Positions 1 to 62,183 of a stretch of 62,183 bases of DNA are shown piece after piece. The notes beneath the pieces are model-generated. The model made no database searches, was not told the origin of the DNA, and was given only the letters and a program-made list of their open reading frames with translations. Both the position numbers and the translations under genes were made by a program. Each line of letters starts with the position of its first letter. Within the stretch, counting starts at the first letter, position 1. Source of the stretch: a virus; IMG/VR virus record IMGVR_UViG_3300021962_009965, positions 1 through 62,183 of that record; one strand, written 5' to 3'.

Positions 1-932
1 ACGATCTATGTACTGACAACGGTAAAATCTACTTGGAAGTAGACTTACAAGTTCCAGTATGTGTTGAGTGTGGTCAAACTTCTCCTGATGGTTACACAGG
101 TTCAACATTCGAATCTACATCAGGTGATTCTAATGCGTTTGTTGCTGTTTACAGAAACTACGACAACTTAGAATTTGAAGATCAAATCGGTGAAGTTTCT
201 TTTGACCTTGAGTCAGTAACAGTATCTGTTACAGAAAGAAAACTTAGAGCTCAATGGTCTCCTGAATTGGCACAAGACGTTGCTGCATTCCACAACATTG
301 ACGCTGAAGCTGAATTGACAGCTTTGTTGTCTGAGCAAGTGGCTGCAGAAATCGACCGTGAAATCTTGAGAGACTTGAGAAAAGGTGCTGCATGGGATCT
401 ACGTTGGGACTACAACGGATGGAAGAGATTATCTTCTTCTGGTACTACTCCTTACACTCAGAAGGACTGGAACCAAACGTTGATCACAGCTATCAACCAA
501 CTTTCAGCTCAAATTCACAAATCAACTCTTAGAGGTGGTGCTAACTGGATCGTTGTATCTTCAGAAGTATCAGCTATCTTCGACGACTTGGAGTACTTCC
601 ACGTTTCTAACGCGGCTCCTGAACAGGATCAGTACAACATGGGTATCGAAAGAGTTGGAACATTGGCAGGTAGATACCAAGTTTACCGTGATCCATACTT
701 CCCAGCTAACCAAGTGTTGATCGGACACAAAGGAACTAGCTTGTTGGATACTGGTTACATCTACGCTCCATATGTACCTCTTCAGTTGACTCCAACTATG
801 TACAACCCATTCAACTTTACTCCTATCAAGGGTATCATGACACGTTACGCTAAGAAAATGGTTAACAACCGTTTCTACGGACGTATCACAGTTGATGGTG
901 TTAGAACATTCGACTTGAATGAATTGAGATAA
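1..932 (+). CDS. gp23: Major capsid protein, gp23-like (5' partial)
   Basis: C-terminal 310 or so residues of the T4-type major capsid protein that forms the hexamers of the head. The frame is open to the left edge (an in-frame reading DLCTDNGKIYLEVD precedes residue 33), so the TTG near base 33 is not the true start. The end of the protein, with TRYAKKMVNN and RFYGRI, matches the conserved C-terminal strand of gp23 proteins (TRYA motif). A strong terminator follows 20 bases after the stop, as expected for a very highly expressed late gene. Codon use is richer in C-ending codons than that of the glycosyltransferase genes, also in line with high expression. Protease cleavage of the N-terminus cannot be judged because that part lies outside the window. 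Confidence 0.88.
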   Translation, partial: DLCTDNGKIYLEVDLQVPVCVECGQTSPDGYTGSTFESTSGDSNAFVAVYRNYDNLEFEDQIGEVSFDLESVTVSVTERKLRAQWSPELAQDVAAFHNIDAEAELTALLSEQVAAEIDREILRDLRKGAAWDLRWDYNGWKRLSSSGTTPYTQKDWNQTLITAINQLSAQIHKSTLRGGANWIVVSSEVSAIFDDLEYFHVSNAAPEQDQYNMGIERVGTLAGRYQVYRDPYFPANQVLIGHKGTSLLDTGYIYAPYVPLQLTPTMYNPFNFTPIKGIMTRYAKKMVNNRFYGRITVDGVRTFDLNELR

Positions 933-951
933 TAATCTCAATTTTATAAGG

Positions 952-981
952 AAGGGAGGGTAAATAACCCTCCCTTTTTAT
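952..981 (+). terminator. Intrinsic terminator after the capsid gene
   Basis: A 9-bp stem AAGGGAGGG / CCCTCCCTT with a 7-base AT loop, running directly into a T-rich tract. It ends the capsid transcript before the TATTTAT element at 991. Confidence 0.9.
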
Positions 982-990
982 TTTAATGGA

Positions 991-997
991 TATTTAT
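991..997 (+). promoter_or_regulatory. TATTTAT element (candidate late promoter)
   Basis: Perfect TATTTAT, 14 bases before the ATG at 1012 and just after the capsid terminator; same motif as upstream of many other virion genes here. Confidence 0.5.
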
Positions 998-1011
998 TGA
1001 AAAAGTAAATA

Positions 1012-1338
1012 ATGTCCACAGCTTGTGTTTGTAGAAGAGTAGGTATAAAAAATTTGATGCCAATAAAAACGTTGGTTATCAACTATAGTAGATGTTCGGA
1101 TGAATATGTTGTACAGAACTATTCGATCAGACCTGGAGAGACAAGAGAAATATGGTATTTGGTTGGATCTTTTAGTACAGCATTCCCATCATCTTCGTAT
1201 CAAGAAATTGACTACACATTATGGCCAGAAGGATGTGATATCCAACCGACACCAGAGGTTATTGAATATTTCATCTTATATGAAAATGGAAATATTATGA
1301 CGGCACAAAATAACAATGGTATAGAATACCAATATTAA
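1012..1338 (+). CDS. Hypothetical protein, possible small virion protein
   Basis: A 108-residue protein of unknown function. No family is recognised. It is beta-rich by appearance, has several Cys and ends in a polar tail. The ATG at 1012 is preferred because it follows the TATTTAT element by 14 bases; an internal ATG at 1057 is possible. It is followed 15 bases later by the collagen-like protein gene and probably shares its transcript, which suggests a role as a fibre- or head-associated protein. Confidence 0.6.
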   Translation: MSTACVCRRVGIKNLMPIKTLVINYSRCSDEYVVQNYSIRPGETREIWYLVGSFSTAFPSSSYQEIDYTLWPEGCDIQPTPEVIEYFILYENGNIMTAQNNNGIEYQY

Positions 1339-1353
1339 AACACATTTATTGCA

Positions 1354-4089
1354 ATGGCAAACCAAAAAATATCACAATTACCAAATTATTCAGGAAGTAC
1401 CACAGGTACTTGGTTAATTCTAAATGATTCAACTGAAACCAATACGTATAAGGTATTAACTACAGACATCGCTGGTACGTCTGGTACTAGTGGTAGTTCA
1501 GGTTATGGTTTTGATTGGAAAGGTGGGTGGTTACCCGACGTTAGTTATTTCAAAAATGATACAGTTTATTATGATTATACATCATATATTGCCGAACAAA
1601 ATATACCTGCGGGTCAATTACCACCTCCGTTGAATACTGATTGGTCAATCATTGCTGAATCAGGTACTAGTGGTAGTTCAGGATCTTCAGGTACTAGTGG
1701 TAGTTCAGGATCTTCGGGTACAAGCGGTAGTTCAGGATCTTCAGGTACAAGTGGTAGTTCAGGATCTTCAGGAACAAGTGGAACTAATGGATCTAGTGGA
1801 TCTAGTGGATCTTCGGGTACAAGTGGTACCTCTGGATCGAGTGGTTCTTCTGGTACTTCAGGTACAAGTGGAACTAGTGGTTCTTCTGGTACTTCAGGTA
1901 CAAGTGGAACTAGTGGTTCTTCTGGATCTTCAGGGACATCAGGATCAAGCGGAACTAGTGCCTCTTCAGGTACTAGTGGGTCTTCAGGTTCTTCAGGTAC
2001 TTCAGGTTCTTCAGGAACTTCTGGTACGTCAGGATCTTCAGGTTCTTCAGGTACAAGTGGAACTAACGGTACTTCTGGTTCTTCAGGTTCTTCAGGAACA
2101 AGTGGAACTAACGGTACTTCTGGTTCTTCAGGAACATCAGGATCGAGTGGTTCTTCTGGTTCTTCAGGAACTAGCGGGTCTTCGGGCACATCGGGAACTT
2201 CCGGATCTAGTGGTACTAGTGCTTCTTCAGGTAGTTCAGGTTCTTCAGGAACAAGTGGAAGTTCAGGTTCTTCAGGAACAAGTGGAAGTTCAGGATCTTC
2301 AGGAACAAGTGGAACAAATGGAACATCAGGTTCTTCAGGAACATCTGGTTCCTCAGGAACATCTGGTTCCTCAGGGACTAGTGGGTCTTCGGGTACATCA
2401 GGAACATCTGGTTCCTCAGGGACTAGTGCTTCTTCAGGTAGTTCAGGTTCTTCAGGAACAAGTGGAAGTTCAGGATCTTCAGGAACAAGTGGAACAAATG
2501 GAACATCAGGTTCTTCAGGAACATCTGGTTCCTCAGGGACTAGTGGGTCTTCGGGTACATCAGGAACTTCAGGATCTAGTGGAACTAGTGCTTCCTCAGG
2601 TAGTTCAGGATCTTCAGGTACCTCAGGATCTTCAGGTACAAATGGTAGTTCTGGTTCTTCAGGGACAAGTGGAACAAGTGGATCATCTGGAACATCTGGT
2701 TCTTCAGGAACTTCAGGATCTAATGGAACTTCAGGTACATCAGGGTCTTCAGGGACATCAGGAACTTCTGGTTCTAGTGGTATTAATGGAACGTCAGGTT
2801 CAAGTGGATCTTCAGGCACATCTGGTACTAATGGGACTAGTGGTAGTTCAGGCACCTCAGGATCTTCAGGTACAAGTGGATCTTCAGGAACGTCTGGTTC
2901 TAATGGAACTAGTGGTTCTTCAGGAACTTCAGGTTCTAGTGGTATTAATGGAACGTCAGGTTCAAGTGGAAGTTCCGGTACATCAGGAACAAATGGTTCA
3001 AGTGGATCCTCAGGAACTTCAGGTACAAATGGTTCTTCAGGAACTTCAGGTTCAAGCGGTACATCAGGAACTTCAGGTAATTCAGGAACAAGTGGAAGTA
3101 GTGGAACTTCAGGTTCTTCAGGAATAAATGGTACATCGGGTTCTAGTGGAACCTCAGGTTCTTCAGGTAATTCAGGAACAAGTGGTTCATCTGGAACTTC
3201 AGGTTCTTCAGGTAATTCAGGAACAAGTGGTTCATCTGGAACTTCAGGTTCTTCTGGTAATAATGGTACAAGTGGATCTAGTGGAACTTCAGGTTCTTCA
3301 GGAATAAATGGTACATCGGGTTCTAGTGGAACCTCAGGTTCTTCAGGTAATAATGGTACAAGTGGTTCCTCAGGAACATCAGGTACTTCTGGTTCTTCGG
3401 GTAATAGTGGGACTAGTGGATCTTCGGGTAATAGTGGTACAAGTGGTTCTAGTGGTTCTAGTGGGACTAGTGGATCTTCTGGTAATAGTGGGACTAGTGG
3501 ATCTTCGGGTAATAGTGGTACAAGTGGTTCCTCAGGAACTAGCGGAAGTTCAGGTTCAAGTGGAACTAGTGGTTCTTCAGGAAATCCAGGTACAAGTGGT
3601 TCTTCAGGTACTAGTGGTTCTTCAGGTACTTCAGGTTCAAGTGGTTCTTCAGGTACTTCAGGTTCAAGTGGTTCTTCAGGAACAAGTGGTGAATCAATTG
3701 GAAACCCATATGAAGGAATTGCAATTTGTGTTATTCCAGCAACAAGACTTTATGATGAATATGTTGCAAACAATAGTTTGAAAGATTCGTTTGTCGTAGT
3801 TCCAACCGATCTCGATGGTTGGAGTATTATTGGCGTGGAAACATCCTATGGATCCACTTACTCGGTTGATAACGCAGAGTTTACAATTCAAATGAGAGAT
3901 ACTAACTATTCAGTTGTTTCTTCTGCAGATTATACACATCCTGGAAATTCAAGGAATTATTCGTTTTCACCAACTACTCCAATTTCGGTTACACAGGGTT
4001 ATACATTGAATGTTGACTTACAAAGTGGAGGTCAATCTCCCGATGGTGAAGCAAGAGGATACACTGTAACCTTGACATTGACGCAATAA
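1354..4089 (+). CDS. Giant collagen-like (Gly-X-Y) repeat fibre protein
   Basis: A 911-residue surface or fibre protein. Residues 1-40 contain KISQLP, common at the N-terminus of phage fibre proteins. Residues 50-100 (WKGGWLPDVSYFKNDTV...) resemble the small chitin/carbohydrate-binding module of the CBM5/12 type, with spaced aromatics. Residues 104-779 are Gly-X-Y in perfect phase: 225 triplets, almost only GTS, GSS, GTN, GNS and GIN, with a single Pro and no Lys. Four triplets carry Ala in place of Gly (ASS). Residues 780-911 form a beta-rich C-terminal domain. The repeat could form a collagen-type triple helix or a polyglycine-II bundle. Low complexity at DNA level shows recent internal duplications. 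Exact location on the virion is unknown. Confidence 0.85.
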   Translation: MANQKISQLPNYSGSTTGTWLILNDSTETNTYKVLTTDIAGTSGTSGSSGYGFDWKGGWLPDVSYFKNDTVYYDYTSYIAEQNIPAGQLPPPLNTDWSIIAESGTSGSSGSSGTSGSSGSSGTSGSSGSSGTSGSSGSSGTSGTNGSSGSSGSSGTSGTSGSSGSSGTSGTSGTSGSSGTSGTSGTSGSSGSSGTSGSSGTSASSGTSGSSGSSGTSGSSGTSGTSGSSGSSGTSGTNGTSGSSGSSGTSGTNGTSGSSGTSGSSGSSGSSGTSGSSGTSGTSGSSGTSASSGSSGSSGTSGSSGSSGTSGSSGSSGTSGTNGTSGSSGTSGSSGTSGSSGTSGSSGTSGTSGSSGTSASSGSSGSSGTSGSSGSSGTSGTNGTSGSSGTSGSSGTSGSSGTSGTSGSSGTSASSGSSGSSGTSGSSGTNGSSGSSGTSGTSGSSGTSGSSGTSGSNGTSGTSGSSGTSGTSGSSGINGTSGSSGSSGTSGTNGTSGSSGTSGSSGTSGSSGTSGSNGTSGSSGTSGSSGINGTSGSSGSSGTSGTNGSSGSSGTSGTNGSSGTSGSSGTSGTSGNSGTSGSSGTSGSSGINGTSGSSGTSGSSGNSGTSGSSGTSGSSGNSGTSGSSGTSGSSGNNGTSGSSGTSGSSGINGTSGSSGTSGSSGNNGTSGSSGTSGTSGSSGNSGTSGSSGNSGTSGSSGSSGTSGSSGNSGTSGSSGNSGTSGSSGTSGSSGSSGTSGSSGNPGTSGSSGTSGSSGTSGSSGSSGTSGSSGSSGTSGESIGNPYEGIAICVIPATRLYDEYVANNSLKDSFVVVPTDLDGWSIIGVETSYGSTYSVDNAEFTIQMRDTNYSVVSSADYTHPGNSRNYSFSPTTPISVTQGYTLNVDLQSGGQSPDGEARGYTVTLTLTQ
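1663..3690 (+). repeat. Degenerate tandem repeat coding for GTSGSSG units
   Basis: About 2 kb of 9-18 base units (forms such as GGTTCTTCAGGAACAAGT). Synonymous positions vary, so the array is old, but long identical blocks recur: roughly 2231-2340 against 2428-2530, 2765 against 2935, and 3121-3170 against 3301-3350. This points to repeated unequal exchange. Phase is kept throughout. Confidence 0.9.
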
Positions 4090-4106
4090 TAATTACTTTA
4101 TCAGAT

Positions 4107-5126
4107 ATGAGAACTTCGTTTGTAAAAGAGTTTTTTCCTTCGGCAACACCGACTTTAAGTCCAACACCTACAGTAACTCCTACTAGACCACCATTGTTAG
4201 GTGAAGTAATAAGGTGTGCCGATGGTCTAACATATTTGGTCGATTGGGCACCAGCATTCACTTCAATCCCAACTTTTACAAACGGAGTTACATATTTGTA
4301 TTTTTCTTCAGGTTCACTTCTCAATGGATGTTATACTATAGTACAAGGTGAAGAACCTCCATTCGGTACTCCAGTTGCGGTGATTGGTGACTATGTTGGT
4401 GATGATTCTACTTGTTTACAATGTACTGGTAAAACTCCAGTGACACCAACACCAACACCAACAAAAACTAAAACACCAACACCAACACTAACCAGAACCC
4501 CTACTGTAACACCAACTAGAACAAAGACACCTACCCCAACTCCGACTCCAACAACTCATTGTAGTTGTACAATTCAAACAAGTACAAATATAACAATTTA
4601 TGAAAGTATTGCTGGTACAACAGGGAATGCGTTATATCAAAATCTTACTGAATGGGAATCTTACTTAGTACCGTGTGATTCATTATACAATGCTTATACA
4701 GTTTTCAATGATAAACCATCCGTAACACAAAACACTACAGGTACCTACAATGCTAAGTCGTATAGTTATATGTTGTCATTTAGATATGTACAAACATCTG
4801 TAGCAACTACTAACTTACGTATTGCAATCGGACACGGAATCGATGGTGATTGTTCTTTTGGTGTGTACAACATTGCATCTCCGATAAATGGTCGATACTA
4901 TACAATCAGAGTTGATGTTAGAGACATTTCTTTATATGGAAACCAAATTAGGGCTCACATATCAACACCTGTATACTCGAGTTATAATTATTGTACGGGA
5001 ACACCAGGTGATGATGCTTGTTGCTATTCAACCGCATCGAATAATTTCCACCCAGGTATACCAAGAACTTGTCCAACATATATCAATGGATGTTTAAGTC
5101 AAATTGGTTATTGGTGTCCGTTTTAG
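4107..5126 (+). CDS. Thr/Pro-linker, Cys-rich surface protein
   Basis: A 339-residue protein of modular build: a short N-terminal tail, a first Thr/Pro linker (residues 13-30), a small globular domain (about 31-110), a second Thr/Pro/Lys linker (about 112-150) and a C-terminal domain of about 185 residues with ten or so Cys, including CSCT, DDACCYS and GCLSQIG. The same linker style occurs in the three large proteins at 31-38 kb, so it is probably an external virion protein (fibre or decoration). No enzyme motif is seen. It follows the collagen-like gene by 17 bases. Confidence 0.7.
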   Translation: MRTSFVKEFFPSATPTLSPTPTVTPTRPPLLGEVIRCADGLTYLVDWAPAFTSIPTFTNGVTYLYFSSGSLLNGCYTIVQGEEPPFGTPVAVIGDYVGDDSTCLQCTGKTPVTPTPTPTKTKTPTPTLTRTPTVTPTRTKTPTPTPTPTTHCSCTIQTSTNITIYESIAGTTGNALYQNLTEWESYLVPCDSLYNAYTVFNDKPSVTQNTTGTYNAKSYSYMLSFRYVQTSVATTNLRIAIGHGIDGDCSFGVYNIASPINGRYYTIRVDVRDISLYGNQIRAHISTPVYSSYNYCTGTPGDDACCYSTASNNFHPGIPRTCPTYINGCLSQIGYWCPF

Positions 5127-5139
5127 TAAAAGAATCGTT

Positions 5140-5499
5140 ATGAAAAAACTTTGGAATTTTATAAAAAAACTTTTTGGTCTAAAATCAAAAATGACCACTA
5201 CAACTACTACTCGTTGGATTGTATATCCACAACCTACCCCACCTGTTTTAGATAAAGTATATCCGCATAATGTGAATGGTATGGAGATGGATTTAACAAA
5301 AATTTGTAATACAGGTGTAATTACAATTTATTCAGATTGTGAAAATCTTGGAATGGGTTGTTACGTTTGTGCGGATCCCGAAGCAAATGATTTTACAACT
5401 TTGGCGGGACAATATTTCCATGATTACTCTAATGATATAGTGTATTATATTCAAGAAGTTGATGGAATGATTTTAAATGTGGGTAGTTGTAATTTATAA
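5140..5499 (+). CDS. Hypothetical small protein with basic N-terminus and Thr run
   Basis: A 119-residue protein. An upstream in-frame ATG at 5104 lies inside the previous gene; ATG 5140, 13 bases after that gene's stop, is chosen because it begins a typical start (MKKLWNFIKKLFGLK). The amphipathic basic N-terminus is followed by a TTTTTTR run and Pro-rich stretch, then a compact domain with CENLGMGCYVC. The beginning could bind membrane or act as a linker. Probably the last gene of the fibre operon; function unknown. Confidence 0.6.
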   Translation: MKKLWNFIKKLFGLKSKMTTTTTTRWIVYPQPTPPVLDKVYPHNVNGMEMDLTKICNTGVITIYSDCENLGMGCYVCADPEANDFTTLAGQYFHDYSNDIVYYIQEVDGMILNVGSCNL

Positions 5500-5706
5500 T
5501 TTTCTGATAAGTCTCGAAACCATTTCGCTTTCTAATAAATTAAGACATCCTCTTCGGTGAGCTGAAGCTAGTGCTAAGGTGGTAATATATTTTATTTGTT
5601 CAGGTGATAAATTATCAAAAAGGTCATTTATTTCTTGTTCATCACTGAATTGTATTGTATCGAATAATTCTCCGATAATTTCTTTATTTTTTTCTTGGTT
5701 TTCCAT
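5494..5706 (-). CDS. Hypothetical small helical acidic protein
   Basis: A 70-residue, mostly helical, acidic protein (MENQEKNKEIIGELF...) with no recognised family. Its end overlaps the convergent gene on the other strand by 6 bases. It is divergent from the gene at 5752; the palindromic CTATTTATAG between them could serve either direction. Moderately supported by good coding composition only. Confidence 0.5.
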   Translation of the reverse strand: MENQEKNKEIIGELFDTIQFSDEQEINDLFDNLSPEQIKYITTLALASAHRRGCLNLLESEMVSRLIRKL

Positions 5707-5726
5707 ACTAATAAGATCTGTTGCTC

Positions 5727-5733
5727 TATTTAT
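5727..5733 (+). promoter_or_regulatory. TATTTAT element in palindromic CTATTTATAG
   Basis: Lies 18 bases before ATG 5752 on the plus strand; the near-palindrome also reads CTATAAATAG toward the minus-strand gene at 5706. Confidence 0.5.
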
Positions 5734-5751
5734 AGCAAGTATCGTAAAAAA

Positions 5752-6318
5752 ATGGAAAAAAACAACTTACAACAAAGAATTAAAGAAGATTTGGCGGTTT
5801 GGTTTGGGACAAAAAAGAAACCCAAAGGTAGTAAACAACCTAAGGGTCCATGGGTTAATATTTGTCGTAAAGTAGATGGAAAACATCCACCGTGTGGAAG
5901 AGATAACACCGATAAGGGTGGTTATCCAAAATGTCGTGCTGCCGGTGTGGCAGGTAAAATGTCGGATTCAGAAAAGAAGGCGGCGTGTGCACAAAAAAGA
6001 AAGGCCGAGAAAAAAGATACCCAAACAGGTAAGGGACAAAAACCTGTAATGACATCATATAAACCAAAGAAAAAAACCAATGAAGGAATGAGACAATTTA
6101 TAAAGTCCATTCTCAGAGAAACTGTTGAAAAAAATGATATGATCGATCTTGGACGTATGGTTGAGATGGAGCACACTTCAGACCCAAATAAGGCTGAACA
6201 GATTGCTGCGGACCACCTTAGGGAAAATCCAAGATATTATTGTGTGTTGTTTAGAATCGGACTAATCGACGAGAAGGACGCTGAAGAAATGGCATCCAAA
6301 ATCTGCCCGTCAATCTAA
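5752..6318 (+). CDS. Cys-rich basic protein with capsid-targeting-like peptide
   Basis: A 188-residue protein. ATG 5752 is chosen over an upstream in-frame ATG (5695) because that one would place the TATTTAT element inside the gene. Residues 28-85 form a basic Cys module (NICRK, HPPCGR, GGYPKCRAAG, ACAQKRKAE; four Cys and one His, perhaps metal binding) known from other T4-like phages but of unknown role. Residues 111-124 (EGMRQFIKSILRE) form a short helix ending in (I/L)xE, like T4 capsid-targeting peptides. Residues 140-188 (HTSDPNKAEQIAADHLREN...YY) are a second small helical phage domain. Possibly an internal head protein. Confidence 0.65.
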   Translation: MEKNNLQQRIKEDLAVWFGTKKKPKGSKQPKGPWVNICRKVDGKHPPCGRDNTDKGGYPKCRAAGVAGKMSDSEKKAACAQKRKAEKKDTQTGKGQKPVMTSYKPKKKTNEGMRQFIKSILRETVEKNDMIDLGRMVEMEHTSDPNKAEQIAADHLRENPRYYCVLFRIGLIDEKDAEEMASKICPSI

Positions 6319-6717
6319 ACTCTTTGAAATGTCTTGTAGAGAATGTTTGATGTTTGAGGTAATTTCATCTTCCATAACTTTTCTATGATTCTCAACAGTA
6401 TCGTTGAACAAGTTGGTAATTTCGGTGATCGAACGATCAGACATTGGAACTGTGTAAGAATATTTGTGATTGATGACATTTACAATACCCCCGTCTATTT
6501 TGATAAAAATGGCGAGGGTATCGTTTTTAATATATCTTTTGTTTGTGATTGGTGTTAACAACAAGGTCGAATCTTGTCTTGTAATCATTTTTTTACAAAT
6601 CTTAATACAATCCAATTCGTATGAACTTCTTTTTTCACGACTATAGTCCATTGATTTAATGGTTTTTAGGACTATGGATTGAATCCACCGCTTGATTTTG
6701 TGTATGACCTTATTCAT
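6310..6717 (-). CDS. Hypothetical protein
   Basis: A 135-residue protein with a basic N-terminus (MNKVIHKIKRWIQS) and a mixed domain. No family is recognised. Its 3' end overlaps the convergent gene at 5752-6318 by 9 bases. It lies downstream of the small Cys protein at 6754 with a 36-base gap and is likely co-transcribed with it. Confidence 0.55.
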   Translation of the reverse strand: MNKVIHKIKRWIQSIVLKTIKSMDYSREKRSSYELDCIKICKKMITRQDSTLLLTPITNKRYIKNDTLAIFIKIDGGIVNVINHKYSYTVPMSDRSITEITNLFNDTVENHRKVMEDEITSNIKHSLQDISKSLD

Positions 6718-6753
6718 ACTACAAATATAGAATTTGTTTTCGTAATTACAAAA

Positions 6754-7221
6754 TTAACAATACGATCCTGAACACCTTTTTTTACCATCATTTCCAGGCA
6801 TTTTTCCTTTGCAAACCTGAACGGCATAACCATTAGCGTATGCTGATGGATACACATCATACTTAGCCTTAGCGGCGGCGATCCCTCTTGAACAGAGTTT
6901 AGAACCTGTTTTCTTTTTACCTTCTTCCAATTCGGGTCCTTGTAATTGATCTTCATCAGAAGATACTTCGTTCATAATAAACTCATATACGTGGTCTAAA
7001 TTTTCTTTAGCCTTGGAAATATGGTCGTCTGCCCAATCATGACCATTTTGTAAAAAACCATCAATTACTGACTCAGGTATAGATTTTAGATCTTTGATTT
7101 GACGTTCCATCTGATCCAAGTTACTGAAAAACATATAGTTTTCAGAACCTCTTTGTTCTTCTAATTTTGTTCTGATCAACTTGACTAGATCAGATTCTTT
7201 TAGTTTAATAATTTTTTTCAT
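6754..7221 (-). CDS. Small Cys protein with N-terminal ESDLVKLI peptide
   Basis: A 155-residue protein. Residues 5-22 read KLKESDLVKLIRTKLEEQ, a helical peptide ending in LEE before Q, which looks like a prohead-protease-type targeting peptide. The middle is acidic and helical. The last 45 residues contain YPSAYANGYAVQVCKG, a short motif shared by many marine and freshwater phage proteins of unknown function, plus four Cys. It overlaps the start region of the next upstream gene by 4 bases (ATG/stop coupling), so it is translated from the same message as the 486-residue protein. Confidence 0.65.
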   Translation of the reverse strand: MKKIIKLKESDLVKLIRTKLEEQRGSENYMFFSNLDQMERQIKDLKSIPESVIDGFLQNGHDWADDHISKAKENLDHVYEFIMNEVSSDEDQLQGPELEEGKKKTGSKLCSRGIAAAKAKYDVYPSAYANGYAVQVCKGKMPGNDGKKRCSGSYC

Positions 7222-8678
7222 TTCGAATTTACAATTTGGAACATTAATACTTTCTTATAAGTATCCTTTTCACCACTTGAATTTACTTGTATATCAACAT
7301 AATATTGGTTAGGAATTTTGTCACGAGTATCAAAAATAAAATAATATTCATTCGGAGTTCTATTGATCGCCGTCCAATCTTGTACAATTACCTCAGTCGT
7401 ACCTTCTTTCACATATACTCTATAAAAAGCTTCAACATTCTGAAGGACATATTGTGAGGTATAGGCTTGTTTGATTGTAACCATTACCTTGCGTACATCA
7501 GTGTTATAAATTTTTTCATTCTGTTTAATACCACTGAAATCAAAACCATATAAAATCGGATCTTTTGATTGAATTCCAATAGAATAATAAGCCGAACTAT
7601 TCTGAAGAATAAAATTGTTTTCTATGTCGGGTAACGAATTTCCATCTTTGGCTAATGAAGTCCACACATCTGAGAATTGACACGGTGTTGAAAAACCTGT
7701 CAGAGGTGGAACCTCGACCTCATATACCCCTTTAGTCCTCAGACAAGTTGCAAGTCCGGTAGCGTAAGGAATTGGTGATCCATTAGGATCTAAAATGTCC
7801 ACGATAGGATTGGTATCCAAATTTATATAATCTCCGTTAGCAAAGGCGTATAAGTACAATTTATTGGTTTTGTTTACAACAAAAGTGTTACGATCATCCT
7901 GTATAAGATCGTCATAATCTGTCTGTAGAAATGGTTGATAAAAAGTTTGTGTATGTCTTGTAAAATAACCAACGGAATATGTTTCTGTCAACCCTGTGAT
8001 GTTTTCAATTTCGGGGACATATGCAATACCCCACCCTGTGGTTCCCGTTACTCCGCTGAACAACATTCCATTTATTTCGTTTGTCATATCAAACTCGATA
8101 TCTTCGTTTCCGAATTCGAAGTGTTTTCTGTCAACGATAATAAGACCCGAATAATTTAAGTTTGGGTCAACGTTCGTGTTTCTGTTACTGTAGGTACCAG
8201 ATTGAGGCCAATCAGTTATCGTTGTAGTTTGAAACCAGTTAGACGGTCTTGTACTAAAGGCTCTATTGTTAGAGAATTGTGCAATTGCCAAATCATCAAC
8301 AAAGTCATATCCAACACCCTCATCCCATGTTTGTCCTGTCAATGGTATTCTATAAAGAATAAGGTCAAAAGAAGTTGCTCTTCCTGATCCGTCTGAAGCG
8401 TAAGTATTGAGTAATTCTTGATCAAAACTACTAGTATTGGTCATAACCAAAGTATGTGTCATTGCTGAGGTACAACCTGTAGAAATTTCGGTAGTTTGAA
8501 TTTTTTCTCTTAGAAGATCCAAGTCCAAATCAAAAATAAAACGGGTGAAACCGTTTGGTGTTGAAATGTTCAAACCTTGTCCAAAAAACAATTGTGTAAC
8601 AGGGTTCCTCCCCGTATTTACAAAGCTGTTGAACTCGATTGTGTTGTTCTTACTAAAATATGACCTGAGTATTGACAT
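7218..8678 (-). CDS. Baseplate-region structural protein, unknown
   Basis: A 486-residue beta-rich protein without an enzyme motif. N-terminus MSILRSYFSKNNTIE is followed by NTGRNPVTQLFFG and a region of regular beta strands resembling the surface-adhesion type beta-sandwich folds. It sits directly downstream of the gp5-like hub gene and upstream of small proteins, so a baseplate or tail-tip role is the most likely. A TATTTAT element lies 14 bases before its ATG, giving it its own candidate promoter. No T4 counterpart could be named. Confidence 0.65.
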   Translation of the reverse strand: MSILRSYFSKNNTIEFNSFVNTGRNPVTQLFFGQGLNISTPNGFTRFIFDLDLDLLREKIQTTEISTGCTSAMTHTLVMTNTSSFDQELLNTYASDGSGRATSFDLILYRIPLTGQTWDEGVGYDFVDDLAIAQFSNNRAFSTRPSNWFQTTTITDWPQSGTYSNRNTNVDPNLNYSGLIIVDRKHFEFGNEDIEFDMTNEINGMLFSGVTGTTGWGIAYVPEIENITGLTETYSVGYFTRHTQTFYQPFLQTDYDDLIQDDRNTFVVNKTNKLYLYAFANGDYINLDTNPIVDILDPNGSPIPYATGLATCLRTKGVYEVEVPPLTGFSTPCQFSDVWTSLAKDGNSLPDIENNFILQNSSAYYSIGIQSKDPILYGFDFSGIKQNEKIYNTDVRKVMVTIKQAYTSQYVLQNVEAFYRVYVKEGTTEVIVQDWTAINRTPNEYYFIFDTRDKIPNQYYVDIQVNSSGEKDTYKKVLMFQIVNSK

Positions 8679-8692
8679 CGATACTTTTAAGT

Positions 8693-8699
8693 ATAAATA
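8693..8699 (-). promoter_or_regulatory. TATTTAT element, minus strand
   Basis: TATTTAT read on the minus strand, 14 bases before the ATG at 8678, next to an AT-rich inverted repeat (ATACTT..AAGTAT). Confidence 0.5.
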
Positions 8700-10202
8700 T
8701 CAGTTTATACGAATATTTGAGTTCAGAATTTTATTTGTGGCATTTCTTATCTCAAATAAAATTTGTTCAGATGTCACTCCATCTAAACCAACAGGTATTG
8801 GTGCTGCACCAGGAACGGGATGTACGTGTGTTATAAGGTATCTAACGATCAAATTCAATAGGTCCAATAGTTCTTCACCTCTGACGGTAGAAGATGTAAA
8901 TGGGAGGATATTTTCTTGAATTTGTTGTTGAGTGAATCCATAAATGGCATTACTCAGATCTGTTTGTTTGTTTGACTTGTGAGAAAGTAGGAAAATATCA
9001 GTTCCCCCCACCAAAACTGGAGTCGATGTTTCCTCAGTGACTTGTTTTGTTGTGATTTCTTGAAAATTAACCTTGATTGGTTTTCCTATTTGATCTTTCG
9101 TTCTAACCAAACCAAACTTATAACTTATTGGACCCAATCCAGGATTCAGTGTAATGTCATTTATAAATTTCAAAGCATTGGAGTACTCCACGGCAGAATT
9201 TGTTGACATAGTATTGTTTGAAACACCATTTTCGTCAAGAATTGTTCTGACTCTCGCATCGGGTCTATATGCGAACGGAAATTGTTCAGTAATTGTTGGA
9301 CCATTTGTGATTTTACCTGAATTTACCCCCTTTATAAAATTATTAATTTTTTCAACCGTTTGTTCGAAGGTTAAACCAAAGAATGATTCATAGTATTCTA
9401 AATTTATTGCTGAAGACAAATCTGAATCATATTGAATATTATCAGTCAAAGTAGTCGTCAGTGGTTTCAACCCATAAAGTCTAATTTGTCCTGTAAAGGC
9501 GTTTTGAGTATTTTCTAAATTCTGAATTTCCCACTCGATCAATTTTTTGGTAGCAACACTTACGTTTTCAGTACTCACACTAACTTTTTTGGGACCGTCA
9601 GTTATTTTGGTATTGAATCCCGATATCTGAATAAATGATCTTCTATCGTTGGGTATTGGAAATTTTTTTATATTTAGATCGTTTGTTTTTGCTGCTCGTA
9701 AAAGTACTGTGTCTTTTTTTACGATAACATCCGCAAATCCACGACCTAAAACGGCGTTATCACCAGGTTGGGGGAAGATTCCAAATGATTTACTATTTTT
9801 GAAACTACCATCGTTGTTTTTTAGTCTTAGAAGTCCACTTACACGATCCCCCAAACCTGTAAATTTGTTTGATTCCTGAATGTTGGAATATGGCATAGAC
9901 ATCGGGGATGCAAAAGACGCTTGAACGTAATATATGTCTTGATAAGGATATTCTATATTTTGATAGAATAGATTCACTCTTTCCTTCACTTCGGGGACTT
10001 GAGAAAAAAACTGTGGTAATAGTGGTAATGTTAAAAATGGATCTTTTTCTGTCCACGCATCTTTTGGTTGAAAATCAAAACCTTCTAATGTTGCTCTAAT
10101 ATTTTTATCGAGGGGGTATGCACGGATTCTACCAAGATTCATAGGATCTTGGTTATCTACAACTTCCGCTGGATGAATTATTTTATTACTCAAACTTCCC
10201 AT
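8700..10202 (-). CDS. Baseplate hub / central spike OB-fold protein, gp5-like
   Basis: A 500-residue protein. Residues 8-30 (IHPAEVVDNQDPMNLGRIR) match the start of the OB-fold domain of gp5/VgrG-like spike proteins, where VxDNxDPxxxGRVR is typical. Near the C-terminus LITHVHPVPGAAP has the HxHP signature seen at the end of many such phage spike proteins. No lysozyme domain (as in T4 gp5) is seen, so cell-wall degrading activity must come from elsewhere. Its first codons overlap the 74-residue gene upstream by 17 bases. Assigned to the baseplate hub; exact T4 equivalence is inferred. Confidence 0.7.
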   Translation of the reverse strand: MGSLSNKIIHPAEVVDNQDPMNLGRIRAYPLDKNIRATLEGFDFQPKDAWTEKDPFLTLPLLPQFFSQVPEVKERVNLFYQNIEYPYQDIYYVQASFASPMSMPYSNIQESNKFTGLGDRVSGLLRLKNNDGSFKNSKSFGIFPQPGDNAVLGRGFADVIVKKDTVLLRAAKTNDLNIKKFPIPNDRRSFIQISGFNTKITDGPKKVSVSTENVSVATKKLIEWEIQNLENTQNAFTGQIRLYGLKPLTTTLTDNIQYDSDLSSAINLEYYESFFGLTFEQTVEKINNFIKGVNSGKITNGPTITEQFPFAYRPDARVRTILDENGVSNNTMSTNSAVEYSNALKFINDITLNPGLGPISYKFGLVRTKDQIGKPIKVNFQEITTKQVTEETSTPVLVGGTDIFLLSHKSNKQTDLSNAIYGFTQQQIQENILPFTSSTVRGEELLDLLNLIVRYLITHVHPVPGAAPIPVGLDGVTSEQILFEIRNATNKILNSNIRIN

Positions 10203-10410
10203 TTACCCTATTTTCATATTCCATTAGGATTTTATTATATAGACCTTCAATATTATCCAAATGATTACTCAGGTCTATGATCATACTTTTAGTTTCAGCA
10301 AAATCGGATTTCAAAAAATCCATTGCTTCCGTCAAATCTTTGTTTGAGGAAGAATCAATATCTTTGATTATTGATTGGAGTTGTTCTATTGTAAATTCTC
10401 TTTGTATCAT
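10186..10410 (-). CDS. Small coiled-coil protein in baseplate operon
   Basis: A 74-residue, almost wholly helical acidic protein with heptad-like spacing (SIIKDIDSSSNKDLTEA, HLDNIEGLYNKILME). It overlaps both neighbours by a few bases (4 with the 659-residue gene, 17 with the hub gene), typical of translational coupling. Could be a baseplate chaperone or small linker; no family recognised. Confidence 0.6.
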   Translation of the reverse strand: MIQREFTIEQLQSIIKDIDSSSNKDLTEAMDFLKSDFAETKSMIIDLSNHLDNIEGLYNKILMEYENRVNGKFE

Positions 10411-12386
10411 GATGGTACTGAATCAAACCTTTCAGGCATTGTTATACCAATAGGTAACACTTTTAATGGCGGAAGTATACCCTGATTTCTACCATTTTCA
10501 GTTCTTTCTCCTTCAACCCCTTTTATTTGTGCTTGGATTGACAACATCCATAAATTTGGGCTTCCATCCGGCATAGGTCCAGTTGGTATACCCAATTTTT
10601 GCATTTCCTCAATTGTTCCAAGCATTGCTCTTGTATCGGAAAATCCCGATCTAAATTTCGTAAAATATAATGCTGTCGCCGGAGTATCATATCTTGTTCC
10701 TCTCAGAGATAGTTGTATGAGATCAACAATAGAATCCACAACACTTTTACATTGTCTATAATTAGGGATTATTTGAGTAACAATAATACCCAAAGAAAGA
10801 AGAGACTTTGTTTGTAAGAGTCTCTTTTTATTTGCCTCTTGTCTCAAATTTCTTATAATACGTTTCAGTAATTTCCTCAAATCTCTTTTGATGATTTCTG
10901 TCAAAATTTTTGTAAACTCAGCACCAATTAAGGATACCACTTGGATGTTGAACCCTTTGAAAGTTTTGATGAAACTCTCCAAATTATAAACTTTATTCAA
11001 TACAGAATTTTGAATATTTTGTTGGTCGTTTTCTAATGATTTTACCATAATCATCATAGGAAATAAGACTTTCGGACTTATAACCGCGGCATAAAGGGCT
11101 GTGATAAACTTTTCGACAATGTCTTCATCAATTGACAATCCAATATCAAATGATGGTCCCAAAGTATTGTCTTTAACACTTTGTATTGCTTCATTGAGTA
11201 TTCGTGTATTTTCAGCAACATTATCATCATCAACAAATAAAATCTGACTTAATGTGTTTTGAACTTCATTACTATTATATGGTTGTTTTATCGTGGTACA
11301 ATCTTCATATTCAAAAACCCCTAACTTTATATTTGAGATTTCTGATTCGATTTGTCTCAAATCAACGTCTGTAAGTTCAAAGAAAGATTCGTCAATTCCG
11401 TCTAAAGGTGCTACTTTTGCAATTCCACTAACATCAATCTCCTCTCTTGAATCAAAACACAGTCCCAAAATTCTGGCGAGTAATTTTTCAAAATATCCTT
11501 GGTCGGCAATAGACTCAACCCCAGCATTTAACTGAATTGACATGTGTCCAAATAAAAATTGAAACAATTGTATATAAATATTTTTGGTATCAACTATCCT
11601 AATAGTCTTCAAATAGTCGGTAATAAATTGACCAACTAAATTTTGACTTTGTGTTAGAGTACCATCTGTCCTGTTCTTCAGTGATACTTTATAAAAGTTT
11701 CCTGTGTTTCCTGCACCATCTTGTGTGACGTATTCGAAATCAAATAAGGCTTGTTTGGATTTACCGAGATAATTTTGACCGTATTGACTTTGGAAAGATA
11801 CACCTGAATTTTGGGTTCTTTCGTACAGTTCTTTATTCATTGAAAATGGGTCGCTCTGAATTGAAATTGCAGGAGATTCATATAAAAACGAAGTAATTGG
11901 ATTTTTGGGAGATTCTTTCAATAACCCAAATAAATCTATAGATTCAACTGGTATGTAAATTCCTGATGCATTATTTAGGACTGCAGTGTCGTAAGTTTGT
12001 TCTTGAGAACAACCAAGCTCTTTGAGCATTTGGTCGGCAATGATCTGAGGGATTTTACTTTTTACTTCATTCAGTGCTTCAGAAAACGAGTCTTTTACAA
12101 AATTCACCATACTCGTGGTGGTGTCTCCTGATCTGATTTCATTAGAAATCAATTTGGAAACCTTCATTAATTTCTTGATTTGACTACTCGGTTGACGTTG
12201 GTATCTTTTTTTCTGTTGGGATAAATTCGTTTCAGGGGTTATGGTACCAATCGAACTATCTTCCATTGAAGATTGTTGTTGATTTGTCAGAAACGGTACG
12301 GCAGAACTTATCTCATTGTAAGTATCAATTGCTTTGAGTTGTTGGGTAAGTGAATCATATGCGTCATTGAGGTCAATCGTAGCCAT
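10407..12386 (-). CDS. Large baseplate-region structural protein
   Basis: A 659-residue protein, helix-rich, with a basic stretch at residues 60-80 and a basic helical segment around 490-530 (KRDLRKLLKRIIRNLRQEA). No signal peptide or enzyme motif. It ends with LPPLKVLPIGITMPERFDS. Position between the sigma-factor pair and the gp5-like hub, in the same operon, supports a baseplate wedge or hub component; the assignment rests on context only. Confidence 0.6.
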   Translation of the reverse strand: MATIDLNDAYDSLTQQLKAIDTYNEISSAVPFLTNQQQSSMEDSSIGTITPETNLSQQKKRYQRQPSSQIKKLMKVSKLISNEIRSGDTTTSMVNFVKDSFSEALNEVKSKIPQIIADQMLKELGCSQEQTYDTAVLNNASGIYIPVESIDLFGLLKESPKNPITSFLYESPAISIQSDPFSMNKELYERTQNSGVSFQSQYGQNYLGKSKQALFDFEYVTQDGAGNTGNFYKVSLKNRTDGTLTQSQNLVGQFITDYLKTIRIVDTKNIYIQLFQFLFGHMSIQLNAGVESIADQGYFEKLLARILGLCFDSREEIDVSGIAKVAPLDGIDESFFELTDVDLRQIESEISNIKLGVFEYEDCTTIKQPYNSNEVQNTLSQILFVDDDNVAENTRILNEAIQSVKDNTLGPSFDIGLSIDEDIVEKFITALYAAVISPKVLFPMMIMVKSLENDQQNIQNSVLNKVYNLESFIKTFKGFNIQVVSLIGAEFTKILTEIIKRDLRKLLKRIIRNLRQEANKKRLLQTKSLLSLGIIVTQIIPNYRQCKSVVDSIVDLIQLSLRGTRYDTPATALYFTKFRSGFSDTRAMLGTIEEMQKLGIPTGPMPDGSPNLWMLSIQAQIKGVEGERTENGRNQGILPPLKVLPIGITMPERFDSVPS

Positions 12387-12390
12387 CTCA

Positions 12391-12759
12391 TTACATTTTG
12401 TACTTATTATCTGATTCTACACCTTGGATATCTTTTTGAATTAATGATTGTAACATTTCATCATCAATATCCGTAAGATTCATATTATCCTCACTAACTT
12501 GGGATTTTTCCCATATTGATGATTGAAGTTTAGCTAAAGTTAATTTTTTTTCAACAACGTCATTTATTACTTTTTGTTGTTTTTCTAAAACAGGACCAAT
12601 CAAGGTCATATCTTGTGGATCTTTCAGAAGTGCCAACATTTTGTTTTGTACACGAATTGCTGTAGATCTCTGTTCAACTAACTCGTTATAGATTTCTTGT
12701 AACAAAGATAGTATAGATTCTTTTGTAAGTACAATTTCTTTTTTCTTAGGTCTAGACAT
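12391..12759 (-). CDS. Hypothetical helical protein next to the late sigma gene
   Basis: A 122-residue helical protein beginning MSRPKKKEIVLTKES. An in-frame ATG 30 bases further upstream exists, but it lies before the TATTTAT element at 12764-12770 and gives an unlikely N-terminus, so 12759 is preferred. The middle (LEKQQKVINDVVEKKLTLAKLQ) looks like a coiled coil. It lies between the sigma factor and the 659-residue structural protein; it could belong to the virion or assist late transcription. Function unknown. Confidence 0.6.
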   Translation of the reverse strand: MSRPKKKEIVLTKESILSLLQEIYNELVEQRSTAIRVQNKMLALLKDPQDMTLIGPVLEKQQKVINDVVEKKLTLAKLQSSIWEKSQVSEDNMNLTDIDDEMLQSLIQKDIQGVESDNKYKM

Positions 12760-12763
12760 ATCT

Positions 12764-12770
12764 ATAAATA
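12764..12770 (-). promoter_or_regulatory. TATTTAT element, minus strand, 4 bases from ATG
   Basis: Sense reading CTATTTATAGATATG: the element is separated from the chosen start codon (12759) by only 4 bases, which would give a leaderless or near-leaderless message. Confidence 0.5.
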
Positions 12771-12785
12771 GTTTGGTATGAAAAA

Positions 12786-13526
12786 TCAATCACTCATGGC
12801 ATTCACAAGGGTGTAATACAATTTTTTGTACTTTTTCATGGCACTTCTTATCTCTTTTGTGGATAAGTTTGTCATTTCCCTTATTGATAACAAAATGATA
12901 TTTTTGTTAAATTTATTATTATCAGTACCCATGAAAATTGTTTTGTAATTTTCAAATAATTCAATTAGAGCAATACCCAATTTTTTTTCATTTGCATTGA
13001 GATTTTCAGACTCTAAAGTTTGTTTAAGTTGTAGGATGAATTGTATTATTACAGCGTCAGCATCTGTTTTTTCATGCTCGATATAATAAATCATATCAGG
13101 TCTTAACTCCAATTGAGTTGAGATATCTTCGTATGAAATTTTTCTGTTAGTTTCTTTTTGGTCTTTTATAATTTGACCCATAAGATAGTTTTTACAGATT
13201 GTACCGAAATATGAATATGCCTTTTTATTTTTATCTGGCTTAAATTTATCCACTTTAGTCATTAGAAAAGAGTGGGTATCTGTATGTATATCTGTAAAAT
13301 CCATGTCCTTTCTATATAATTTATATCTTCTTATAATCGAAGATATCATTTTATCTAAAGGTGCTCGTAGAAATTCGTTATATATTTTATTTTTTTCTTC
13401 ATATGTAGATGCCAACAGGTAAGCCCTAACAGCATTTTCCTCTACAACATCAAAATAATTAGTTTGTGTTGGTTTACGACCCCTTTTTTGAGTTGTAGAA
13501 GTAGTTGTTGTTGAAGAAAAAGACAT
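12786..13526 (-). CDS. gp55: Late-transcription sigma factor, gp55-like
   Basis: A 246-residue sigma-70-type protein. Residues 60-125 match sigma region 2: a helix pair IIRRYKLYRKDMDFTDIH followed by KPDKNKKAYSYFGTICKN and YLMGQII, the AYSYF part being typical of phage late sigma factors. The C-terminal half is helical (SIREMTNLSTKEIRSAMKK) and could act like a small region 4. In T4, gp55 directs host RNA polymerase to late promoters together with the sliding clamp. The N-terminus is a Ser/Thr run with a basic AT-hook-like RGRKPT. It begins at the stop of the GT2 gene upstream. Confidence 0.75.
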   Translation of the reverse strand: MSFSSTTTTSTTQKRGRKPTQTNYFDVVEENAVRAYLLASTYEEKNKIYNEFLRAPLDKMISSIIRRYKLYRKDMDFTDIHTDTHSFLMTKVDKFKPDKNKKAYSYFGTICKNYLMGQIIKDQKETNRKISYEDISTQLELRPDMIYYIEHEKTDADAVIIQFILQLKQTLESENLNANEKKLGIALIELFENYKTIFMGTDNNKFNKNIILLSIREMTNLSTKEIRSAMKKYKKLYYTLVNAMSD

Positions 13527-14332
13527 TAAACATTCTCAACTTCATATTTTATATTTCTGTCCTCAGTGAAAAAATATTCTTTTTTTGCCGTAGAAATCCA
13601 AAACTTTACTTCTTTTTCAGTCATAATGTCACTTCCATTTTTATAATTCCAAAAAATGGATCCTTCACGTAATGTTGTATGTTTGTAACCAAGTTTTGGA
13701 ATGGTCATCAATCGTAAAGAATTGTATGACATTCTCAAAAGGAATTCATAAACAAAAGTCAGTTTCATTGAGGGTTTGAATGAACCAAAATCGGAAAGTT
13801 TTTCTCGTTTGATGACCATTCCTGACGTTTGAAAGTTCTGATAATTCAAGAGGGTTTCATTAGTTAAAAATCCCATTTCTTGAGTAAAATTCGCAGCAAA
13901 GGTTGCCTCATTTGTAAATCCAATGAAAACACCTTTTTCATCGACATCAACTACTATTGGTAGAAATGCGTCGACTTCAGGATATACCGAAATATACTTT
14001 TGAACATTTTCGAACCAAATGTTGGCATATTCATCGTCAAATTCGAAGAAACTTACCCAGTCAGAATTCGCAGATTCAACACCCAAATTTATTTGACTTT
14101 GGAAATTTGCATCACCACTGAACTCCACTAGTTTGACAGTCAAATCTCCGAAATCGTAGTTTTGTAGTTTATTAACTAATGTTTCTTCCAACGTATGTAC
14201 AATAACCAACTCAGAAAATTGAACTTTCTGATTTTTAAGGGATAAAATTGCACGATCAAAATATTCATCAAAATCTCGTGTTATTGATGATTTAATAGGA
14301 AGAATTACTGATAAATTTAAAATGTTTTCCAT
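13526..14332 (-). CDS. Glycosyltransferase, GT2-like (GT-A)
   Basis: A 268-residue protein with a GT-A fold N-terminus (LSVILPIKSSI) and a DXD-like acidic site in SFFEFDDEY (residues 94-102). Family 2 enzymes move a sugar from a nucleotide donor with inversion. The order strand, helix, acidic motif agrees with GT2, and the C-terminal half contains the usual acceptor region. It shares one base with the sigma gene and follows a GT-B gene by 3 bases, so it is part of the sugar operon. Substrate unknown. Confidence 0.72.
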   Translation of the reverse strand: MENILNLSVILPIKSSITRDFDEYFDRAILSLKNQKVQFSELVIVHTLEETLVNKLQNYDFGDLTVKLVEFSGDANFQSQINLGVESANSDWVSFFEFDDEYANIWFENVQKYISVYPEVDAFLPIVVDVDEKGVFIGFTNEATFAANFTQEMGFLTNETLLNYQNFQTSGMVIKREKLSDFGSFKPSMKLTFVYEFLLRMSYNSLRLMTIPKLGYKHTTLREGSIFWNYKNGSDIMTEKEVKFWISTAKKEYFFTEDRNIKYEVENV

Positions 14333-14335
14333 ATC

Positions 14336-15388
14336 TTATACAGTTTCAGGATTCAATTGAGCTTCAAAAGCTTCTTTACGTTTATTCGAAAAATCTGAGA
14401 ATAGGTTTACAACTTCAGAAGTAAATTTTTCTCTATCGATATATTTTTTTGATGTAGTTTCAGATTCGGTGTATATTTCCTTCAAAATATTATCTTCGAG
14501 CCAAGTTTGAATTAAGTCGGCAATAATATCTACCATCATAATTTGGTTATCAACCCAAATACCGTTTTTGTCTTCTAACCACTCAGGTTTCAAGTTTGGT
14601 TTCAAACCAAGAACAGGAATTCCTACTCTCATACATTCTAGTGGGAACGTACCAAAACCAGATGTGGGGTCGATCCAAACACCCAAGAAAGAATCCTGAA
14701 GTGCATTTGCAAATTCATCCATTGATACTCCACGTAAATCTCTAAAAGTAAAAAATCTATATTGAGGGTATTTTAGATAGAATTGTTTGATTAGGTTAAT
14801 ACCATCTCTTTGGTCTCTAGTATGAACAGCAATAATTGGTTTAGGAGGAAACTTTTGTTTTTCAAACTTTTCAGAAATTACTGGTTGAATAACATCAACT
14901 GTAACTCTTTTCATAAGTTTTTCGATTTGATTTTTTTGACTTTCTGAGGTTGTAATACATTTATAGATACCCAATTGTGCCCATGAATTTCCAGGTGTTA
15001 GGGTTTCCAACATATGGTCGTATGCTTGAGTAATTACAATTTTTCCACAAGGTAGATTATTGATTTGCTCCATTACAAATCCGAAAATTTCAGGGATTAC
15101 CATGATGTCCTCGGGAGCAATTTCCAAGTTAGTTCCTTCGATGGATTGGTGTGGTAGTAAATCAAATTTAGAATCACTCCATGACCCGATTTTTGTGTAA
15201 TCAGGTTTTTCATGTAACATGATTACATTATAACCTTCGGAAGACAGGGTATTAGCCATGTCATAAATGTAGACCAAGGACGCTTTTGCATTGCCTTTAG
15301 TATCTTGAACAAAAAAGTAAATTTTATTTTTCTTGTTCTCGATATTATCAATAGATCTTAAAATTTTTTCTTTTAATTCTGTTTCCAT
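14336..15388 (-). CDS. Glycosyltransferase, GT-B / GT4-like
   Basis: A 350-residue protein. The C-terminal half has the GT-B donor-site pattern: a strand-helix region (IAVHTRDQRDGINLIKQF) and then SGFGTFPLECMRVGIPVLG, equivalent to the EGFGLPxxEAMAxGxPV motif of GT4 enzymes with the Glu retained. The N-terminal domain (KIYFFVQDTKGNAKASLVY) is the acceptor domain. Likely a retaining sugar transferase. Part of the tightly packed sugar operon. Confidence 0.75.
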   Translation of the reverse strand: METELKEKILRSIDNIENKKNKIYFFVQDTKGNAKASLVYIYDMANTLSSEGYNVIMLHEKPDYTKIGSWSDSKFDLLPHQSIEGTNLEIAPEDIMVIPEIFGFVMEQINNLPCGKIVITQAYDHMLETLTPGNSWAQLGIYKCITTSESQKNQIEKLMKRVTVDVIQPVISEKFEKQKFPPKPIIAVHTRDQRDGINLIKQFYLKYPQYRFFTFRDLRGVSMDEFANALQDSFLGVWIDPTSGFGTFPLECMRVGIPVLGLKPNLKPEWLEDKNGIWVDNQIMMVDIIADLIQTWLEDNILKEIYTESETTSKKYIDREKFTSEVVNLFSDFSNKRKEAFEAQLNPETV

Positions 15389-15391
15389 TTT

Positions 15392-15658
15392 TTATAGTTT
15401 TTCAAGTAATTTATATCTCAATAATGTATTCCATGCTAATTTGAATGGAATGTTCAATTTTTCGGCACCACGACTAGATAACTTGTCATCCACGTCCTCA
15501 GTTTCTGAAAAAATTACATCAATCATAATCTTAATCATCTCATATTTTATAATTGAAATATGTTGATTTTCACTGTCACCAGACTGATTAGGCAGGTTGA
15601 CAAATTTATCAATATTATTCAAATTTAAGTGGTAATTTTCTCCAAATACTTCTATCAT
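15392..15658 (-). CDS. Hypothetical small protein in sugar operon
   Basis: An 88-residue protein with an N-terminal part rich in Asn/Asp and a helical C-terminus (GAEKLNIPFKLAWNTLLRY). No family recognised. It overlaps the upstream HAD-like gene by 4 bases and precedes the GT-B gene by 3, so its translation is coupled to both. Confidence 0.6.
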   Translation of the reverse strand: MIEVFGENYHLNLNNIDKFVNLPNQSGDSENQHISIIKYEMIKIMIDVIFSETEDVDDKLSSRGAEKLNIPFKLAWNTLLRYKLLEKL

Positions 15659-16251
15659 GATTTAATAATTTTTTTCAAAGTTGATTCTAAATCTTTCAAA
15701 TTGGTTATTGTATAATTTACGTTAATATTTAAATTATAAGTTCTTTCGTATTTTATTGTAGGTTTCATATCAACATTATCAAGTAAGTTTGGAGAAGATG
15801 CAATTAAAACGTCAAACTCACTCCAAATTTTTTCGATATTTTTTTTATTGAAAAAAACAACTTTGTCTACATCACAACCGAATTTTGAAATGAAAAAAAG
15901 TGTTGCGGGTTTTGTTTTACCAATTTGTTCTGAAATAAAAACCCATTCAATTTCATTTTGAAATTTGATCTGAAGATCTTGTAAATCCATAAATGTAGAA
16001 AGTTCCGTTGATGGAGAATGACCAAAAATTTCCATAGCGAATTCTTCATAGACAAATGTGAAAAATTCTTCATCTGTTTTGAACATGAAATGTTCATCAA
16101 AATTTTTAGTAGAATATGGTTTTTTTATCTCAAACTTAAAATCATCATCAACTAACTCTAACTCATCTATCAAAAATTTTTGATAAATTTGTTCAAGTTT
16201 AGTATAAGTGTCCCTGAGTACACCATCAATTTCTATTGCGACTCTAATCAT
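15655..16251 (-). CDS. HAD-like protein with altered nucleophile
   Basis: A 198-residue protein whose start (RVAIEIDGVLRDT) has the form of HAD motif I, DxDGxxxxT, but the first Asp, normally the nucleophile, is Glu. Later parts (EWVFISEQIGKTKPATLFF, then FFNKKNIEKIW and FDVLIASSPNLL) correspond to motifs II-IV with a plausible Lys. Glu cannot readily form the usual aspartyl-phosphate, so the protein may have lost catalysis and act by binding. It lies directly after phoH with a 4-base overlap. Confidence 0.6.
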   Translation of the reverse strand: MIRVAIEIDGVLRDTYTKLEQIYQKFLIDELELVDDDFKFEIKKPYSTKNFDEHFMFKTDEEFFTFVYEEFAMEIFGHSPSTELSTFMDLQDLQIKFQNEIEWVFISEQIGKTKPATLFFISKFGCDVDKVVFFNKKNIEKIWSEFDVLIASSPNLLDNVDMKPTIKYERTYNLNINVNYTITNLKDLESTLKKIIKS

Positions 16252-16979
16252 TCGTCGTATTTTTCTAATATTTTACTTATGAGAGGATTTCGAACAATAT
16301 CACCATCCTCGAATGAAAAAATACCAATCCTATCTACTTTTGTAAACTTTTCAATGGCGTCCCACAAACCAGAATGTCTTTTGTCTTTATATCGATCTGT
16401 TTGTTCCAAATCGCCCGAAATAAAAAATTTGCTGTTGAATCCAATACGAGTGAGTAAGAGTTTCATTTGTTTTGGAGAACAATTTTGGGCCTCTTCAAAT
16501 ATCAAAATTGAATTATCGATATTCATACCTCTCATATACGCTAACGCAAATACTTCTATGGCCTCAATTTCTTTCAGTAATTCTCTTTTTTCCTTACCAA
16601 TGATTTTGTTCAGGAGATAGTAAGATGGAAAAATATAAGGATCTAATTTTTCTTCCACATTACCTGGAAGTGAACCCAATTTTTCTTCCGCCTCCACAGC
16701 TGGTCTCACAATGATAATTTTTTCATATGGTGTGGTTGGATCTGATAGAAGATCAACAGCCGCCTTCATTGCGACATAAGACTTTCCAACACCTGCCGGT
16801 CCTGAACAAATTGTTATTTCATTATTTGTGAGTTCTTGATAATATTTTTTTTGATTTTCACTGAGGAATTTTTCCCTTGTTTTGTTTGGTAAAATTTGAT
16901 TTATGATATTCTTCTTGGATATATTTCTCTGACTGGCACTTTCTGTGATACCAGACACTCTAGGTGATTTCCTCGGCAT
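16248..16979 (-). CDS. phoH: PhoH-like ATPase
   Basis: A 243-residue P-loop protein of the PhoH family. Walker A is SGPAGVGKSYVA (around residues 59-70), Walker B lies in SILIFEEAQN, and the sensor-type segment FISGDLEQTDRY is typical for PhoH. The ATPase resembles the N-terminal half of RNA helicases; its role in phages is unsettled (phosphate response, RNA metabolism). Full length for the phage type. It is embedded in the sugar operon, 6 bases after the kinase gene. Confidence 0.9.
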   Translation of the reverse strand: MPRKSPRVSGITESASQRNISKKNIINQILPNKTREKFLSENQKKYYQELTNNEITICSGPAGVGKSYVAMKAAVDLLSDPTTPYEKIIIVRPAVEAEEKLGSLPGNVEEKLDPYIFPSYYLLNKIIGKEKRELLKEIEAIEVFALAYMRGMNIDNSILIFEEAQNCSPKQMKLLLTRIGFNSKFFISGDLEQTDRYKDKRHSGLWDAIEKFTKVDRIGIFSFEDGDIVRNPLISKILEKYDE

Positions 16980-16985
16980 TTTATA

Positions 16986-17747
16986 TTATTTAGGTGTTGA
17001 TACTCCTTTCTTAGACACCACAATTGAAGACATTTCATTGGCGAAAGTTAGGGATTGTTCTATATTTTTAGTTTCCAAATATTTGATACTAAATGATGCT
17101 ACAAATGTATCTCCAGCACCCGATACGTCTATGGTCTCTTGTGGTTTGGGTGAAGGGTATATCACACCATTATATTGACATCCTTTGGACCCTAATGTTA
17201 CAATGAACTTTTCGGGAAATTTTTCAACCAAAGATTTGTTATTTTGGAATTCAAATTCATTTAGTTTTATAAAAGTAATATCAGATATTGTATCCTCGTT
17301 TAATTTCTTTTTGGTGTCCAAGATTGTCAACTTATTCATGGTTGACAGTTTCTTTATCATCTCATGTGAAAGAAAACCTTTGTCATAATCACTTAGGATT
17401 ATCATATCGGACTCATTGATTGTCTCAATTTTTCTTGGAGTCAAGAATACAAATGGTGTGAGGATTTGTGGATTAGTTTCTCCGTAATCTACTCTAACTA
17501 ACATTTGATTACTTTTCTCTTCTACAAACCGTGTCTTAGTAATTTGTTGTTCTTGGTGCCAATGTACAATGTCGGCATCGGGATTTAAGGATTGTAAGTT
17601 GGCAACAACGTTACCCGCCATACCAGGGTTTGTAACCTCACGGGTTGGATTTAATACAGGGACAGGTGCCTCAGGACAGATTCTAGTGACGTTCCCGTAA
17701 ACGAATACGTCTTGACCTAACTCACCGATTACTAATATTTTTGTCAT
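16986..17747 (-). CDS. PfkB-type sugar kinase, HldE/RfaE domain I-like
   Basis: A 253-residue ribokinase-family protein resembling the D-glycero-D-manno-heptose 7-phosphate kinase half of HldE. Visible are ICPEAPVPVL (heptose kinase signature), PGMAGNVVANLQ, SDYDKGFL and the catalytic loop DVSGAGDTF with its Asp base. It is somewhat shorter than the domain in HldE (about 310 residues). It overlaps the cytidylyltransferase gene by 26 bases, so the two HldE activities are encoded as separate, coupled genes. Expected to phosphorylate a seven-carbon sugar phosphate at C1. Confidence 0.78.
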   Translation of the reverse strand: MTKILVIGELGQDVFVYGNVTRICPEAPVPVLNPTREVTNPGMAGNVVANLQSLNPDADIVHWHQEQQITKTRFVEEKSNQMLVRVDYGETNPQILTPFVFLTPRKIETINESDMIILSDYDKGFLSHEMIKKLSTMNKLTILDTKKKLNEDTISDITFIKLNEFEFQNNKSLVEKFPEKFIVTLGSKGCQYNGVIYPSPKPQETIDVSGAGDTFVASFSIKYLETKNIEQSLTFANEMSSIVVSKKGVSTPK

Positions 17748-18147
17748 GTTCTAAAATATTTGTTGTGGAAAATCCATCAATTTTATCAAAAAATAATACC
17801 TGTTCAACCAAATGTGAACCAATAACTTTTTTATCTTTATAATCTGACCCAACGATCAAATATTTGGGTTTCCATTCTCTAATTTGATCTTCCAATTCTT
17901 CATCACTTCCAAAACCAACAACACTGTTGACATAAGTGATACTTTCCATCATAAACTTTCTATCAGTCCACAAATTTACTGGTCGTGAATCTCCCTTGAA
18001 TGATTTTACCCTTTCATCATAATCGATTCCGACACGAAGAGTACCAAATTTTGAAGCATATTTTATAAGCTCGATATGTCCTCTGTGTAAGACATCAAAG
18101 GTCCCGTTGACCCATACCCTTATTTGGGTTGACTGTCTCCCCTCCAT
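17722..18147 (-). CDS. Nucleotidyltransferase, HldE/RfaE domain II-like
   Basis: A 141-residue cytidylyltransferase-fold protein. NGTFDVLHRGHIELI (residues 14-28) carries the HxGH site that binds the nucleotide phosphates, and FSTTNIL near the end corresponds to the ISSTxI motif. In HldE this domain makes ADP-heptose; similar enzymes make CDP-glycerol or GDP-heptose, so the nucleotide is not certain. Overlaps the cupin gene upstream by 28 bases and the kinase downstream by 26. Confidence 0.78.
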   Translation of the reverse strand: MEGRQSTQIRVWVNGTFDVLHRGHIELIKYASKFGTLRVGIDYDERVKSFKGDSRPVNLWTDRKFMMESITYVNSVVGFGSDEELEDQIREWKPKYLIVGSDYKDKKVIGSHLVEQVLFFDKIDGFSTTNILEHDKNISNR

Positions 18148-18509
18148 ACTCGGTATGAATCTGAATCAAAATGTTGTGTTGATACCTCATAGATGGTTCC
18201 ATCCGTCAAAGCTTCTAATTGGTGTGGTTGTCCTGGTAGTTGTCTAACTGAATCACCTACAACTAAAGTTTCGGTGATTACCTCTGCGGTTTCAGTATCA
18301 ATCCATCTGTACAAGAATTCACCTTCTTGTACATACCAAGTCTCATCCTTGATCATGTGGTAGTGCATAGAAAACTTACATCCCTTTTTAAAGACAAGTA
18401 ATTTTCCACAGTATAGTTCGTTATTTTCAAAAATAACTTCATGTCCCCAACCTTTGGGTACATTACAACTCGAGCACTCGAGTGCATTATAGACAATTGG
18501 TTTTTCCAT
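18120..18509 (-). CDS. Cupin-fold sugar isomerase-like protein
   Basis: A 129-residue single-domain cupin. Motif 1 is seen as SMHYHMIKDETWYVQEG (two His, then Glu as metal ligands) and motif 2 as LPGQPHQLEAL (His). The size and pattern match the cupin domain of type II mannose-6-phosphate isomerases. It could interconvert a hexose or heptose phosphate feeding the nearby kinase/nucleotidyltransferase. Start is one base inside the stop of the epimerase gene. Confidence 0.7.
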   Translation of the reverse strand: MEKPIVYNALECSSCNVPKGWGHEVIFENNELYCGKLLVFKKGCKFSMHYHMIKDETWYVQEGEFLYRWIDTETAEVITETLVVGDSVRQLPGQPHQLEALTDGTIYEVSTQHFDSDSYRVWRGDSQPK

Positions 18510-19630
18510 TATATTAATACTTTTTCTGTTTTACCAAACTCACGTTTGTAAATTGTTTTTCCTTTATCAGGACTCTCATAGATATAGACTATTTCAGACT
18601 TGTCCTTTTCGATTTGTTCTTCTATCCATTTATATGTTTTTTCCATACCTTCCCTAAGAGTTAATTTTGATTCCCAACCCACTTTTTTATTATATAGTCT
18701 GTTATCGGAGTTTCTACCTCTAACCCCAAGTGGACAAGGGAATCCATATTTATTTAAGAATTCTTCACCTTCAATATTTTTGATCTTGATATCTTTTCCT
18801 GATAAATCAATTGCGATTTGCGCTAATTCATTGATACTTACCATCTCTTCGGATCCGATGTTCACAGGACCTGTGAAATCACTCTCCATGAGTCTTAGTA
18901 CCGCCTCAACACACTCATCTACATACAAGAATGAACGTGTCTGTTGTCCATCCCCCCAAACTTCTAATTGATATTCGGGTCTTGGTTGACCAGGTATTTT
19001 ATCCCAATCGTTTACCTCAGCGGCTTTTCTACACATAGCGGCGGGTGATTTCTCTTTTCCACCCTTCCATGTACCCTGGGGTCCAAAGATGTTGTGGAAT
19101 CGTGCAATTCTCACATCCAAACCGTAGTTTCTGTTGAATGCCAAGAATAATCTTTCAGAAAATAGTTTTTCCCACCCGTACTCTGAGTCGGGGTTTGCAG
19201 GATATGCTGATGATTCTTCGCAGTTTGGATTGTCAGGGTCAAGTTGGTTATGTTCAGGATACATGCACGCCGATGATGAGTAAAATACTTTACCAACATT
19301 TTTTTTCGTACATTCATGTACAACGTTCAGATTTATAAGTGCCGAGTTGTGCATCACATTTGCATCATTTTCACCAGTAAAAATATAACCAGCACCCCCC
19401 ATATCTGCGGCAAGTTGATAAACTTCATCAATGGTGTCGTCAATTACGGTAGAAACAACGTGTGGGTCACACAAATCTCCTACAATAAATTCATCACAGA
19501 TTTCATTGGATGAAAAATATTCATGTCTTTTTATGTCACAAATTCTGACCCAATTCCCTTCAGATTTCAACCTTTTAGCTAAGTGACCTCCGATGAAACC
19601 ACCACCACCCAAAACGACAATTTTTTTCAT
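18509..19630 (-). CDS. GDP-mannose 3,5-epimerase-like SDR enzyme
   Basis: A 373-residue extended SDR. The NAD site is LGGGGFIGGHL; YQLAADMGGAGYIFTG and the block GTWKGGKEKSPAAMCRK are highly specific for GDP-mannose 3',5'-epimerase. Catalytic residues are present: Cys122 in SSSACMYPE, Tyr151 and Lys155 (YxxxK), and a Lys in the WKGG region. GVRGRNSDN near the C-terminus is also typical. The enzyme turns GDP-D-mannose into GDP-L-galactose or GDP-L-gulose, best known from plants. About 40 residues at the C-terminus (EIVYIYESPDKGKT...) are an unusual extra tail. Confidence 0.85.
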   Translation of the reverse strand: MKKIVVLGGGGFIGGHLAKRLKSEGNWVRICDIKRHEYFSSNEICDEFIVGDLCDPHVVSTVIDDTIDEVYQLAADMGGAGYIFTGENDANVMHNSALINLNVVHECTKKNVGKVFYSSSACMYPEHNQLDPDNPNCEESSAYPANPDSEYGWEKLFSERLFLAFNRNYGLDVRIARFHNIFGPQGTWKGGKEKSPAAMCRKAAEVNDWDKIPGQPRPEYQLEVWGDGQQTRSFLYVDECVEAVLRLMESDFTGPVNIGSEEMVSINELAQIAIDLSGKDIKIKNIEGEEFLNKYGFPCPLGVRGRNSDNRLYNKKVGWESKLTLREGMEKTYKWIEEQIEKDKSEIVYIYESPDKGKTIYKREFGKTEKVLI

Positions 19631-19670
19631 TTTTATTTTAATAATAAAAAATGGTTTATTTTTTTGTAGT

Positions 19671-20675
19671 TTAGAAATCGATTAAGATTCCGTCTACTTT
19701 GGAATTTTTTGGATAAAATTTCAGATTACTACCAAAATCATTTAACATTTCTTTTGGAATAGGACCCTTAATGAAATCAAGGTCTTCTATTACATTGATC
19801 TTGTAACCATATTCCATCAATGATTTGATAATCTGATACTTACCTACGTGTAAATTTGTGGAATTTGGGTAACATAGTTTATTAACGATTATTGGAGTCA
19901 TTTTATCTGGAACCAATTCGATGACCTGATTTATAAATGAAATTTCCAATGATGTTTTTTCCTCGATATTTCTTTTTGCTGAATTCATGAATTTTGTCGT
20001 ACCATGTAAGTACGAACTCAAAACTTGGTTTCTCAGAATATCGTCGAAAAATTCAACTTCGGGTTTTATTGGTGAAAAAATCTGAAAAATTTTATAATCA
20101 TCTTTTTCTGAGTTCTCACTTAAAATACTACGGACCGTTTCTAAATGAATGTTTTGGGAAATTTTTATTTGAGATAATGTCAAATTGATCAGCTCGGCGG
20201 ATGTTGAAGTTGTTTGATAAGATTCTAAGTCCTTTGATATTACAGAGAACAAATCTGTGATTTGATGAAATACATCTGAATTTAGAGAACCACAAATAAT
20301 CTTGTTTTCAGGTATCATTGAATTATGAATAGGAAGATAAAGAACATCAATATTCATGGGATTCAATATTTCATTTATTTTTTTGGTATCTCCAGGATTT
20401 ACATCACAACAGATGCAAAATATTTTGTTGGAAACATCAATCTCATTTTCAAAAAAATATCCCCAAGCGTCAACCAGCTTGTCCAAATTGCTTGTGTCAA
20501 AAAAATTTTCACTAGTCAAATGACTTTTGTCGAAGAATAAAAATATTTCGTGAGACTCAACTAATTTTTCTTGAAAACTGTCAATAGTGACAGTAGTAAC
20601 ACTAACACTTTCAGAAGAAAATAGTTTCAAATGGTGAGGAACCGAATGTTCCGAAATCACTAATATTTTTTTCAT
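19671..20675 (-). CDS. Degenerate nucleotide-sugar dehydrogenase-like protein
   Basis: A 334-residue protein that aligns by eye with UDP-glucose/GDP-mannose dehydrogenases but lacks key sites. DVNPGDTKKI corresponds to the TVPPGTTxxI strand, PENKIICGS to PxRIVxG, STSAELINLTLSQIKIS to the AExxKxxxNxxxA dimer helix and NLHVGKYQIIKSLMEYGYK to the C-terminal nucleotide domain. The N-terminal GxGxxG dinucleotide motif is absent (MKKILVISEHSVPHH) and the GGxCxPKD catalytic Cys segment is not found. Either inactive, or a binding protein built from the same fold. Annotation is inference; a fully unknown protein is the alternative. Confidence 0.5.
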   Translation of the reverse strand: MKKILVISEHSVPHHLKLFSSESVSVTTVTIDSFQEKLVESHEIFLFFDKSHLTSENFFDTSNLDKLVDAWGYFFENEIDVSNKIFCICCDVNPGDTKKINEILNPMNIDVLYLPIHNSMIPENKIICGSLNSDVFHQITDLFSVISKDLESYQTTSTSAELINLTLSQIKISQNIHLETVRSILSENSEKDDYKIFQIFSPIKPEVEFFDDILRNQVLSSYLHGTTKFMNSAKRNIEEKTSLEISFINQVIELVPDKMTPIIVNKLCYPNSTNLHVGKYQIIKSLMEYGYKINVIEDLDFIKGPIPKEMLNDFGSNLKFYPKNSKVDGILIDF

Positions 20676-20678
20676 AAA

Positions 20679-21701
20679 TCAAATCAAATTTAAGATTCTA
20701 AATTTTTCTTCATTATTTTTCACCCAAGAATCTAAAATTTTCAGTCCACTGTGTACAGATGTTGAAGGTTCCCACCCGATAGTTTCTTTTAGTTTCGTTA
20801 TATCACTTACATAAATTTTTTGGTCACCAGGTCTCCACTCGTCATATGAATAATTAAGTGAAGATGAATTTTGACTTTCAAGATAATCAATCAACTCCAA
20901 CAACGATAGAGTGTTATTTGGACCCCCACCAACGTTATAAATTTCGCCAGCACATAAATCAATATTATCAATGATTTTTTCATATAGACCCACTAAATCA
21001 CCGACATACAAGATGTCTCTGACTTGTTTTCCGTCTCCAAAAATAAAAAATTTCTTACCAAAATTGGATGCTATAGTAAACCAAGCGACCCAACCTTGAT
21101 CTTCAATACCAAATTGATTTTCACCATAAATACACGATTGTCTCAACACCACAGTTTTCAATCCGTAAATCCTATGATAATCTCTAACATATTGATCGGC
21201 AGAACCCTTAGAACATCCGTATGGAGAATGGAAATCCAATGGAGTAGATTCTGTAATACCATCAACATTTTTGTAAGCATACTTTTTTTCCAATTCTGTG
21301 ATTTCAGTCTCATAGTTGCCGTACACTTTATTGGTGGACGAAAATAATAAAATAGAATCGGGAGTGTATTTCCTGATACATTCTAAAATATTGAAAGTTC
21401 CCAAAGCGTTTATTTCGAAATCCTCTCTTGGATCCTTCACTGAAAATGTAACCGCGACTTGTCCTGCTAAATGAATAATTACGTCTGGTCTGATTGATGT
21501 AAAAACTTTTTCCATGTCGAAAAAATTTCTAATATCTTTGACATGTAATTCTATATTTTTGTTGTTTTTTATCAACTCGTAATTTTGAAGATTACCCTTT
21601 CGGGATAAATTGTCGATAATATGTACTTTGTTATTTTCAGAGAATTTTATGGCGGAGTTTAAACCTATAAATCCTAAACCACCAGTTATCAAAATATTCA
21701 T
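20679..21701 (-). CDS. NAD-dependent epimerase, CDP-paratose 2-epimerase-like
   Basis: A 340-residue extended SDR. NAD site TGGLGFIG; active-site STNKVYG and YGCSKGSAD (Tyr and Lys). AGQVAVTFSVKDPREDFEIN and EDQGWVAWFTIA match CDP-paratose 2-epimerase (RfbE) more than other members. That enzyme makes CDP-tyvelose, a 3,6-dideoxyhexose donor; other nucleotide-sugar epimerases of the clade remain possible. It overlaps the following (upstream) gene by 4 bases. Length matches the family. Confidence 0.75.
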   Translation of the reverse strand: MNILITGGLGFIGLNSAIKFSENNKVHIIDNLSRKGNLQNYELIKNNKNIELHVKDIRNFFDMEKVFTSIRPDVIIHLAGQVAVTFSVKDPREDFEINALGTFNILECIRKYTPDSILLFSSTNKVYGNYETEITELEKKYAYKNVDGITESTPLDFHSPYGCSKGSADQYVRDYHRIYGLKTVVLRQSCIYGENQFGIEDQGWVAWFTIASNFGKKFFIFGDGKQVRDILYVGDLVGLYEKIIDNIDLCAGEIYNVGGGPNNTLSLLELIDYLESQNSSSLNYSYDEWRPGDQKIYVSDITKLKETIGWEPSTSVHSGLKILDSWVKNNEEKFRILNLI

Positions 21702-22768
21702 TTTTTTACTTTTTTATTAATAAGTTCATCCCATTTTTGGTATATAAGACCTTTTCGTTTTGCGTTAAATTCAGCCATTTGACTACTAATTTTTTCCGTG
21801 TCTACAGTGTCTACCAAACTATCTAAATGTTCGAATGAATCGAACTGAATAATGTACGGCATCCATTCTTCATCATAAAAATCCGAAAACTGAATCCAGT
21901 GGTAAACGGAGTCCAAGTTGTTATAATCATTTGGATCGAATTCTCCTTGAAACTTTATACGCGATCCTGATGGTTTATTATAGTCTTTATTCCACGCATA
22001 TTCTTTCAGAACATTGTAACCTTTTTTGTATAAATCAAACAAAAAGTCCTTACTAGGAACAAACAACGGAATGTTCGAAGTATATTGTTCAAATATTGAC
22101 ATGTATGACACCTGATACGGTATGTGAATAATCCCTTTGTACTTCAATAAATCAACGTGTTTATGAGTGCTGAATACAGAGTTTTTACTTTTTATTTTCG
22201 GATTTTTAATTTCTGATAAATTACCTTTGTAGTAATATAAAAATTCATCATGTTGTGGTTGATAATATTCACCGTAATAATCACAAATACTTGGAATAAA
22301 CTCAACTGGTCTACCTATAAAACCCTCCATGTATAATTTATCATACATGTTGTTGGCAACCAAAATTATTTGGTCTTTATCTACACCCTCTCTCAAAAAA
22401 TCATTAAACTCCTCCCAATACGTACTATTGAATGAGTATGGCCATTCATACCTTATCGGGTTGTTGATGATAATTGGTTTGTTGAAGTGCTTGTACAATA
22501 AACTAAATGGTGGGGGATATGTTACAATAAATGCATCGTAGTCATCCATATCATTTTTATATGTTTCAAAAAACGTATCGCTATATTGTTTTGGTGATAA
22601 TGATCTCCATCTACCATTGTCTAACATAGGAACACTATCTTTGGGTCTGTCAAAAACCCATGTGTGATCAGATAAGGATTTATCAACGACTTCATGACCC
22701 AAATCTGTAAAAATTTTTCTCATATCCGCTATTATGGATATGTGTAGGTCTATATTAAAAAATTTCAT
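21698..22768 (-). CDS. Putative GT-B-like glycosyltransferase
   Basis: A 356-residue protein with a pattern suggesting two Rossmann-like halves: N-terminal MKFFNIDLHISIIADM, DAFIVTYPPPFSLLY, then the segments QIILVANNMYDKLYMEG and a C-terminal half with strand/helix repeats. No clear donor-site motif is seen. Its place among glycosyltransferase genes (4-base overlaps on both sides) supports a transferase role, but family identity is not certain. Confidence 0.5.
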   Translation of the reverse strand: MKFFNIDLHISIIADMRKIFTDLGHEVVDKSLSDHTWVFDRPKDSVPMLDNGRWRSLSPKQYSDTFFETYKNDMDDYDAFIVTYPPPFSLLYKHFNKPIIINNPIRYEWPYSFNSTYWEEFNDFLREGVDKDQIILVANNMYDKLYMEGFIGRPVEFIPSICDYYGEYYQPQHDEFLYYYKGNLSEIKNPKIKSKNSVFSTHKHVDLLKYKGIIHIPYQVSYMSIFEQYTSNIPLFVPSKDFLFDLYKKGYNVLKEYAWNKDYNKPSGSRIKFQGEFDPNDYNNLDSVYHWIQFSDFYDEEWMPYIIQFDSFEHLDSLVDTVDTEKISSQMAEFNAKRKGLIYQKWDELINKKVKK

Positions 22769-23391
22769 AGTTCACGCAGTTGATAAAGTTTATTCATTTC
22801 ATTATAAGACTTTATATAATGGAATGAAATGTAATTTTTTATTTGTTCATCGGGGATGTTATAATATTTTGGAGGTCGAGATTTGAAAAGGTCGAAATTT
22901 TCTATTTCTATATTATTGTCTCGTAACGTCAAACCCATTGTAACATCTGCAAAAGTTGTGTTATAATTTTTTATATTAGACTTTAATATTTTCATAATTT
23001 CGTTACTGACAAGATATCCCGCCCCACCTGAAAGATAATGTAGATTTTTGTCTTGAGGCCATGTGTTAATTTTTTGACCATAAACTTTTTTTGGATCAAA
23101 AAGTTCCAAAGATTCAAAAAATTTATTTGTATTTATGAAAGTGTCATTATCACAAAAAAAATACCATTGGAAATTGGAATATTTGTCAGGTAAATTTTTT
23201 ATTACTTCATAAAATTTGACTTCGTTAGATGCGTAATCATCTCTGTCTGTAACTTTGAGAATATTATTTTCGTGGCTTTCTCGGTCTGAATAAAACAAGT
23301 GATCACAATCGTTACCCCAAGTTTCAGTAACGTTTTTATACCTATCTTGTTGTTTATGGGTATGTAAAATAAGAAATAATATATCTTTCAT
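22765..23391 (-). CDS. Fringe/GT31-like glycosyltransferase
   Basis: About 208 residues from ATG 23391; an upstream in-frame start at 23442 would overlap the previous gene by 47 bases, so the internal ATG, 4 bases after that gene's stop, is preferred. WYFFCDNDTFINTNK (DND at 81-83) is the DxD metal site and HYLSGGAGYLVSNE is the signature of Fringe and core-1 galactosyltransferases. In animals these enzymes extend O-linked sugars on Ser/Thr. Lacks the N-terminal membrane anchor of the animal enzymes. Substrate here unknown. Confidence 0.7.
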   Translation of the reverse strand: MKDILFLILHTHKQQDRYKNVTETWGNDCDHLFYSDRESHENNILKVTDRDDYASNEVKFYEVIKNLPDKYSNFQWYFFCDNDTFINTNKFFESLELFDPKKVYGQKINTWPQDKNLHYLSGGAGYLVSNEIMKILKSNIKNYNTTFADVTMGLTLRDNNIEIENFDLFKSRPPKYYNIPDEQIKNYISFHYIKSYNEMNKLYQLREL

Positions 23392-23395
23392 AATG

Positions 23396-24058
23396 TTATT
23401 TGTATAAAAAAACTTTCCAATCTTCTGTGGTTGGGTTGTCATCAGGATTCATTCGTTCTCCAACAAATCTATAGTTTTCCCGTGGCAACGGAAACGGATT
23501 ACCTCCGAAAAATTCATCATGAGTAAAAGAATCGTCATAAAAACTCGAATAAATTTGTTTCAAAAATGTTTGATCACTACCATAATTTAAGTTTTTATTT
23601 TTTGTAAAATTTTCGATTGATTTTGTCATGGGAATTGTACCACCTTTGATACCCCACATACCACCCAAGATTCCTAAAGTGTTGTTTCCGTAAGGTATTC
23701 GATGTGCGGGGTGGTCTCTCATTATATGGACAGATTTTTTACTCTTGATCCACTCGTCTACAGCCAATTTTTCTCTCATAGACAAACGTGAATCACAATC
23801 TCTGAAAATTGCGTATTCACAATCCGGTAAATCGGCAGCAAAAAACCTCCAAAACATCCCGTATAAACCTGACGTAATTTCGATACATAGTGCTCCATTT
23901 GTTACCAATTCTTCGATTGTTTTTTTGGGTACTGTATGATCATAGTATACGACCATCTGCCAATCTTTATAAATTTCTTTCGTTTGTGATAAATTTTTCA
24001 CAGCACCAACTAAATAAATTTCTTTGTCACCCCAAAGGCTGTAACTAATATATTTCAT
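23396..24058 (-). CDS. GT-A-type glycosyltransferase-like protein
   Basis: A 220-residue protein. IFRDCDSRLS (DxD at 87-89) is the likely metal/nucleotide-sugar site, preceded by a helix containing YGMFWRFFAADLP as in several small capsule-type transferases that read the acceptor position before the DxD. GGMWGIKGG and GSDQTFL resemble the later acceptor and DQ motifs of these enzymes. Part of the sugar operon, two bases after the next gene. Confidence 0.65.
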   Translation of the reverse strand: MKYISYSLWGDKEIYLVGAVKNLSQTKEIYKDWQMVVYYDHTVPKKTIEELVTNGALCIEITSGLYGMFWRFFAADLPDCEYAIFRDCDSRLSMREKLAVDEWIKSKKSVHIMRDHPAHRIPYGNNTLGILGGMWGIKGGTIPMTKSIENFTKNKNLNYGSDQTFLKQIYSSFYDDSFTHDEFFGGNPFPLPRENYRFVGERMNPDDNPTTEDWKVFLYK

Positions 24059-24059
24059 A

Positions 24060-25478
24060 TTAATTGCTCATTAGTTTTTTTATTGAATCATCCATGTTTA
24101 CGGAATGGCCCTGTGTTTTATGTGAATCAAGTTGTAAGTGTTGTAAGATACCTTGAGTAATTAATTGTTTCTTTTTTCTCATATGAGAAAAAAATGTAAT
24201 AGATCGTTCATGTGCGTGTCCACAGGTTTTAGTATCTTTCAGATGGGGTATTAGTGGTTCAAACCAATTCATATATTCTTCAAAAATGTCGACTCTAAAG
24301 GTCGTATTTGAAGTAGAAGACCAAATAGCTTTTGGATTATTCTGAACTAATTTCAAAAAATATTGATTCAAATCATGTCGATACACTTCTTTAATTGCTG
24401 GTAATATATACTCAACCCACTCTTTATTCGCAATAAATTGATAATGTGCAATCGGAAATGGAACATATCCGATCATTTCAATATTTTGCTCATAAAATTT
24501 ACAGTGATGTTGATCAATGTACGGATCAAGAATTACATCATATTCAAACAAATTTACATATTTCGTGCTTATTAGTTTGTTTTTCCACAAGGCATACCAA
24601 CCGGTGAACGACGTAAATAAAGGGTATTCTTCCAAGTTGTGTTCTAAATTTCTTGCAATAATAACGTTGTTGAGTTCTGATAATTTGTCAACCTCCCTAT
24701 TTCCTAAAAATACGTAAGTGTGTTTATATAAATTTTTAAACTTATTTGTTTCCTCAAACTCGAGTATCAAATTTTGATCGTGACAAAAAATAAATGTCTC
24801 ATTCTGATCTTTTGGTAATATATCGATAGGTAAATGATTTTGATATTTTCCTTGAAAAGTTTGTCTATTATTTTCCCATTGTTCATTTGTTTGTCCTATG
24901 GAAAGGTGGGTTACTCTTACCATTGTTGTCACTCCGACCTTTACACCATCTAAATAATTTTTTATGGTAAATCCTAAGTCGTAAAAATGAAACCCTTGAA
25001 TAGTTTCATCAAAATTATGTTTAATTTTATTTTTATCCAATGCGATAAAAAGTCCATCAGTAATTATTACCTCTTCAAACTTTTGTCCCAAATCAGACGA
25101 ATAAGTACTTGTCCATTTTTTTCCTTCGTGTTTATGATTAACAATTCCATACATTGTAGATGGAACAGTCCACCATTTTGCGCTTTCAGGAAGAAATTTA
25201 CTTCCGGCCAAACCAACTATTCCATACTCAGGATTTTTCTGAAATCCTTTCAATAGTTTATCACCCCAATTTTTGGTGTCAAACTCTAAGTCATCATGAA
25301 GTAAAACAACAATATCATTTGATGATTCAGTCAAGATTTCATTGTAAACCTGTGAAAGTGATTTTTCACCATTGTTTACCTTCTCAATAATTTCTACCTC
25401 CTTGAACATACATGTTTTTTGTATGTAATCGATATAATCTTGATTGTGTTGTCTTGTTGAAAATCCTATTGTAATCAT
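24060..25478 (-). CDS. Glycosyltransferase with StrF-like N-terminal domain
   Basis: A 472-residue two-part protein. Residues 1-210 resemble the StrF-type transferase domain: MITIGFSTRQHNQDY, then LLHDDLEF with DD at 62-63, GIVGLAGSKFL and WWTVPS. Residues 230-472 form a second domain without clear motif (HTYVFLGNREVD, NLFEYDVILDP, TFRVDIFEEYMNWFEP), possibly a second transferase with its own acidic site. One base overlap with the next gene. Confidence 0.68.
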   Translation of the reverse strand: MITIGFSTRQHNQDYIDYIQKTCMFKEVEIIEKVNNGEKSLSQVYNEILTESSNDIVVLLHDDLEFDTKNWGDKLLKGFQKNPEYGIVGLAGSKFLPESAKWWTVPSTMYGIVNHKHEGKKWTSTYSSDLGQKFEEVIITDGLFIALDKNKIKHNFDETIQGFHFYDLGFTIKNYLDGVKVGVTTMVRVTHLSIGQTNEQWENNRQTFQGKYQNHLPIDILPKDQNETFIFCHDQNLILEFEETNKFKNLYKHTYVFLGNREVDKLSELNNVIIARNLEHNLEEYPLFTSFTGWYALWKNKLISTKYVNLFEYDVILDPYIDQHHCKFYEQNIEMIGYVPFPIAHYQFIANKEWVEYILPAIKEVYRHDLNQYFLKLVQNNPKAIWSSTSNTTFRVDIFEEYMNWFEPLIPHLKDTKTCGHAHERSITFFSHMRKKKQLITQGILQHLQLDSHKTQGHSVNMDDSIKKLMSN

Positions 25479-25915
25479 TATTCAAATACCTCTATGTTTA
25501 ATTTTTTCTTAGTCATCTTGTTCCATTTACCCTCATATCTAGTGGCTCTCACAATGTGATTATCTATCCAATGATAGTTTCCACCACGAGGTTTATTCAT
25601 TAGTAAGTTATGATAAAAGTATCCATGTTTTTGTAACCATTCTTCAGTCACCTTATGATGATCTTCAGTTCTTGAAGTGAAAAATGTGATTATGTGACCC
25701 TCACTATACCAATCATTTATGGTATCAACCGAGCCGGTATAGGGTAGACAAGTTTCCATTCTCCAGGGTTCTTCATTCGGTACATCCTCAGTTATTGTAC
25801 CATCAATGTCAATAAGATAGTTTTTTTTACCATCAGGTAAAACGGGACTTATAGCATTCCCATTAGTATTAGATTCCTGTAGACCCAAATCCATGTTCTC
25901 CACGTTCTTTTTCAT
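25478..25915 (-). CDS. HAD-superfamily phosphatase-like protein
   Basis: A 145-residue HAD protein with motif I LIDIDGTITED (Asp36, Asp38), motif II in FFTSRTEDH, a Lys in LMNKPRGG and an Asp-containing WIDNHIVRA as motif IV. Similar small HAD proteins sit in capsule and sugar loci, where they may dephosphorylate a sugar phosphate. The start overlaps the dUTPase gene by 47 bases in another frame; an inner ATG at 25894 would still overlap. Confidence 0.72.
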   Translation of the reverse strand: MKKNVENMDLGLQESNTNGNAISPVLPDGKKNYLIDIDGTITEDVPNEEPWRMETCLPYTGSVDTINDWYSEGHIITFFTSRTEDHHKVTEEWLQKHGYFYHNLLMNKPRGGNYHWIDNHIVRATRYEGKWNKMTKKKLNIEVFE

Positions 25916-26453
25916 TTATTTCTTCTACGGAAATTAGATTTACCCACTTACCACAGACAACTGGACATAATACTGCTTGTGCAATCTTTTGACCTGTTTT
26001 GATTTCGATTGTTGAGGGATTTGTATTAAAAACAATTACTTTGATTTCACCATCATAACCTTGATCGATAGTTCCAGGACTATTTAATACCATCAAACCG
26101 TGATTCATTGCTAACCCACTTTTACTCCTTATTTGGATTTCATATCCTTCGGGAATATCCAACTTAATTCCAGTCGGAACCAAGAATCTTCCAAATCCAC
26201 TTATTTTCACATCTTGAGTTGAATGAAGATCAAATCCAGAATCTGATGAATAGTTATAAACGGGATCAATAGCGTCGACCGATATTTTTTTATATCGTAA
26301 AGGAATTTGGTGGTCGCCAGACATAATAGCCTCGTCAAGTTCCTTAATTGGAAGTCCATCAAGTTCTATCTCAAACACCTCATCCAAAAGATCATCACCT
26401 AATTCGTGCATGAGTTTTTCTAACTCTTTGGCTAATTCTTCATTTGTTGACAT
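25869..26453 (-). CDS. dut: dUTPase (dUTP diphosphatase)
   Basis: A 194-residue trimeric-type dUTPase that hydrolyses dUTP to dUMP and keeps uracil out of phage DNA. All five motifs are present: DSGFDL, RSKSGLA, TIDQGYDGEIKV (Asp/Tyr of motif III), GQKIAQAVL and RGEHGFGSTG. An N-terminal acidic helical extension of about 50 residues is extra to the usual core of 140-150. Starts one base inside the exonuclease stop. Confidence 0.93.
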   Translation of the reverse strand: MSTNEELAKELEKLMHELGDDLLDEVFEIELDGLPIKELDEAIMSGDHQIPLRYKKISVDAIDPVYNYSSDSGFDLHSTQDVKISGFGRFLVPTGIKLDIPEGYEIQIRSKSGLAMNHGLMVLNSPGTIDQGYDGEIKVIVFNTNPSTIEIKTGQKIAQAVLCPVVCGKWVNLISVEEINEKERGEHGFGSTGI

Positions 26454-27154
26454 TATTGTAATTCTTTGAATTTTTTTATGACATCAATTAATACGAGCAC
26501 GTCTCTTTCACAATATTCCACAATTAAATCTAATTGATTGTAATCATAATAAGCTTCATGAACTCTATTACCAGTCACTTCACCTTCTTTAGGTGATGGG
26601 ATTCCCAAAGCAGCACACATTAATTCCAAAGACGCTAAACCAAAATTGTTACCCATTCTCCAAATGTCTAAGGTATCAACCGCTTTAATTTCCCAAGGTT
26701 TTGTGTCATAATTAGGTAGTAATGGTGATGGCTTGATACCGTGAATTACCATTCGTTTCAGTAACATAGGAATATCAAACATTTTGATATTATGACCACA
26801 TAACCAAAAGTCTAACTTGAAAACTTTATTCATCAAATCATTTATGTCACGTAATAGTTTTTTTTCGTCTTTATCAGCAAAAGTTTGTTTATGAATTTTT
26901 CCATCTGAAGTTACGAATGCAAAACTTGCACAAACAATTCTTGAGAATTCAGGTACAAGAGCCGCACGATTTACAAAAATCTGAGAGGGTTCGAGGTCTC
27001 TATCTTCAGGGAATCTTTTTATGAACCAATCAAAATAATTCAAGAATTGTTTTTTCAGTTCAGGATATTTTGCAGAAAGCTCATCGAAATCTTTGGTAAT
27101 TCCGATGGTTTCCAAATCAAAAAACAAAATTTTGGTAATTTGCGGTTGAATCAT
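26453..27154 (-). CDS. DEDDy 3'-5' exonuclease
   Basis: A 233-residue DnaQ-like exonuclease. ExoI motif FFDLETIG (Asp13, Glu15), ExoII GHNIKMFD (Asp), ExoIII YCERDVLV with the Tyr of the DEDDy subclass. It resembles the free-standing proofreading-type exonuclease predicted to go with family B polymerases. The phage polymerase at 44.6 kb has its own exonuclease domain, so this one likely serves repair or host-DNA turnover. One base overlap with dUTPase. Confidence 0.85.
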   Translation of the reverse strand: MIQPQITKILFFDLETIGITKDFDELSAKYPELKKQFLNYFDWFIKRFPEDRDLEPSQIFVNRAALVPEFSRIVCASFAFVTSDGKIHKQTFADKDEKKLLRDINDLMNKVFKLDFWLCGHNIKMFDIPMLLKRMVIHGIKPSPLLPNYDTKPWEIKAVDTLDIWRMGNNFGLASLELMCAALGIPSPKEGEVTGNRVHEAYYDYNQLDLIVEYCERDVLVLIDVIKKFKELQ

Positions 27155-27155
27155 T

Positions 27156-28367
27156 TTATACTAAAGATTTATAATATTCTGCTCTTGCTTTTGTAACAAT
27201 TTTGATGTCGTAAACAGGTGCTACTGTCTCATACAATCTTTCACCCAAATCTTCGGCAAATGAAGGATTGTCTGCAAGTTTTTTGACGTACTTGAACCAA
27301 TCGGAATGATTACGACCCTCTTTGACTAATAAAGCGTTACCATCTGTGAAATTTCCATTTTCTAATGAGTGTTTTAGGTCTATGGTGTAAGGTCCTAAAT
27401 CAGATGCAATCAGAGCTTTTTTATAGAATCCGGCTTCAATAACTTTTAGTTGTGACTTAACTCGGTTAAAAATATGGTTCTTTAATGGTGCCATAGACAC
27501 GTCAAACTTTGCGTAATTTTTGGCGTAATTTTGAATTGGTCTTGTCCACACTCTTCTGTAAAACTGATCTGAGAATAGACTATCATCTTCTTCTTTAAAA
27601 TTCATAAGGAAATTTTTATATTCTGGTGAAATTAAAGAGTATTTGTTAGTAAAAATATTCTCGTATTTATACCACACGGTCTCCATAGGTTGTATGGGTC
27701 TTTGTTTCTGTTCACCCGTTTGTTGGTTGATTTCCGTAACCGTACCTCTTATATCGAAGCCACATAGGAAAAATTGAGTTTTATCTTTTAGTGGGTTGAT
27801 TTTGGGAAACAAACTTTCCAAAATCATCAAATCGTGAAGGTGAGAAGAACCACCTAACCAACCGAACCTAAGTTTGTCCGATTCAATAGTCTTTTCCTTG
27901 AATTGTGGTTCGTCAGGATTAATTGCGTTTGGAAATACAACGACATTTTTATTGTATTTCTTAATTTCATCGGCAAATATTGATGTTGTTGTAATAACAT
28001 TTTCAGCATTTTTCAAATTACGAACAATTTTTTCGTGTAACTTGTTTGCCATGATTAAATCATGAATTGGATGTTCCTTTCCTGGCAACCAATAATCATC
28101 CAAATCCATAATTGTCACAATACCAAAGGATTTCAACTTCGCTAAGAATGATTCCATCAAATCATAATTAGGTCCGATGGTTCTGTGGAAATGAACAATT
28201 TGGTAATTTTTCCAAAAGGCATCGTCATTCATATCAACATCATATAAGATGTCAATATGAAAATCTTCGGGATACATGTTCTGCAGAAAAATGTGAGGAT
28301 CTAACGATCTGAATTTACCAACTCCTGTTTTATCTGAAGGAATTACCAATAATTTGATTTTGGACAT
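27156..28367 (-). CDS. Glycosyltransferase, GT4-like
   Basis: A 403-residue GT-B protein. N-terminal LLVIPSDKTGVGKFRSL; middle IVTIMDLDDYWLP as in other phage GT4 enzymes; C-terminal FGWLGGSSHLHD (phosphate-binding loop) and SQLKVIEAGFYKKALIAS, the donor-site Glu region (KxxE). Likely a retaining transferase. It begins after a 9-bp hairpin that separates it from the gene at 28419. Confidence 0.75.
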   Translation of the reverse strand: MSKIKLLVIPSDKTGVGKFRSLDPHIFLQNMYPEDFHIDILYDVDMNDDAFWKNYQIVHFHRTIGPNYDLMESFLAKLKSFGIVTIMDLDDYWLPGKEHPIHDLIMANKLHEKIVRNLKNAENVITTTSIFADEIKKYNKNVVVFPNAINPDEPQFKEKTIESDKLRFGWLGGSSHLHDLMILESLFPKINPLKDKTQFFLCGFDIRGTVTEINQQTGEQKQRPIQPMETVWYKYENIFTNKYSLISPEYKNFLMNFKEEDDSLFSDQFYRRVWTRPIQNYAKNYAKFDVSMAPLKNHIFNRVKSQLKVIEAGFYKKALIASDLGPYTIDLKHSLENGNFTDGNALLVKEGRNHSDWFKYVKKLADNPSFAEDLGERLYETVAPVYDIKIVTKARAEYYKSLV

Positions 28368-28374
28368 AAAAATA

Positions 28375-28399
28375 CTTTTTCCTAAAATATAGGAAAAAG
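28375..28399 (-). terminator. Hairpin before the GT4-like gene
   Basis: Inverted repeat CTTTTTCCT / AGGAAAAAG with a 7-base AT loop, 8 bases before the ATG at 28367. On the minus strand it is followed by TATTTTT; a weak terminator or 5'-UTR structure. Confidence 0.5.
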
Positions 28400-28418
28400 A
28401 ATTAGTAAAAAAAAGGAA

Positions 28419-28994
28419 TTACTTAACTTTCTTGATTTTGGTGATTACGCCCTCAAAGACATGTTGTCCTACTCTAAAAGTAATTTGTTCTTTAGTCTTT
28501 TGACTGGATTCAGTAATTATACCTTGTTCAGATAAAACTTCTTTGATTACTTCACGTAACATATTTTTCAAATTAGAATCATCAACCGTGGTTTCAGAAA
28601 TGATTTCTCTTTGAGATACCATTTGTTTTTTGAGTTTTCCTGAGGCGTCTGTATTCATCAATCTGGATGCTGCTTCAACTAATTCGTCACTCAAAACTGT
28701 CTCTGTACCCATAGTTTTTGGTTGTTCAATCGGATGTTCGATCATCAATCTTTTGATTTCGTCCGGTAATTTTGAACTTAAGATTCTGTCTTTAGTATTT
28801 TGACTTTTTGGAATTGGCTTGGGTTGTGGGGATTCACCCAAAAATTCTTGGGGTATGTTATAGGTTGCGTTTACAGGTTCGTAAGATTCTAATACCGGAT
28901 TATTGATATTTGCAACAGAACCTCTCTGAATAGACTGTTGTTTATCCATTATTTTTTTTGCAACGACTAATTTTTGTAATAATTCAGGATTCAT
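28419..28994 (-). CDS. Hypothetical protein with capsid-targeting-like helix
   Basis: A 191-residue protein, mostly disordered in the first 130 residues (rich in Pro, Ser, Glu), then a helix NLKNMLREVIKEVLSEQG that ends in LSE before Q, and a small C-terminal beta domain (FRVGQHVFEGVITKIKKVK). The helix resembles the peptide in four other proteins here. Prohead-core or packaged accessory protein is a possible role. Overlaps the WYL-like gene by one base. Confidence 0.6.
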   Translation of the reverse strand: MNPELLQKLVVAKKIMDKQQSIQRGSVANINNPVLESYEPVNATYNIPQEFLGESPQPKPIPKSQNTKDRILSSKLPDEIKRLMIEHPIEQPKTMGTETVLSDELVEAASRLMNTDASGKLKKQMVSQREIISETTVDDSNLKNMLREVIKEVLSEQGIITESSQKTKEQITFRVGQHVFEGVITKIKKVK

Positions 28995-29398
28995 TATACT
29001 GTTTCTCTTGTATCAAATTTAGCGATAGTAATTATGCTTGTCATATCTTTATCACCATCAAAGTTATAACCAGGTCGAGCTTTAGTAAAGTTCTTTCGTA
29101 ATGGTTTGAACATACTTGTCCTATCCACACGAAATAATCTCCACCCTGGTTTGGGGCTGTGTGGGTCGTTGAGGTACGCTGTATGGGACGCTCCTGCCTG
29201 ATCCCACGCTCTAAAAATTAAGTTACCCTTTTTTGACCTACCAAGAGCAACTGGTTCAATTTCTCTAAGACCCTTACCACCTGGTTCATCACCATCATAA
29301 TAAATTGAGCACACTTGTTTTTGATCGATAGCACGTCTTATATCATCTATAGACGCGGCTTCGGTAATTAGATGTGTCAGAGCCTTGAGAAGTTTCAT
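28994..29398 (-). CDS. WYL-like domain protein with N-terminal targeting-like peptide
   Basis: A 134-residue protein. The N-terminus MKLLKALTHLITEAAS resembles T4 capsid-targeting peptides, with a likely ITE|A cleavage point. Residues 16-110 form a WYL-type domain: an N-terminal helix IDDIRRAIDQKQ, then VCSIYYDG, REIEPVALG, FRAWDQ, GWRLFRVDRTSMF. WYL domains bind ligands in many transcription regulators and in defence systems. No DNA-binding domain is attached. Could be an injected effector or an internal head protein. Confidence 0.65.
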   Translation of the reverse strand: MKLLKALTHLITEAASIDDIRRAIDQKQVCSIYYDGDEPGGKGLREIEPVALGRSKKGNLIFRAWDQAGASHTAYLNDPHSPKPGWRLFRVDRTSMFKPLRKNFTKARPGYNFDGDKDMTSIITIAKFDTRETV

Positions 29399-29399
29399 G

Positions 29400-29690
29400 T
29401 TATTCTCCTACTGTATAGGGTTTATTAGGTTGATATGCGTTGAATTTGATGTTCATTTTTCTTTCAAAAACATCTACGGATGTTCCGGCAGCAACATTAT
29501 ATACGTCCAAGAAGCTTCCTGTACCACGTCCAATTTCATCACCGTCTCCAATAGCATCTGGATTTGTTGATGAATATTGTTGACCCTGTTGGGAGTAGTC
29601 ATTTTTTACGAGATTCTTTTTTCTCTCAAATTCAGCAATTTCTGTCAATTTGTTTTTTGGTTGTGAAAAATCCAAAGGTAATTGTTCCAT
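29400..29690 (-). CDS. Hypothetical protein
   Basis: A 96-residue polar protein (MEQLPLDFSQPKNKLTE...) with no recognised family, a Gln/Ser-rich middle and a conserved-looking end NIKFNAYQPNKPYTV. It sits in the five-gene block 28419-30964, 2 bases before its neighbours on both sides, and may be a small structural or core protein. Confidence 0.55.
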   Translation of the reverse strand: MEQLPLDFSQPKNKLTEIAEFERKKNLVKNDYSQQGQQYSSTNPDAIGDGDEIGRGTGSFLDVYNVAAGTSVDVFERKMNIKFNAYQPNKPYTVGE

Positions 29691-29691
29691 G

Positions 29692-30159
29692 TTACATTTT
29701 TCTAATTAATTGGTTTATTCTCTCAAGACTTTCAGTGACTTGTAGGCCATGTTTTTCCAAAGAGTTTTTTTTCGAATCAAATTTTGATATGTTCAAATTT
29801 TGATTTGGGCTATCAACACCTAAGTCATTTGTAACCATTGCGGTGTCTCTTTTGATTTTTTCAGAACCATTCAAAGATTGTCTCGCCCCCGATAGAATTG
29901 AATCAACAAAATTTTTCATTTTATTTTCACCATTCAGTATAAATGGTGCGTCGGTTTGTGGTCCTTGGAAACTATCAAAAAAGTTTTTTATTCTTTTGAG
30001 TTCTGGGTAACTTAAACTCTGAGTTTTCTGTAAACGTAAATTTCTATTAAATCCTTCTATATTTGCGTTAGCATTTTTTACCTTTTGAAAACATACTTTC
30101 ATGTGGTTACGCATATCTTGTGGGAAATCCCATCTCTTATCATATAAGTCTTTATTCAT
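29692..30159 (-). CDS. Hypothetical helical protein
   Basis: A 155-residue, helix-rich protein with an N-terminus MNKDLYDKRWDFP and repeated polar helices; it ends LERINQLIRKM. No motif or family recognised. It overlaps the upstream gene by 8 bases. Confidence 0.55.
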   Translation of the reverse strand: MNKDLYDKRWDFPQDMRNHMKVCFQKVKNANANIEGFNRNLRLQKTQSLSYPELKRIKNFFDSFQGPQTDAPFILNGENKMKNFVDSILSGARQSLNGSEKIKRDTAMVTNDLGVDSPNQNLNISKFDSKKNSLEKHGLQVTESLERINQLIRKM

Positions 30160-30964
30160 CCCTCAATAGTTTGATAAGTTCTGATACAGATAATCCCTCT
30201 TTATCTGCCATACTTTTTATAGATTTGATATTCTTTAATAAAACTTTAGATGCTTTTGAGTCCTTAGATTTAATTCCATCATCAGATGATTTTTTTACTA
30301 ACAAATCCTCTAACATTCCTATCATTTTTTGTCTTTGGATTTCTTTGATTTCTTTTTCAGTCAATCTTTCTTGTCCTTTTTCATCTAATTTTGGTGATTT
30401 ACCGAACGCTTGACATCTTTCCTCAGGATTCTCAACTTCCATTTGTGTCATTTTATCAACACATTCTTCGTAGGTATCACCTGAAACAACATCATAACCA
30501 AAAGCACCAGTAAGGTCTTCTTCTCTGACAACACTTTCACCATAGTAAACTCTATAACCTCTCATAACAGGATCGTTGGTTTGTCTTGCAGCAAAAACAG
30601 TTTGATCCATAGTTTTAGTGGGGGATAATTTTGGATCGTGAATTGGAATCTTAGAATTCAACATTGTACCGTCAAAATCGATTAACTCGTCTATTTCTTC
30701 TTTTTTCTCTTCTTTCCCTAATTTCGAAATTAATTTTTTCAAGTCATCTTTACTAAACTTCTTTTTAGTTTTCATAACTTTTTCCATAAGTTTAAATAAT
30801 GATTTTTCTCTATTATGAGGGAGAGTAATGATTTCATCCATCAATCTGGCTTCATTGATTGTATCATTTACAGAATAATAAACATCAATGTTTTCACCCT
30901 TTTTTTTAAGGTAAAAGTATAAATTATTTGAAAAATATTCTCGACCGTAAGTTATCATAAACAT
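30152..30964 (-). CDS. Hypothetical charged protein at head of operon
   Basis: A 270-residue lysine- and glutamate-rich protein. A second in-frame ATG at 30958 is an equal candidate start. It contains TINEARLMDE near residue 36, a segment with IDFDGTMLNSK that only superficially recalls HAD motif I, a central YRVYYGESVVREEDL domain, and a helical C-terminus ending SVSELIKLLRDE. First gene of the operon 28419-30964, driven by the element at 30974. Function unknown. Confidence 0.6.
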   Translation of the reverse strand: MFMITYGREYFSNNLYFYLKKKGENIDVYYSVNDTINEARLMDEIITLPHNREKSLFKLMEKVMKTKKKFSKDDLKKLISKLGKEEKKEEIDELIDFDGTMLNSKIPIHDPKLSPTKTMDQTVFAARQTNDPVMRGYRVYYGESVVREEDLTGAFGYDVVSGDTYEECVDKMTQMEVENPEERCQAFGKSPKLDEKGQERLTEKEIKEIQRQKMIGMLEDLLVKKSSDDGIKSKDSKASKVLLKNIKSIKSMADKEGLSVSELIKLLRDE

Positions 30965-30973
30965 TTTTTACTT

Positions 30974-30980
30974 ATAAATA
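30974..30980 (-). promoter_or_regulatory. TATTTAT element, minus strand
   Basis: Sense reading GGTATTTATAAG, 9 bases before ATG 30964. Divergent partner of the element at 30993, only 12 bases away. Confidence 0.55.
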
Positions 30981-30992
30981 CCTCAGTAAAAG

Positions 30993-30999
30993 TATTTAT
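30993..30999 (+). promoter_or_regulatory. TATTTAT element, plus strand
   Basis: Sense reading AGTATTTATCACATATG, 5 bases before ATG 31005. With 30974 it makes a compact divergent pair within a 40-base intergenic region. Confidence 0.55.
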
Positions 31000-31004
31000 C
31001 ACAT

Positions 31005-33347
31005 ATGGCTTATCAGAACATCAATCAATACGTCTATAATAAATGGTTTTTAAAACCAGTACAAGAAGTATCAGACCTTAGTTTAGCGTCAGATGAGAGA
31101 CAATACAACGAAGAAGTTGTATTCTCACCTAATTTAATCGGGGAGTTTGATGGGGATGTAATGCCAATCAAAATTGACCTTAATTTTTCAGGCTCCAATC
31201 AAGGATTTGAACTAAATTATCAAGATTACGATTACCAAAATGTATTAATTTCTGAAAATTATTTCAATCCATACGATCCTTTATTGGATTGTTTTTCTTC
31301 TCGTACAATATGTGACATTGGATTGACAGGTACTGATAATGGATTGGTTGATTGTATGAGTGGTCAGAGTATAGAGTATACCATGGGATTATTACCCGAC
31401 TCTCAGAAATTCGATAGGTACAAATACGACCGCAGATTCAAAATGTTCCAAGTAACAGGACACACATGGAATCCTAATCACAGATTTTCAGGTGTTACCG
31501 CCGGAACTCTATATAATATAGTATCATATGATTCTGCACAAATTGGAAAGTATCATGAATTATACGGAGGTTTCTATCAAGGGTTTTACAAATTATTTGG
31601 TTACGATTATGAAATATTACCAACAAGATATCCCAAAGGATGGACTGTTGAAATGACCCTAAAACCGAGACTTGGTAATATATACAATCCACAACCAGGA
31701 CAGACTACCCTGAACGACTATTATCCTGATAATTCAGGTATTTTCTTTTACATGGGTACTCGTGCTGAAAACAAATTTTGGCACGCCGCTGATGGTAAAA
31801 ACTCAGGTGATCCAAATTATGAAAGAGTTACAACACCACTTACAGGACTGAGTTCATGTATGTGTGAAATATTAAATTCAGGGTACACAACGACTTCTTA
31901 CACTCATTTGGATATTAGAGTGTCTGGTGGCACGATCACCGTTGAACCCAAGTTGTTGTGGCAAGCTGGTGATGAAGTTGTAATTTATCATGATGTTTTA
32001 GAATACATCGAGGGTGTTGTAGAAAGTTATGACCCAGTTGGTGGACAAATGAAGTTTGTGTCAACCAAAAATGTGGGTAAAGGTGACTTCCCATATTGGA
32101 GGGTAGACAAACCAAATTACTTGGAATACGCCGAATCATATTGTGTAAAAGTATACCCTGAAACAGGATATACAAGTGGACACAGTGTTACATATTGTAG
32201 TTGTTGTGTTCCACCACCACCAACGCCAAAACCCGAACACGATCCATTATTTGACTCAATGTCAAACGCATTCGCCATAAGATTCAGTGGTGATCCTGCC
32301 AATCCTAAAATCTGTGTCAGAACTCTAACTTTCACGGGAGATTGTGTGACAACAGGTGCTTGTGAGACCATAGGGTTTGAAAGTCAAACAGGGTATTCTA
32401 TAAACAACTACTGTTCGACACGTGGTATATACGATGATTGTTTGGGTACAGAGTATCTGACTCAAGAACACTGGGTATTGGTAGATGCAGTATTTGAGAG
32501 GTACACATGGATGGACTTCTGTGATTTATATTATAGAGGGGGTCTTGGTGTGATATCAAACTTAGTTTACACCGCATCTACCGCAAATAATTCTGTATCA
32601 CTTATTCAACCACCGATTACTCATAACCAAGTAAATCCTGTCCAAGAAGAACTTGTGGAATTGAATTACGATTGGTTACTCGAGGAGTTTTATCGTCGTG
32701 GTAAATTAAAACTTTACGTGAACGGTCGTCACTTCGAAACCTTTGATAATTTCGAAGAGATAATTCCAAGAGGATTATACGGACACAAAGAAACTCAAGT
32801 AGGTGTACCGTTCAATATATCTTGGGGTGGTGGAACTCAGGGTCTTCACGAAAACTTGGTTTTCTCAGCCATGCCACAGACTTTTTGTGGTGAATACATT
32901 CAGGATCCTGAACTGTTTCCTGATAATATTCTCAGTGGGACCACTCTTAGTGGTTTGACAACGAACATTTTGTTGGAAAAATATTTTGCCGGAACTTTTG
33001 ATGGTGCAATTTCAACATTCCACATGTATGCCAAACCACTATCGGTTCCTGAAATTCAACACAATGCCAAGCTTCTGTATGACCAATATGATTTGTTGAA
33101 TCCTTATTGTCTGAATTGTAGTATCATAGATAATTGTGATTTGGATTGGAATTTTGTGGAAGTTAGTAATACACCTACCCCAACTCCGACACAAACCCCT
33201 CAGGATACTCCACCACCAACTCCGAGTGTCACTCCTACTCAGTTCGCGAGTCCAACTCCAACACCATCCGTTACGCCAACAATAACTCCAAGTTCAGGAG
33301 AATGTCCTGAATCCATATTTATGTTTATACCAAACTTACCATGTTAG
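31005..33347 (+). CDS. Large virion surface protein with lectin-like region and Thr/Pro tail
   Basis: A 780-residue protein. Residues 1-200 are a tail-fibre-like N-terminal part with many Tyr/Asn; residues 205-300 (WTVEMTLKPRLGN...SGIFFYMGTRAEN) resemble a concanavalin/LamG-type beta-sandwich, and a second such area includes LKLYVNGRHFETF and FDGAISTFHMYAKPLS, typical of LamG ends. Cys-rich segments occur around 385-400 (YCSCCVPPPP). The last 60 residues are a Thr/Pro mucin-like stretch. First gene of a three-gene fibre operon. Probable host-binding or decoration protein; precise location unknown. Confidence 0.7.
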   Translation: MAYQNINQYVYNKWFLKPVQEVSDLSLASDERQYNEEVVFSPNLIGEFDGDVMPIKIDLNFSGSNQGFELNYQDYDYQNVLISENYFNPYDPLLDCFSSRTICDIGLTGTDNGLVDCMSGQSIEYTMGLLPDSQKFDRYKYDRRFKMFQVTGHTWNPNHRFSGVTAGTLYNIVSYDSAQIGKYHELYGGFYQGFYKLFGYDYEILPTRYPKGWTVEMTLKPRLGNIYNPQPGQTTLNDYYPDNSGIFFYMGTRAENKFWHAADGKNSGDPNYERVTTPLTGLSSCMCEILNSGYTTTSYTHLDIRVSGGTITVEPKLLWQAGDEVVIYHDVLEYIEGVVESYDPVGGQMKFVSTKNVGKGDFPYWRVDKPNYLEYAESYCVKVYPETGYTSGHSVTYCSCCVPPPPTPKPEHDPLFDSMSNAFAIRFSGDPANPKICVRTLTFTGDCVTTGACETIGFESQTGYSINNYCSTRGIYDDCLGTEYLTQEHWVLVDAVFERYTWMDFCDLYYRGGLGVISNLVYTASTANNSVSLIQPPITHNQVNPVQEELVELNYDWLLEEFYRRGKLKLYVNGRHFETFDNFEEIIPRGLYGHKETQVGVPFNISWGGGTQGLHENLVFSAMPQTFCGEYIQDPELFPDNILSGTTLSGLTTNILLEKYFAGTFDGAISTFHMYAKPLSVPEIQHNAKLLYDQYDLLNPYCLNCSIIDNCDLDWNFVEVSNTPTPTPTQTPQDTPPPTPSVTPTQFASPTPTPSVTPTITPSSGECPESIFMFIPNLPC

Positions 33348-35656
33348 ATAGTGCCTTACTGAATAAGATTACTGCAGAACTTCATGAGTCGACATCTGAT
33401 AATGTTGTGATGGTTGGTTATGGTGCAAAAAAGACAAATGGTGTTTATACTGATGAATTGGGTTTAGTTTTCGGAGTTTTGCAGAAAAAACCAATCCAAG
33501 AATTATTACCTGAAGATATTATTCCAAAAGAAATCGAAAGAGACGGTCATAAATTCATAACGGATGTTATTGAGTTCGAAATACCTAATTTGGTTCAGGC
33601 GTGTCCTCCACCATTTTATAATTGGATTACAACACCTCCTGGTAACAGAGGTTTGATCAGACCTATCCAAGGTGGAGTGTCAACTACCAACGTAACAAGT
33701 ATGTCTAACTCTGTGGGTACTTTGGGTTTTGTTGCCGTAGATAATGATACAAACTCAGTTTGTGGTGTAACAAATGCTCACGTAATTATTGACGATCCCT
33801 TTATTGATAGCGATAGAACGTTACCAAATCCAATCACAAATGTTGTTAATGATTTGGTTATTCAACCAGGCTGGGAAAATTCTTCTTTCGTTGGAACACA
33901 AAACGCGGTTGGTATTGTAAAAAAATATTTACCTCTGAGAGAGAGTTCACCAAACTATGTGGATACCGCTATTTTCACTTTGAATGAATCTGATGTTTCA
34001 AATACTGTTTCGTACAAACAATTTGGAATGACAGGTTGGACAGGTCCTATGGACTTTGCGACAACTTCCGAGTTGAATAGTATTACACCTTTTCAAAAGT
34101 ATCTATTCTCTTCAGGTAGAACCACAGGTGCCAAAGGGGAGGATGATATGAAATTAATCCCTTCATTAAAAAATGCTGTAATACCTGTTTTTGGGTATAG
34201 TAATCAAGGGGTTGGTAAACTAGTTAATTTTTACGGTGTGACTGAGTTTGTGGCGTCAGCATCGACTACCCCGACAAACAACATTTGTCAATACCCCATA
34301 TATGGAGGTGATTCGGGGTCTGCGGTGGCTGCCGAGTTTTCGGGTAATAGAAAAATTGTGGGACAAGCTTTTGCTGCAAGTACATACTATGGGTATTACA
34401 TACCAATTGATGCTATTGTGTCCGCTTTAAATATTTCACCATATACTGGACAAACAGCATGCTGGTCGGATACCGGAAATACACAAATACACTTGGTCGT
34501 TGGACGAAGTAATCAAAATACCATTACTATAGGTGGTAATACGTATTGGCAGGGAGGATTGGTGGATTGTCCTACCGTAAGTTCTACACCTACACCAACA
34601 CCTACAATTACAAATACACCTGAACCAAGTTCTGAGCCTGGGGTTTCTCCAACTCCAACACCCACGAACACTCTAACACCAAGTCCTTCGGGAAATCCTG
34701 AAGATTGTTGTCGTAGTTTTGTTATAGATGTAAGTTATTATGAATGTAGTGGTGTCACATTGTCCTACATTGATTGTGCCGATAATCTACAAACTCAACA
34801 ATTTGCACCAAATTCCCTGACTACAATATGTGCAAGACCAAATACTATAACCATCATTCCATCATCGTTGAGTTGTGATGTTCAAATCATTAGTCAAGGT
34901 GATTGTGATTGTATCATACCTATAACATCCACACCCACACCTACACCAACTGTTACTCAAACTCCTTCATCGACTTTGACTCCGACACCAACTCCGAGTA
35001 CAACACCTGATTTTACTCCAACTCAGACTCCAACAAATACACCAACACCGTCACCATCACCACCGTGTTGTTCTACTTGGAATGTTTATTCTCAGATACC
35101 AAATACATATACTATAATCAATTGTGATGGTAGTGTTGATGTTGTAAGTTATGGTGCATTTTATGCTTTCACAGTGTGTGCATTCAGCGTAACAGCACAA
35201 TTCATAGTAAATACATATATAGACCTTCAATATCCTTGTGAGTGTTGTTTACCAATAACTAATACTTCAATTACCACAACTGTACTTGATACACCTAATG
35301 CCAGTTCTTTTTCTAGAGGTACTGCGGTTGTTGGTCTTTGGAACGGAACCTCAATATATTCAAATACGGGAAGTGTTGCTAAAGCATCAGGTAATGTTAC
35401 AACTTCAGTAGCTGGTGATTTAGGGGATGGTTATGATGAGTGTATAAGAGGTGGTATAGAAGTAACAGCATTTATACCAAGTGGTGTTCCAGGATCTACC
35501 GGATATAGAACTCAAATCATTGTGACCAAAAATGGTTTTCCAATCGGAACTGTGACTAGTGGTCCGAATCCAACAGGGTCTAACGTAACTCAGACATTTA
35601 ATTTCAATCGTAATAGTAATGATGTAATAAATGTAGAATTCAATAGTATTATATAA
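33341..35656 (+). CDS. Virion protein with trypsin-like serine protease domain and mucin-like linkers
   Basis: A 771-residue protein. Residues 1-100 resemble the leader of bacterial and phage trypsin-like proteins. Residues 110-370 carry a complete chymotrypsin-type triad: His147 in GVTNAHVI, Asp208 in NYVDTAIF and Ser325 in YGGDSGSAV, plus an oxyanion-type glycine context. Residues 420-450, 530-590 are Thr/Pro linkers separating two small Cys-rich domains, and a C-terminal beta domain ends the protein. No signal peptide. It overlaps the upstream gene by 7 bases. Could process other virion proteins or host surface proteins, or act as an adhesin built on the protease fold. Confidence 0.8.
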   Translation: MLDSALLNKITAELHESTSDNVVMVGYGAKKTNGVYTDELGLVFGVLQKKPIQELLPEDIIPKEIERDGHKFITDVIEFEIPNLVQACPPPFYNWITTPPGNRGLIRPIQGGVSTTNVTSMSNSVGTLGFVAVDNDTNSVCGVTNAHVIIDDPFIDSDRTLPNPITNVVNDLVIQPGWENSSFVGTQNAVGIVKKYLPLRESSPNYVDTAIFTLNESDVSNTVSYKQFGMTGWTGPMDFATTSELNSITPFQKYLFSSGRTTGAKGEDDMKLIPSLKNAVIPVFGYSNQGVGKLVNFYGVTEFVASASTTPTNNICQYPIYGGDSGSAVAAEFSGNRKIVGQAFAASTYYGYYIPIDAIVSALNISPYTGQTACWSDTGNTQIHLVVGRSNQNTITIGGNTYWQGGLVDCPTVSSTPTPTPTITNTPEPSSEPGVSPTPTPTNTLTPSPSGNPEDCCRSFVIDVSYYECSGVTLSYIDCADNLQTQQFAPNSLTTICARPNTITIIPSSLSCDVQIISQGDCDCIIPITSTPTPTPTVTQTPSSTLTPTPTPSTTPDFTPTQTPTNTPTPSPSPPCCSTWNVYSQIPNTYTIINCDGSVDVVSYGAFYAFTVCAFSVTAQFIVNTYIDLQYPCECCLPITNTSITTTVLDTPNASSFSRGTAVVGLWNGTSIYSNTGSVAKASGNVTTSVAGDLGDGYDECIRGGIEVTAFIPSGVPGSTGYRTQIIVTKNGFPIGTVTSGPNPTGSNVTQTFNFNRNSNDVINVEFNSII

Positions 35657-35657
35657 T

Positions 35658-38285
35658 ATGAGTCAGGTAGGAGTTCTAATAAGTAGTGATAATTTCAACG
35701 GACAGACGGGTAAGGTTTTATTTAAGAACTTTTCAAATCAAGTTATCGATTTGGGTTATCAGACACTACCATTTGTATATTCACCTGTAGATGGTGTTGT
35801 ACAAGGAATCTATTTCATTTATTTCTCATCTACCAGTGAGACCTGTTTGGTTGTAATTGGTCAACCTAACCCATCACCCACACCAACTCCAACACCAACA
35901 ATGACTCCATCACCATCACCTGACAACGGTGTTGTGTATTCATACATCAATCCAGGATCGGTTGTCATAGATTATGTTGCAAGTTTGGAGAAAGTATTTT
36001 CAGGTGATGTTTCATTTGGGTTAGTTCAAAAATTATCCTTTGAACCAAACATTACGGAATATATTGTTACCAATTATGAATTCTTGTCAGGGTCTACAAG
36101 TGGTACCACACAGGTAGTCTTAAGTGGAAAAAGTTTTGATAATGTTGTAAGAAATACGGAATTTGAATTTTTTGATGTCAATCCATCAGGATTTGTATTG
36201 AATGCCACACCAATATTTGCATCAGCAACGCCAACACCAACTCCGACTATTACTGAAACACCAACACAAACACCTACAAATACGCCCACTGTAACACCAA
36301 CAATTACTGAAAGTCAAACTCAAACCCCGACTCAAACTCCTACTCTATCACCAACTCCGACGATTACTGAAAGTCCAACACCTTCCGTTACTCCGACTTC
36401 AACGTTGACACCTACTGTCACTCCTAGTATAACCATGTCTGAAACACCAACACAGACACCTACACCTACATTATCAGTAACACCAACATCAAGTCTTACG
36501 CCAACTATTTCTGAAACTCCTACCCAAACACCTACCCCAACTATTTCTGAAACTCCTACCCAAACACCAACATCGACACTAACTCCAACTATTACAGAGT
36601 CACAAACTCCTACACCAACTATAACACCTACTAGTGATCCGACACAAACTCCTACTCAAAGTGAAACCCCTACTCCTACGCCTACAATTTCTGAAACTCC
36701 AACTCAGACTCCTACACCTACAATTTCTGAAACTCCAACTCAGACTCCTACACCTACAATTTCTGAGACGCCAACTCAGACTCCTACACCTACAATTTCT
36801 GAGACACCTACGCTTACCCCAACTTCAACTTTGACAGAAACTCCAACTCCAACGTCAACATTGACTCCGACTGTAACTCCTACAGAGACGGTAACACAAA
36901 CCCCATCTGAAACTACTACTCAGACACCGACTCCTACTATTTCAGAAACACCTACTCAAACGCCTACTCCTACTATTTCAGAAACACCCACTCAGACGCC
37001 TACACCAACAATTTCTGAAACTCCTACTCAAACGCCTACACCAACAATTTCTGAAACACCTACTCAGACGCCTACACCAACAATTTCTGAAACTCCTACT
37101 CAAACGCCTTCGGTTACGCCAACTTGTGGAATTTTCACTCAACAATATCTTAGAGTTAGATTATTAGGTTGTACTAATTTTGATTTAACATTATTTGATG
37201 ATCCATCGTTTACTATAAATGCGAATGCTGTTTGTGATTATGTTGTTTCTGGATGTGCTTACGGTGATTTGGGTACAGTATATTGTGGAACTGAAACAAT
37301 TGCGTCGGGAGATCATGTACATACATTTAACTTGAGTCCTGTATTACAACCTGGAGAATGTGTCACAGGATTCACAGTAAGCAATGTTGTACCTCAATGT
37401 CCGTGTGTCAATGTAACTTTTGTTGATGTTTCACCAACACCAACACCTACTCCAACCATTACTGACACGCCAACACAAACACCAACACTCACTACAACTC
37501 CAAGTTTGACACCAACACTAACACCTTCTCCAACTCAGGCAGTTATCCCATCAGACCCAACACTTGAAATTTATTATCAGGGTAGTTTAGCAACTTACTA
37601 CACACCAACACCTGATAGTGGTGATACATTTACTCAGTGGGTTGACTCGTCATCGAGCGCGCATAATGCGAATGCCATTTGTGGGTCATGTAAACCTGAG
37701 TGGTGGAGTAATGTTCAAAATGGTTTGGGTGGTACCTATTACGATGGAATATCGATGGGATCTAGTGTGAATCCTCTTACAGATTTAGCGGCTAAATCAG
37801 GTGAAACTATAATAGTAGTTGCTCGTGTGTTAAATACTGGTGCTACGGAACAATATATCCAAGGAGGATCTGATGGAAACACTGGTTTGGATTCTGTATA
37901 TCTGAGACAAAGTGGTGGAACATATAATATTGCTGAAGCAGGTGGATTTGGGGTTGTATCAGGCACCCCAGTAGATTTAAATTCCCATATTTTTTCTATC
38001 GTATTCAGTGGTAGTGGAACAAATAATTCTGACAGACTAAAATTCAGAATTGATTCTGTTGAACAGACTATGACATTTACTTCAAATGTGGGAACAACGA
38101 CTTCAGCTCTTACAGATTATATATTTATGGGTGTATCTTACACTCCACAAGCGGCAGGCACCACACAATTCTATTACAATGGATTTTTGTTGGACGTTTT
38201 AGTCTATAGCCGAGCACTCGATTCATTTGAACTGGATGCAATAGAATCCTATTTATCAAATAAATGGGCAATACCTCTATTGTAA
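35658..38285 (+). CDS. Mucin-like Thr/Pro repeat protein with lectin-like C-terminus
   Basis: An 875-residue surface protein. Residues 1-185 are two small beta domains joined by a Thr/Pro linker. Residues 190-487 are a nearly pure Thr/Pro/Ser/Glu stretch with tandem 12-residue units TISETPTQTPTP. Residues 490-590 form a Cys-containing domain, a second Thr/Pro linker follows (595-635), and residues 640-875 resemble a concanavalin A-like lectin domain (ARVLNTGATEQYIQGG; C-terminal LDAIESYLSNKW, a typical ending). Reads as stalk plus carbohydrate-binding tip. Ser/Thr density makes it a natural target for O-glycosylation. Confidence 0.8.
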   Translation: MSQVGVLISSDNFNGQTGKVLFKNFSNQVIDLGYQTLPFVYSPVDGVVQGIYFIYFSSTSETCLVVIGQPNPSPTPTPTPTMTPSPSPDNGVVYSYINPGSVVIDYVASLEKVFSGDVSFGLVQKLSFEPNITEYIVTNYEFLSGSTSGTTQVVLSGKSFDNVVRNTEFEFFDVNPSGFVLNATPIFASATPTPTPTITETPTQTPTNTPTVTPTITESQTQTPTQTPTLSPTPTITESPTPSVTPTSTLTPTVTPSITMSETPTQTPTPTLSVTPTSSLTPTISETPTQTPTPTISETPTQTPTSTLTPTITESQTPTPTITPTSDPTQTPTQSETPTPTPTISETPTQTPTPTISETPTQTPTPTISETPTQTPTPTISETPTLTPTSTLTETPTPTSTLTPTVTPTETVTQTPSETTTQTPTPTISETPTQTPTPTISETPTQTPTPTISETPTQTPTPTISETPTQTPTPTISETPTQTPSVTPTCGIFTQQYLRVRLLGCTNFDLTLFDDPSFTINANAVCDYVVSGCAYGDLGTVYCGTETIASGDHVHTFNLSPVLQPGECVTGFTVSNVVPQCPCVNVTFVDVSPTPTPTPTITDTPTQTPTLTTTPSLTPTLTPSPTQAVIPSDPTLEIYYQGSLATYYTPTPDSGDTFTQWVDSSSSAHNANAICGSCKPEWWSNVQNGLGGTYYDGISMGSSVNPLTDLAAKSGETIIVVARVLNTGATEQYIQGGSDGNTGLDSVYLRQSGGTYNIAEAGGFGVVSGTPVDLNSHIFSIVFSGSGTNNSDRLKFRIDSVEQTMTFTSNVGTTTSALTDYIFMGVSYTPQAAGTTQFYYNGFLLDVLVYSRALDSFELDAIESYLSNKWAIPLL
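36681..37115 (+). repeat. 36-base tandem repeat (TPTISETPTQTP units)
   Basis: Two clusters of 36-base units (about 36681-36800 and 36930-37115) with form ACACCTACAATTTCTGAAAC, differing mostly at synonymous sites. The repeats keep frame. Likely to vary in number between related phages by slippage or unequal exchange. Confidence 0.85.
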
Positions 38286-38393
38286 AATAAAATAGTTTTA
38301 GGTGAAAATTGACATCAACTTAGAACTAAATAATTTAATTCAATCATTCTGTTTAATTTTTCTCATTTTTGTGTAGGTTTGTAAAAAAACTTC
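38286..38393. other. Intergenic, nothing recognised
   Basis: 108 bases, the longest or near-longest gap of the window. AT-rich, no ORF, no TATTTAT element, no hairpin. It separates the fibre operon from the second glycosyltransferase cluster, so a non-TATTTAT promoter may lie here. Confidence 0.5.
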
Positions 38394-39641
38394 ATGAAAA
38401 TTTTTGTTCAAATTGCTTCTTATAGGGATCCACAGCTTATCCCTACAATCAAAAACATGTTAGAAAACGCCAAAAGACCAAAAAATCTTAGAATCGGTGT
38501 TGCACGACAATTTCATCCTGACGATAAATTCGATGATTTGTCCGAGTTCGAAAAGGATAACCGTTTCAGAATTTTAAACATTCCTCACGAAGAGGCTGAA
38601 GGTGTATGTTGGGCACGAAATTTAGTTCAACAATTGTATCAAGATGAAGAATACACACTTCAAATTGATTCTCATATGAGATTTGCACCAAATTGGGATG
38701 ATGAGATGATTAAGATGGTAAAACAACTTCAGAAAAAAGGTTACAAAAAACCACTTTTGACAGGTTATGTATCCTCATTTGACCCCGATAATGACCCTCA
38801 AGGAAGGGTTCAAGAACCTTGGAGAATGGTTTTTGATAGATTTATTCCGGAGGGTGCAGTATTTTTCCTACCCGAGACAATTCCTGGTTGGAAAGATATG
38901 AAACAACCAGTACCTGCAAGATTTTATTCAGCTCACTTTGCATTTACTATAGGTCAATTCTCAAAAGAAGTCCAACATAATCCCGAATACTACTTCCACG
39001 GGGAAGAAATATCTATCTCTGCAAGAGCCTATACTTGGGGATATGACTTGTTTCACCCACATAAAGTTCTAATTTGGCATGAATATACTAGAAAAGGTAG
39101 AACCAAACAATGGGATGATGATAAAAAATGGGTTGATAGAAATAATAAGTCCCACCTACTAAATAGAAAATTATTCGGTATGGATGGTCTTGAACAAGAA
39201 GGTCACGAAGATTTTTTTGGTTTCGGTCCTGAAAGAAGTTTGAGAGATTATGAAAAGTATGCGGGGTTATTATTCGAAAAAAGAGCAGTACAACAGTACA
39301 CTTTGGATAAAAATTATCCACCAAACCCGTACAACTATGAAACTGAGGATGAATGGAAGAAAAACTTTGCGTCAGTATTTAAACATTGTATTGATATCAA
39401 TTATTCTTCGGTACCTGAAAAAGACTATGAATTTTGGGTTGTTGCGTTCCACGGGGCAAATGATGAGACTCTCTTTAGAAAAGATGCTGACATCAATGAA
39501 ATTCAACGTATTATGAATGACCCTGATGGTTACGGAAAAGTGTGGAGAGAATTCCAAACAGAAAGCAAACCAGCATATTGGGTTGTTTGGCCATTCTCAA
39601 CATCTAAGGGATGGTGTGAGAGAATTACAGGTAATTTATAA
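38394..39641 (+). CDS. GlcNAc-transferase-like (Skp1/GT60-type)
   Basis: A 415-residue protein. Its N-terminal half is a close match in pattern to the GlcNAc-transferase family that modifies Skp1 hydroxyproline: IFVQIASYRDPQLIPT at the start, EGVCWARNL (residues 70-77), LQIDSHMRF (Asp92-His94 in place of DxD) and later FHGEEISISARAYTWGYD with the conserved Glu-Glu. Such enzymes add a sugar to a hydroxyl on protein; bacterial members are uncharacterised. The C-terminal 130 residues are specific to this protein. First gene of an operon of six. Confidence 0.8.
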   Translation: MKIFVQIASYRDPQLIPTIKNMLENAKRPKNLRIGVARQFHPDDKFDDLSEFEKDNRFRILNIPHEEAEGVCWARNLVQQLYQDEEYTLQIDSHMRFAPNWDDEMIKMVKQLQKKGYKKPLLTGYVSSFDPDNDPQGRVQEPWRMVFDRFIPEGAVFFLPETIPGWKDMKQPVPARFYSAHFAFTIGQFSKEVQHNPEYYFHGEEISISARAYTWGYDLFHPHKVLIWHEYTRKGRTKQWDDDKKWVDRNNKSHLLNRKLFGMDGLEQEGHEDFFGFGPERSLRDYEKYAGLLFEKRAVQQYTLDKNYPPNPYNYETEDEWKKNFASVFKHCIDINYSSVPEKDYEFWVVAFHGANDETLFRKDADINEIQRIMNDPDGYGKVWREFQTESKPAYWVVWPFSTSKGWCERITGNL

Positions 39642-39643
39642 TA

Positions 39644-40354
39644 ATGGTTACGTTTGATGGTAAAAAAATTGCCGATATTGGTTATTTCATCAATTTAGAT
39701 GAAAGAACGGATAGACGTGAAAAATTAGAATCACAACTTTCTAAATTCAAGATAGAAGGTGTAGAAAGGGTATCAGCGAACAAAAACACAGATTCCGGAC
39801 CTACAAATTGTAAAAGAAGTCATTTTGACTTATTACAAAGATTGGTAGATTCCGACCATGAAACTTTGTTAGTTTTGGAAGATGATTGTTTGTTTTTGGA
39901 TTTTTTAATAGAGGAGTCAAACGAGATTTTTGATAATATAAACAAAACTGAATGGGATTTGTTTTGGTTAGGTTGTAGAAACAGAAGGACACCATTATTA
40001 AGAGAAAATAATTGTTACGAAGTATCTTCGGTTTCTCATGCTCAATCTTATCTAATAAAAAAAGATTTTGCAAAGCACATTTTGGAAAAATATCCAATAT
40101 ATCCACATGATAATCACAATAACGTTCCGATTGATGAATTGTTAACTCTGAGCGTTTATGGATACAATGTGGTTTCCAACCCAAGCAGTGTGAATTTTTA
40201 TAATTTGGATCAACCTTTGGATGTCTTAGAAAGACATTTCACCGCTCTTTGTTATGAGAAATCACTAACAACACAATATTCTTCATATAGTAATCTATGG
40301 CATTATGAAACTCATTGGGAAGAATATATAATCAGATCATTTCCTAAGTGGTAA
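39644..40354 (+). CDS. GT25-family glycosyltransferase
   Basis: A 236-residue GT25 protein. FINLDERTDRREKL (residues 16-29), a VLEDDCLF motif (Glu79-Asp80-Asp81) and SHAQSYLIKK are the standard signature. GT25 includes bacterial LPS galactosyltransferases and the animal collagen galactosyltransferase (COLGALT). It starts 2 bases after the previous stop. Donor most likely UDP-hexose; acceptor unknown, with collagen-like phage proteins as one candidate. Confidence 0.85.
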   Translation: MVTFDGKKIADIGYFINLDERTDRREKLESQLSKFKIEGVERVSANKNTDSGPTNCKRSHFDLLQRLVDSDHETLLVLEDDCLFLDFLIEESNEIFDNINKTEWDLFWLGCRNRRTPLLRENNCYEVSSVSHAQSYLIKKDFAKHILEKYPIYPHDNHNNVPIDELLTLSVYGYNVVSNPSSVNFYNLDQPLDVLERHFTALCYEKSLTTQYSSYSNLWHYETHWEEYIIRSFPKW

Positions 40355-40357
40355 TAT

Positions 40358-41095
40358 ATGAAATTAATAAGTGTCACTTGGTCATACGGGGATGAATCTC
40401 ATATTGAAGAAACAATCCTCTATAGAAGTTTTATTAAACACAATAATGAGAAAGATTTTATCAATATTCATTACAATCGAACAAATTTCGAGGAATTAGA
40501 AAAAGAGTTTCATTCCAAGTTCGGATATCAATATGAATTTTTGTTATATAGAATTTTTTTGTTATCTGACCGACTAAAGTCTATTGATGATGATGTATTT
40601 ATTTTTTCTGACACGACTGATGTTGTTTGCATTGGAAACATAAATGATATTGATTATACAGGTGGGATTATTTTCTCTGCCGAAAGACATCAATACCCTA
40701 ATGATATTTCAAGTTGGAAACCCATAAACAAATACCCTCAAGAAAACTTAGATAAATCTAATTTCTTGAATGCAGGACTTCAGATGAGTGAGAAAAATTT
40801 GTATTTAGATTTTTTGGAATCTGTTATTGAACACGTTTTTCCAATTGAATATAAAACATTTGGTGGAGATCAAGGTGTATTTATCTATTATTTTATAAAT
40901 GAATTTTCTCCAAAAATCACTTTGGATACTAGTCGTAATATATTTGTAAGTACTTATTTGACAAGTGCGGAGTCGTATAAAACCAATGATGGAAAAGTAC
41001 AATACATTCCCACAAATTCATTTCCATTTTTTATTCATGATAATGGTTGGAATTATGGAAGTCCAAGAATAATTGAAAGGTATAGCTTAATATGA
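40358..41095 (+). CDS. PLOD-type glycosyltransferase-like protein (paralogue 1)
   Basis: A 245-residue GT-A protein resembling the glycosyltransferase domain of lysyl hydroxylase/PLOD proteins. Visible: IFSDTTDVVCIG (Asp85, Asp88; DxxD metal site), IIFSAERHQYP (PLOD has VFSAENxCWP), NFLNAGLQM and GGDQGVFIYYF (DQ). The Fe/oxoglutarate hydroxylase domain of PLOD is absent. In animals this domain transfers glucose to galactosyl-hydroxylysine of collagen. Overlaps the next gene by 4 bases. Confidence 0.72.
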   Translation: MKLISVTWSYGDESHIEETILYRSFIKHNNEKDFINIHYNRTNFEELEKEFHSKFGYQYEFLLYRIFLLSDRLKSIDDDVFIFSDTTDVVCIGNINDIDYTGGIIFSAERHQYPNDISSWKPINKYPQENLDKSNFLNAGLQMSEKNLYLDFLESVIEHVFPIEYKTFGGDQGVFIYYFINEFSPKITLDTSRNIFVSTYLTSAESYKTNDGKVQYIPTNSFPFFIHDNGWNYGSPRIIERYSLI

Positions 41096-41823
41096 AAAAC
41101 GCAATAATTTCTACATACTACTGTCTTGGATGTCAGGAGCCCTCAAAGATTGAATGTAAAACACGTTTTGCATATGATATCGATGATGAGGATTTTTATC
41201 TAAATTTTAGTAATGATTTCAATCCATTTGATTTCTCAAATATTACTGATGTCGGTGTTAGTAAAAGAAAAGATCTAGTCTTTGGTAAAATTTTTAGATT
41301 GAGAAAATTTATCGAAGATAAAATTTTAGGGAAATACGACAACTTATTACATATTGATTATTCTGACACTAAGTTTGCAAGAAGTAGTAAAGAATTATTT
41401 GATAATTTTCATCAAAGTGGGAAGGAAATAGTAATATCAACCGAAAAAAATTGTTGGCCTTATCTTGACTCAGTATCCAATTGGTTTGAAACCAAACTAC
41501 CACAAAAAGAATTCTTTTATGTGAATTCAGGAGCTGTTATATCAAATACAAACCGATTTTATCAAATACTTAAAGAACTTGAATTGATTTGTTTGAATTC
41601 AAACATAGATTTTTGGGACGATCAAGGAGTATGGCAATATTATAATTTGAAAGAAAATAACCTCAGTAAGGATCTGAACTCGGAATACTTTTTTTCAACC
41701 GCCGAGTTGGATGAAACTTACTATAAATTTGAAAACGGTGTTATCACCACAAAGTTTGGAACTCAACCTTACTTGATACATGATAATTCAAGTTTTTCAC
41801 TAAACCTAATAAGAAAAATTTAA
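41092..41823 (+). CDS. PLOD-type glycosyltransferase-like protein (paralogue 2)
   Basis: A 243-residue relative of the preceding gene. HIDYSDTKF (Asp89, Asp92) is the metal site, IVISTEKNCWPY (residues 113-124) matches the SAENxCWP block even better than paralogue 1, followed by FYVNSGAVIS and DFWDDQGVWQYY (Asp176-Asp177-Gln178). Only one base separates it from the methyltransferase-like gene. The two copies have diverged strongly and may use different acceptors. Confidence 0.75.
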   Translation: MKNAIISTYYCLGCQEPSKIECKTRFAYDIDDEDFYLNFSNDFNPFDFSNITDVGVSKRKDLVFGKIFRLRKFIEDKILGKYDNLLHIDYSDTKFARSSKELFDNFHQSGKEIVISTEKNCWPYLDSVSNWFETKLPQKEFFYVNSGAVISNTNRFYQILKELELICLNSNIDFWDDQGVWQYYNLKENNLSKDLNSEYFFSTAELDETYYKFENGVITTKFGTQPYLIHDNSSFSLNLIRKI

Positions 41824-41824
41824 T

Positions 41825-42433
41825 ATGAGTGTTTCGGGACATTTTGTTTATAAGGGGTTAACTATCATGCAACACCCCAATGTAGAAAAGGCTTTTGAAG
41901 AGCTTTTGATTGATCTAAAACCAACGAAAGTGTTGGAGATTGGAACATCATCAGGAGGGCTTACTCTGATGATTAGAGATATTTTGGATAGAGTTGGTCT
42001 ATCAGATACACGTTTAGTTACCTACGATGTATATGAACCACAATATCTTAGACACCACGTAAATGATGGTGCAAACATCGAAATTAAAGTTAAAAACGTA
42101 TTCAACCACCAATATTCTGATTTGGAAAATGGTCAAGAAATTATTGATTTTATAACTTCCGAGGGTACTACCTTAGTTTTGTGTGATGGAGGAAGTAAGA
42201 AAAATGAGTTTAGAATTTTATCTAACTTATTAAAAGTAGGTGATGTGATTATGGCACACGATTATTCCCCAAATGAAACTTATTTCAGAGAATTCGTCCA
42301 TGATACAATTTGGAGTTGGTTAGAAATTCAAGATAGTGATATCGAAGGTCCCTGTCAATTAAATAATTTGGAAGGTTATCTTCATGAAACATTCAAAAAT
42401 GTCGTTTGGGCATGTAGAAAAAAAATGAAATAA
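41825..42433 (+). CDS. SAM-dependent methyltransferase-like protein
   Basis: A 202-residue Rossmann protein. KVLEIGTSSGGLTLMI is the SAM-binding glycine loop (motif I), RLVTYDVYEP contains the acidic ribose-binding residue, and TLVLCDGGSKKNEF with VGDVIMAHDYS fit class I methyltransferases of the type found in antibiotic and LPS loci (cephalosporin hydroxylase-like). May methylate a sugar hydroxyl on the glycan made by its operon neighbours. Confidence 0.72.
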   Translation: MSVSGHFVYKGLTIMQHPNVEKAFEELLIDLKPTKVLEIGTSSGGLTLMIRDILDRVGLSDTRLVTYDVYEPQYLRHHVNDGANIEIKVKNVFNHQYSDLENGQEIIDFITSEGTTLVLCDGGSKKNEFRILSNLLKVGDVIMAHDYSPNETYFREFVHDTIWSWLEIQDSDIEGPCQLNNLEGYLHETFKNVVWACRKKMK

Positions 42434-42434
42434 G

Positions 42435-44105
42435 ATGAAAGTTACTTTTGTTACAGGTCTTTGGAATATAAAACGCGATACCTTAGGGGAAGGATGGTCT
42501 AGATCATTTGACCATTATTTGCAAAAGTTCGAACAACTTCTAGAAGTGGACGTAAACTTGATAATTTTTGGTGAACAAGAATTGGGAGATTTTGTTAGAC
42601 AACGTCGAAGGGATGATAATACTCAGTTTATTGTTAGAGACCAAAATTGGTTTAAGTCAGAATTTTATAATCAAATTCAAAACATCAGAACCAATCCAGA
42701 TTGGTTAGCTCAATCAGGATGGTTATCAGAATCCACACAGGCCCGTTTGGAGATGTATAATCCATTAGTTATGTCAAAAATGTTTTTGTTACATGATGCA
42801 AAAATTATGGACCAATTTGATTCTGATTATTTATTTTGGATTGATGCTGGACTAAGTAACACCGTTCATCCTGGTTACTTCACTCATGACAAAGTACAAG
42901 ATAAATTACCAAAATATTTTGATAAATTTTCCTTTGTTTGTTTTCCATACGAAGCCAATACGGAAATTCATGGTTTTAATTTTCAAAAAATCAATCAATT
43001 AGCTGGTAGTAAAGTTGATATGGTGGCAAGAGGTGGCTTTTTCGGAGGACCAAAAGAAAGTGTTGCCGATTTGAATGGTTTGTATTATAATTTGATGAGT
43101 AATACGTTGAATTCAGGACTTATGGGTACTGAAGAATCGTTATTTACAATTCTTTGTTATAAACACCCTGATTTGGTAAATTATTTTGAAATTGAAAGTA
43201 ACGGATTAATGGGTAAGTTTTTTGAAGATTTAAAAAATGATACCTTAGAAAAAAAATCTAAAGAACCAATCCAACCAAGAAATGAAAATTTAGAAATTGA
43301 TAATACCGCATTGTATGTCATAACATTCAATAGTCCCAAACAATTTGAGACTCTTATAACTTCGATGATAAAATATGATAAAGACTTTATTGATAAACCA
43401 AGAAAGTTTTTGTTAGATAATTCTTCAGATCTTACAACAACAGAAAGGTATCAAGAAATATGTAATGAATTTGGATTCGAACATATCAAGAAAGATAATT
43501 TAGGGATTTGTGGTGGAAGACAATGGATTGCCGAACATGTTGATGAACATAATTTTGACTTCTATTGGTTTTTTGAAGACGATATGTTCTTTTACCCGAA
43601 TGAAGGGACTGTTTGTAGAAATGGATTCAACCGATATGTAAAAGGTCTTTATAGGATTTCTATGGAAATTACAAAAAATAATAATTTTGATTTTCTAAAA
43701 TTGAATTATTCAGAATTTTTTGGGGATAATGGAACTCAGTGGTCTTGGTACAATGTACCTCAAAATTATCGTGAATCGAGATGGCCTGAAAAAAGTCAAT
43801 TACCTGTCCACGGACAAGATCCTAATGCCCCAAGGACTCAATTCAAACACATTAGAACTTATAAGGGGGTATCATTTATCAATGGGGAAATCTATTACTG
43901 TAATTGGCCACAAGTTGTTACCAAAGAAGGAAATAAGAAAATGTTCTTAACCGAAAAGTGGGCACACCCATACGAACAAACTTGGATGAGTTACATGTAC
44001 CAAGAAACTGTTGCTGGTAATTTACACCCAGGTATGTTATTGATGACACCTACAGAACACGATAGATTCGAATTTTACGATGGTAATCTGAGAAAAGAAT
44101 CCTAA
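42435..44105 (+). CDS. Two-domain protein: HtrL/YibB-like plus GT-A glycosyltransferase
   Basis: A 556-residue fusion. Residues 1-270 resemble the HtrL/YibB family (TFVTGLWNIKRDTLGEGW; YLFWIDAGLSNTVHP with an IDAG acidic site; GGFFGGPKESV; GTEESLFT), probably a GT-A transferase. Residues 290-556 are a GT2-like domain (ALYVITFNSPKQFETLI, DNLGICGGRQWI, FYWFFEDDMFF with DD). Two transferases on one chain suggest two successive sugar additions. Last gene of the cluster; stop 27 bases before the next ATG. Confidence 0.72.
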   Translation: MKVTFVTGLWNIKRDTLGEGWSRSFDHYLQKFEQLLEVDVNLIIFGEQELGDFVRQRRRDDNTQFIVRDQNWFKSEFYNQIQNIRTNPDWLAQSGWLSESTQARLEMYNPLVMSKMFLLHDAKIMDQFDSDYLFWIDAGLSNTVHPGYFTHDKVQDKLPKYFDKFSFVCFPYEANTEIHGFNFQKINQLAGSKVDMVARGGFFGGPKESVADLNGLYYNLMSNTLNSGLMGTEESLFTILCYKHPDLVNYFEIESNGLMGKFFEDLKNDTLEKKSKEPIQPRNENLEIDNTALYVITFNSPKQFETLITSMIKYDKDFIDKPRKFLLDNSSDLTTTERYQEICNEFGFEHIKKDNLGICGGRQWIAEHVDEHNFDFYWFFEDDMFFYPNEGTVCRNGFNRYVKGLYRISMEITKNNNFDFLKLNYSEFFGDNGTQWSWYNVPQNYRESRWPEKSQLPVHGQDPNAPRTQFKHIRTYKGVSFINGEIYYCNWPQVVTKEGNKKMFLTEKWAHPYEQTWMSYMYQETVAGNLHPGMLLMTPTEHDRFEFYDGNLRKES

Positions 44106-44109
44106 GTGG

Positions 44110-44116
44110 TATTTAT
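44110..44116 (+). promoter_or_regulatory. TATTTAT element
   Basis: Sense reading GGTATTTATTG, 15 bases before ATG 44132 and only a few bases after the preceding stop. Confidence 0.5.
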
Positions 44117-44131
44117 TGTAAAATACTATCT

Positions 44132-44533
44132 ATGGATTTTTTCATAAAAAAGAATGCAACTTTACCTTTACTGAAAATGCAAGTGGTGCAAGACGGTAGA
44201 AGTGAGTATTTGTCATTTATGGAATCTTTGCAGGACGCAACAATTTCATTCACAATGATAAATGAGGCTACAGGTATCCCAAAAATTGTTTCCAAACCAG
44301 CATATATCGTAGAACTGATTGGTTTGGATGTGAATGCCACCCCTGAATATTATGTTTACTATCGTTTTACCAAAAGAGATACTAATACTGTTGGTAGATA
44401 TGTTGGTCAATTTTTGATCAAATATAATCAAGCGTTATTAGGTGGACCTCAAGGAGATTTGATTGTTCCATTACGTGATGAACTTTATATCAACATCCAA
44501 GATAGTTTTATTTCAGATAGTCCCTGTTGTTGA
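44132..44533 (+). CDS. Hypothetical beta-rich protein
   Basis: A 133-residue protein starting MDFFIKKNATLPLLKMQVV, looking like a small beta-sandwich (DGRSEYLSFMESLQDATISFTM; PEYYVYYRFTKRDT; GPQGDLIVPLRDELYINI). The pattern recalls baseplate or head-decoration proteins and Ig-like virion domains. No certain family. Own TATTTAT element upstream; precedes the polymerase leader ORF by 34 bases. Confidence 0.6.
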   Translation: MDFFIKKNATLPLLKMQVVQDGRSEYLSFMESLQDATISFTMINEATGIPKIVSKPAYIVELIGLDVNATPEYYVYYRFTKRDTNTVGRYVGQFLIKYNQALLGGPQGDLIVPLRDELYINIQDSFISDSPCC

Positions 44534-44554
44534 CGGACTAACATATTGATCGTA

Positions 44555-44561
44555 TATTTAT
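44555..44561 (+). promoter_or_regulatory. TATTTAT element upstream of polymerase leader
   Basis: Sense reading CGTATATTTATCGGTGAATG, 6 bases before the start of the 22-codon ORF at 44568. Confidence 0.5.
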
Positions 44562-44567
44562 CGGTGA

Positions 44568-44636
44568 ATGAGAAAGACTAATTCCACATTGTGTGGAAGA
44601 GAATGTGTCACTCGGGTAAAAAAATACGTCAAATGA
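44568..44636 (+). CDS. 22-residue leader ORF coupled to DNA polymerase
   Basis: A short ORF (MRKTNSTLCGRECVTRVKKY..) whose TGA stop at 44634-44636 overlaps the polymerase ATG at 44633 as ATGA. Basic, with two Cys. The exact overlap suggests translational coupling or a regulatory leader peptide, and also supports 44633 as the true polymerase start. Confidence 0.45.
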   Translation: MRKTNSTLCGRECVTRVKKYVK

Positions 44637-47476
44637 TATCTACTGAAGAAATCAAATCATTTTTGGAGGGTAATGACCCTGAAGAATTTATTGTGTCGAT
44701 AGAATTCGATTACATCACTGATTCTATATACAAAATCAAAGAAATACCTGGAAAAGGGAAATCGATCAATAAAGACCATTTTGTTCCATTTGCTTGGGTC
44801 GGTGATCTAAGGGGTTTAAATTTTTATAAGGGATCTAAGGCAGAACAAAAAGCTGCAATGTCAAAATACAAAATTGTTATTGAAAAACTCGAGACCCACA
44901 ATAACGAAAGATTAGAAAAGGGTTTGACATACCTTGTAAAATGTTTGGCTGGGTACAGAGCATTGACACAATTTTTTCGTGAGGGTGGAATTGACCCATG
45001 GGCTGAGAATGTAAGAGAACTGTTTTTGATGTTACCCCCTGTTGAGCAATATCTAATTCAAAAGGAGAAACGATTATTCAAAGGATATGAAGAATACAAC
45101 GATATAACACGATTTGTATTTGACTTGGAGACCACCTCTCTTGAACCTAAGGATGGTCGTATATTCATGATCGGTATGAAAACTAATACTGGGTTCCATG
45201 AAGTGATTGAGTGTGATACTGAGGAAAAGGAACGAGTTGGACTAATCAAATTTTTTGACACCATTGACCATCTAAAACCTTCCATCATTGGTGGTTATAA
45301 CTCATTCAACTTTGACTGGTTCTGGATTTTTGAAAGATGTAAAGCACTTGGATTGGACGTAAAAAAGATATGTAAGTCACTTAACCCACAAAGAACTATT
45401 ACTCAAAAAGAACAAATGTTGAAGCTTGCCAACGAAGTTGAGCGTTATCCACAGGTTTCTATTTGGGGTTACAACGTGATTGATATTCTTCATTCTGTAC
45501 GAAGAGCTCAAGCTATAAATTCTAGTATCAAGAGTGCGGGATTGAAATATATTACACAATATCTTGAAATCGAAGATGCCAATCGTATCTACATTGATCA
45601 CACAGAAATTGGTTCTATGTATTCTAAAAAGGAAGAATATTGGTTGAACACAACAAATGGAAAATATAAACGAGCGGATGATCCTAAATTTAAAGACTTG
45701 GATAAACGTTTTCCTGATGTATATGAACGAGTTACAGGTGATAAGATTGTTGAGATGTATCTTGACGATGACTTGGTTGAAACACTTAAGGTAGACGACG
45801 AATTTAACCAAGGTTCGTTTCTTTTGGCTTCGTTAGTTCCCACAACTTACGAACGAGTAAGTACTATGGGTACCGCAACTTTGTGGAAGATGATTATGTT
45901 GGCTTGGTCTTATAAATATAATTTGGCAATTCCAGCTAAGGAGACTAAAACAGATTTTGTGGGTGGACTTTCTCGTTTGATTAAAGTCGGGTATTCCACA
46001 AATGTATTGAAGTTGGACTTCTCTTCACTGTACCCATCTATTCAACTTGTCCATGATGTTTTTCCTACTTGTGATGTTACTGGTGCCATGAAAGGATTGT
46101 TAAAGTATTTCCGAGATTCACGTATTTCATACAAACAATTGGCCGAAGAATATTCTGAATCTGACCCCAAAAAGTCTAAATCTTACGATAGAAAACAATT
46201 ACCTATCAAGATTTTTATCAACTCGATGTTCGGTGCTCTTTCAGCACCTCAAGTCTATCATTGGGGTGATATGTATATGGGTGAACAAATCACCTGTACA
46301 GGTCGTCAGTATCTACGACAGATGATTTCATTTTTCATGAACAGAGGTTATGAAGCGTTAGTAATGGATACTGACGGTGTAAACTTCTCAGCACCAGCTG
46401 ATGTTGAAACTCGTAAGTACATCGGTCGTGGGTTAAATTGGAAAGTTAAGGAGGGTAAAGAATATACAGGTGCCACCGCCGACATTGCTGAATATAATGA
46501 CATATTCATGCGAGGGGAGATGGCTTTGGATAATGACGGTGTTTGGCCCTCATGTATCAACTTGGCTCGAAAAAATTACGCTTTGATGACTGACAGTGGA
46601 AAAGTAAAACTTGTTGGTAACACAATCAAATCAAAAAAATTACCAGGATATATTGAGGATTTCTTAGATAAGGGAATCAAGATGCTCCTAAAGGGTCAAG
46701 GAAAAGAATTTGTAGAATATTACTATGAATACTTGGAAAGGATCTATGATCAACAAATACCTTTAATTAAGATCGCTCAAAAGGCTAAAGTAAAACAAAG
46801 TTTAGAAGAATATAAGTTTAGGTGTACCCAAAAAACAAAGGCGGGTTCTCTAATGTCACGACAAGCACATATGGAGTTAGCAATCCAACACAACCTTGCT
46901 GTAAACTTGGGGGACATTATCATGTATGTTAATAATGGTGAAAGAGCCTCACATGGTGATGTTCAGAAGGTACCCGCAAAAAAATACAGTGATTTACAAC
47001 GAGAAAGACATTTTAAGAAAACGGGTGACTTATTGTTAGATACCGAATCAAGAATTCAGTTGAATTGTTATTTACTAAATCAAGAAGAACTTGAAAGAAA
47101 TCCCGAAATGACTGGTGATTATAATGTTGCAAGAGCTGTGTCAACATTTAATAAAAGAATTGAACCTTTGATGGTTGTGTTTCAAGATGAGGTAAGACAA
47201 AATTTACTTGTTGATGATCCTGAAAAACGAGGTATTTTCACTACAAAACAATGTGAATTGTTGAATGGACATCCATTGTCAGAAGGTGACCAAGATGATC
47301 TTCAGGATGTACTTACGATCTCAGATCAGGAATTAAATTATTGGTCAAGAAGAGGGTTGAATCCAACCTACATGTATGATATTGCTGAAAATGGGTGGGA
47401 AAAAGAAGTTGTTGAATTACCAAATTTTCAAACCATCAGAGGAAAGGATGTACCAACCCTTATTGATATTGACTAG
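44633..47476 (+). CDS. gp43: Family B DNA polymerase, T4 gp43-like
   Basis: A 947-residue replicative polymerase. The reading frame is open upstream to GTG 44591, but ATG 44633 (MISTEEIKSFLEG) is chosen. Exonuclease: FVFDLETTSLEP near residue 160 (ExoI), IIGGYNSFNFDW (ExoII). Polymerase motif A LDFSSLYPS near 460, motif B KIFINSMFGALS near 526, motif C VMDTDGVNFS near 577 (Asp-Thr-Asp). Editing and synthesis sites are intact. Length is close to T4 gp43 (898). No split or inserted intein or intron is seen. Confidence 0.95.
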   Translation: MISTEEIKSFLEGNDPEEFIVSIEFDYITDSIYKIKEIPGKGKSINKDHFVPFAWVGDLRGLNFYKGSKAEQKAAMSKYKIVIEKLETHNNERLEKGLTYLVKCLAGYRALTQFFREGGIDPWAENVRELFLMLPPVEQYLIQKEKRLFKGYEEYNDITRFVFDLETTSLEPKDGRIFMIGMKTNTGFHEVIECDTEEKERVGLIKFFDTIDHLKPSIIGGYNSFNFDWFWIFERCKALGLDVKKICKSLNPQRTITQKEQMLKLANEVERYPQVSIWGYNVIDILHSVRRAQAINSSIKSAGLKYITQYLEIEDANRIYIDHTEIGSMYSKKEEYWLNTTNGKYKRADDPKFKDLDKRFPDVYERVTGDKIVEMYLDDDLVETLKVDDEFNQGSFLLASLVPTTYERVSTMGTATLWKMIMLAWSYKYNLAIPAKETKTDFVGGLSRLIKVGYSTNVLKLDFSSLYPSIQLVHDVFPTCDVTGAMKGLLKYFRDSRISYKQLAEEYSESDPKKSKSYDRKQLPIKIFINSMFGALSAPQVYHWGDMYMGEQITCTGRQYLRQMISFFMNRGYEALVMDTDGVNFSAPADVETRKYIGRGLNWKVKEGKEYTGATADIAEYNDIFMRGEMALDNDGVWPSCINLARKNYALMTDSGKVKLVGNTIKSKKLPGYIEDFLDKGIKMLLKGQGKEFVEYYYEYLERIYDQQIPLIKIAQKAKVKQSLEEYKFRCTQKTKAGSLMSRQAHMELAIQHNLAVNLGDIIMYVNNGERASHGDVQKVPAKKYSDLQRERHFKKTGDLLLDTESRIQLNCYLLNQEELERNPEMTGDYNVARAVSTFNKRIEPLMVVFQDEVRQNLLVDDPEKRGIFTTKQCELLNGHPLSEGDQDDLQDVLTISDQELNYWSRRGLNPTYMYDIAENGWEKEVVELPNFQTIRGKDVPTLIDID

Positions 47477-47752
47477 TTCGATACATGCACCTCTTTCTAA
47501 ACTGATTTCATCCCACTCTTCATCGATCCTTCCGGTGTCTGGTTTGATCAAGACATTTGTCATTGCCTTGATTTTGACTTTATCAGTTGTTTTTGAGTTT
47601 AGTTGAATTTCACACAAATCAACACCACGGATAACTAACGCATATTCTCCGTTGGTTACATATTTACGTTCTGAAATAATTGCAGACTCAGACGTACGGA
47701 CTTTGTTTCCGTTGATTATTTTTTCTACTGGGATTGTTCTGATAATAGACAT
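47417..47752 (-). CDS. Hypothetical beta-rich protein, 3' overlap with polymerase
   Basis: A 111-residue beta-rich protein (SIIRTIPVEKIINGNKVRT; ALVIRGVDLCEIQLNSK; MTNVLIKPDTGRID). The end overlaps the end of the polymerase gene by 60 bases in the opposite strand, so both genes constrain the same DNA. Lies one base after the neck-like gene in the same transcript; may be a head or neck component. Family not recognised. Confidence 0.6.
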   Translation of the reverse strand: MSIIRTIPVEKIINGNKVRTSESAIISERKYVTNGEYALVIRGVDLCEIQLNSKTTDKVKIKAMTNVLIKPDTGRIDEEWDEISLERGACIELVNINKGWYILSSDGLKIW

Positions 47753-48870
47753 TATACAACAGTTATTGGAATAGTCATCGGCCTATATTTCAACTGAGTA
47801 TTTAAGTTAGTTGCAATTTCAGCCTCTTTTTTCATTTGGTTTTCAGGACGTAATCTTTCTAGTCTCTGTTGTAATTCAGTTAGAAGTGTAACTTTTTCAT
47901 CTTTAGCTTCTGTTTGTAAGGATTGGTAATCCATCGTAACTTCACTGTCAGGTGTTTTCAAATTTCCACTGAATTTTCCACGAACTCGGGCTAAGGTCTC
48001 TTTACAGTAGGCAGTAAACCATCTTCTGACCCAAACTTTTGAGGGCTCGTTAAGATCTATCCACATAATTTCATCAAGTGGAATGTCAGAAGGTAATTTT
48101 ACGATGTCAGGATTGTCTTTTAAACAAAGGTCCCTTTCATCACCACATACTTCATAGTACCAATACCATACTTTTCCTCTACTTAATTCATTATCACCGA
48201 AGTCAAATTTACCCCCTGGTGTGTTGAATAACCAAACCGCTTTCTTTCCATCGGGAAGGGCTGTTACTTGATATTGTAAATCAGGCTGAATAAGTCTTCT
48301 TTTTACATTTATATCTTGTAATCGAGACATAACATCATAAGATGAAAAGAAGAAGTATCCTCCTCCACCCAAACCAGCTTGGGCAAATCCACCTGGACCA
48401 CCTAATCCACCACCTCCACCAAATGATCCGAATGACCAAGGATCGAACAACATATTGTTCATTTCACTTGGTGAATACCAAAGTAATTGGTTGATTTCTC
48501 TACATGCGGGTATTTCGTAAACTTGTTGGTTTGGTACAAGATCGAAATAATCTTTTTTAAGAACATATGGTCCTGCATTTTGTAATCCTGCAATTTTGGA
48601 ATATGCGTAAGTGTATTGAGTTTCCCAATCTAATGACCTTCTGATTAAAGCGTTTGCCAAAGATTCAGTCTCTAAATTCAATCCATATAATGAAGTCCAT
48701 TGAGATTCGATCAACCAATCTTGAACATATTGAGCGTAATCCCCGACGGCTAACTCCAATAGTGAGTCCATCATTTCATACTCCAATTCTACAGCACGGA
48801 GTGGTGCCCCTAATAAATTGAGAATACGGTTATATAGTTTGGTTCTTTCTGGTTCTGGAATTACAGCCAT
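47752..48870 (-). CDS. Neck protein, gp13-like (putative)
   Basis: A 372-residue protein resembling the head-tail neck proteins of T4-like phages: an N-terminal helical domain with LYNRILNLLGAP, and a C-terminal segment VWVRRWFTAYCKETLARVR followed by GNLKTPDSEVTMDYQSLQ and an EAKDEKVTLLTELQ helix, the pattern seen in T4 gp13 homologues. An unusual Gly-rich loop (residues 150-175, GGGGGLGGPGG) may be flexible. gp14 is an alternative. Its own TATTTAT element lies 16 bases upstream. Confidence 0.55.
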   Translation of the reverse strand: MAVIPEPERTKLYNRILNLLGAPLRAVELEYEMMDSLLELAVGDYAQYVQDWLIESQWTSLYGLNLETESLANALIRRSLDWETQYTYAYSKIAGLQNAGPYVLKKDYFDLVPNQQVYEIPACREINQLLWYSPSEMNNMLFDPWSFGSFGGGGGLGGPGGFAQAGLGGGGYFFFSSYDVMSRLQDINVKRRLIQPDLQYQVTALPDGKKAVWLFNTPGGKFDFGDNELSRGKVWYWYYEVCGDERDLCLKDNPDIVKLPSDIPLDEIMWIDLNEPSKVWVRRWFTAYCKETLARVRGKFSGNLKTPDSEVTMDYQSLQTEAKDEKVTLLTELQQRLERLRPENQMKKEAEIATNLNTQLKYRPMTIPITVV

Positions 48871-48886
48871 CCTAATGTTTTTCTAT

Positions 48887-48893
48887 ATAAATA
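48887..48893 (-). promoter_or_regulatory. TATTTAT element, minus strand
   Basis: Sense reading GGATATTTATATAG, 16 bases before ATG 48870, in the 31-base gap after the superoxide dismutase fusion gene. Confidence 0.55.
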
Positions 48894-48901
48894 TCCAATA
48901 A

Positions 48902-50419
48902 TTAGAATTGGTACAATAATGAATTTTCAGGAAAATAATATGACCCGTCTTTTATTTCGGAGTTTGTATTATCGAATACAACAATATCTTTACCTCTACG
49001 TACAAAAACCATCCAATCTGTGTTGTACTTCTTTACGTTTGCACTACCACCGATTCTTACTAAATCATCTTCTTTATTAATTGAATCGAACGGTTTTACT
49101 TGTGCTGTGTGTAATTTTCCATCGATCATTACCTTGATATCAACACCCATCATGTCTTCTTTACTACCAAGTTCTCCAATCCTTTGTATGTTTTCTGCCC
49201 CGAATTTTTCTTTGAATTTCTTCTCTACAACATCCTCGGTTTTATTTCCTTTTCCTGATGTTTGATTTAAAACTCTAAATAAAGTCTGAAACGTCTTTGA
49301 ATTAGGGTCAAAAATTCTAAACTTAAGTTGGTTTATAAATCCCAACATACGAGCCATTTCATTTACCTGTTCTTCTTTGGTCTTACCTTGAAAGTTGATA
49401 GGATCCATGTTTGCTCGGGTCAAGACCAAATTTAAGTCACGAAGTAGTGGACAAAAAGCACTGTAATTTGTGTTCAAATAATTTATTATCGAACGACCTG
49501 GTTTTTCTAAATCATAAACTCCACTTGCGGTGTTTGGACCATATTCATTTCTTGCGTAGTGCTTGTCTTTGAAAACATCCTCCAAAAAAGCCATAATACT
49601 GGTCTTATACATTTCCAAGACATCAGGATTGTTATTGAACATTGTTCTAATTCTTGTTCTTTCTTGGTCTGAACATGAGTTCATTTGAGATTGTTCCTTT
49701 AGTATTTTTTTTGTAGAAATACTTTCCTGAAGATTTTTGTTAGTGAGTCGTTTCAGTTCTTCTTCAACAAATTCCCAATTTACTACCTTCCAAAAGTTTC
49801 TGATGTATTCATCTCTTTTGTTACGATATTTTAGATAGTATGCGTGTTCCCACAAATCCAATCCGAGTAAAGGATGTCCCCCTTGTTTTATAACGTTCAT
49901 CAAAGGATTGTCCTGATTTGCGGTTGTCATAATTTTGAGGGTCCCCCTCTTTGTTAGGACCAACCATACCCATCCTGAACCGAATCTTTTTTTTGCGTAT
50001 TCATCAAATTTCTTTTTGAAATTAGTTACAGATCCGAAATTCGAGTTGATTTTTTTGAGGATTTCTCCTTTTGGTTCCATCTCGGTGGGGGATAACATTT
50101 TCCAAAAGATTGCGTGGTTGTAAGCTCCACCGGCGTTATCACGAATGGTTTTAGAAAATCTTTCGATTGTTTTTATGATTTCCTCTAATGACAAGTCACC
50201 ATAATTCTTTCCATCTAACGCATCGTTGAGTTTGGTGATATAACCTTTATAGTGTTTGTTATAGTGGATGTTCATTGTCTCGGGGTCAATGAACTGACGT
50301 AAGGCTGAATATCCGTAAGGTAATTTCTCGGCTCTGATTTTCTTGGCTTCGTGAAGTTGTTGTTCGTTCTGACGGATACGTTCTTCGAGTACTTGAATTT
50401 TGTTTTTGATATTTTTCAT
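48902..50419 (-). CDS. Fe/Mn superoxide dismutase fused to PD-(D/E)xK nuclease-like domain
   Basis: A 505-residue fusion. Residues 30-220 are an Fe/Mn superoxide dismutase with all four metal ligands: His52 (IHYNKHYKGY), His102 (NHAIFW), Asp188 and His192 (GLDLWEHAYY). NAGG near 95 and TTANQDNPLM near 165 are the MnSOD-like variants of metal-choice positions. Residues 229-243 (NLQESISTKKILKEQ) form a helical peptide ending LKE before Q, like a capsid-targeting/cleavage site. Residues 390-490 resemble a restriction-endonuclease fold: helix Glu395/399, GVD (Asp427), AQVKPF (Gln440, Lys442). The frame is intact. Possibly packaged in the head and split by the prohead protease. Confidence 0.8.
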   Translation of the reverse strand: MKNIKNKIQVLEERIRQNEQQLHEAKKIRAEKLPYGYSALRQFIDPETMNIHYNKHYKGYITKLNDALDGKNYGDLSLEEIIKTIERFSKTIRDNAGGAYNHAIFWKMLSPTEMEPKGEILKKINSNFGSVTNFKKKFDEYAKKRFGSGWVWLVLTKRGTLKIMTTANQDNPLMNVIKQGGHPLLGLDLWEHAYYLKYRNKRDEYIRNFWKVVNWEFVEEELKRLTNKNLQESISTKKILKEQSQMNSCSDQERTRIRTMFNNNPDVLEMYKTSIMAFLEDVFKDKHYARNEYGPNTASGVYDLEKPGRSIINYLNTNYSAFCPLLRDLNLVLTRANMDPINFQGKTKEEQVNEMARMLGFINQLKFRIFDPNSKTFQTLFRVLNQTSGKGNKTEDVVEKKFKEKFGAENIQRIGELGSKEDMMGVDIKVMIDGKLHTAQVKPFDSINKEDDLVRIGGSANVKKYNTDWMVFVRRGKDIVVFDNTNSEIKDGSYYFPENSLLYQF

Positions 50420-50445
50420 ATTTCGGGTACTATAGTTTATTGAAT

Positions 50446-50452
50446 ATAAATA
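50446..50452 (-). promoter_or_regulatory. TATTTAT element, minus strand
   Basis: Sense reading GGGTATTTATATTC, 26 bases before ATG 50419. Confidence 0.55.
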
Positions 50453-50463
50453 CCCCCAACTTA

Positions 50464-52230
50464 TTATCTTCTACTAATGATGGACTTAAGAATTTCTTCA
50501 ACGTAATCTCCTGTGGATTCTTTGTCCCCCATTACAGTTTCAAAAATATCCTTCTTTTTGCGTAGGATATCGTAAATAATTCCTTCAATTGTATTATCAA
50601 AAATGGGGTAATAAACCAACACATTATTTTTTTGTCCGTATCTATATGCACGGTCTTCGGCTTGTGAGTGATCGGATGGGAGGAAGGATAAATCGTTCAT
50701 GACAACTGCTTCCCCTGAGGTTAGGGTGATACCAGTTCCTGCCGCTTTGATGTTTCCTACAAATATTTTTATGGTATCATCGTTTTGAAATTTATCAACA
50801 GATTCTTGACGTTCTCTTTGGTTCATCGAACCATCAAGCCTTACCGCCTTTTTCCCGAAATGTTCTAAAATCATTTCGAGAGTTTTGGTAAAGTTTGTAA
50901 AGACAATGACTTTCTTATCTTGTTCGATAATGTTCTCACAGAGTTCAATTGTTGAGGATACTTTTTCTTGGGCGATACACTGACGAACCTGAGTAAGTTT
51001 GGTGAACTGAAGTGTTAGGGAGTCCGCCTCACCACTTTTGTCGTACCAATCGTAATAGTCCCCCATAAGTTCCTCATATTGTTTTGAACGAAGTCTCAGG
51101 TATACTGGTGTGATGATTTTATCAGGTAGGTCAAGTACGTTTTCCTTCAGGCGACGAAGTACTTGTGGTTTGGTACGGTCTCGGAGTTCCTCTAAATTGG
51201 ATGCACCACTGACGTTCCACACTTTTCTTTTACCCGCTCGGAATTGAAATCCATTACAGTATCTTTTTACGTATGCCATCCAATTCACAGCAACAGGTGA
51301 ATCGATGAGGTTAAGAAGGTTATAATAGTTGATGGGACGACTTGTGATGGGGGTACCGGTCAGAAGCCACAGTCGTTCTACCTTCAAAGCAAAGTCGTTT
51401 ATTAGTTTTGTTCTTTGGGCTTGCTTATTTTGTATGTAATGGGCCTCGTCGATAACAACCAAATCAAACTTAGAATTAAGAATAATTGACTCTTTTTTAT
51501 TTTTTTCATCGTGGAAGTTTTTTATGATATCATAATTTATGATAATAAAATCGGCATCCTCCCATTTTTTTCCTTCAATAATTGATGTAGGGCGGTCGGT
51601 GTAGTTTTCGATTTCTCTCTGCCAGTTGATCTTCAGAGATGCCGGACAGATAATCATTATTTTCTTGGCCCCCGTCTCCAAAGCGGCAATAATCGTTGAT
51701 GTGGTCTTACCCAAACCCATATCATCGGCCAAAATCATCTTTTTGTTTTCACACAATTTTTGGATTGCCTCTTTTTGGTGTTCGAGTGGTGGACGATGTG
51801 AATATTTCGAATAATCGATTTCAACATTCTTTACCGTGTTGTCTCTGATAAGAGCAACTTTCGGTATCCAAAGATCGTAGACAAAATCTTTTTCAAAGAA
51901 TTTCCCCCAAATATGGTAGGAGGTATCCTTCTCAACAAGAAGTTTTTCAATATAAATTTGTTGGGGTACTGTGGTGAACAATTTATCATCCGCAATTTTT
52001 TGTGCAAAGTACGGATCCAAATCTACCCATTTCTTGGCTACCTTTGGTACCCTTGAATGAAAATTGATGATGTATTCAGATTGAGCTCGAGTTGGATAGA
52101 ACTTGGGATTATCCAACATTTTGGTTTTTAACCGCAAGATATAATTGTTGGCACCTTCATAGTTTTCCAACAGTTCCAAAGCCTTACGTTCCAAAACACC
52201 AACGGCTGATATGTTAGTTTGTTCTTCCAA
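50464..52230 (-). CDS. SNF2-family DNA helicase/ATPase
   Basis: A 588-residue SF2 protein. Residues 155-590 hold SNF2 motifs: LADDMGLGKTTS (Walker A Lys175), IICPASLKINW (Ia), DEAH box at 261-264, LLTGTPI, VFTNF and the last motif QAEDRAYRYGQ. This is the SMARCAL1/HepA type, known for annealing or remodelling forked DNA. In T4, UvsW and Dda do related work in recombination-dependent replication. The N-terminal 150 residues are specific. No TATTTAT element before it, in contrast to its virion-gene neighbours, which fits early or middle expression. Confidence 0.88.
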   Translation of the reverse strand: MEEQTNISAVGVLERKALELLENYEGANNYILRLKTKMLDNPKFYPTRAQSEYIINFHSRVPKVAKKWVDLDPYFAQKIADDKLFTTVPQQIYIEKLLVEKDTSYHIWGKFFEKDFVYDLWIPKVALIRDNTVKNVEIDYSKYSHRPPLEHQKEAIQKLCENKKMILADDMGLGKTTSTIIAALETGAKKIMIICPASLKINWQREIENYTDRPTSIIEGKKWEDADFIIINYDIIKNFHDEKNKKESIILNSKFDLVVIDEAHYIQNKQAQRTKLINDFALKVERLWLLTGTPITSRPINYYNLLNLIDSPVAVNWMAYVKRYCNGFQFRAGKRKVWNVSGASNLEELRDRTKPQVLRRLKENVLDLPDKIITPVYLRLRSKQYEELMGDYYDWYDKSGEADSLTLQFTKLTQVRQCIAQEKVSSTIELCENIIEQDKKVIVFTNFTKTLEMILEHFGKKAVRLDGSMNQRERQESVDKFQNDDTIKIFVGNIKAAGTGITLTSGEAVVMNDLSFLPSDHSQAEDRAYRYGQKNNVLVYYPIFDNTIEGIIYDILRKKKDIFETVMGDKESTGDYVEEILKSIISRR

Positions 52231-52257
52231 TACCCTTAAAGATAATGATTTATGTTA

Positions 52258-52264
52258 TATTTAT
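52258..52264 (+). promoter_or_regulatory. TATTTAT element
   Basis: Sense reading TTATATTTATCAAG, 8 bases before ATG 52273, between divergent helicase and tail genes. Confidence 0.55.
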
Positions 52265-52272
52265 CAAGTAAG

Positions 52273-52788
52273 ATGGCACAGAGACAAGTTCCTATTACAA
52301 GATTGGGTAAGTTTTTCGGTAGTGAAGACTTTGGTTTAGATATTTCCATGGGTCGTGAATGGCTCGATGGTGATATGAATTTCCAAATAGTTTTGTATAA
52401 AGTTGACAGAACAAAAACCGTAAACGATGACGTATACGGTGAAGTGGTAAAAGATGGTATTCAATTCTTGGCACCTGTGTCAATAAATGCCTACGTTAAA
52501 ATTGATGGTGCAACAGAACAATTTTTGGGTAATTCTAAAATCGTTCAGAACGAACCTGGTGTTCTTAACTTCCATGTATACCAACAAGAACTTGAAGAAT
52601 TGAAAGTTGATATTGAACTTGGTGATTACATTGGTTATTGGATAACTGAAGATCAAGTTAGATACTATTCTATTATTGATGCGGGATCTCCCAACTGGGA
52701 TAACAGACACACTTACGGTGGTTATAAGAAATTTTATTTCTCATACACAGCAACTCCTGTTAGTGAAAATGAATTTAGAGGATTGTAA
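52273..52788 (+). CDS. Structural protein, possible neck/head-completion protein
   Basis: A 171-residue protein. ATG 52273 is chosen over an upstream in-frame ATG (52252) that would put the promoter element inside the gene. It begins MAQRQVPITRLGKFF, has DFGLDISMGREWLDGDMNF and a C-terminal YYSIIDAGSPNWDNRHTYGG. Directly before the gp15-like gene in a T4-like order, gp14 or another neck component is a good guess but no motif proves it. Confidence 0.6.
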   Translation: MAQRQVPITRLGKFFGSEDFGLDISMGREWLDGDMNFQIVLYKVDRTKTVNDDVYGEVVKDGIQFLAPVSINAYVKIDGATEQFLGNSKIVQNEPGVLNFHVYQQELEELKVDIELGDYIGYWITEDQVRYYSIIDAGSPNWDNRHTYGGYKKFYFSYTATPVSENEFRGL

Positions 52789-53831
52789 TGGCTTTACCTA
52801 AAAAACAAATTATACCAAACATTAATCTCACACCTGAAAAGATTCTTTATCAGAGAAGAGAACAATTGCTCGAATACATTAAAGAAGATGGAACTTATCT
52901 ACCTAAGTCACTTTTACATGCCGATTTAGATAGGGGGTTTTTAGATTTTGTGAAAGAAGAACTTCAAACGATTGTTGAGGGTAAAACTATACCTCCCGTG
53001 GACATTATTATCACAACTCAGAACTGGTCGCAATTTACTCAGACTTGGGACTTCAATGATATTAATGGAAACCCCGAATTACCATTTATTACAACCGTCA
53101 GAAATCCTGACGTAAAATATGGTAGTAATCCAGCAATTATTTACAACATCCCAAATAGAAAAGAATATTTTTATGCCGCAGTTCCTTCATGGAACGGAAA
53201 TGTAAAAGGGATGGATATTTACAAAATCCCTCAACCTGTTCCAGTGGATATTACTTATAACGTAAAGATTCTGAGTAATAGAATGAGGGAGTTAAATGAA
53301 TTCAATAAAAATGTAATTCAAACTTTCGCCTCACGACAAGCCTATAGAAAAATAAATGGTCATTATATTCCAATTATAATGAACAGCATTGCAGATGAGT
53401 CAGTGGTAGATATTGGAAGACGTAGATTTTATATTCAAAACTACGAATTTACCATGTTAGCCTTTTTATTGGACGAAGAGGAGTTTGAAGTTGCTCCCGC
53501 AGTTTCAAGGGTTTTTAATTCTTATGAATTGGTTCAAAATAAAAGAGGGGGTAAAAAGAAAGCATTTCCGGAAAACCCCGATTCATTTGAGACTTCCATG
53601 ATATACCCAACGGGTACACTGACAAAATCTATTGTCGTTGATTATACGGGTGATTTCACAATTGATGAAACTGAAAACGTATCAAGTTGGGACGTCTATA
53701 TTAATGATGACTTCTATGGATCCGATGTTCCACTCATTCAAGTAAACACAAACGAAATTCTTAGGGTGGATATAGTTCCCACCGATATTACACAATCAAG
53801 CAAAATTATTTACGGAGTCAAGTTAGTATGA
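52788..53831 (+). CDS. Tail sheath terminator / stabiliser, gp15-like (putative)
   Basis: A 347-residue protein that shares its first base with the stop of the gene before. The middle part (PVDITYNVKILSNRMREL, then HYIPIIMNSIADES, DIGRRRFYIQNYEFTMLAF) matches the T4 gp15 pattern of a strand-rich core followed by RRxI/F and a hydrophobic strand. gp15 closes the contracted or extended tail at the head-proximal end. Longer than T4 gp15 (272) because of an N-terminal extra region and a C-terminal beta domain (about 275-347). Context (before sheath) agrees. Confidence 0.65.
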   Translation: MALPKKQIIPNINLTPEKILYQRREQLLEYIKEDGTYLPKSLLHADLDRGFLDFVKEELQTIVEGKTIPPVDIIITTQNWSQFTQTWDFNDINGNPELPFITTVRNPDVKYGSNPAIIYNIPNRKEYFYAAVPSWNGNVKGMDIYKIPQPVPVDITYNVKILSNRMRELNEFNKNVIQTFASRQAYRKINGHYIPIIMNSIADESVVDIGRRRFYIQNYEFTMLAFLLDEEEFEVAPAVSRVFNSYELVQNKRGGKKKAFPENPDSFETSMIYPTGTLTKSIVVDYTGDFTIDETENVSSWDVYINDDFYGSDVPLIQVNTNEILRVDIVPTDITQSSKIIYGVKLV

Positions 53832-53981
53832 TTCTCCGTAAATGTCTTTTTTCTCTTGACACTTTTCCAAAATTAGATTCTCGAGAAACTTATACATTTT
53901 AAGTCCATTCTTATCACAATAAGTTTTTAAAACCTTATGTGTTTCCTGTGAGATCTTCAAATTCTTTATTTCTTTTTTCAT
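53823..53981 (-). CDS. Ribbon-helix-helix-type small protein
   Basis: A 52-residue protein beginning MKKEIKNLKISQETHK, the usual form of an Arc/MetJ-type DNA binder: a basic strand (NLKI) then two helices (SQETHKVLKTYCDKNG and YKFLENLILEKC). An in-frame ATG at 54014 would add 11 residues read through a hairpin and is less likely. It lies opposite in strand between the gp15-like and sheath genes and overlaps the former's end by 9 bases. It may regulate local transcription. Confidence 0.65.
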   Translation of the reverse strand: MKKEIKNLKISQETHKVLKTYCDKNGLKMYKFLENLILEKCQEKKDIYGESY

Positions 53982-53982
53982 A

Positions 53983-54011
53983 GGGAGAAAAAAGGCAGAA
54001 TTAAAACTGCC
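53983..54011 (-). terminator. Hairpin with T tract before the ribbon-helix-helix gene
   Basis: On the minus strand GGCAG, 8-base AT loop, CTGCC then TTTTTTC, ending just before ATG 53981. Between the element at 54018 and the start, so it could act as an attenuator. Confidence 0.5.
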
Positions 54012-54017
54012 CATTTT

Positions 54018-54024
54018 ATAAATA
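54018..54024 (-). promoter_or_regulatory. TATTTAT element, minus strand
   Basis: Sense reading CTATTTATAAAATG, upstream of the hairpin and the ribbon-helix-helix gene (36 bases to ATG 53981). Confidence 0.45.
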
Positions 54025-54060
54025 GAAAACTATAAGTAAAGTTTTTGTCTTTTTTCAGAA

Positions 54061-54067
54061 TATTTAT
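54061..54067 (+). promoter_or_regulatory. TATTTAT element before the sheath gene
   Basis: Sense reading GAATATTTATGTAATAAA, 35 bases before ATG 54103, followed by an A-rich leader. Confidence 0.55.
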
Positions 54068-54102
54068 GTAATAAAAATAAAATTTATTGAACCTAAAACA
54101 AA

Positions 54103-57100
54103 ATGGCAGTATCAAATAAAATTTTCGTATCTCCTGGAGTATACACTTCTGAAAGAGATTTGAGTTTTGTGGCTCAAAGTGTAGGTGTAACAACTTTGGG
54201 TCTGGTTGGTGAAACACAAATCGGTCCCGCGTTCGAGCCTATCTTTATAACAAATTATAGTGAGTTCGAAGCATTTTTCGGTGGAACTCTTCCCGAAAAA
54301 TTTGAAAACACACAAATTCCTAAATATGAGTTAGCATATATTGCTAAGTCGTACCTACAACAATCTAACCAATTATTTGTAACTCGTGTACTTGGTCTTT
54401 CTGGATATGATGCTGGTCCTTCTTGGTCTTTGTTGACCGTAGCAAACGTCGACCCATCAACAGTAACTTTGGATGGTGTCGAGACTCCTTTCAGTATTGG
54501 ATTTACAGGATGTAGCGGTGGTACAGCAGTTACCTTTACAACTGATGGAGCTTTTGCACCTCAAATTTTAACAAACCTAAACAGTCCCTATCCAATGTTG
54601 AATGGGGGTGAAAGTACAATCGAAGATGATTTGTCTGACTTCCTACAAGGGATTCTAGATCTTCCTTCATCTTCGGGTACATCAGCTGCTTACTTCGGAA
54701 CTATTTCCGACGCTACATACAATGCTCTTTCACCAACTTATACTGCGTCGACAAACGTTTTTGGCGTTTCTGGTTTGTCAGAATCTACGGCGGACTATAC
54801 GTCTCCAAATAACGACTCTTGGTATTACTCAAACTTTGATTTGACAGGTGGTACTGGTTATTCCGGTTATTCATTCGTTTCTCTTGTTGATACTTTAGTT
54901 CCATTTGGTCCTTCGGGATGTTTCTCAGGTACCGTTTCAGGTTCAGTATTCAATTACGTAGGTACCGCATATGATGGATGGGGTGACTTAGTTGTTGCAA
55001 CATGGAGATCTCGTGGTATATCTTTGTATGCAACAGGACAACATGGTCCGTCTTATACTGTGACTGGTACTACTGATGTTATCATTGATTGTTCTGGTAT
55101 ATATTCCGGTATTACTTTCAATCCTTACGCAACATTCAATTTATCGGGTGTGACTGCGGACGGTACGGATTTCTCATTTGCAACTTCTATGAATTCTGGT
55201 GATGCAAACTACATTACCAAAGTATTTGGAACAACTAATTTCGGAAAACCAAGAAATGAGGTTCCATTGTTTATTGAAGAACAATTCCAAAATATGTTGA
55301 ATTACGGTTACAACCAAGGATTTATTCGTGGATTACAATGTGCTCCTTTAGCACTTCCTGGATTGAGATATAGTCCTAACACGGCAACAATTGCTAACTA
55401 CGTCGAAAAATACCAAGATGCTGAGTCTCCATGGGTAGTATCAGAATTGAATGGTACTTCTGTTGATAGGTTGTTTAGAATTATATCAATTGCTGATGGT
55501 AATGGTGCAAATGCACAAATCAAAATTAGCATCGAAAACATTTCGTTCAATAATTCTTCGTTTGACGTGGGTGTTAGAAGTTTCTATGACACTGACTCTA
55601 ATCCTGTTTATTTGGAAAAATTCACACAATGTACTATGGATCCGTCAAGTAACAGTTATGTCGGTGTAAAAATCGGTACTGCGGATGGTGAGTACGCACT
55701 TCTTTCAAAATACATTATGTTGGAATTGAATGATAAGGTTGATCCTACGTCAGTTCCGGCTGGATTCGAAGGTTATGTTATTCGTTCTTACGCATCAGCA
55801 CAACCTCCATATCCAGTCTACAAAACAGCATACAACTACCCTGGGGAAGTTATTGGTAATCCACCTTTCAACATTCCTTATGGACCTAACCAAATTTTGT
55901 CACCTGGTGATAACATAAGACGTACGTTCTTAGGAATTTCTTCTTCTATTGGTTACGATCCAGACTTTTTCCAATACAAAGGAAAACAAGCTCCTAGTAA
56001 TCTTTGTAATGTTGATGCATTACCTTGGAATTACGTCACTAAGGGTTTCCACATGGATTCGGGAGCAACCGTTGTAACAATCACTGCAGGTCCTACTGCG
56101 GGTACACCGGCGTTTGATTGTGGTGATACTTCATTCCAATCTGACCCACAAGATCCTGCAAACCCTTACTACACTATTCAGTCTCGTAAGTTTGCGTTCC
56201 TTCTTCAAGGAGGTTTTGATGGTTGGGATATCTACCGTGAATATAGAACTAATGACGACAGATACCAAATTGGTGGTTCTTTGTGGCAGAGAGGCGCTTG
56301 TCAGTCAACACGTTACCCACTTGCAGATGGATGGGGAGCATTCAAATTGATCGCACAAGACGGATTTGCGGAATTCTCTACATCTGACTATTACGCTTAC
56401 TTGTTGGGTATCTCTACATTCAATAATCCTGAAGCGGTAAACATCAACGTGTTTGCAACACCAGGTATTGATTATATCAACAACTCGAACTTGGTAGAAC
56501 AGGCTATTGATATGGTAACTTACCAAAGAGCTGACTCACTATACATCGTGACTACTCCTGATTGTAACTTACTTCTTCCAACAAATACGGATAATATCGT
56601 TCCTCCTACTGAGGCTGTAGATAACTTGAACAATACGGGTATTGACTCAAACTACACAGCGACTTACTATCCTTGGATTTTGACTCGTGATACTGTAAAT
56701 AACACTCAGATCTACATTCCACCAACAAATGAGGTATGTAGAAACTTGGCTCTTACAGATAACATTTCTTTCCCTTGGTTCGCTACGGCGGGTTACACAA
56801 GAGGTTTGGTAAATGCTATCAAGGCACGTATCAAGCTAACTCAAGACCAAAGAGACACTCTTTATCAAGGTCGTATCAATCCGATTGCTACTTTCTCTGA
56901 CGTAGGTACAGTTATTTGGGGTAACAAGACTCTTCAGATTGCAGACACTGCTCTCAACAGAATCAACGTAAGAAGATTGTTACTACAAGCACGTAAGTTG
57001 ATATCGGCTGTAGCGGTAAGATTATTGTTTGAACAAAATGACGCTAAAGTTAGACAAGACTTCCTTGACTCAGTCAACCCTATCTTAGACGCAATCAGAA

Positions 57101-57267
57101 GAGACCGTGGTCTTTACGACTTTAGAGTAACAGTTTCTAATGATCCTGCTGACTTGGATAGAAATACGATGACAGGTAAGATTTACTTGAAACCAACAAA
57201 GGCTCTTGAATTCATCGATATCGAATTCTTGATCACCCCAACTGGTGCTTCGTTTGAGAATATCTAA
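54103..57267 (+). CDS. gp18: Contractile tail sheath protein, gp18-like
   Basis: A 1054-residue sheath protein. Start MAVSNKIFVSPGVYTSE and LGLVGETQIGPAF are conserved in T4-type sheath proteins. The C-terminal domain carries the polymer-forming part: LTQDQRDTLYQGRINPIA, TVIWGNKTLQ, INVRRLLLQARKLI and YDFRVTVS. T4 gp18 has 659 residues; the extra 400 lie in the middle (about 150-600), with Thr/Ser/Gly-rich beta segments, and should form outward protrusion domains. Late codon use is similar to the capsid gene. Followed by a terminator. Confidence 0.92.
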   Translation: MAVSNKIFVSPGVYTSERDLSFVAQSVGVTTLGLVGETQIGPAFEPIFITNYSEFEAFFGGTLPEKFENTQIPKYELAYIAKSYLQQSNQLFVTRVLGLSGYDAGPSWSLLTVANVDPSTVTLDGVETPFSIGFTGCSGGTAVTFTTDGAFAPQILTNLNSPYPMLNGGESTIEDDLSDFLQGILDLPSSSGTSAAYFGTISDATYNALSPTYTASTNVFGVSGLSESTADYTSPNNDSWYYSNFDLTGGTGYSGYSFVSLVDTLVPFGPSGCFSGTVSGSVFNYVGTAYDGWGDLVVATWRSRGISLYATGQHGPSYTVTGTTDVIIDCSGIYSGITFNPYATFNLSGVTADGTDFSFATSMNSGDANYITKVFGTTNFGKPRNEVPLFIEEQFQNMLNYGYNQGFIRGLQCAPLALPGLRYSPNTATIANYVEKYQDAESPWVVSELNGTSVDRLFRIISIADGNGANAQIKISIENISFNNSSFDVGVRSFYDTDSNPVYLEKFTQCTMDPSSNSYVGVKIGTADGEYALLSKYIMLELNDKVDPTSVPAGFEGYVIRSYASAQPPYPVYKTAYNYPGEVIGNPPFNIPYGPNQILSPGDNIRRTFLGISSSIGYDPDFFQYKGKQAPSNLCNVDALPWNYVTKGFHMDSGATVVTITAGPTAGTPAFDCGDTSFQSDPQDPANPYYTIQSRKFAFLLQGGFDGWDIYREYRTNDDRYQIGGSLWQRGACQSTRYPLADGWGAFKLIAQDGFAEFSTSDYYAYLLGISTFNNPEAVNINVFATPGIDYINNSNLVEQAIDMVTYQRADSLYIVTTPDCNLLLPTNTDNIVPPTEAVDNLNNTGIDSNYTATYYPWILTRDTVNNTQIYIPPTNEVCRNLALTDNISFPWFATAGYTRGLVNAIKARIKLTQDQRDTLYQGRINPIATFSDVGTVIWGNKTLQIADTALNRINVRRLLLQARKLISAVAVRLLFEQNDAKVRQDFLDSVNPILDAIRRDRGLYDFRVTVSNDPADLDRNTMTGKIYLKPTKALEFIDIEFLITPTGASFENI

Positions 57268-57277
57268 TAAAAAAAAT

Positions 57278-57297
57278 GGTGGGGAGAAATCCCCACC
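57278..57297 (+). terminator. Intrinsic terminator after the sheath gene
   Basis: Stem GGTGGGG / CCCCACC with a 6-base loop, preceded by A-run and followed by TTAGCCTTT. T tract is short; likely still effective. Confidence 0.75.
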
Positions 57298-57315
57298 TTA
57301 GCCTTTAAATAATTT

Positions 57316-58128
57316 ATGAATAAAACAATAAAAGAAGGATTTGATGATTTGGGAGTACCTACTCTCAAATACTACGCTTTTGATTGGGATGACAACCTTA
57401 TGTATATGCCAACTAAAATTATAGTTCAATCCAAAGATGGTGATGAGGTTGGGATGTCAACTGAAGATTTTGCTGAATACAGAACTCAAATAGGAAAGGA
57501 ACCTTTTGAGTACCAAGGTAAACAGATAAAAGGTTATGCATCAGACCCATTCAGAAACTTTACAACGAAAGGTGACAAACAATTTTTGATTGATTCAATG
57601 AAAGCTAAACCCGGTCCTGCTTGGGCGGATTTTGTAGAAGCCGTAAACAACGGTTCAATTTTTTCGATAATCACTGCAAGGGGTCACAATCCAAATACAA
57701 TAAAAGAGGCGGTTTATAATATGATAGTATCTGATCATATGGGTTTGAATAAAGATCTATTAATTAAGAATCTTAAAAAATTCCGTGACTTCGTGGGTGA
57801 TGAAAAAAAGGGGAAACAAGACATGATCCGTGAATATATGGATCTATTAAAATTCTATCCCGTTTCATTTAATCAAGATGAAGGTGCTTCAAGTCCTGAG
57901 GAGTTAAAAGTTGCTGCGATGAAAGAATTTATATCTCACGTTAAAAACGAAGCAAAAAAACTAGGACAAAAAGTATATGTAAAAGATGAAGTAAAGAACA
58001 AATTTGTACCTCAAATAGGATTTTCAGATGACGATATAAGAAATGTAGAAGTTATGAAAAAACATTTTGAAGATGAACCTAGTTTAAAGACTTATTCTAC
58101 TGCTGGTGGTATTAAGACTAGGTATTAG
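57316..58128 (+). CDS. HAD-like protein in tail module
   Basis: A 270-residue HAD-fold protein: YYAFDWDDNLMYMPT (Asp23, Asp25) as motif I, IFSIITARGHNP as motif II and QIGFSDDDIRNVEVMKKHF as motif IV. A large insertion or cap region sits between. Located between sheath and tube genes, where T4 has no such gene. Possibly a nucleotidase or sugar phosphatase carried as an inserted gene. Ends STAGGIKTRY. Confidence 0.72.
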   Translation: MNKTIKEGFDDLGVPTLKYYAFDWDDNLMYMPTKIIVQSKDGDEVGMSTEDFAEYRTQIGKEPFEYQGKQIKGYASDPFRNFTTKGDKQFLIDSMKAKPGPAWADFVEAVNNGSIFSIITARGHNPNTIKEAVYNMIVSDHMGLNKDLLIKNLKKFRDFVGDEKKGKQDMIREYMDLLKFYPVSFNQDEGASSPEELKVAAMKEFISHVKNEAKKLGQKVYVKDEVKNKFVPQIGFSDDDIRNVEVMKKHFEDEPSLKTYSTAGGIKTRY

Positions 58129-58180
58129 AGAGAATAAATTTTTGAAAATCAAAGTAAAGAGAAAAAATTTCAAACGGCAG

Positions 58181-58187
58181 TATTTAT
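58181..58187 (+). promoter_or_regulatory. TATTTAT element before the tube gene
   Basis: Sense reading CAGTATTTATAAATA, 39 bases before ATG 58227, with a long A-rich leader. Confidence 0.55.
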
Positions 58188-58226
58188 AAATAAACAAAAT
58201 AAAAAGACAAAAAAAAATAACATACC

Positions 58227-58715
58227 ATGGCAGACTTATTAATGAAAATGCCGGTTCCCTATGAACCAAAAAGATCCAACAGATTTATCCTTCGTTTTGA
58301 TTCTACGTTGGGTATAAATGAATGGTTCGTTGAATCAACGGGCCGTCCAAGTATTGATATCAATCCTGTTGAGATCCCATTTTTGAATACTTCAACATTT
58401 GTTGCGGGTAGATTTAAATGGAATACAATTAACGTTAAGTTCCGCGACCCAATCGGACCTTCAGCAACTCAAGCTCTTATGGAGTGGGTTCGTTTACATG
58501 CTGAATCAGTAACTGGTCGTATGGGTTACGCAGCAGGATATAAGAAAAACGTTGACCTTGAAATGTTAGACCCAACAGGAGTTGTTGTGGAAAAATGGAT
58601 TTTGGAAGGTACAATGATCACAAAGACCGCTTGGTCTGAAGCAAACTACGGTCAAGATACATTGGCAACCCTCGATGCAACACTTCAAATGGACCGTTGT
58701 ATCTTGGTTTACTAA
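58227..58715 (+). CDS. gp19: Tail tube protein, gp19-like
   Basis: A 162-residue tube protein, the same size as T4 gp19 (163). It begins MADLLMKMPVPYEPKRSNR, and contains FVESTGRPSID, WNTINVKFRDPIGPSAT and the GRMGYAAGYKKNV loop, typical of gp19 homologues, with the beta-barrel layout of tail tubes. Own TATTTAT element and its own terminator, which fits the high copy number needed. Confidence 0.9.
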   Translation: MADLLMKMPVPYEPKRSNRFILRFDSTLGINEWFVESTGRPSIDINPVEIPFLNTSTFVAGRFKWNTINVKFRDPIGPSATQALMEWVRLHAESVTGRMGYAAGYKKNVDLEMLDPTGVVVEKWILEGTMITKTAWSEANYGQDTLATLDATLQMDRCILVY

Positions 58716-58762
58716 GGTATTTACTTTTTATTGTTGATTAATAAACAAATCATGGTATAATT

Positions 58763-58794
58763 AACACAGGGACTAAACCCCTGTGTTTTTTTTT
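58763..58794 (+). terminator. Intrinsic terminator after the tube gene, abutting the next ATG
   Basis: Nine-base stem AACACAGGG / CCCTGTGTT followed by a run of eight or nine T; the next start codon (58795) comes directly after the T run. Confidence 0.88.
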
Positions 58795-59544
58795 ATGGAA
58801 AATGATGTAAAAATGTACGGACAGCAAGACTTTTCACTACCACATGATGTGGTGAAACTACCGTCTGAAGGAAAATTTTATAAAAACAAAAAGAAAAGTG
58901 TTAAAGTAGGATACTTGACAGCTGCGGATGAAAATATAATTATGGCCGCAAAGGCGGAGGAAATGATTATGTCTCTACTCAGAGCAAAAATTTATGAACC
59001 GGACCTTCGACCTGACGATATGTTAAATGGAGACATTGAGGCAATTCTCATATTTTTACGTAACACATCTTTCGGAAGTGAATATAAGATACAAGTAACA
59101 GATCCCGTAACAGGAAAAAAATTCCCAAGTGAAATTCAATTGGATGAGTTGGATATTCAGAAAGTACAACAAGAACCTGACGAAGATGGATGTTTTTCCG
59201 TCACTTTACCTAAATCTCAGGTGAATGTAAAAATCAGACCTTTAACATATAAGGAACTTGTTGAGATAAATAAAATGGTAGACACTTATCCCACAGGGAG
59301 AGTTGCTCCGAAGGTTACTTGGAAATTACAAAAACAAATTGTTTCAGTAAACGGTGACACTACACCCCAACAAATCGCAAAATTCATTGAGGGATTACCT
59401 ATCATGGATTCCAAATTCATAAAAAGATTCTTGGACGAAAATGAACCAAGATTGGATCTTAGAAGATCCGTTATTGCCCCGTCAGGAGAAAAAGTGGATG
59501 TAGAGATCACTTTCGGGGCAGAATTTTTTCGAGTTTTCTTCTGA
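58795..59544 (+). CDS. Tail assembly / baseplate chaperone-like protein (0-frame form)
   Basis: A 249-residue protein of the T4 baseplate-hub/gp26-like type. DVVKLPSEGKFYKNKKKSV and TAADENIIMAAKAEEMI are typical of this family, as is the PKVTWKLQKQI/ NGDTTPQQIAKFIE part. ATG 58795 follows the terminator T tract directly; ATG 58813 is an alternative. At 59524-59530 (TTTTTTC, then codon CGA) the ribosome could move to the +1 frame and add 51 residues. Between tube and tape measure genes, this is the normal position of a tail assembly chaperone. Confidence 0.72.
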   Translation: MENDVKMYGQQDFSLPHDVVKLPSEGKFYKNKKKSVKVGYLTAADENIIMAAKAEEMIMSLLRAKIYEPDLRPDDMLNGDIEAILIFLRNTSFGSEYKIQVTDPVTGKKFPSEIQLDELDIQKVQQEPDEDGCFSVTLPKSQVNVKIRPLTYKELVEINKMVDTYPTGRVAPKVTWKLQKQIVSVNGDTTPQQIAKFIEGLPIMDSKFIKRFLDENEPRLDLRRSVIAPSGEKVDVEITFGAEFFRVFF

Positions 59545-59683
59545 TTACCGAAGATATAAATTAGATGAATTCTTATTCTTAGCGAAAAATATTGGTGTTT
59601 CATGGTCGGAATATCATAATATTCCAACATATGCAAGAAGGTATTTAGTTGACAAAATAATAGAATCACAAAAAAAAGATTGA
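59528..59683 (+). CDS. Probable +1 frameshift extension of the chaperone
   Basis: A 51-codon stretch in the +1 frame (positions 2 mod 3): FEFSSDYRRYKLDEFLFLA, then KNIGVSWSEYHNIPTYA and RRYLVDKIIESQKKD. It has the look of a real tail-chaperone second half. In this frame the nearest upstream stop is TAG at 59501 and no ATG, GTG or TTG occurs between that and the end, so it cannot be reached by normal initiation. The overlap 59504-59544 contains UUU UUU CGA; tRNA-Phe in the P site could slip from UUU to UUC while the A-site CGA waits. Frameshift of +1 or -2 gives the same product (about 296 residues). Confidence 0.65.
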   Translation, partial: FEFSSDYRRYKLDEFLFLAKNIGVSWSEYHNIPTYARRYLVDKIIESQKKD

Positions 59684-59689
59684 TGGTTC

Positions 59690-59696
59690 TATTTAT
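59690..59696 (+). promoter_or_regulatory. TATTTAT element before the tape measure gene
   Basis: Sense reading TTCTATTTATAGAAG (an inverted repeat), 20 bases before ATG 59717. Confidence 0.5.
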
Positions 59697-59716
59697 AGAA
59701 GTCAGGTAATTTTATT

Positions 59717-61549
59717 ATGCAAAACCAAGGAGGATCACAACCCAACCCAAATCCTGTAAATCCAGGGTTAGTAGACAAAATTATTGCTCAATTACAAACT
59801 GCTGTAGATAACACGGTAGCTACTATAGGAACTAGAGCAGCAGCATTAGAAAGGGATTTCACAAGTTTTAATGCAAGATTTGCGTCAGAACTAGGTCAGA
59901 CTCAAAAAGCTATTGTAGGTCTTCGAGAAGAACTCGCTATAGCAACACCAGGAGTCGTTGGACTGGGAGGGGATTTACAAGACGTTTTCAATATTCAGGA
60001 GTCCATCGCTGAGGCACTCAACACAAATCTCATTTTATTAGGAGAGACAACTCAAGATTTGTTTGTTGCCGCCAATGCTGTAGGGGTTAGTAGTGACAAA
60101 GTGGGGGAGATGGTCGGATCCTTCCAAGATGCTGGTATACAAGTTGGTCTCATTAGAGATCGAATGCAAGAAACGGTTAATATTGCTAGGTCTATAGGTG
60201 TCAATACTGGTGCAGTTTTCGAACTTGTACAAAAAAATCTTGGGGCCTTAAATGAATTCGGGTTCGAAAGAGGAAGTGCTGGATTAGCAAGTATGGCGGC
60301 AAAAGCGGCTATGATGAGGACCGACATGACTAAAATATTCACTTTTGCTGAAAGAGTGTTCAGTCCCGAAGGTGCTATAAATGCGGTAGCGGCCTTCCAA
60401 AGGTTAGGGGTTGCGGTTGGTGATTTGGCAGACCCATTCAGATTGATGTATTTGGCATCTGAAGATGTTGAAGAATTACAGAATCAAGTGGTAAAAATGA
60501 CCTCATCAATGACATATTTTGATGAAAAAACCAAGTCATTTAAAGTTTTCCCGAACGCCAAAAGAGATTTGAGAGAAATTGCTCAAGAAACTGGTATTGC
60601 TTATGATGAGCTTATAAAGATGTCTGTTTCCCAGCAAAAACTCAACATGATTGCTAAAGATTTTAGAATACAAGGTATTGATGAAGAATCCAAAATGTTC
60701 ATATCTAACTTAGCACAGTATAATCAAGATCGTGGTGGTTTTACAGTAAAGATAGGAAAAGATGAAAAATTGGTAACGGAACTTACTCAAGGGGACCTTG
60801 ATCAATTACAAAACCAACCGGTTACTTTGGAGGACTTATCAAGAGCTCAACTTACTGAAGATGAGCTACAAACGGCTCTATTACAGAAACTGGTTGATTC
60901 ATTAGCAGCACCAACAGCGGCATCAAGGATTGCGACCGACCCAAGAGAAATTGCTCGAGGAATCTTAATGGGAGCAACAGAGGCAACTGACAAATCAGTT
61001 GGGAACCAACGAGCTGGTATAGAATCTGTTAACCGTGCTTTGGAAAAAAATAGTAGTGCGTTAGTAAATCTTATAAGTGGTGAGGGATCGTTTGCGGAGC
61101 TAGCTCAAACAGTATCACAGACCACTGAAGGAGTGGCTCAAGGATTTGGAAGAATTACTGATATTTTTACAAATACGAATTGGAGTGAGTCGATCGAAAA
61201 ATACACATCATCAGGAAATATAATATACGACGCTTCAGTGAAAATATATGATGCGGTATCTTCTGTCACAGAAAAAATTCAAAATTATAGTGTAGATATC
61301 GTACAACCACAACTTGAAAAATTAGAAAAGGCTGCCACCAAAACTGTGGTTGAATTTGCTGACATCAAATATCAAGGAAATTTAAACGTGACTCTAACCA
61401 CTCCAACAGGAACACCACAAGCCGTAGTGGTGACTGACCAGATGGCTTACGATCTATTTAAAAATCCTACGTTCCAAAAACAAACACAAATGGTCATTCA
61501 ACAAGCCTTGTCTCAAAACAACTACGCCGCTTTACCAAACACAGCATAA
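59717..61549 (+). CDS. Tail tape measure protein (putative)
   Basis: A 610-residue, Ala- and Gln-rich, largely helical protein (T4 gp29 has 590). The N-terminus is disordered (NPNPVNPG) then helical with LQTAVDNTVATIGTRAAAL; several small-residue stretches (LASMAAKAAMMR) could cross membrane. Last 70 residues form a small beta/helix domain (NLNVTLTTPTGTPQAVVV). Location immediately after the frameshifting chaperone supports a tape measure. No peptidoglycan hydrolase domain. Confidence 0.68.
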   Translation: MQNQGGSQPNPNPVNPGLVDKIIAQLQTAVDNTVATIGTRAAALERDFTSFNARFASELGQTQKAIVGLREELAIATPGVVGLGGDLQDVFNIQESIAEALNTNLILLGETTQDLFVAANAVGVSSDKVGEMVGSFQDAGIQVGLIRDRMQETVNIARSIGVNTGAVFELVQKNLGALNEFGFERGSAGLASMAAKAAMMRTDMTKIFTFAERVFSPEGAINAVAAFQRLGVAVGDLADPFRLMYLASEDVEELQNQVVKMTSSMTYFDEKTKSFKVFPNAKRDLREIAQETGIAYDELIKMSVSQQKLNMIAKDFRIQGIDEESKMFISNLAQYNQDRGGFTVKIGKDEKLVTELTQGDLDQLQNQPVTLEDLSRAQLTEDELQTALLQKLVDSLAAPTAASRIATDPREIARGILMGATEATDKSVGNQRAGIESVNRALEKNSSALVNLISGEGSFAELAQTVSQTTEGVAQGFGRITDIFTNTNWSESIEKYTSSGNIIYDASVKIYDAVSSVTEKIQNYSVDIVQPQLEKLEKAATKTVVEFADIKYQGNLNVTLTTPTGTPQAVVVTDQMAYDLFKNPTFQKQTQMVIQQALSQNNYAALPNTA

Positions 61550-61566
61550 AAAAATTCATATTATCC

Positions 61567-61573
61567 TATTTAT
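61567..61573 (+). promoter_or_regulatory. TATTTAT element
   Basis: Sense reading CCTATTTATAGTAATA, 17 bases before ATG 61591. Confidence 0.55.
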
Positions 61574-61590
61574 AGTAATACGTAAAAAGG

Positions 61591-62183
61591 ATGCCAAGTA
61601 GCTTATCATTTGCAGCAACAAAAGCAATAAGAGAAAAATTATTGCTCAGGAATTTGAAACCATATTCCAAACCAGGTGTGTTTGCTCCTCAATCACAGCC
61701 AGCTACAGGTGAATTACTCCAAAATGATTTTAATGTACTAGACTCCCCCGATGTCTTAATTGATGCTAATCCATTTGTGAATGTCTTAGGGGTAAAAAAT
61801 GAATTTGGTCCGTATGGTGGATACAACACAGATATTTCGGGACTTATATCTACTGCGCAAAATACACCGAATCAAGGACCCTACGGTTCATATCCTCCTT
61901 ACACAGACGCCTTAGAGTTATATTCAGTAACGTTTCAAAAACGTCAATATATCAAAAATGAATATACCCCCGATATTGGATATATTCGATACTATGATAT
62001 CGGTGATATTATCAAAGAACAAAAAAACGCGACTTATTGGGAACCACCTAGTTTCAGACCTTCCTTATATTCACCATATTCCATTTTATTACAAGAAGAT
62101 CCTGCAGGTGATTCAGGTGTTGTTTCACAAGATTCTCGAATGATGCAAATTGCTGCGGAGAGAGCAAAATACAGTTTCCAACA
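61591..62183 (+). CDS. Tail/baseplate structural protein (3' partial)
   Basis: A frame open from ATG 61591 to the right edge (197 complete codons seen). It begins MPSSLSFAATKAIREKLLL and continues with SKPGVFAPQSQP, NPFVNVLGVKNEFGPYGGY, then YGSYPPYTDALELYSV. An AAAAAGG immediately before the ATG and the TATTTAT element support the start. After the tape measure gene a tail or baseplate component is expected; the family is not recognised and the C-terminus lies outside the window. Confidence 0.65.
   Translation, partial: MPSSLSFAATKAIREKLLLRNLKPYSKPGVFAPQSQPATGELLQNDFNVLDSPDVLIDANPFVNVLGVKNEFGPYGGYNTDISGLISTAQNTPNQGPYGSYPPYTDALELYSVTFQKRQYIKNEYTPDIGYIRYYDIGDIIKEQKNATYWEPPSFRPSLYSPYSILLQEDPAGDSGVVSQDSRMMQIAAERAKYSFQ

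Follow-up and report, generated by a model that had tools for sequence, protein, structure and literature searches.

A long, nearly proline-free Gly-X-Y fibre encoded next to the major capsid gene of an uncultured virus: a candidate collagen-like stalk

The collagen triple helix is stabilized mainly by imino acids and ion pairs, and even three consecutive Pro-free triplets are uncommon in animal collagens (PMC13138384). Both stabilizers were missing across 226 Gly-X-Y triplets of a fibre protein encoded in the 62,183-nucleotide stretch of viral DNA analysed here (the window). The locus raises the question of how a rod of this composition could remain folded.

The open reading frame of the fibre extended beyond the repeat at both ends. 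As read from the sequence, the gene was shown to be modular, with the N-terminal peptide, a short Gly-X-Y piece, the WKG module, the long Gly-X-Y run, and the C-terminal domain following each other in this order (Table 1). The conserved N-terminal peptide is likely the anchor, and the C-terminal domain is likely a trimer cap or a receptor-binding head. The latter had no match in cultured phages, Pfam, PHROG or PDB; its AF2 model, built from three sequences, was β-rich but of low confidence (pLDDT 48), and the model of the N-terminal domain, built from four sequences, was of low confidence too (pLDDT 45).

Table 1. Features of the fibre locus and of the glycosyltransferase region in the window.
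Feature	Position	Strand	Details and basis
Major capsid protein gp23, truncated at the window start	3..932	+	Pfam PF07068, E 1e-63; phrog_138; full-length 613-aa frame in L053
orf108, small conserved protein between gp23 and fibre	1012..1338	+	Comparison with relatives
Gly-X-Y fibre gene	1354..4089	+	911 aa; PF01391, 304 bits (largely compositional); phrog tail-fibre families
N-terminal peptide MANQKISQLP...TTDIA	1354..1473	+	Kept in 8 same-slot orthologues
Short Gly-X-Y piece GTSGTSGSSG, 10 residues	1474..1503	+	Sequence
WKG module, ~54 aa, non-repetitive, between two Gly-X-Y stretches	1504..1662	+	Homology to VR26 module
Main Gly-X-Y run, 226 triplets (222 G + 4 A)	1663..3696	+	X = S/T/N/I/E, Y = S/N/P; sequence
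Ala for Gly, GCC, context unlike the other three	1960..1962	+	
Ala for Gly, GCT	2221..2223	+	
Ala for Gly, GCT	2428..2430	+	
Ala for Gly, GCT	2590..2592	+	
Recent internal duplication	2260..2537	+	98-nt exact copies 2260-2357 and 2440-2537, offset 180
C-terminal domain, ~130 aa	3697..4086	+	47-49% identity to L172 and L173, two independent contigs
PT-repeat protein downstream of fibre	4107..5126	+	Sequence; similar N-termini in post-fibre genes of L172 and L173
Three large proteins containing mucin-like PT-repeat stretches, directly upstream of glycosyltransferase cluster	31005..38285	+	Sequence
PF11397 (GT60-type) glycosyltransferase	38394..39641	+	E 1.3e-68; association with PT repeats; may O-glycosylate Thr-rich proteins of the virion
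Glyco_transf_25 family protein	39644..40354	+	E 2e-8
GT_PLOD-domain protein	41092..41823	+	E 3e-9; elsewhere in G023 only

The phase of the main run was unbroken over 225 triplets to 3687, and a final GES extended it to 226. The X position contained 106 Ser, 105 Thr, 10 Asn, four Ile and one Glu, and the Y position contained 208 Ser, 17 Asn and one Pro. Thus Thr never occurred at Y, and Thr, Ile and Glu were all confined to X, an asymmetry that the preliminary description did not mention, nor did it mention the short Gly-X-Y piece, the WKG module and the C-terminal domain. The only Pro among the 678 residues lay in a GNP triplet (3580-3588), and the only charged residue was the Glu of the last triplet, with no Lys, Arg or Asp. 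The perfect phase and the near absence of Pro claimed in the preliminary description were therefore verified, and its expectation of a weak normal collagen helix was reasonable, since a helix stabilized by imino acids is not expected where Pro is nearly lacking. Gly at every third residue over a long run, as in PF01391 proteins, was found at 222 of 226 positions; imino acids at X and Y, the usual trait of these proteins, were not (1 Pro in 678 residues). Imino acids are usual in this family, though they are no strict requirement.

The 226 triplets were encoded by 67 distinct 9-mers, and the entropy at the third codon positions was 1.3-1.4 bits, compared with 0 and 0.13 bits at the two fixed Gly positions. 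Because the 9-mers and the third positions are diverse while positions 1 and 2 of the Gly codon are fixed, the repeat pattern is maintained in the protein and does not reflect identical copies of DNA. The eight orthologues found in the same slot contained no residue other than Gly at the first position of 1044 triplets, with 12 residue types at X, and Ser (908), Asn (106), Asp (22), Ala (4), Phe (2) and Pro (2) at Y. Some distant relatives, such as L006 and L023, tolerated more non-Gly residues, and L049 contained, from its base 3, a run of 978 Gly-X-Y triplets with about 13% of the Gly positions substituted, mostly by Ser and Asn.

In collagens, Leu and Glu are known to prefer the X position and Gln the Y position. 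Among distant low-Pro runs (121 runs, 18178 triplets), Thr (95%), Leu (94%), Ile (90%) and Glu (79%) were placed at X, and Asn (99%), Asp (97%) and Gln (86%) at Y, while the Pro residues of Pro-bearing relatives occurred 229 times at X and 8 times at Y. Collagen-like X/Y preferences, with general knowledge as the benchmark, were thus present in both the low-Pro runs and the Pro-bearing relatives. These data bear on the possibility that the run is disordered and serves as a hydrophilic entropic linker or bristle, whose Gly phase is a by-product of the tandem duplication of a unit of at least 9 nt. The Ser, Gly, Thr and Asn composition is typical of flexible linkers and duplications are demonstrable (exact copies of 98 and 73 nt), but a linker needs neither the Gly constraint nor the X/Y constraint. 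With Gly invariant in the orthologues despite diverged synonymous sites and the variety of residues at X, and with Thr, Leu, Ile, Asn and Asp strongly restricted to one of the two positions, we consider a linker quite unlikely.

Long runs of this type are common in the viral collection, one sample of which contained 50 low-Pro runs with 100 triplets or more, and long runs like that of the window were absent from cultured phages in a protein search with low-complexity filtering on. A bacterial source of the repeat was rejected, as none of 13 bacterial or archaeal genome hits had a long G-[ST]-[SN] run. No statement on Pro-free viral Gly-X-Y proteins was found in the open-access papers searched.

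The order gp23-orf108-fibre recurred in eight other viral contigs. The whole fibre gene was contained in two of them, with 260 triplets in L172 and 207 in L173, and the other six ended inside the repeat. Assemblers thus do struggle with this region, and the possibility was considered that the repeat is chimeric or collapsed and its Ala sites are false. This explanation is hardly credible, because the longest exact repeat was 98 nt, the frame stayed open to the conserved C-terminal domain, and L172 and L173 closed independently with the same architecture. As an ordinary short read exceeds 98 nt and the frame closes into a conserved domain, the order of the triplets in the assembly is probably correct; the copy number is fragile, since six of eight orthologous contigs end inside the repeat, and may be affected by assembly. 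In several other relatives of gp23 the slot after the capsid gene had no fibre. In the fibre-less relatives examined that have an orf108 homologue (L094, L097, L098, L099 and L112), this homologue carried a Thr/Pro-repeat tail. With this tail in place of the fibre, the slot seems to accept different low-complexity stalks, as if two kinds of stalk replaced each other there. Flavobacterium phage immuto and Microcystis phage Mel-JY01, the nearest cultured capsid relatives, had no Gly-X-Y fibre in the region read after gp23.

The four Ala codons were each found in the context GTS-ASS and were spaced by 87, 69 and 54 codons (29, 23 and 18 triplets), exactly as first described. The preliminary description had suggested either the copying of one variant or planned kinks. 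The sites at 2221, 2428 and 2590 shared an identical context of 36 residues; the 90 nt upstream of 2428 and 2590 were identical at a fraction of 0.89 and the 90 nt downstream of 2221 and 2428 at 0.84, compared with 0.78 for the 99th percentile of all in-phase pairs. Exact internal repeats reached 98 nt and 73 nt, whereas a null with shuffled synonymous codons reached at most 37 nt. The sequence of these three sites fits the copying of one lineage-specific variant, but the site at 1960, with its other context, is not clearly a copy. No Ala occupied a Gly position in the 1044 triplets of the eight same-slot orthologues, so the Ala sites were seen only in the virus of the window and planned kinks were rejected. 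The comparison of Ala sites and repeat number among relatives, which had been proposed as a check for assembly artefacts, did reveal differing Ala sites, but the differences were between different viruses.

The closest cultured parallel, found via the WKG module, was the collagen triple helix repeat protein of VR26/VR25, a T4-like Escherichia phage. The modules of the window and VR26 aligned over 54 collinear columns with 37% identity (hhalign E 6e-9). Both proteins contained an N-terminal peptide, Gly-X-Y, the WKG module, again Gly-X-Y, and a β-type C-terminal domain, and both were encoded in the head region. The Gly-X-Y of VR26 differs in being Pro-rich (GPQ, GDT, GLT) with Lys, Asp and Glu, and homology between the N- and C-terminal domains of the two proteins was not detectable. 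Since the module of VR26 lies inside classical GPQ/GDT collagen, the Ser/Thr repeat of the window occupies the place of ordinary collagen. The apparent matches of the repeat in PDB (collagen I, and the "spindlefibril/axialfibril" entry 8zxl) were inspected and reflected the Gly phase only.

Linkage to a capsid gene, as for a head fibre or decoration protein, was evident from the recurring gene order and from VR26, whose collagen gene lies among head genes with a neighbor annotated as Hoc-like head decoration. On the basis of the gp23 neighbor and this parallel beside Hoc, the fibre would more probably be attached to the head than to the tail. This location rests on gene order and is opposed by the PHROG families, which label similar proteins as tail fibres. 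Among 42 C-termini of related low-Pro Gly-X-Y ORFs, six were Peptidase_S74 fibre chaperones, and the PHROG matches of these related C-termini were tail fibre or spike; the S74 domains were found in distant relatives and not in the fibre of the window. A further large protein of the window (54103-57267, + strand; 1054 aa) matched tail sheath only at residues 766-1052 and had an N-terminal extension of 765 aa.

Collagen trimers of phages are already known, namely EPclA (PMC3368898) and SPP1 gp12 (PMC7602432). In SPP1 gp12 the collagen-like sequence belongs to a head-bound trimer that decorates the capsid (PMC7602432, PMC5292684), but its C-terminal part is rich in α-helix (PMC5292684). The prophage side tail fibres EPclA and EPclB also have a collagen stalk in a trimeric fibre, with the EPclA trimer backed by CD (PMC3368898); they differ in that Pro is frequent at X and 22% of the residues are charged, compared with about 0.1% of each in the run of the window. 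The bacterial Scl1/2 and BclA proteins likewise have unhydroxylated Gly-X-Y stalks with globular ends (PMC8968730). On average, Pro makes up 19-31% of the X residues of bacterial collagens and Thr 32-48% of the Y residues (PMC8968730); the Gram-positive ones have 31% and 48%, respectively, whereas the run of the window has no Pro at X and Thr at X only.

The preliminary description had also offered a polyglycine-II or other bundle. In a polyproline-II or polyglycine-II bundle, of the snow-flea antifreeze or S16 gp38 type, antiparallel segments would pack together and no three-chain rod would form. Low-Pro Gly-X-X repeats do form polyproline-II bundles, T-even adhesins contain polyglycine-II sandwiches (PMC12892980), and an untwisted triple helix resembles such a bundle (PMC11869133). 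The Gly-rich part of the S16/PP01 gp38 adhesin is also from T4-like phages (PMC12892980), but it consists of short motifs flanking variable loops, whereas short Gly-rich segments alternating with loops were not found in the fibre of the window, where one run continued uninterrupted over all 226 triplets. No turn or loop sequence recurred in the 678 residues, which made the bundle the less likely option. The run length was free (207, 226 and 260 triplets, and more than 800 in distant relatives) with no quantized unit seen, and the Ala sites, being unconserved, cannot be obligatory turns. Together with the collagen-like X/Y bias and the homology to VR26, which favor a trimer, these findings make a bundle very unlikely.

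From these comparisons we infer, with somewhat better than even confidence, a homotrimeric collagen-like stalk on the virion surface, probably on the head, with a possible role in adhesion or in coating the surface. The 911-aa protein would be present in three copies that form a parallel triple-helical stalk of the collagen type, about 190 nm long (678 residues at ~0.286 nm each). The C-terminal domain would nucleate the stalk and form its tip, the conserved N-terminal peptide would attach it to the particle, and the WKG module would lie near its base. With neither imino acids nor ion pairs present, the stalk would be stabilized by the packing of Gly and by the hydrogen bonds and ordered water that polar Ser, Thr and Asn side chains provide, and a low melting temperature would be tolerated. 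Imino-poor stretches of collagen take up 10/3 symmetry (PMC13138384). In-frame duplication and deletion of triplet blocks would let the repeat number drift, so that the length of the stalk differs among relatives, and the four Ala sites would be defects that the stalk tolerates, two or more of which were spread by duplication. O-glycans may be an extra on the stalk.

In a variant of this model, the same trimeric stalk is O-glycosylated at Thr and Ser by phage enzymes, the GT60-type enzyme adding the first sugar on Thr and other enzymes extending it, and the sugars give stability and a hydrophilic coat as in the cuticle collagen of Riftia. The window encodes at least five glycosyltransferase-like proteins besides the PF11397, GT25 and GT_PLOD proteins. 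The GT60 enzyme of T. cruzi adds α-GlcNAc to mucin Thr (PMC3769586, PMC9472816). PMC6953826 cites a stabilizing effect of Thr-glycans on collagen, and PMC8968730 describes BclA as glycosylated. A Gly-X-Y fibre gene is immediately followed by the GT60 gene in L013-L015. However, in a set of 27 viral records, each 95 kb or longer and de-duplicated by eye, the TPTPTPTP motif was present in 16 of 16 records with GT60 and in 0 of 11 without it (p 8e-8, inflated by shared ancestry), whereas collagen matches were found in 12 of 16 with and 7 of 7 without GT60 where collagen was searched (Fisher p 0.27). Two records of 343-373 kb (G003 and G004) had Pro-free Gly-X-Y fibres and no GT60, which is therefore not required, and Thr in bacterial collagens is mainly at Y (PMC8968730) but at X in the run of the window. 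The glycosylated stalk is thus unlikely.

As GT60 tracks PT repeats and not collagen matches, the PT-repeat proteins are the likelier substrates, and glycosylation of the fibre as the purpose of GT60 was not supported. The association suggests a phage-encoded, mucin-like O-glycosylation of PT-repeat proteins, which is better supported than glycosylation of the fibre, itself possible. The co-occurrence of GT60 and TPTPTPTP (38394-44105 in the window; G001-G030 and W01-W02) included the cultured jumbo phages XacN1 and RAS14. GT_PLOD as a collagen-modifying enzyme was also rejected, as G023, a same-slot relative, was the only one to share it and the repeat contains no Lys. Elsewhere in the window, the protein at 33341-35656 (+ strand) matched a PHROG protease family at its N-terminus and continued into PT-repeat stretches, and 10407-30964 (- strand) encoded more glycosyltransferases, a GDP-mannose dehydratase, PhoH and a PfkB-type kinase.

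The collagen-like stalk, if formed as proposed, has a wider meaning. Natural collagen-type triple helices of at least 200 consecutive triplets with neither imino acids nor ion pairs, held by hydrogen bonding of Ser, Thr and Asn and by water, or by O-glycans added by the phage, may be widespread in uncultured T4-like and other viruses; we put this forward tentatively, at rather less than an even chance. The rules of the triple helix derive from sequences rich in Pro/Hyp or in charge, and both features are lacking in the dozens of natural Gly-Thr-(Ser/Asn/Asp) runs, 100-900 triplets in length, that viruses provide. These runs would represent either a third way of stabilizing collagen or another kind of Gly-repeat rod, and both outcomes would be relevant to the design of protein fibres and to how uncultured phages reach or stick to their hosts.
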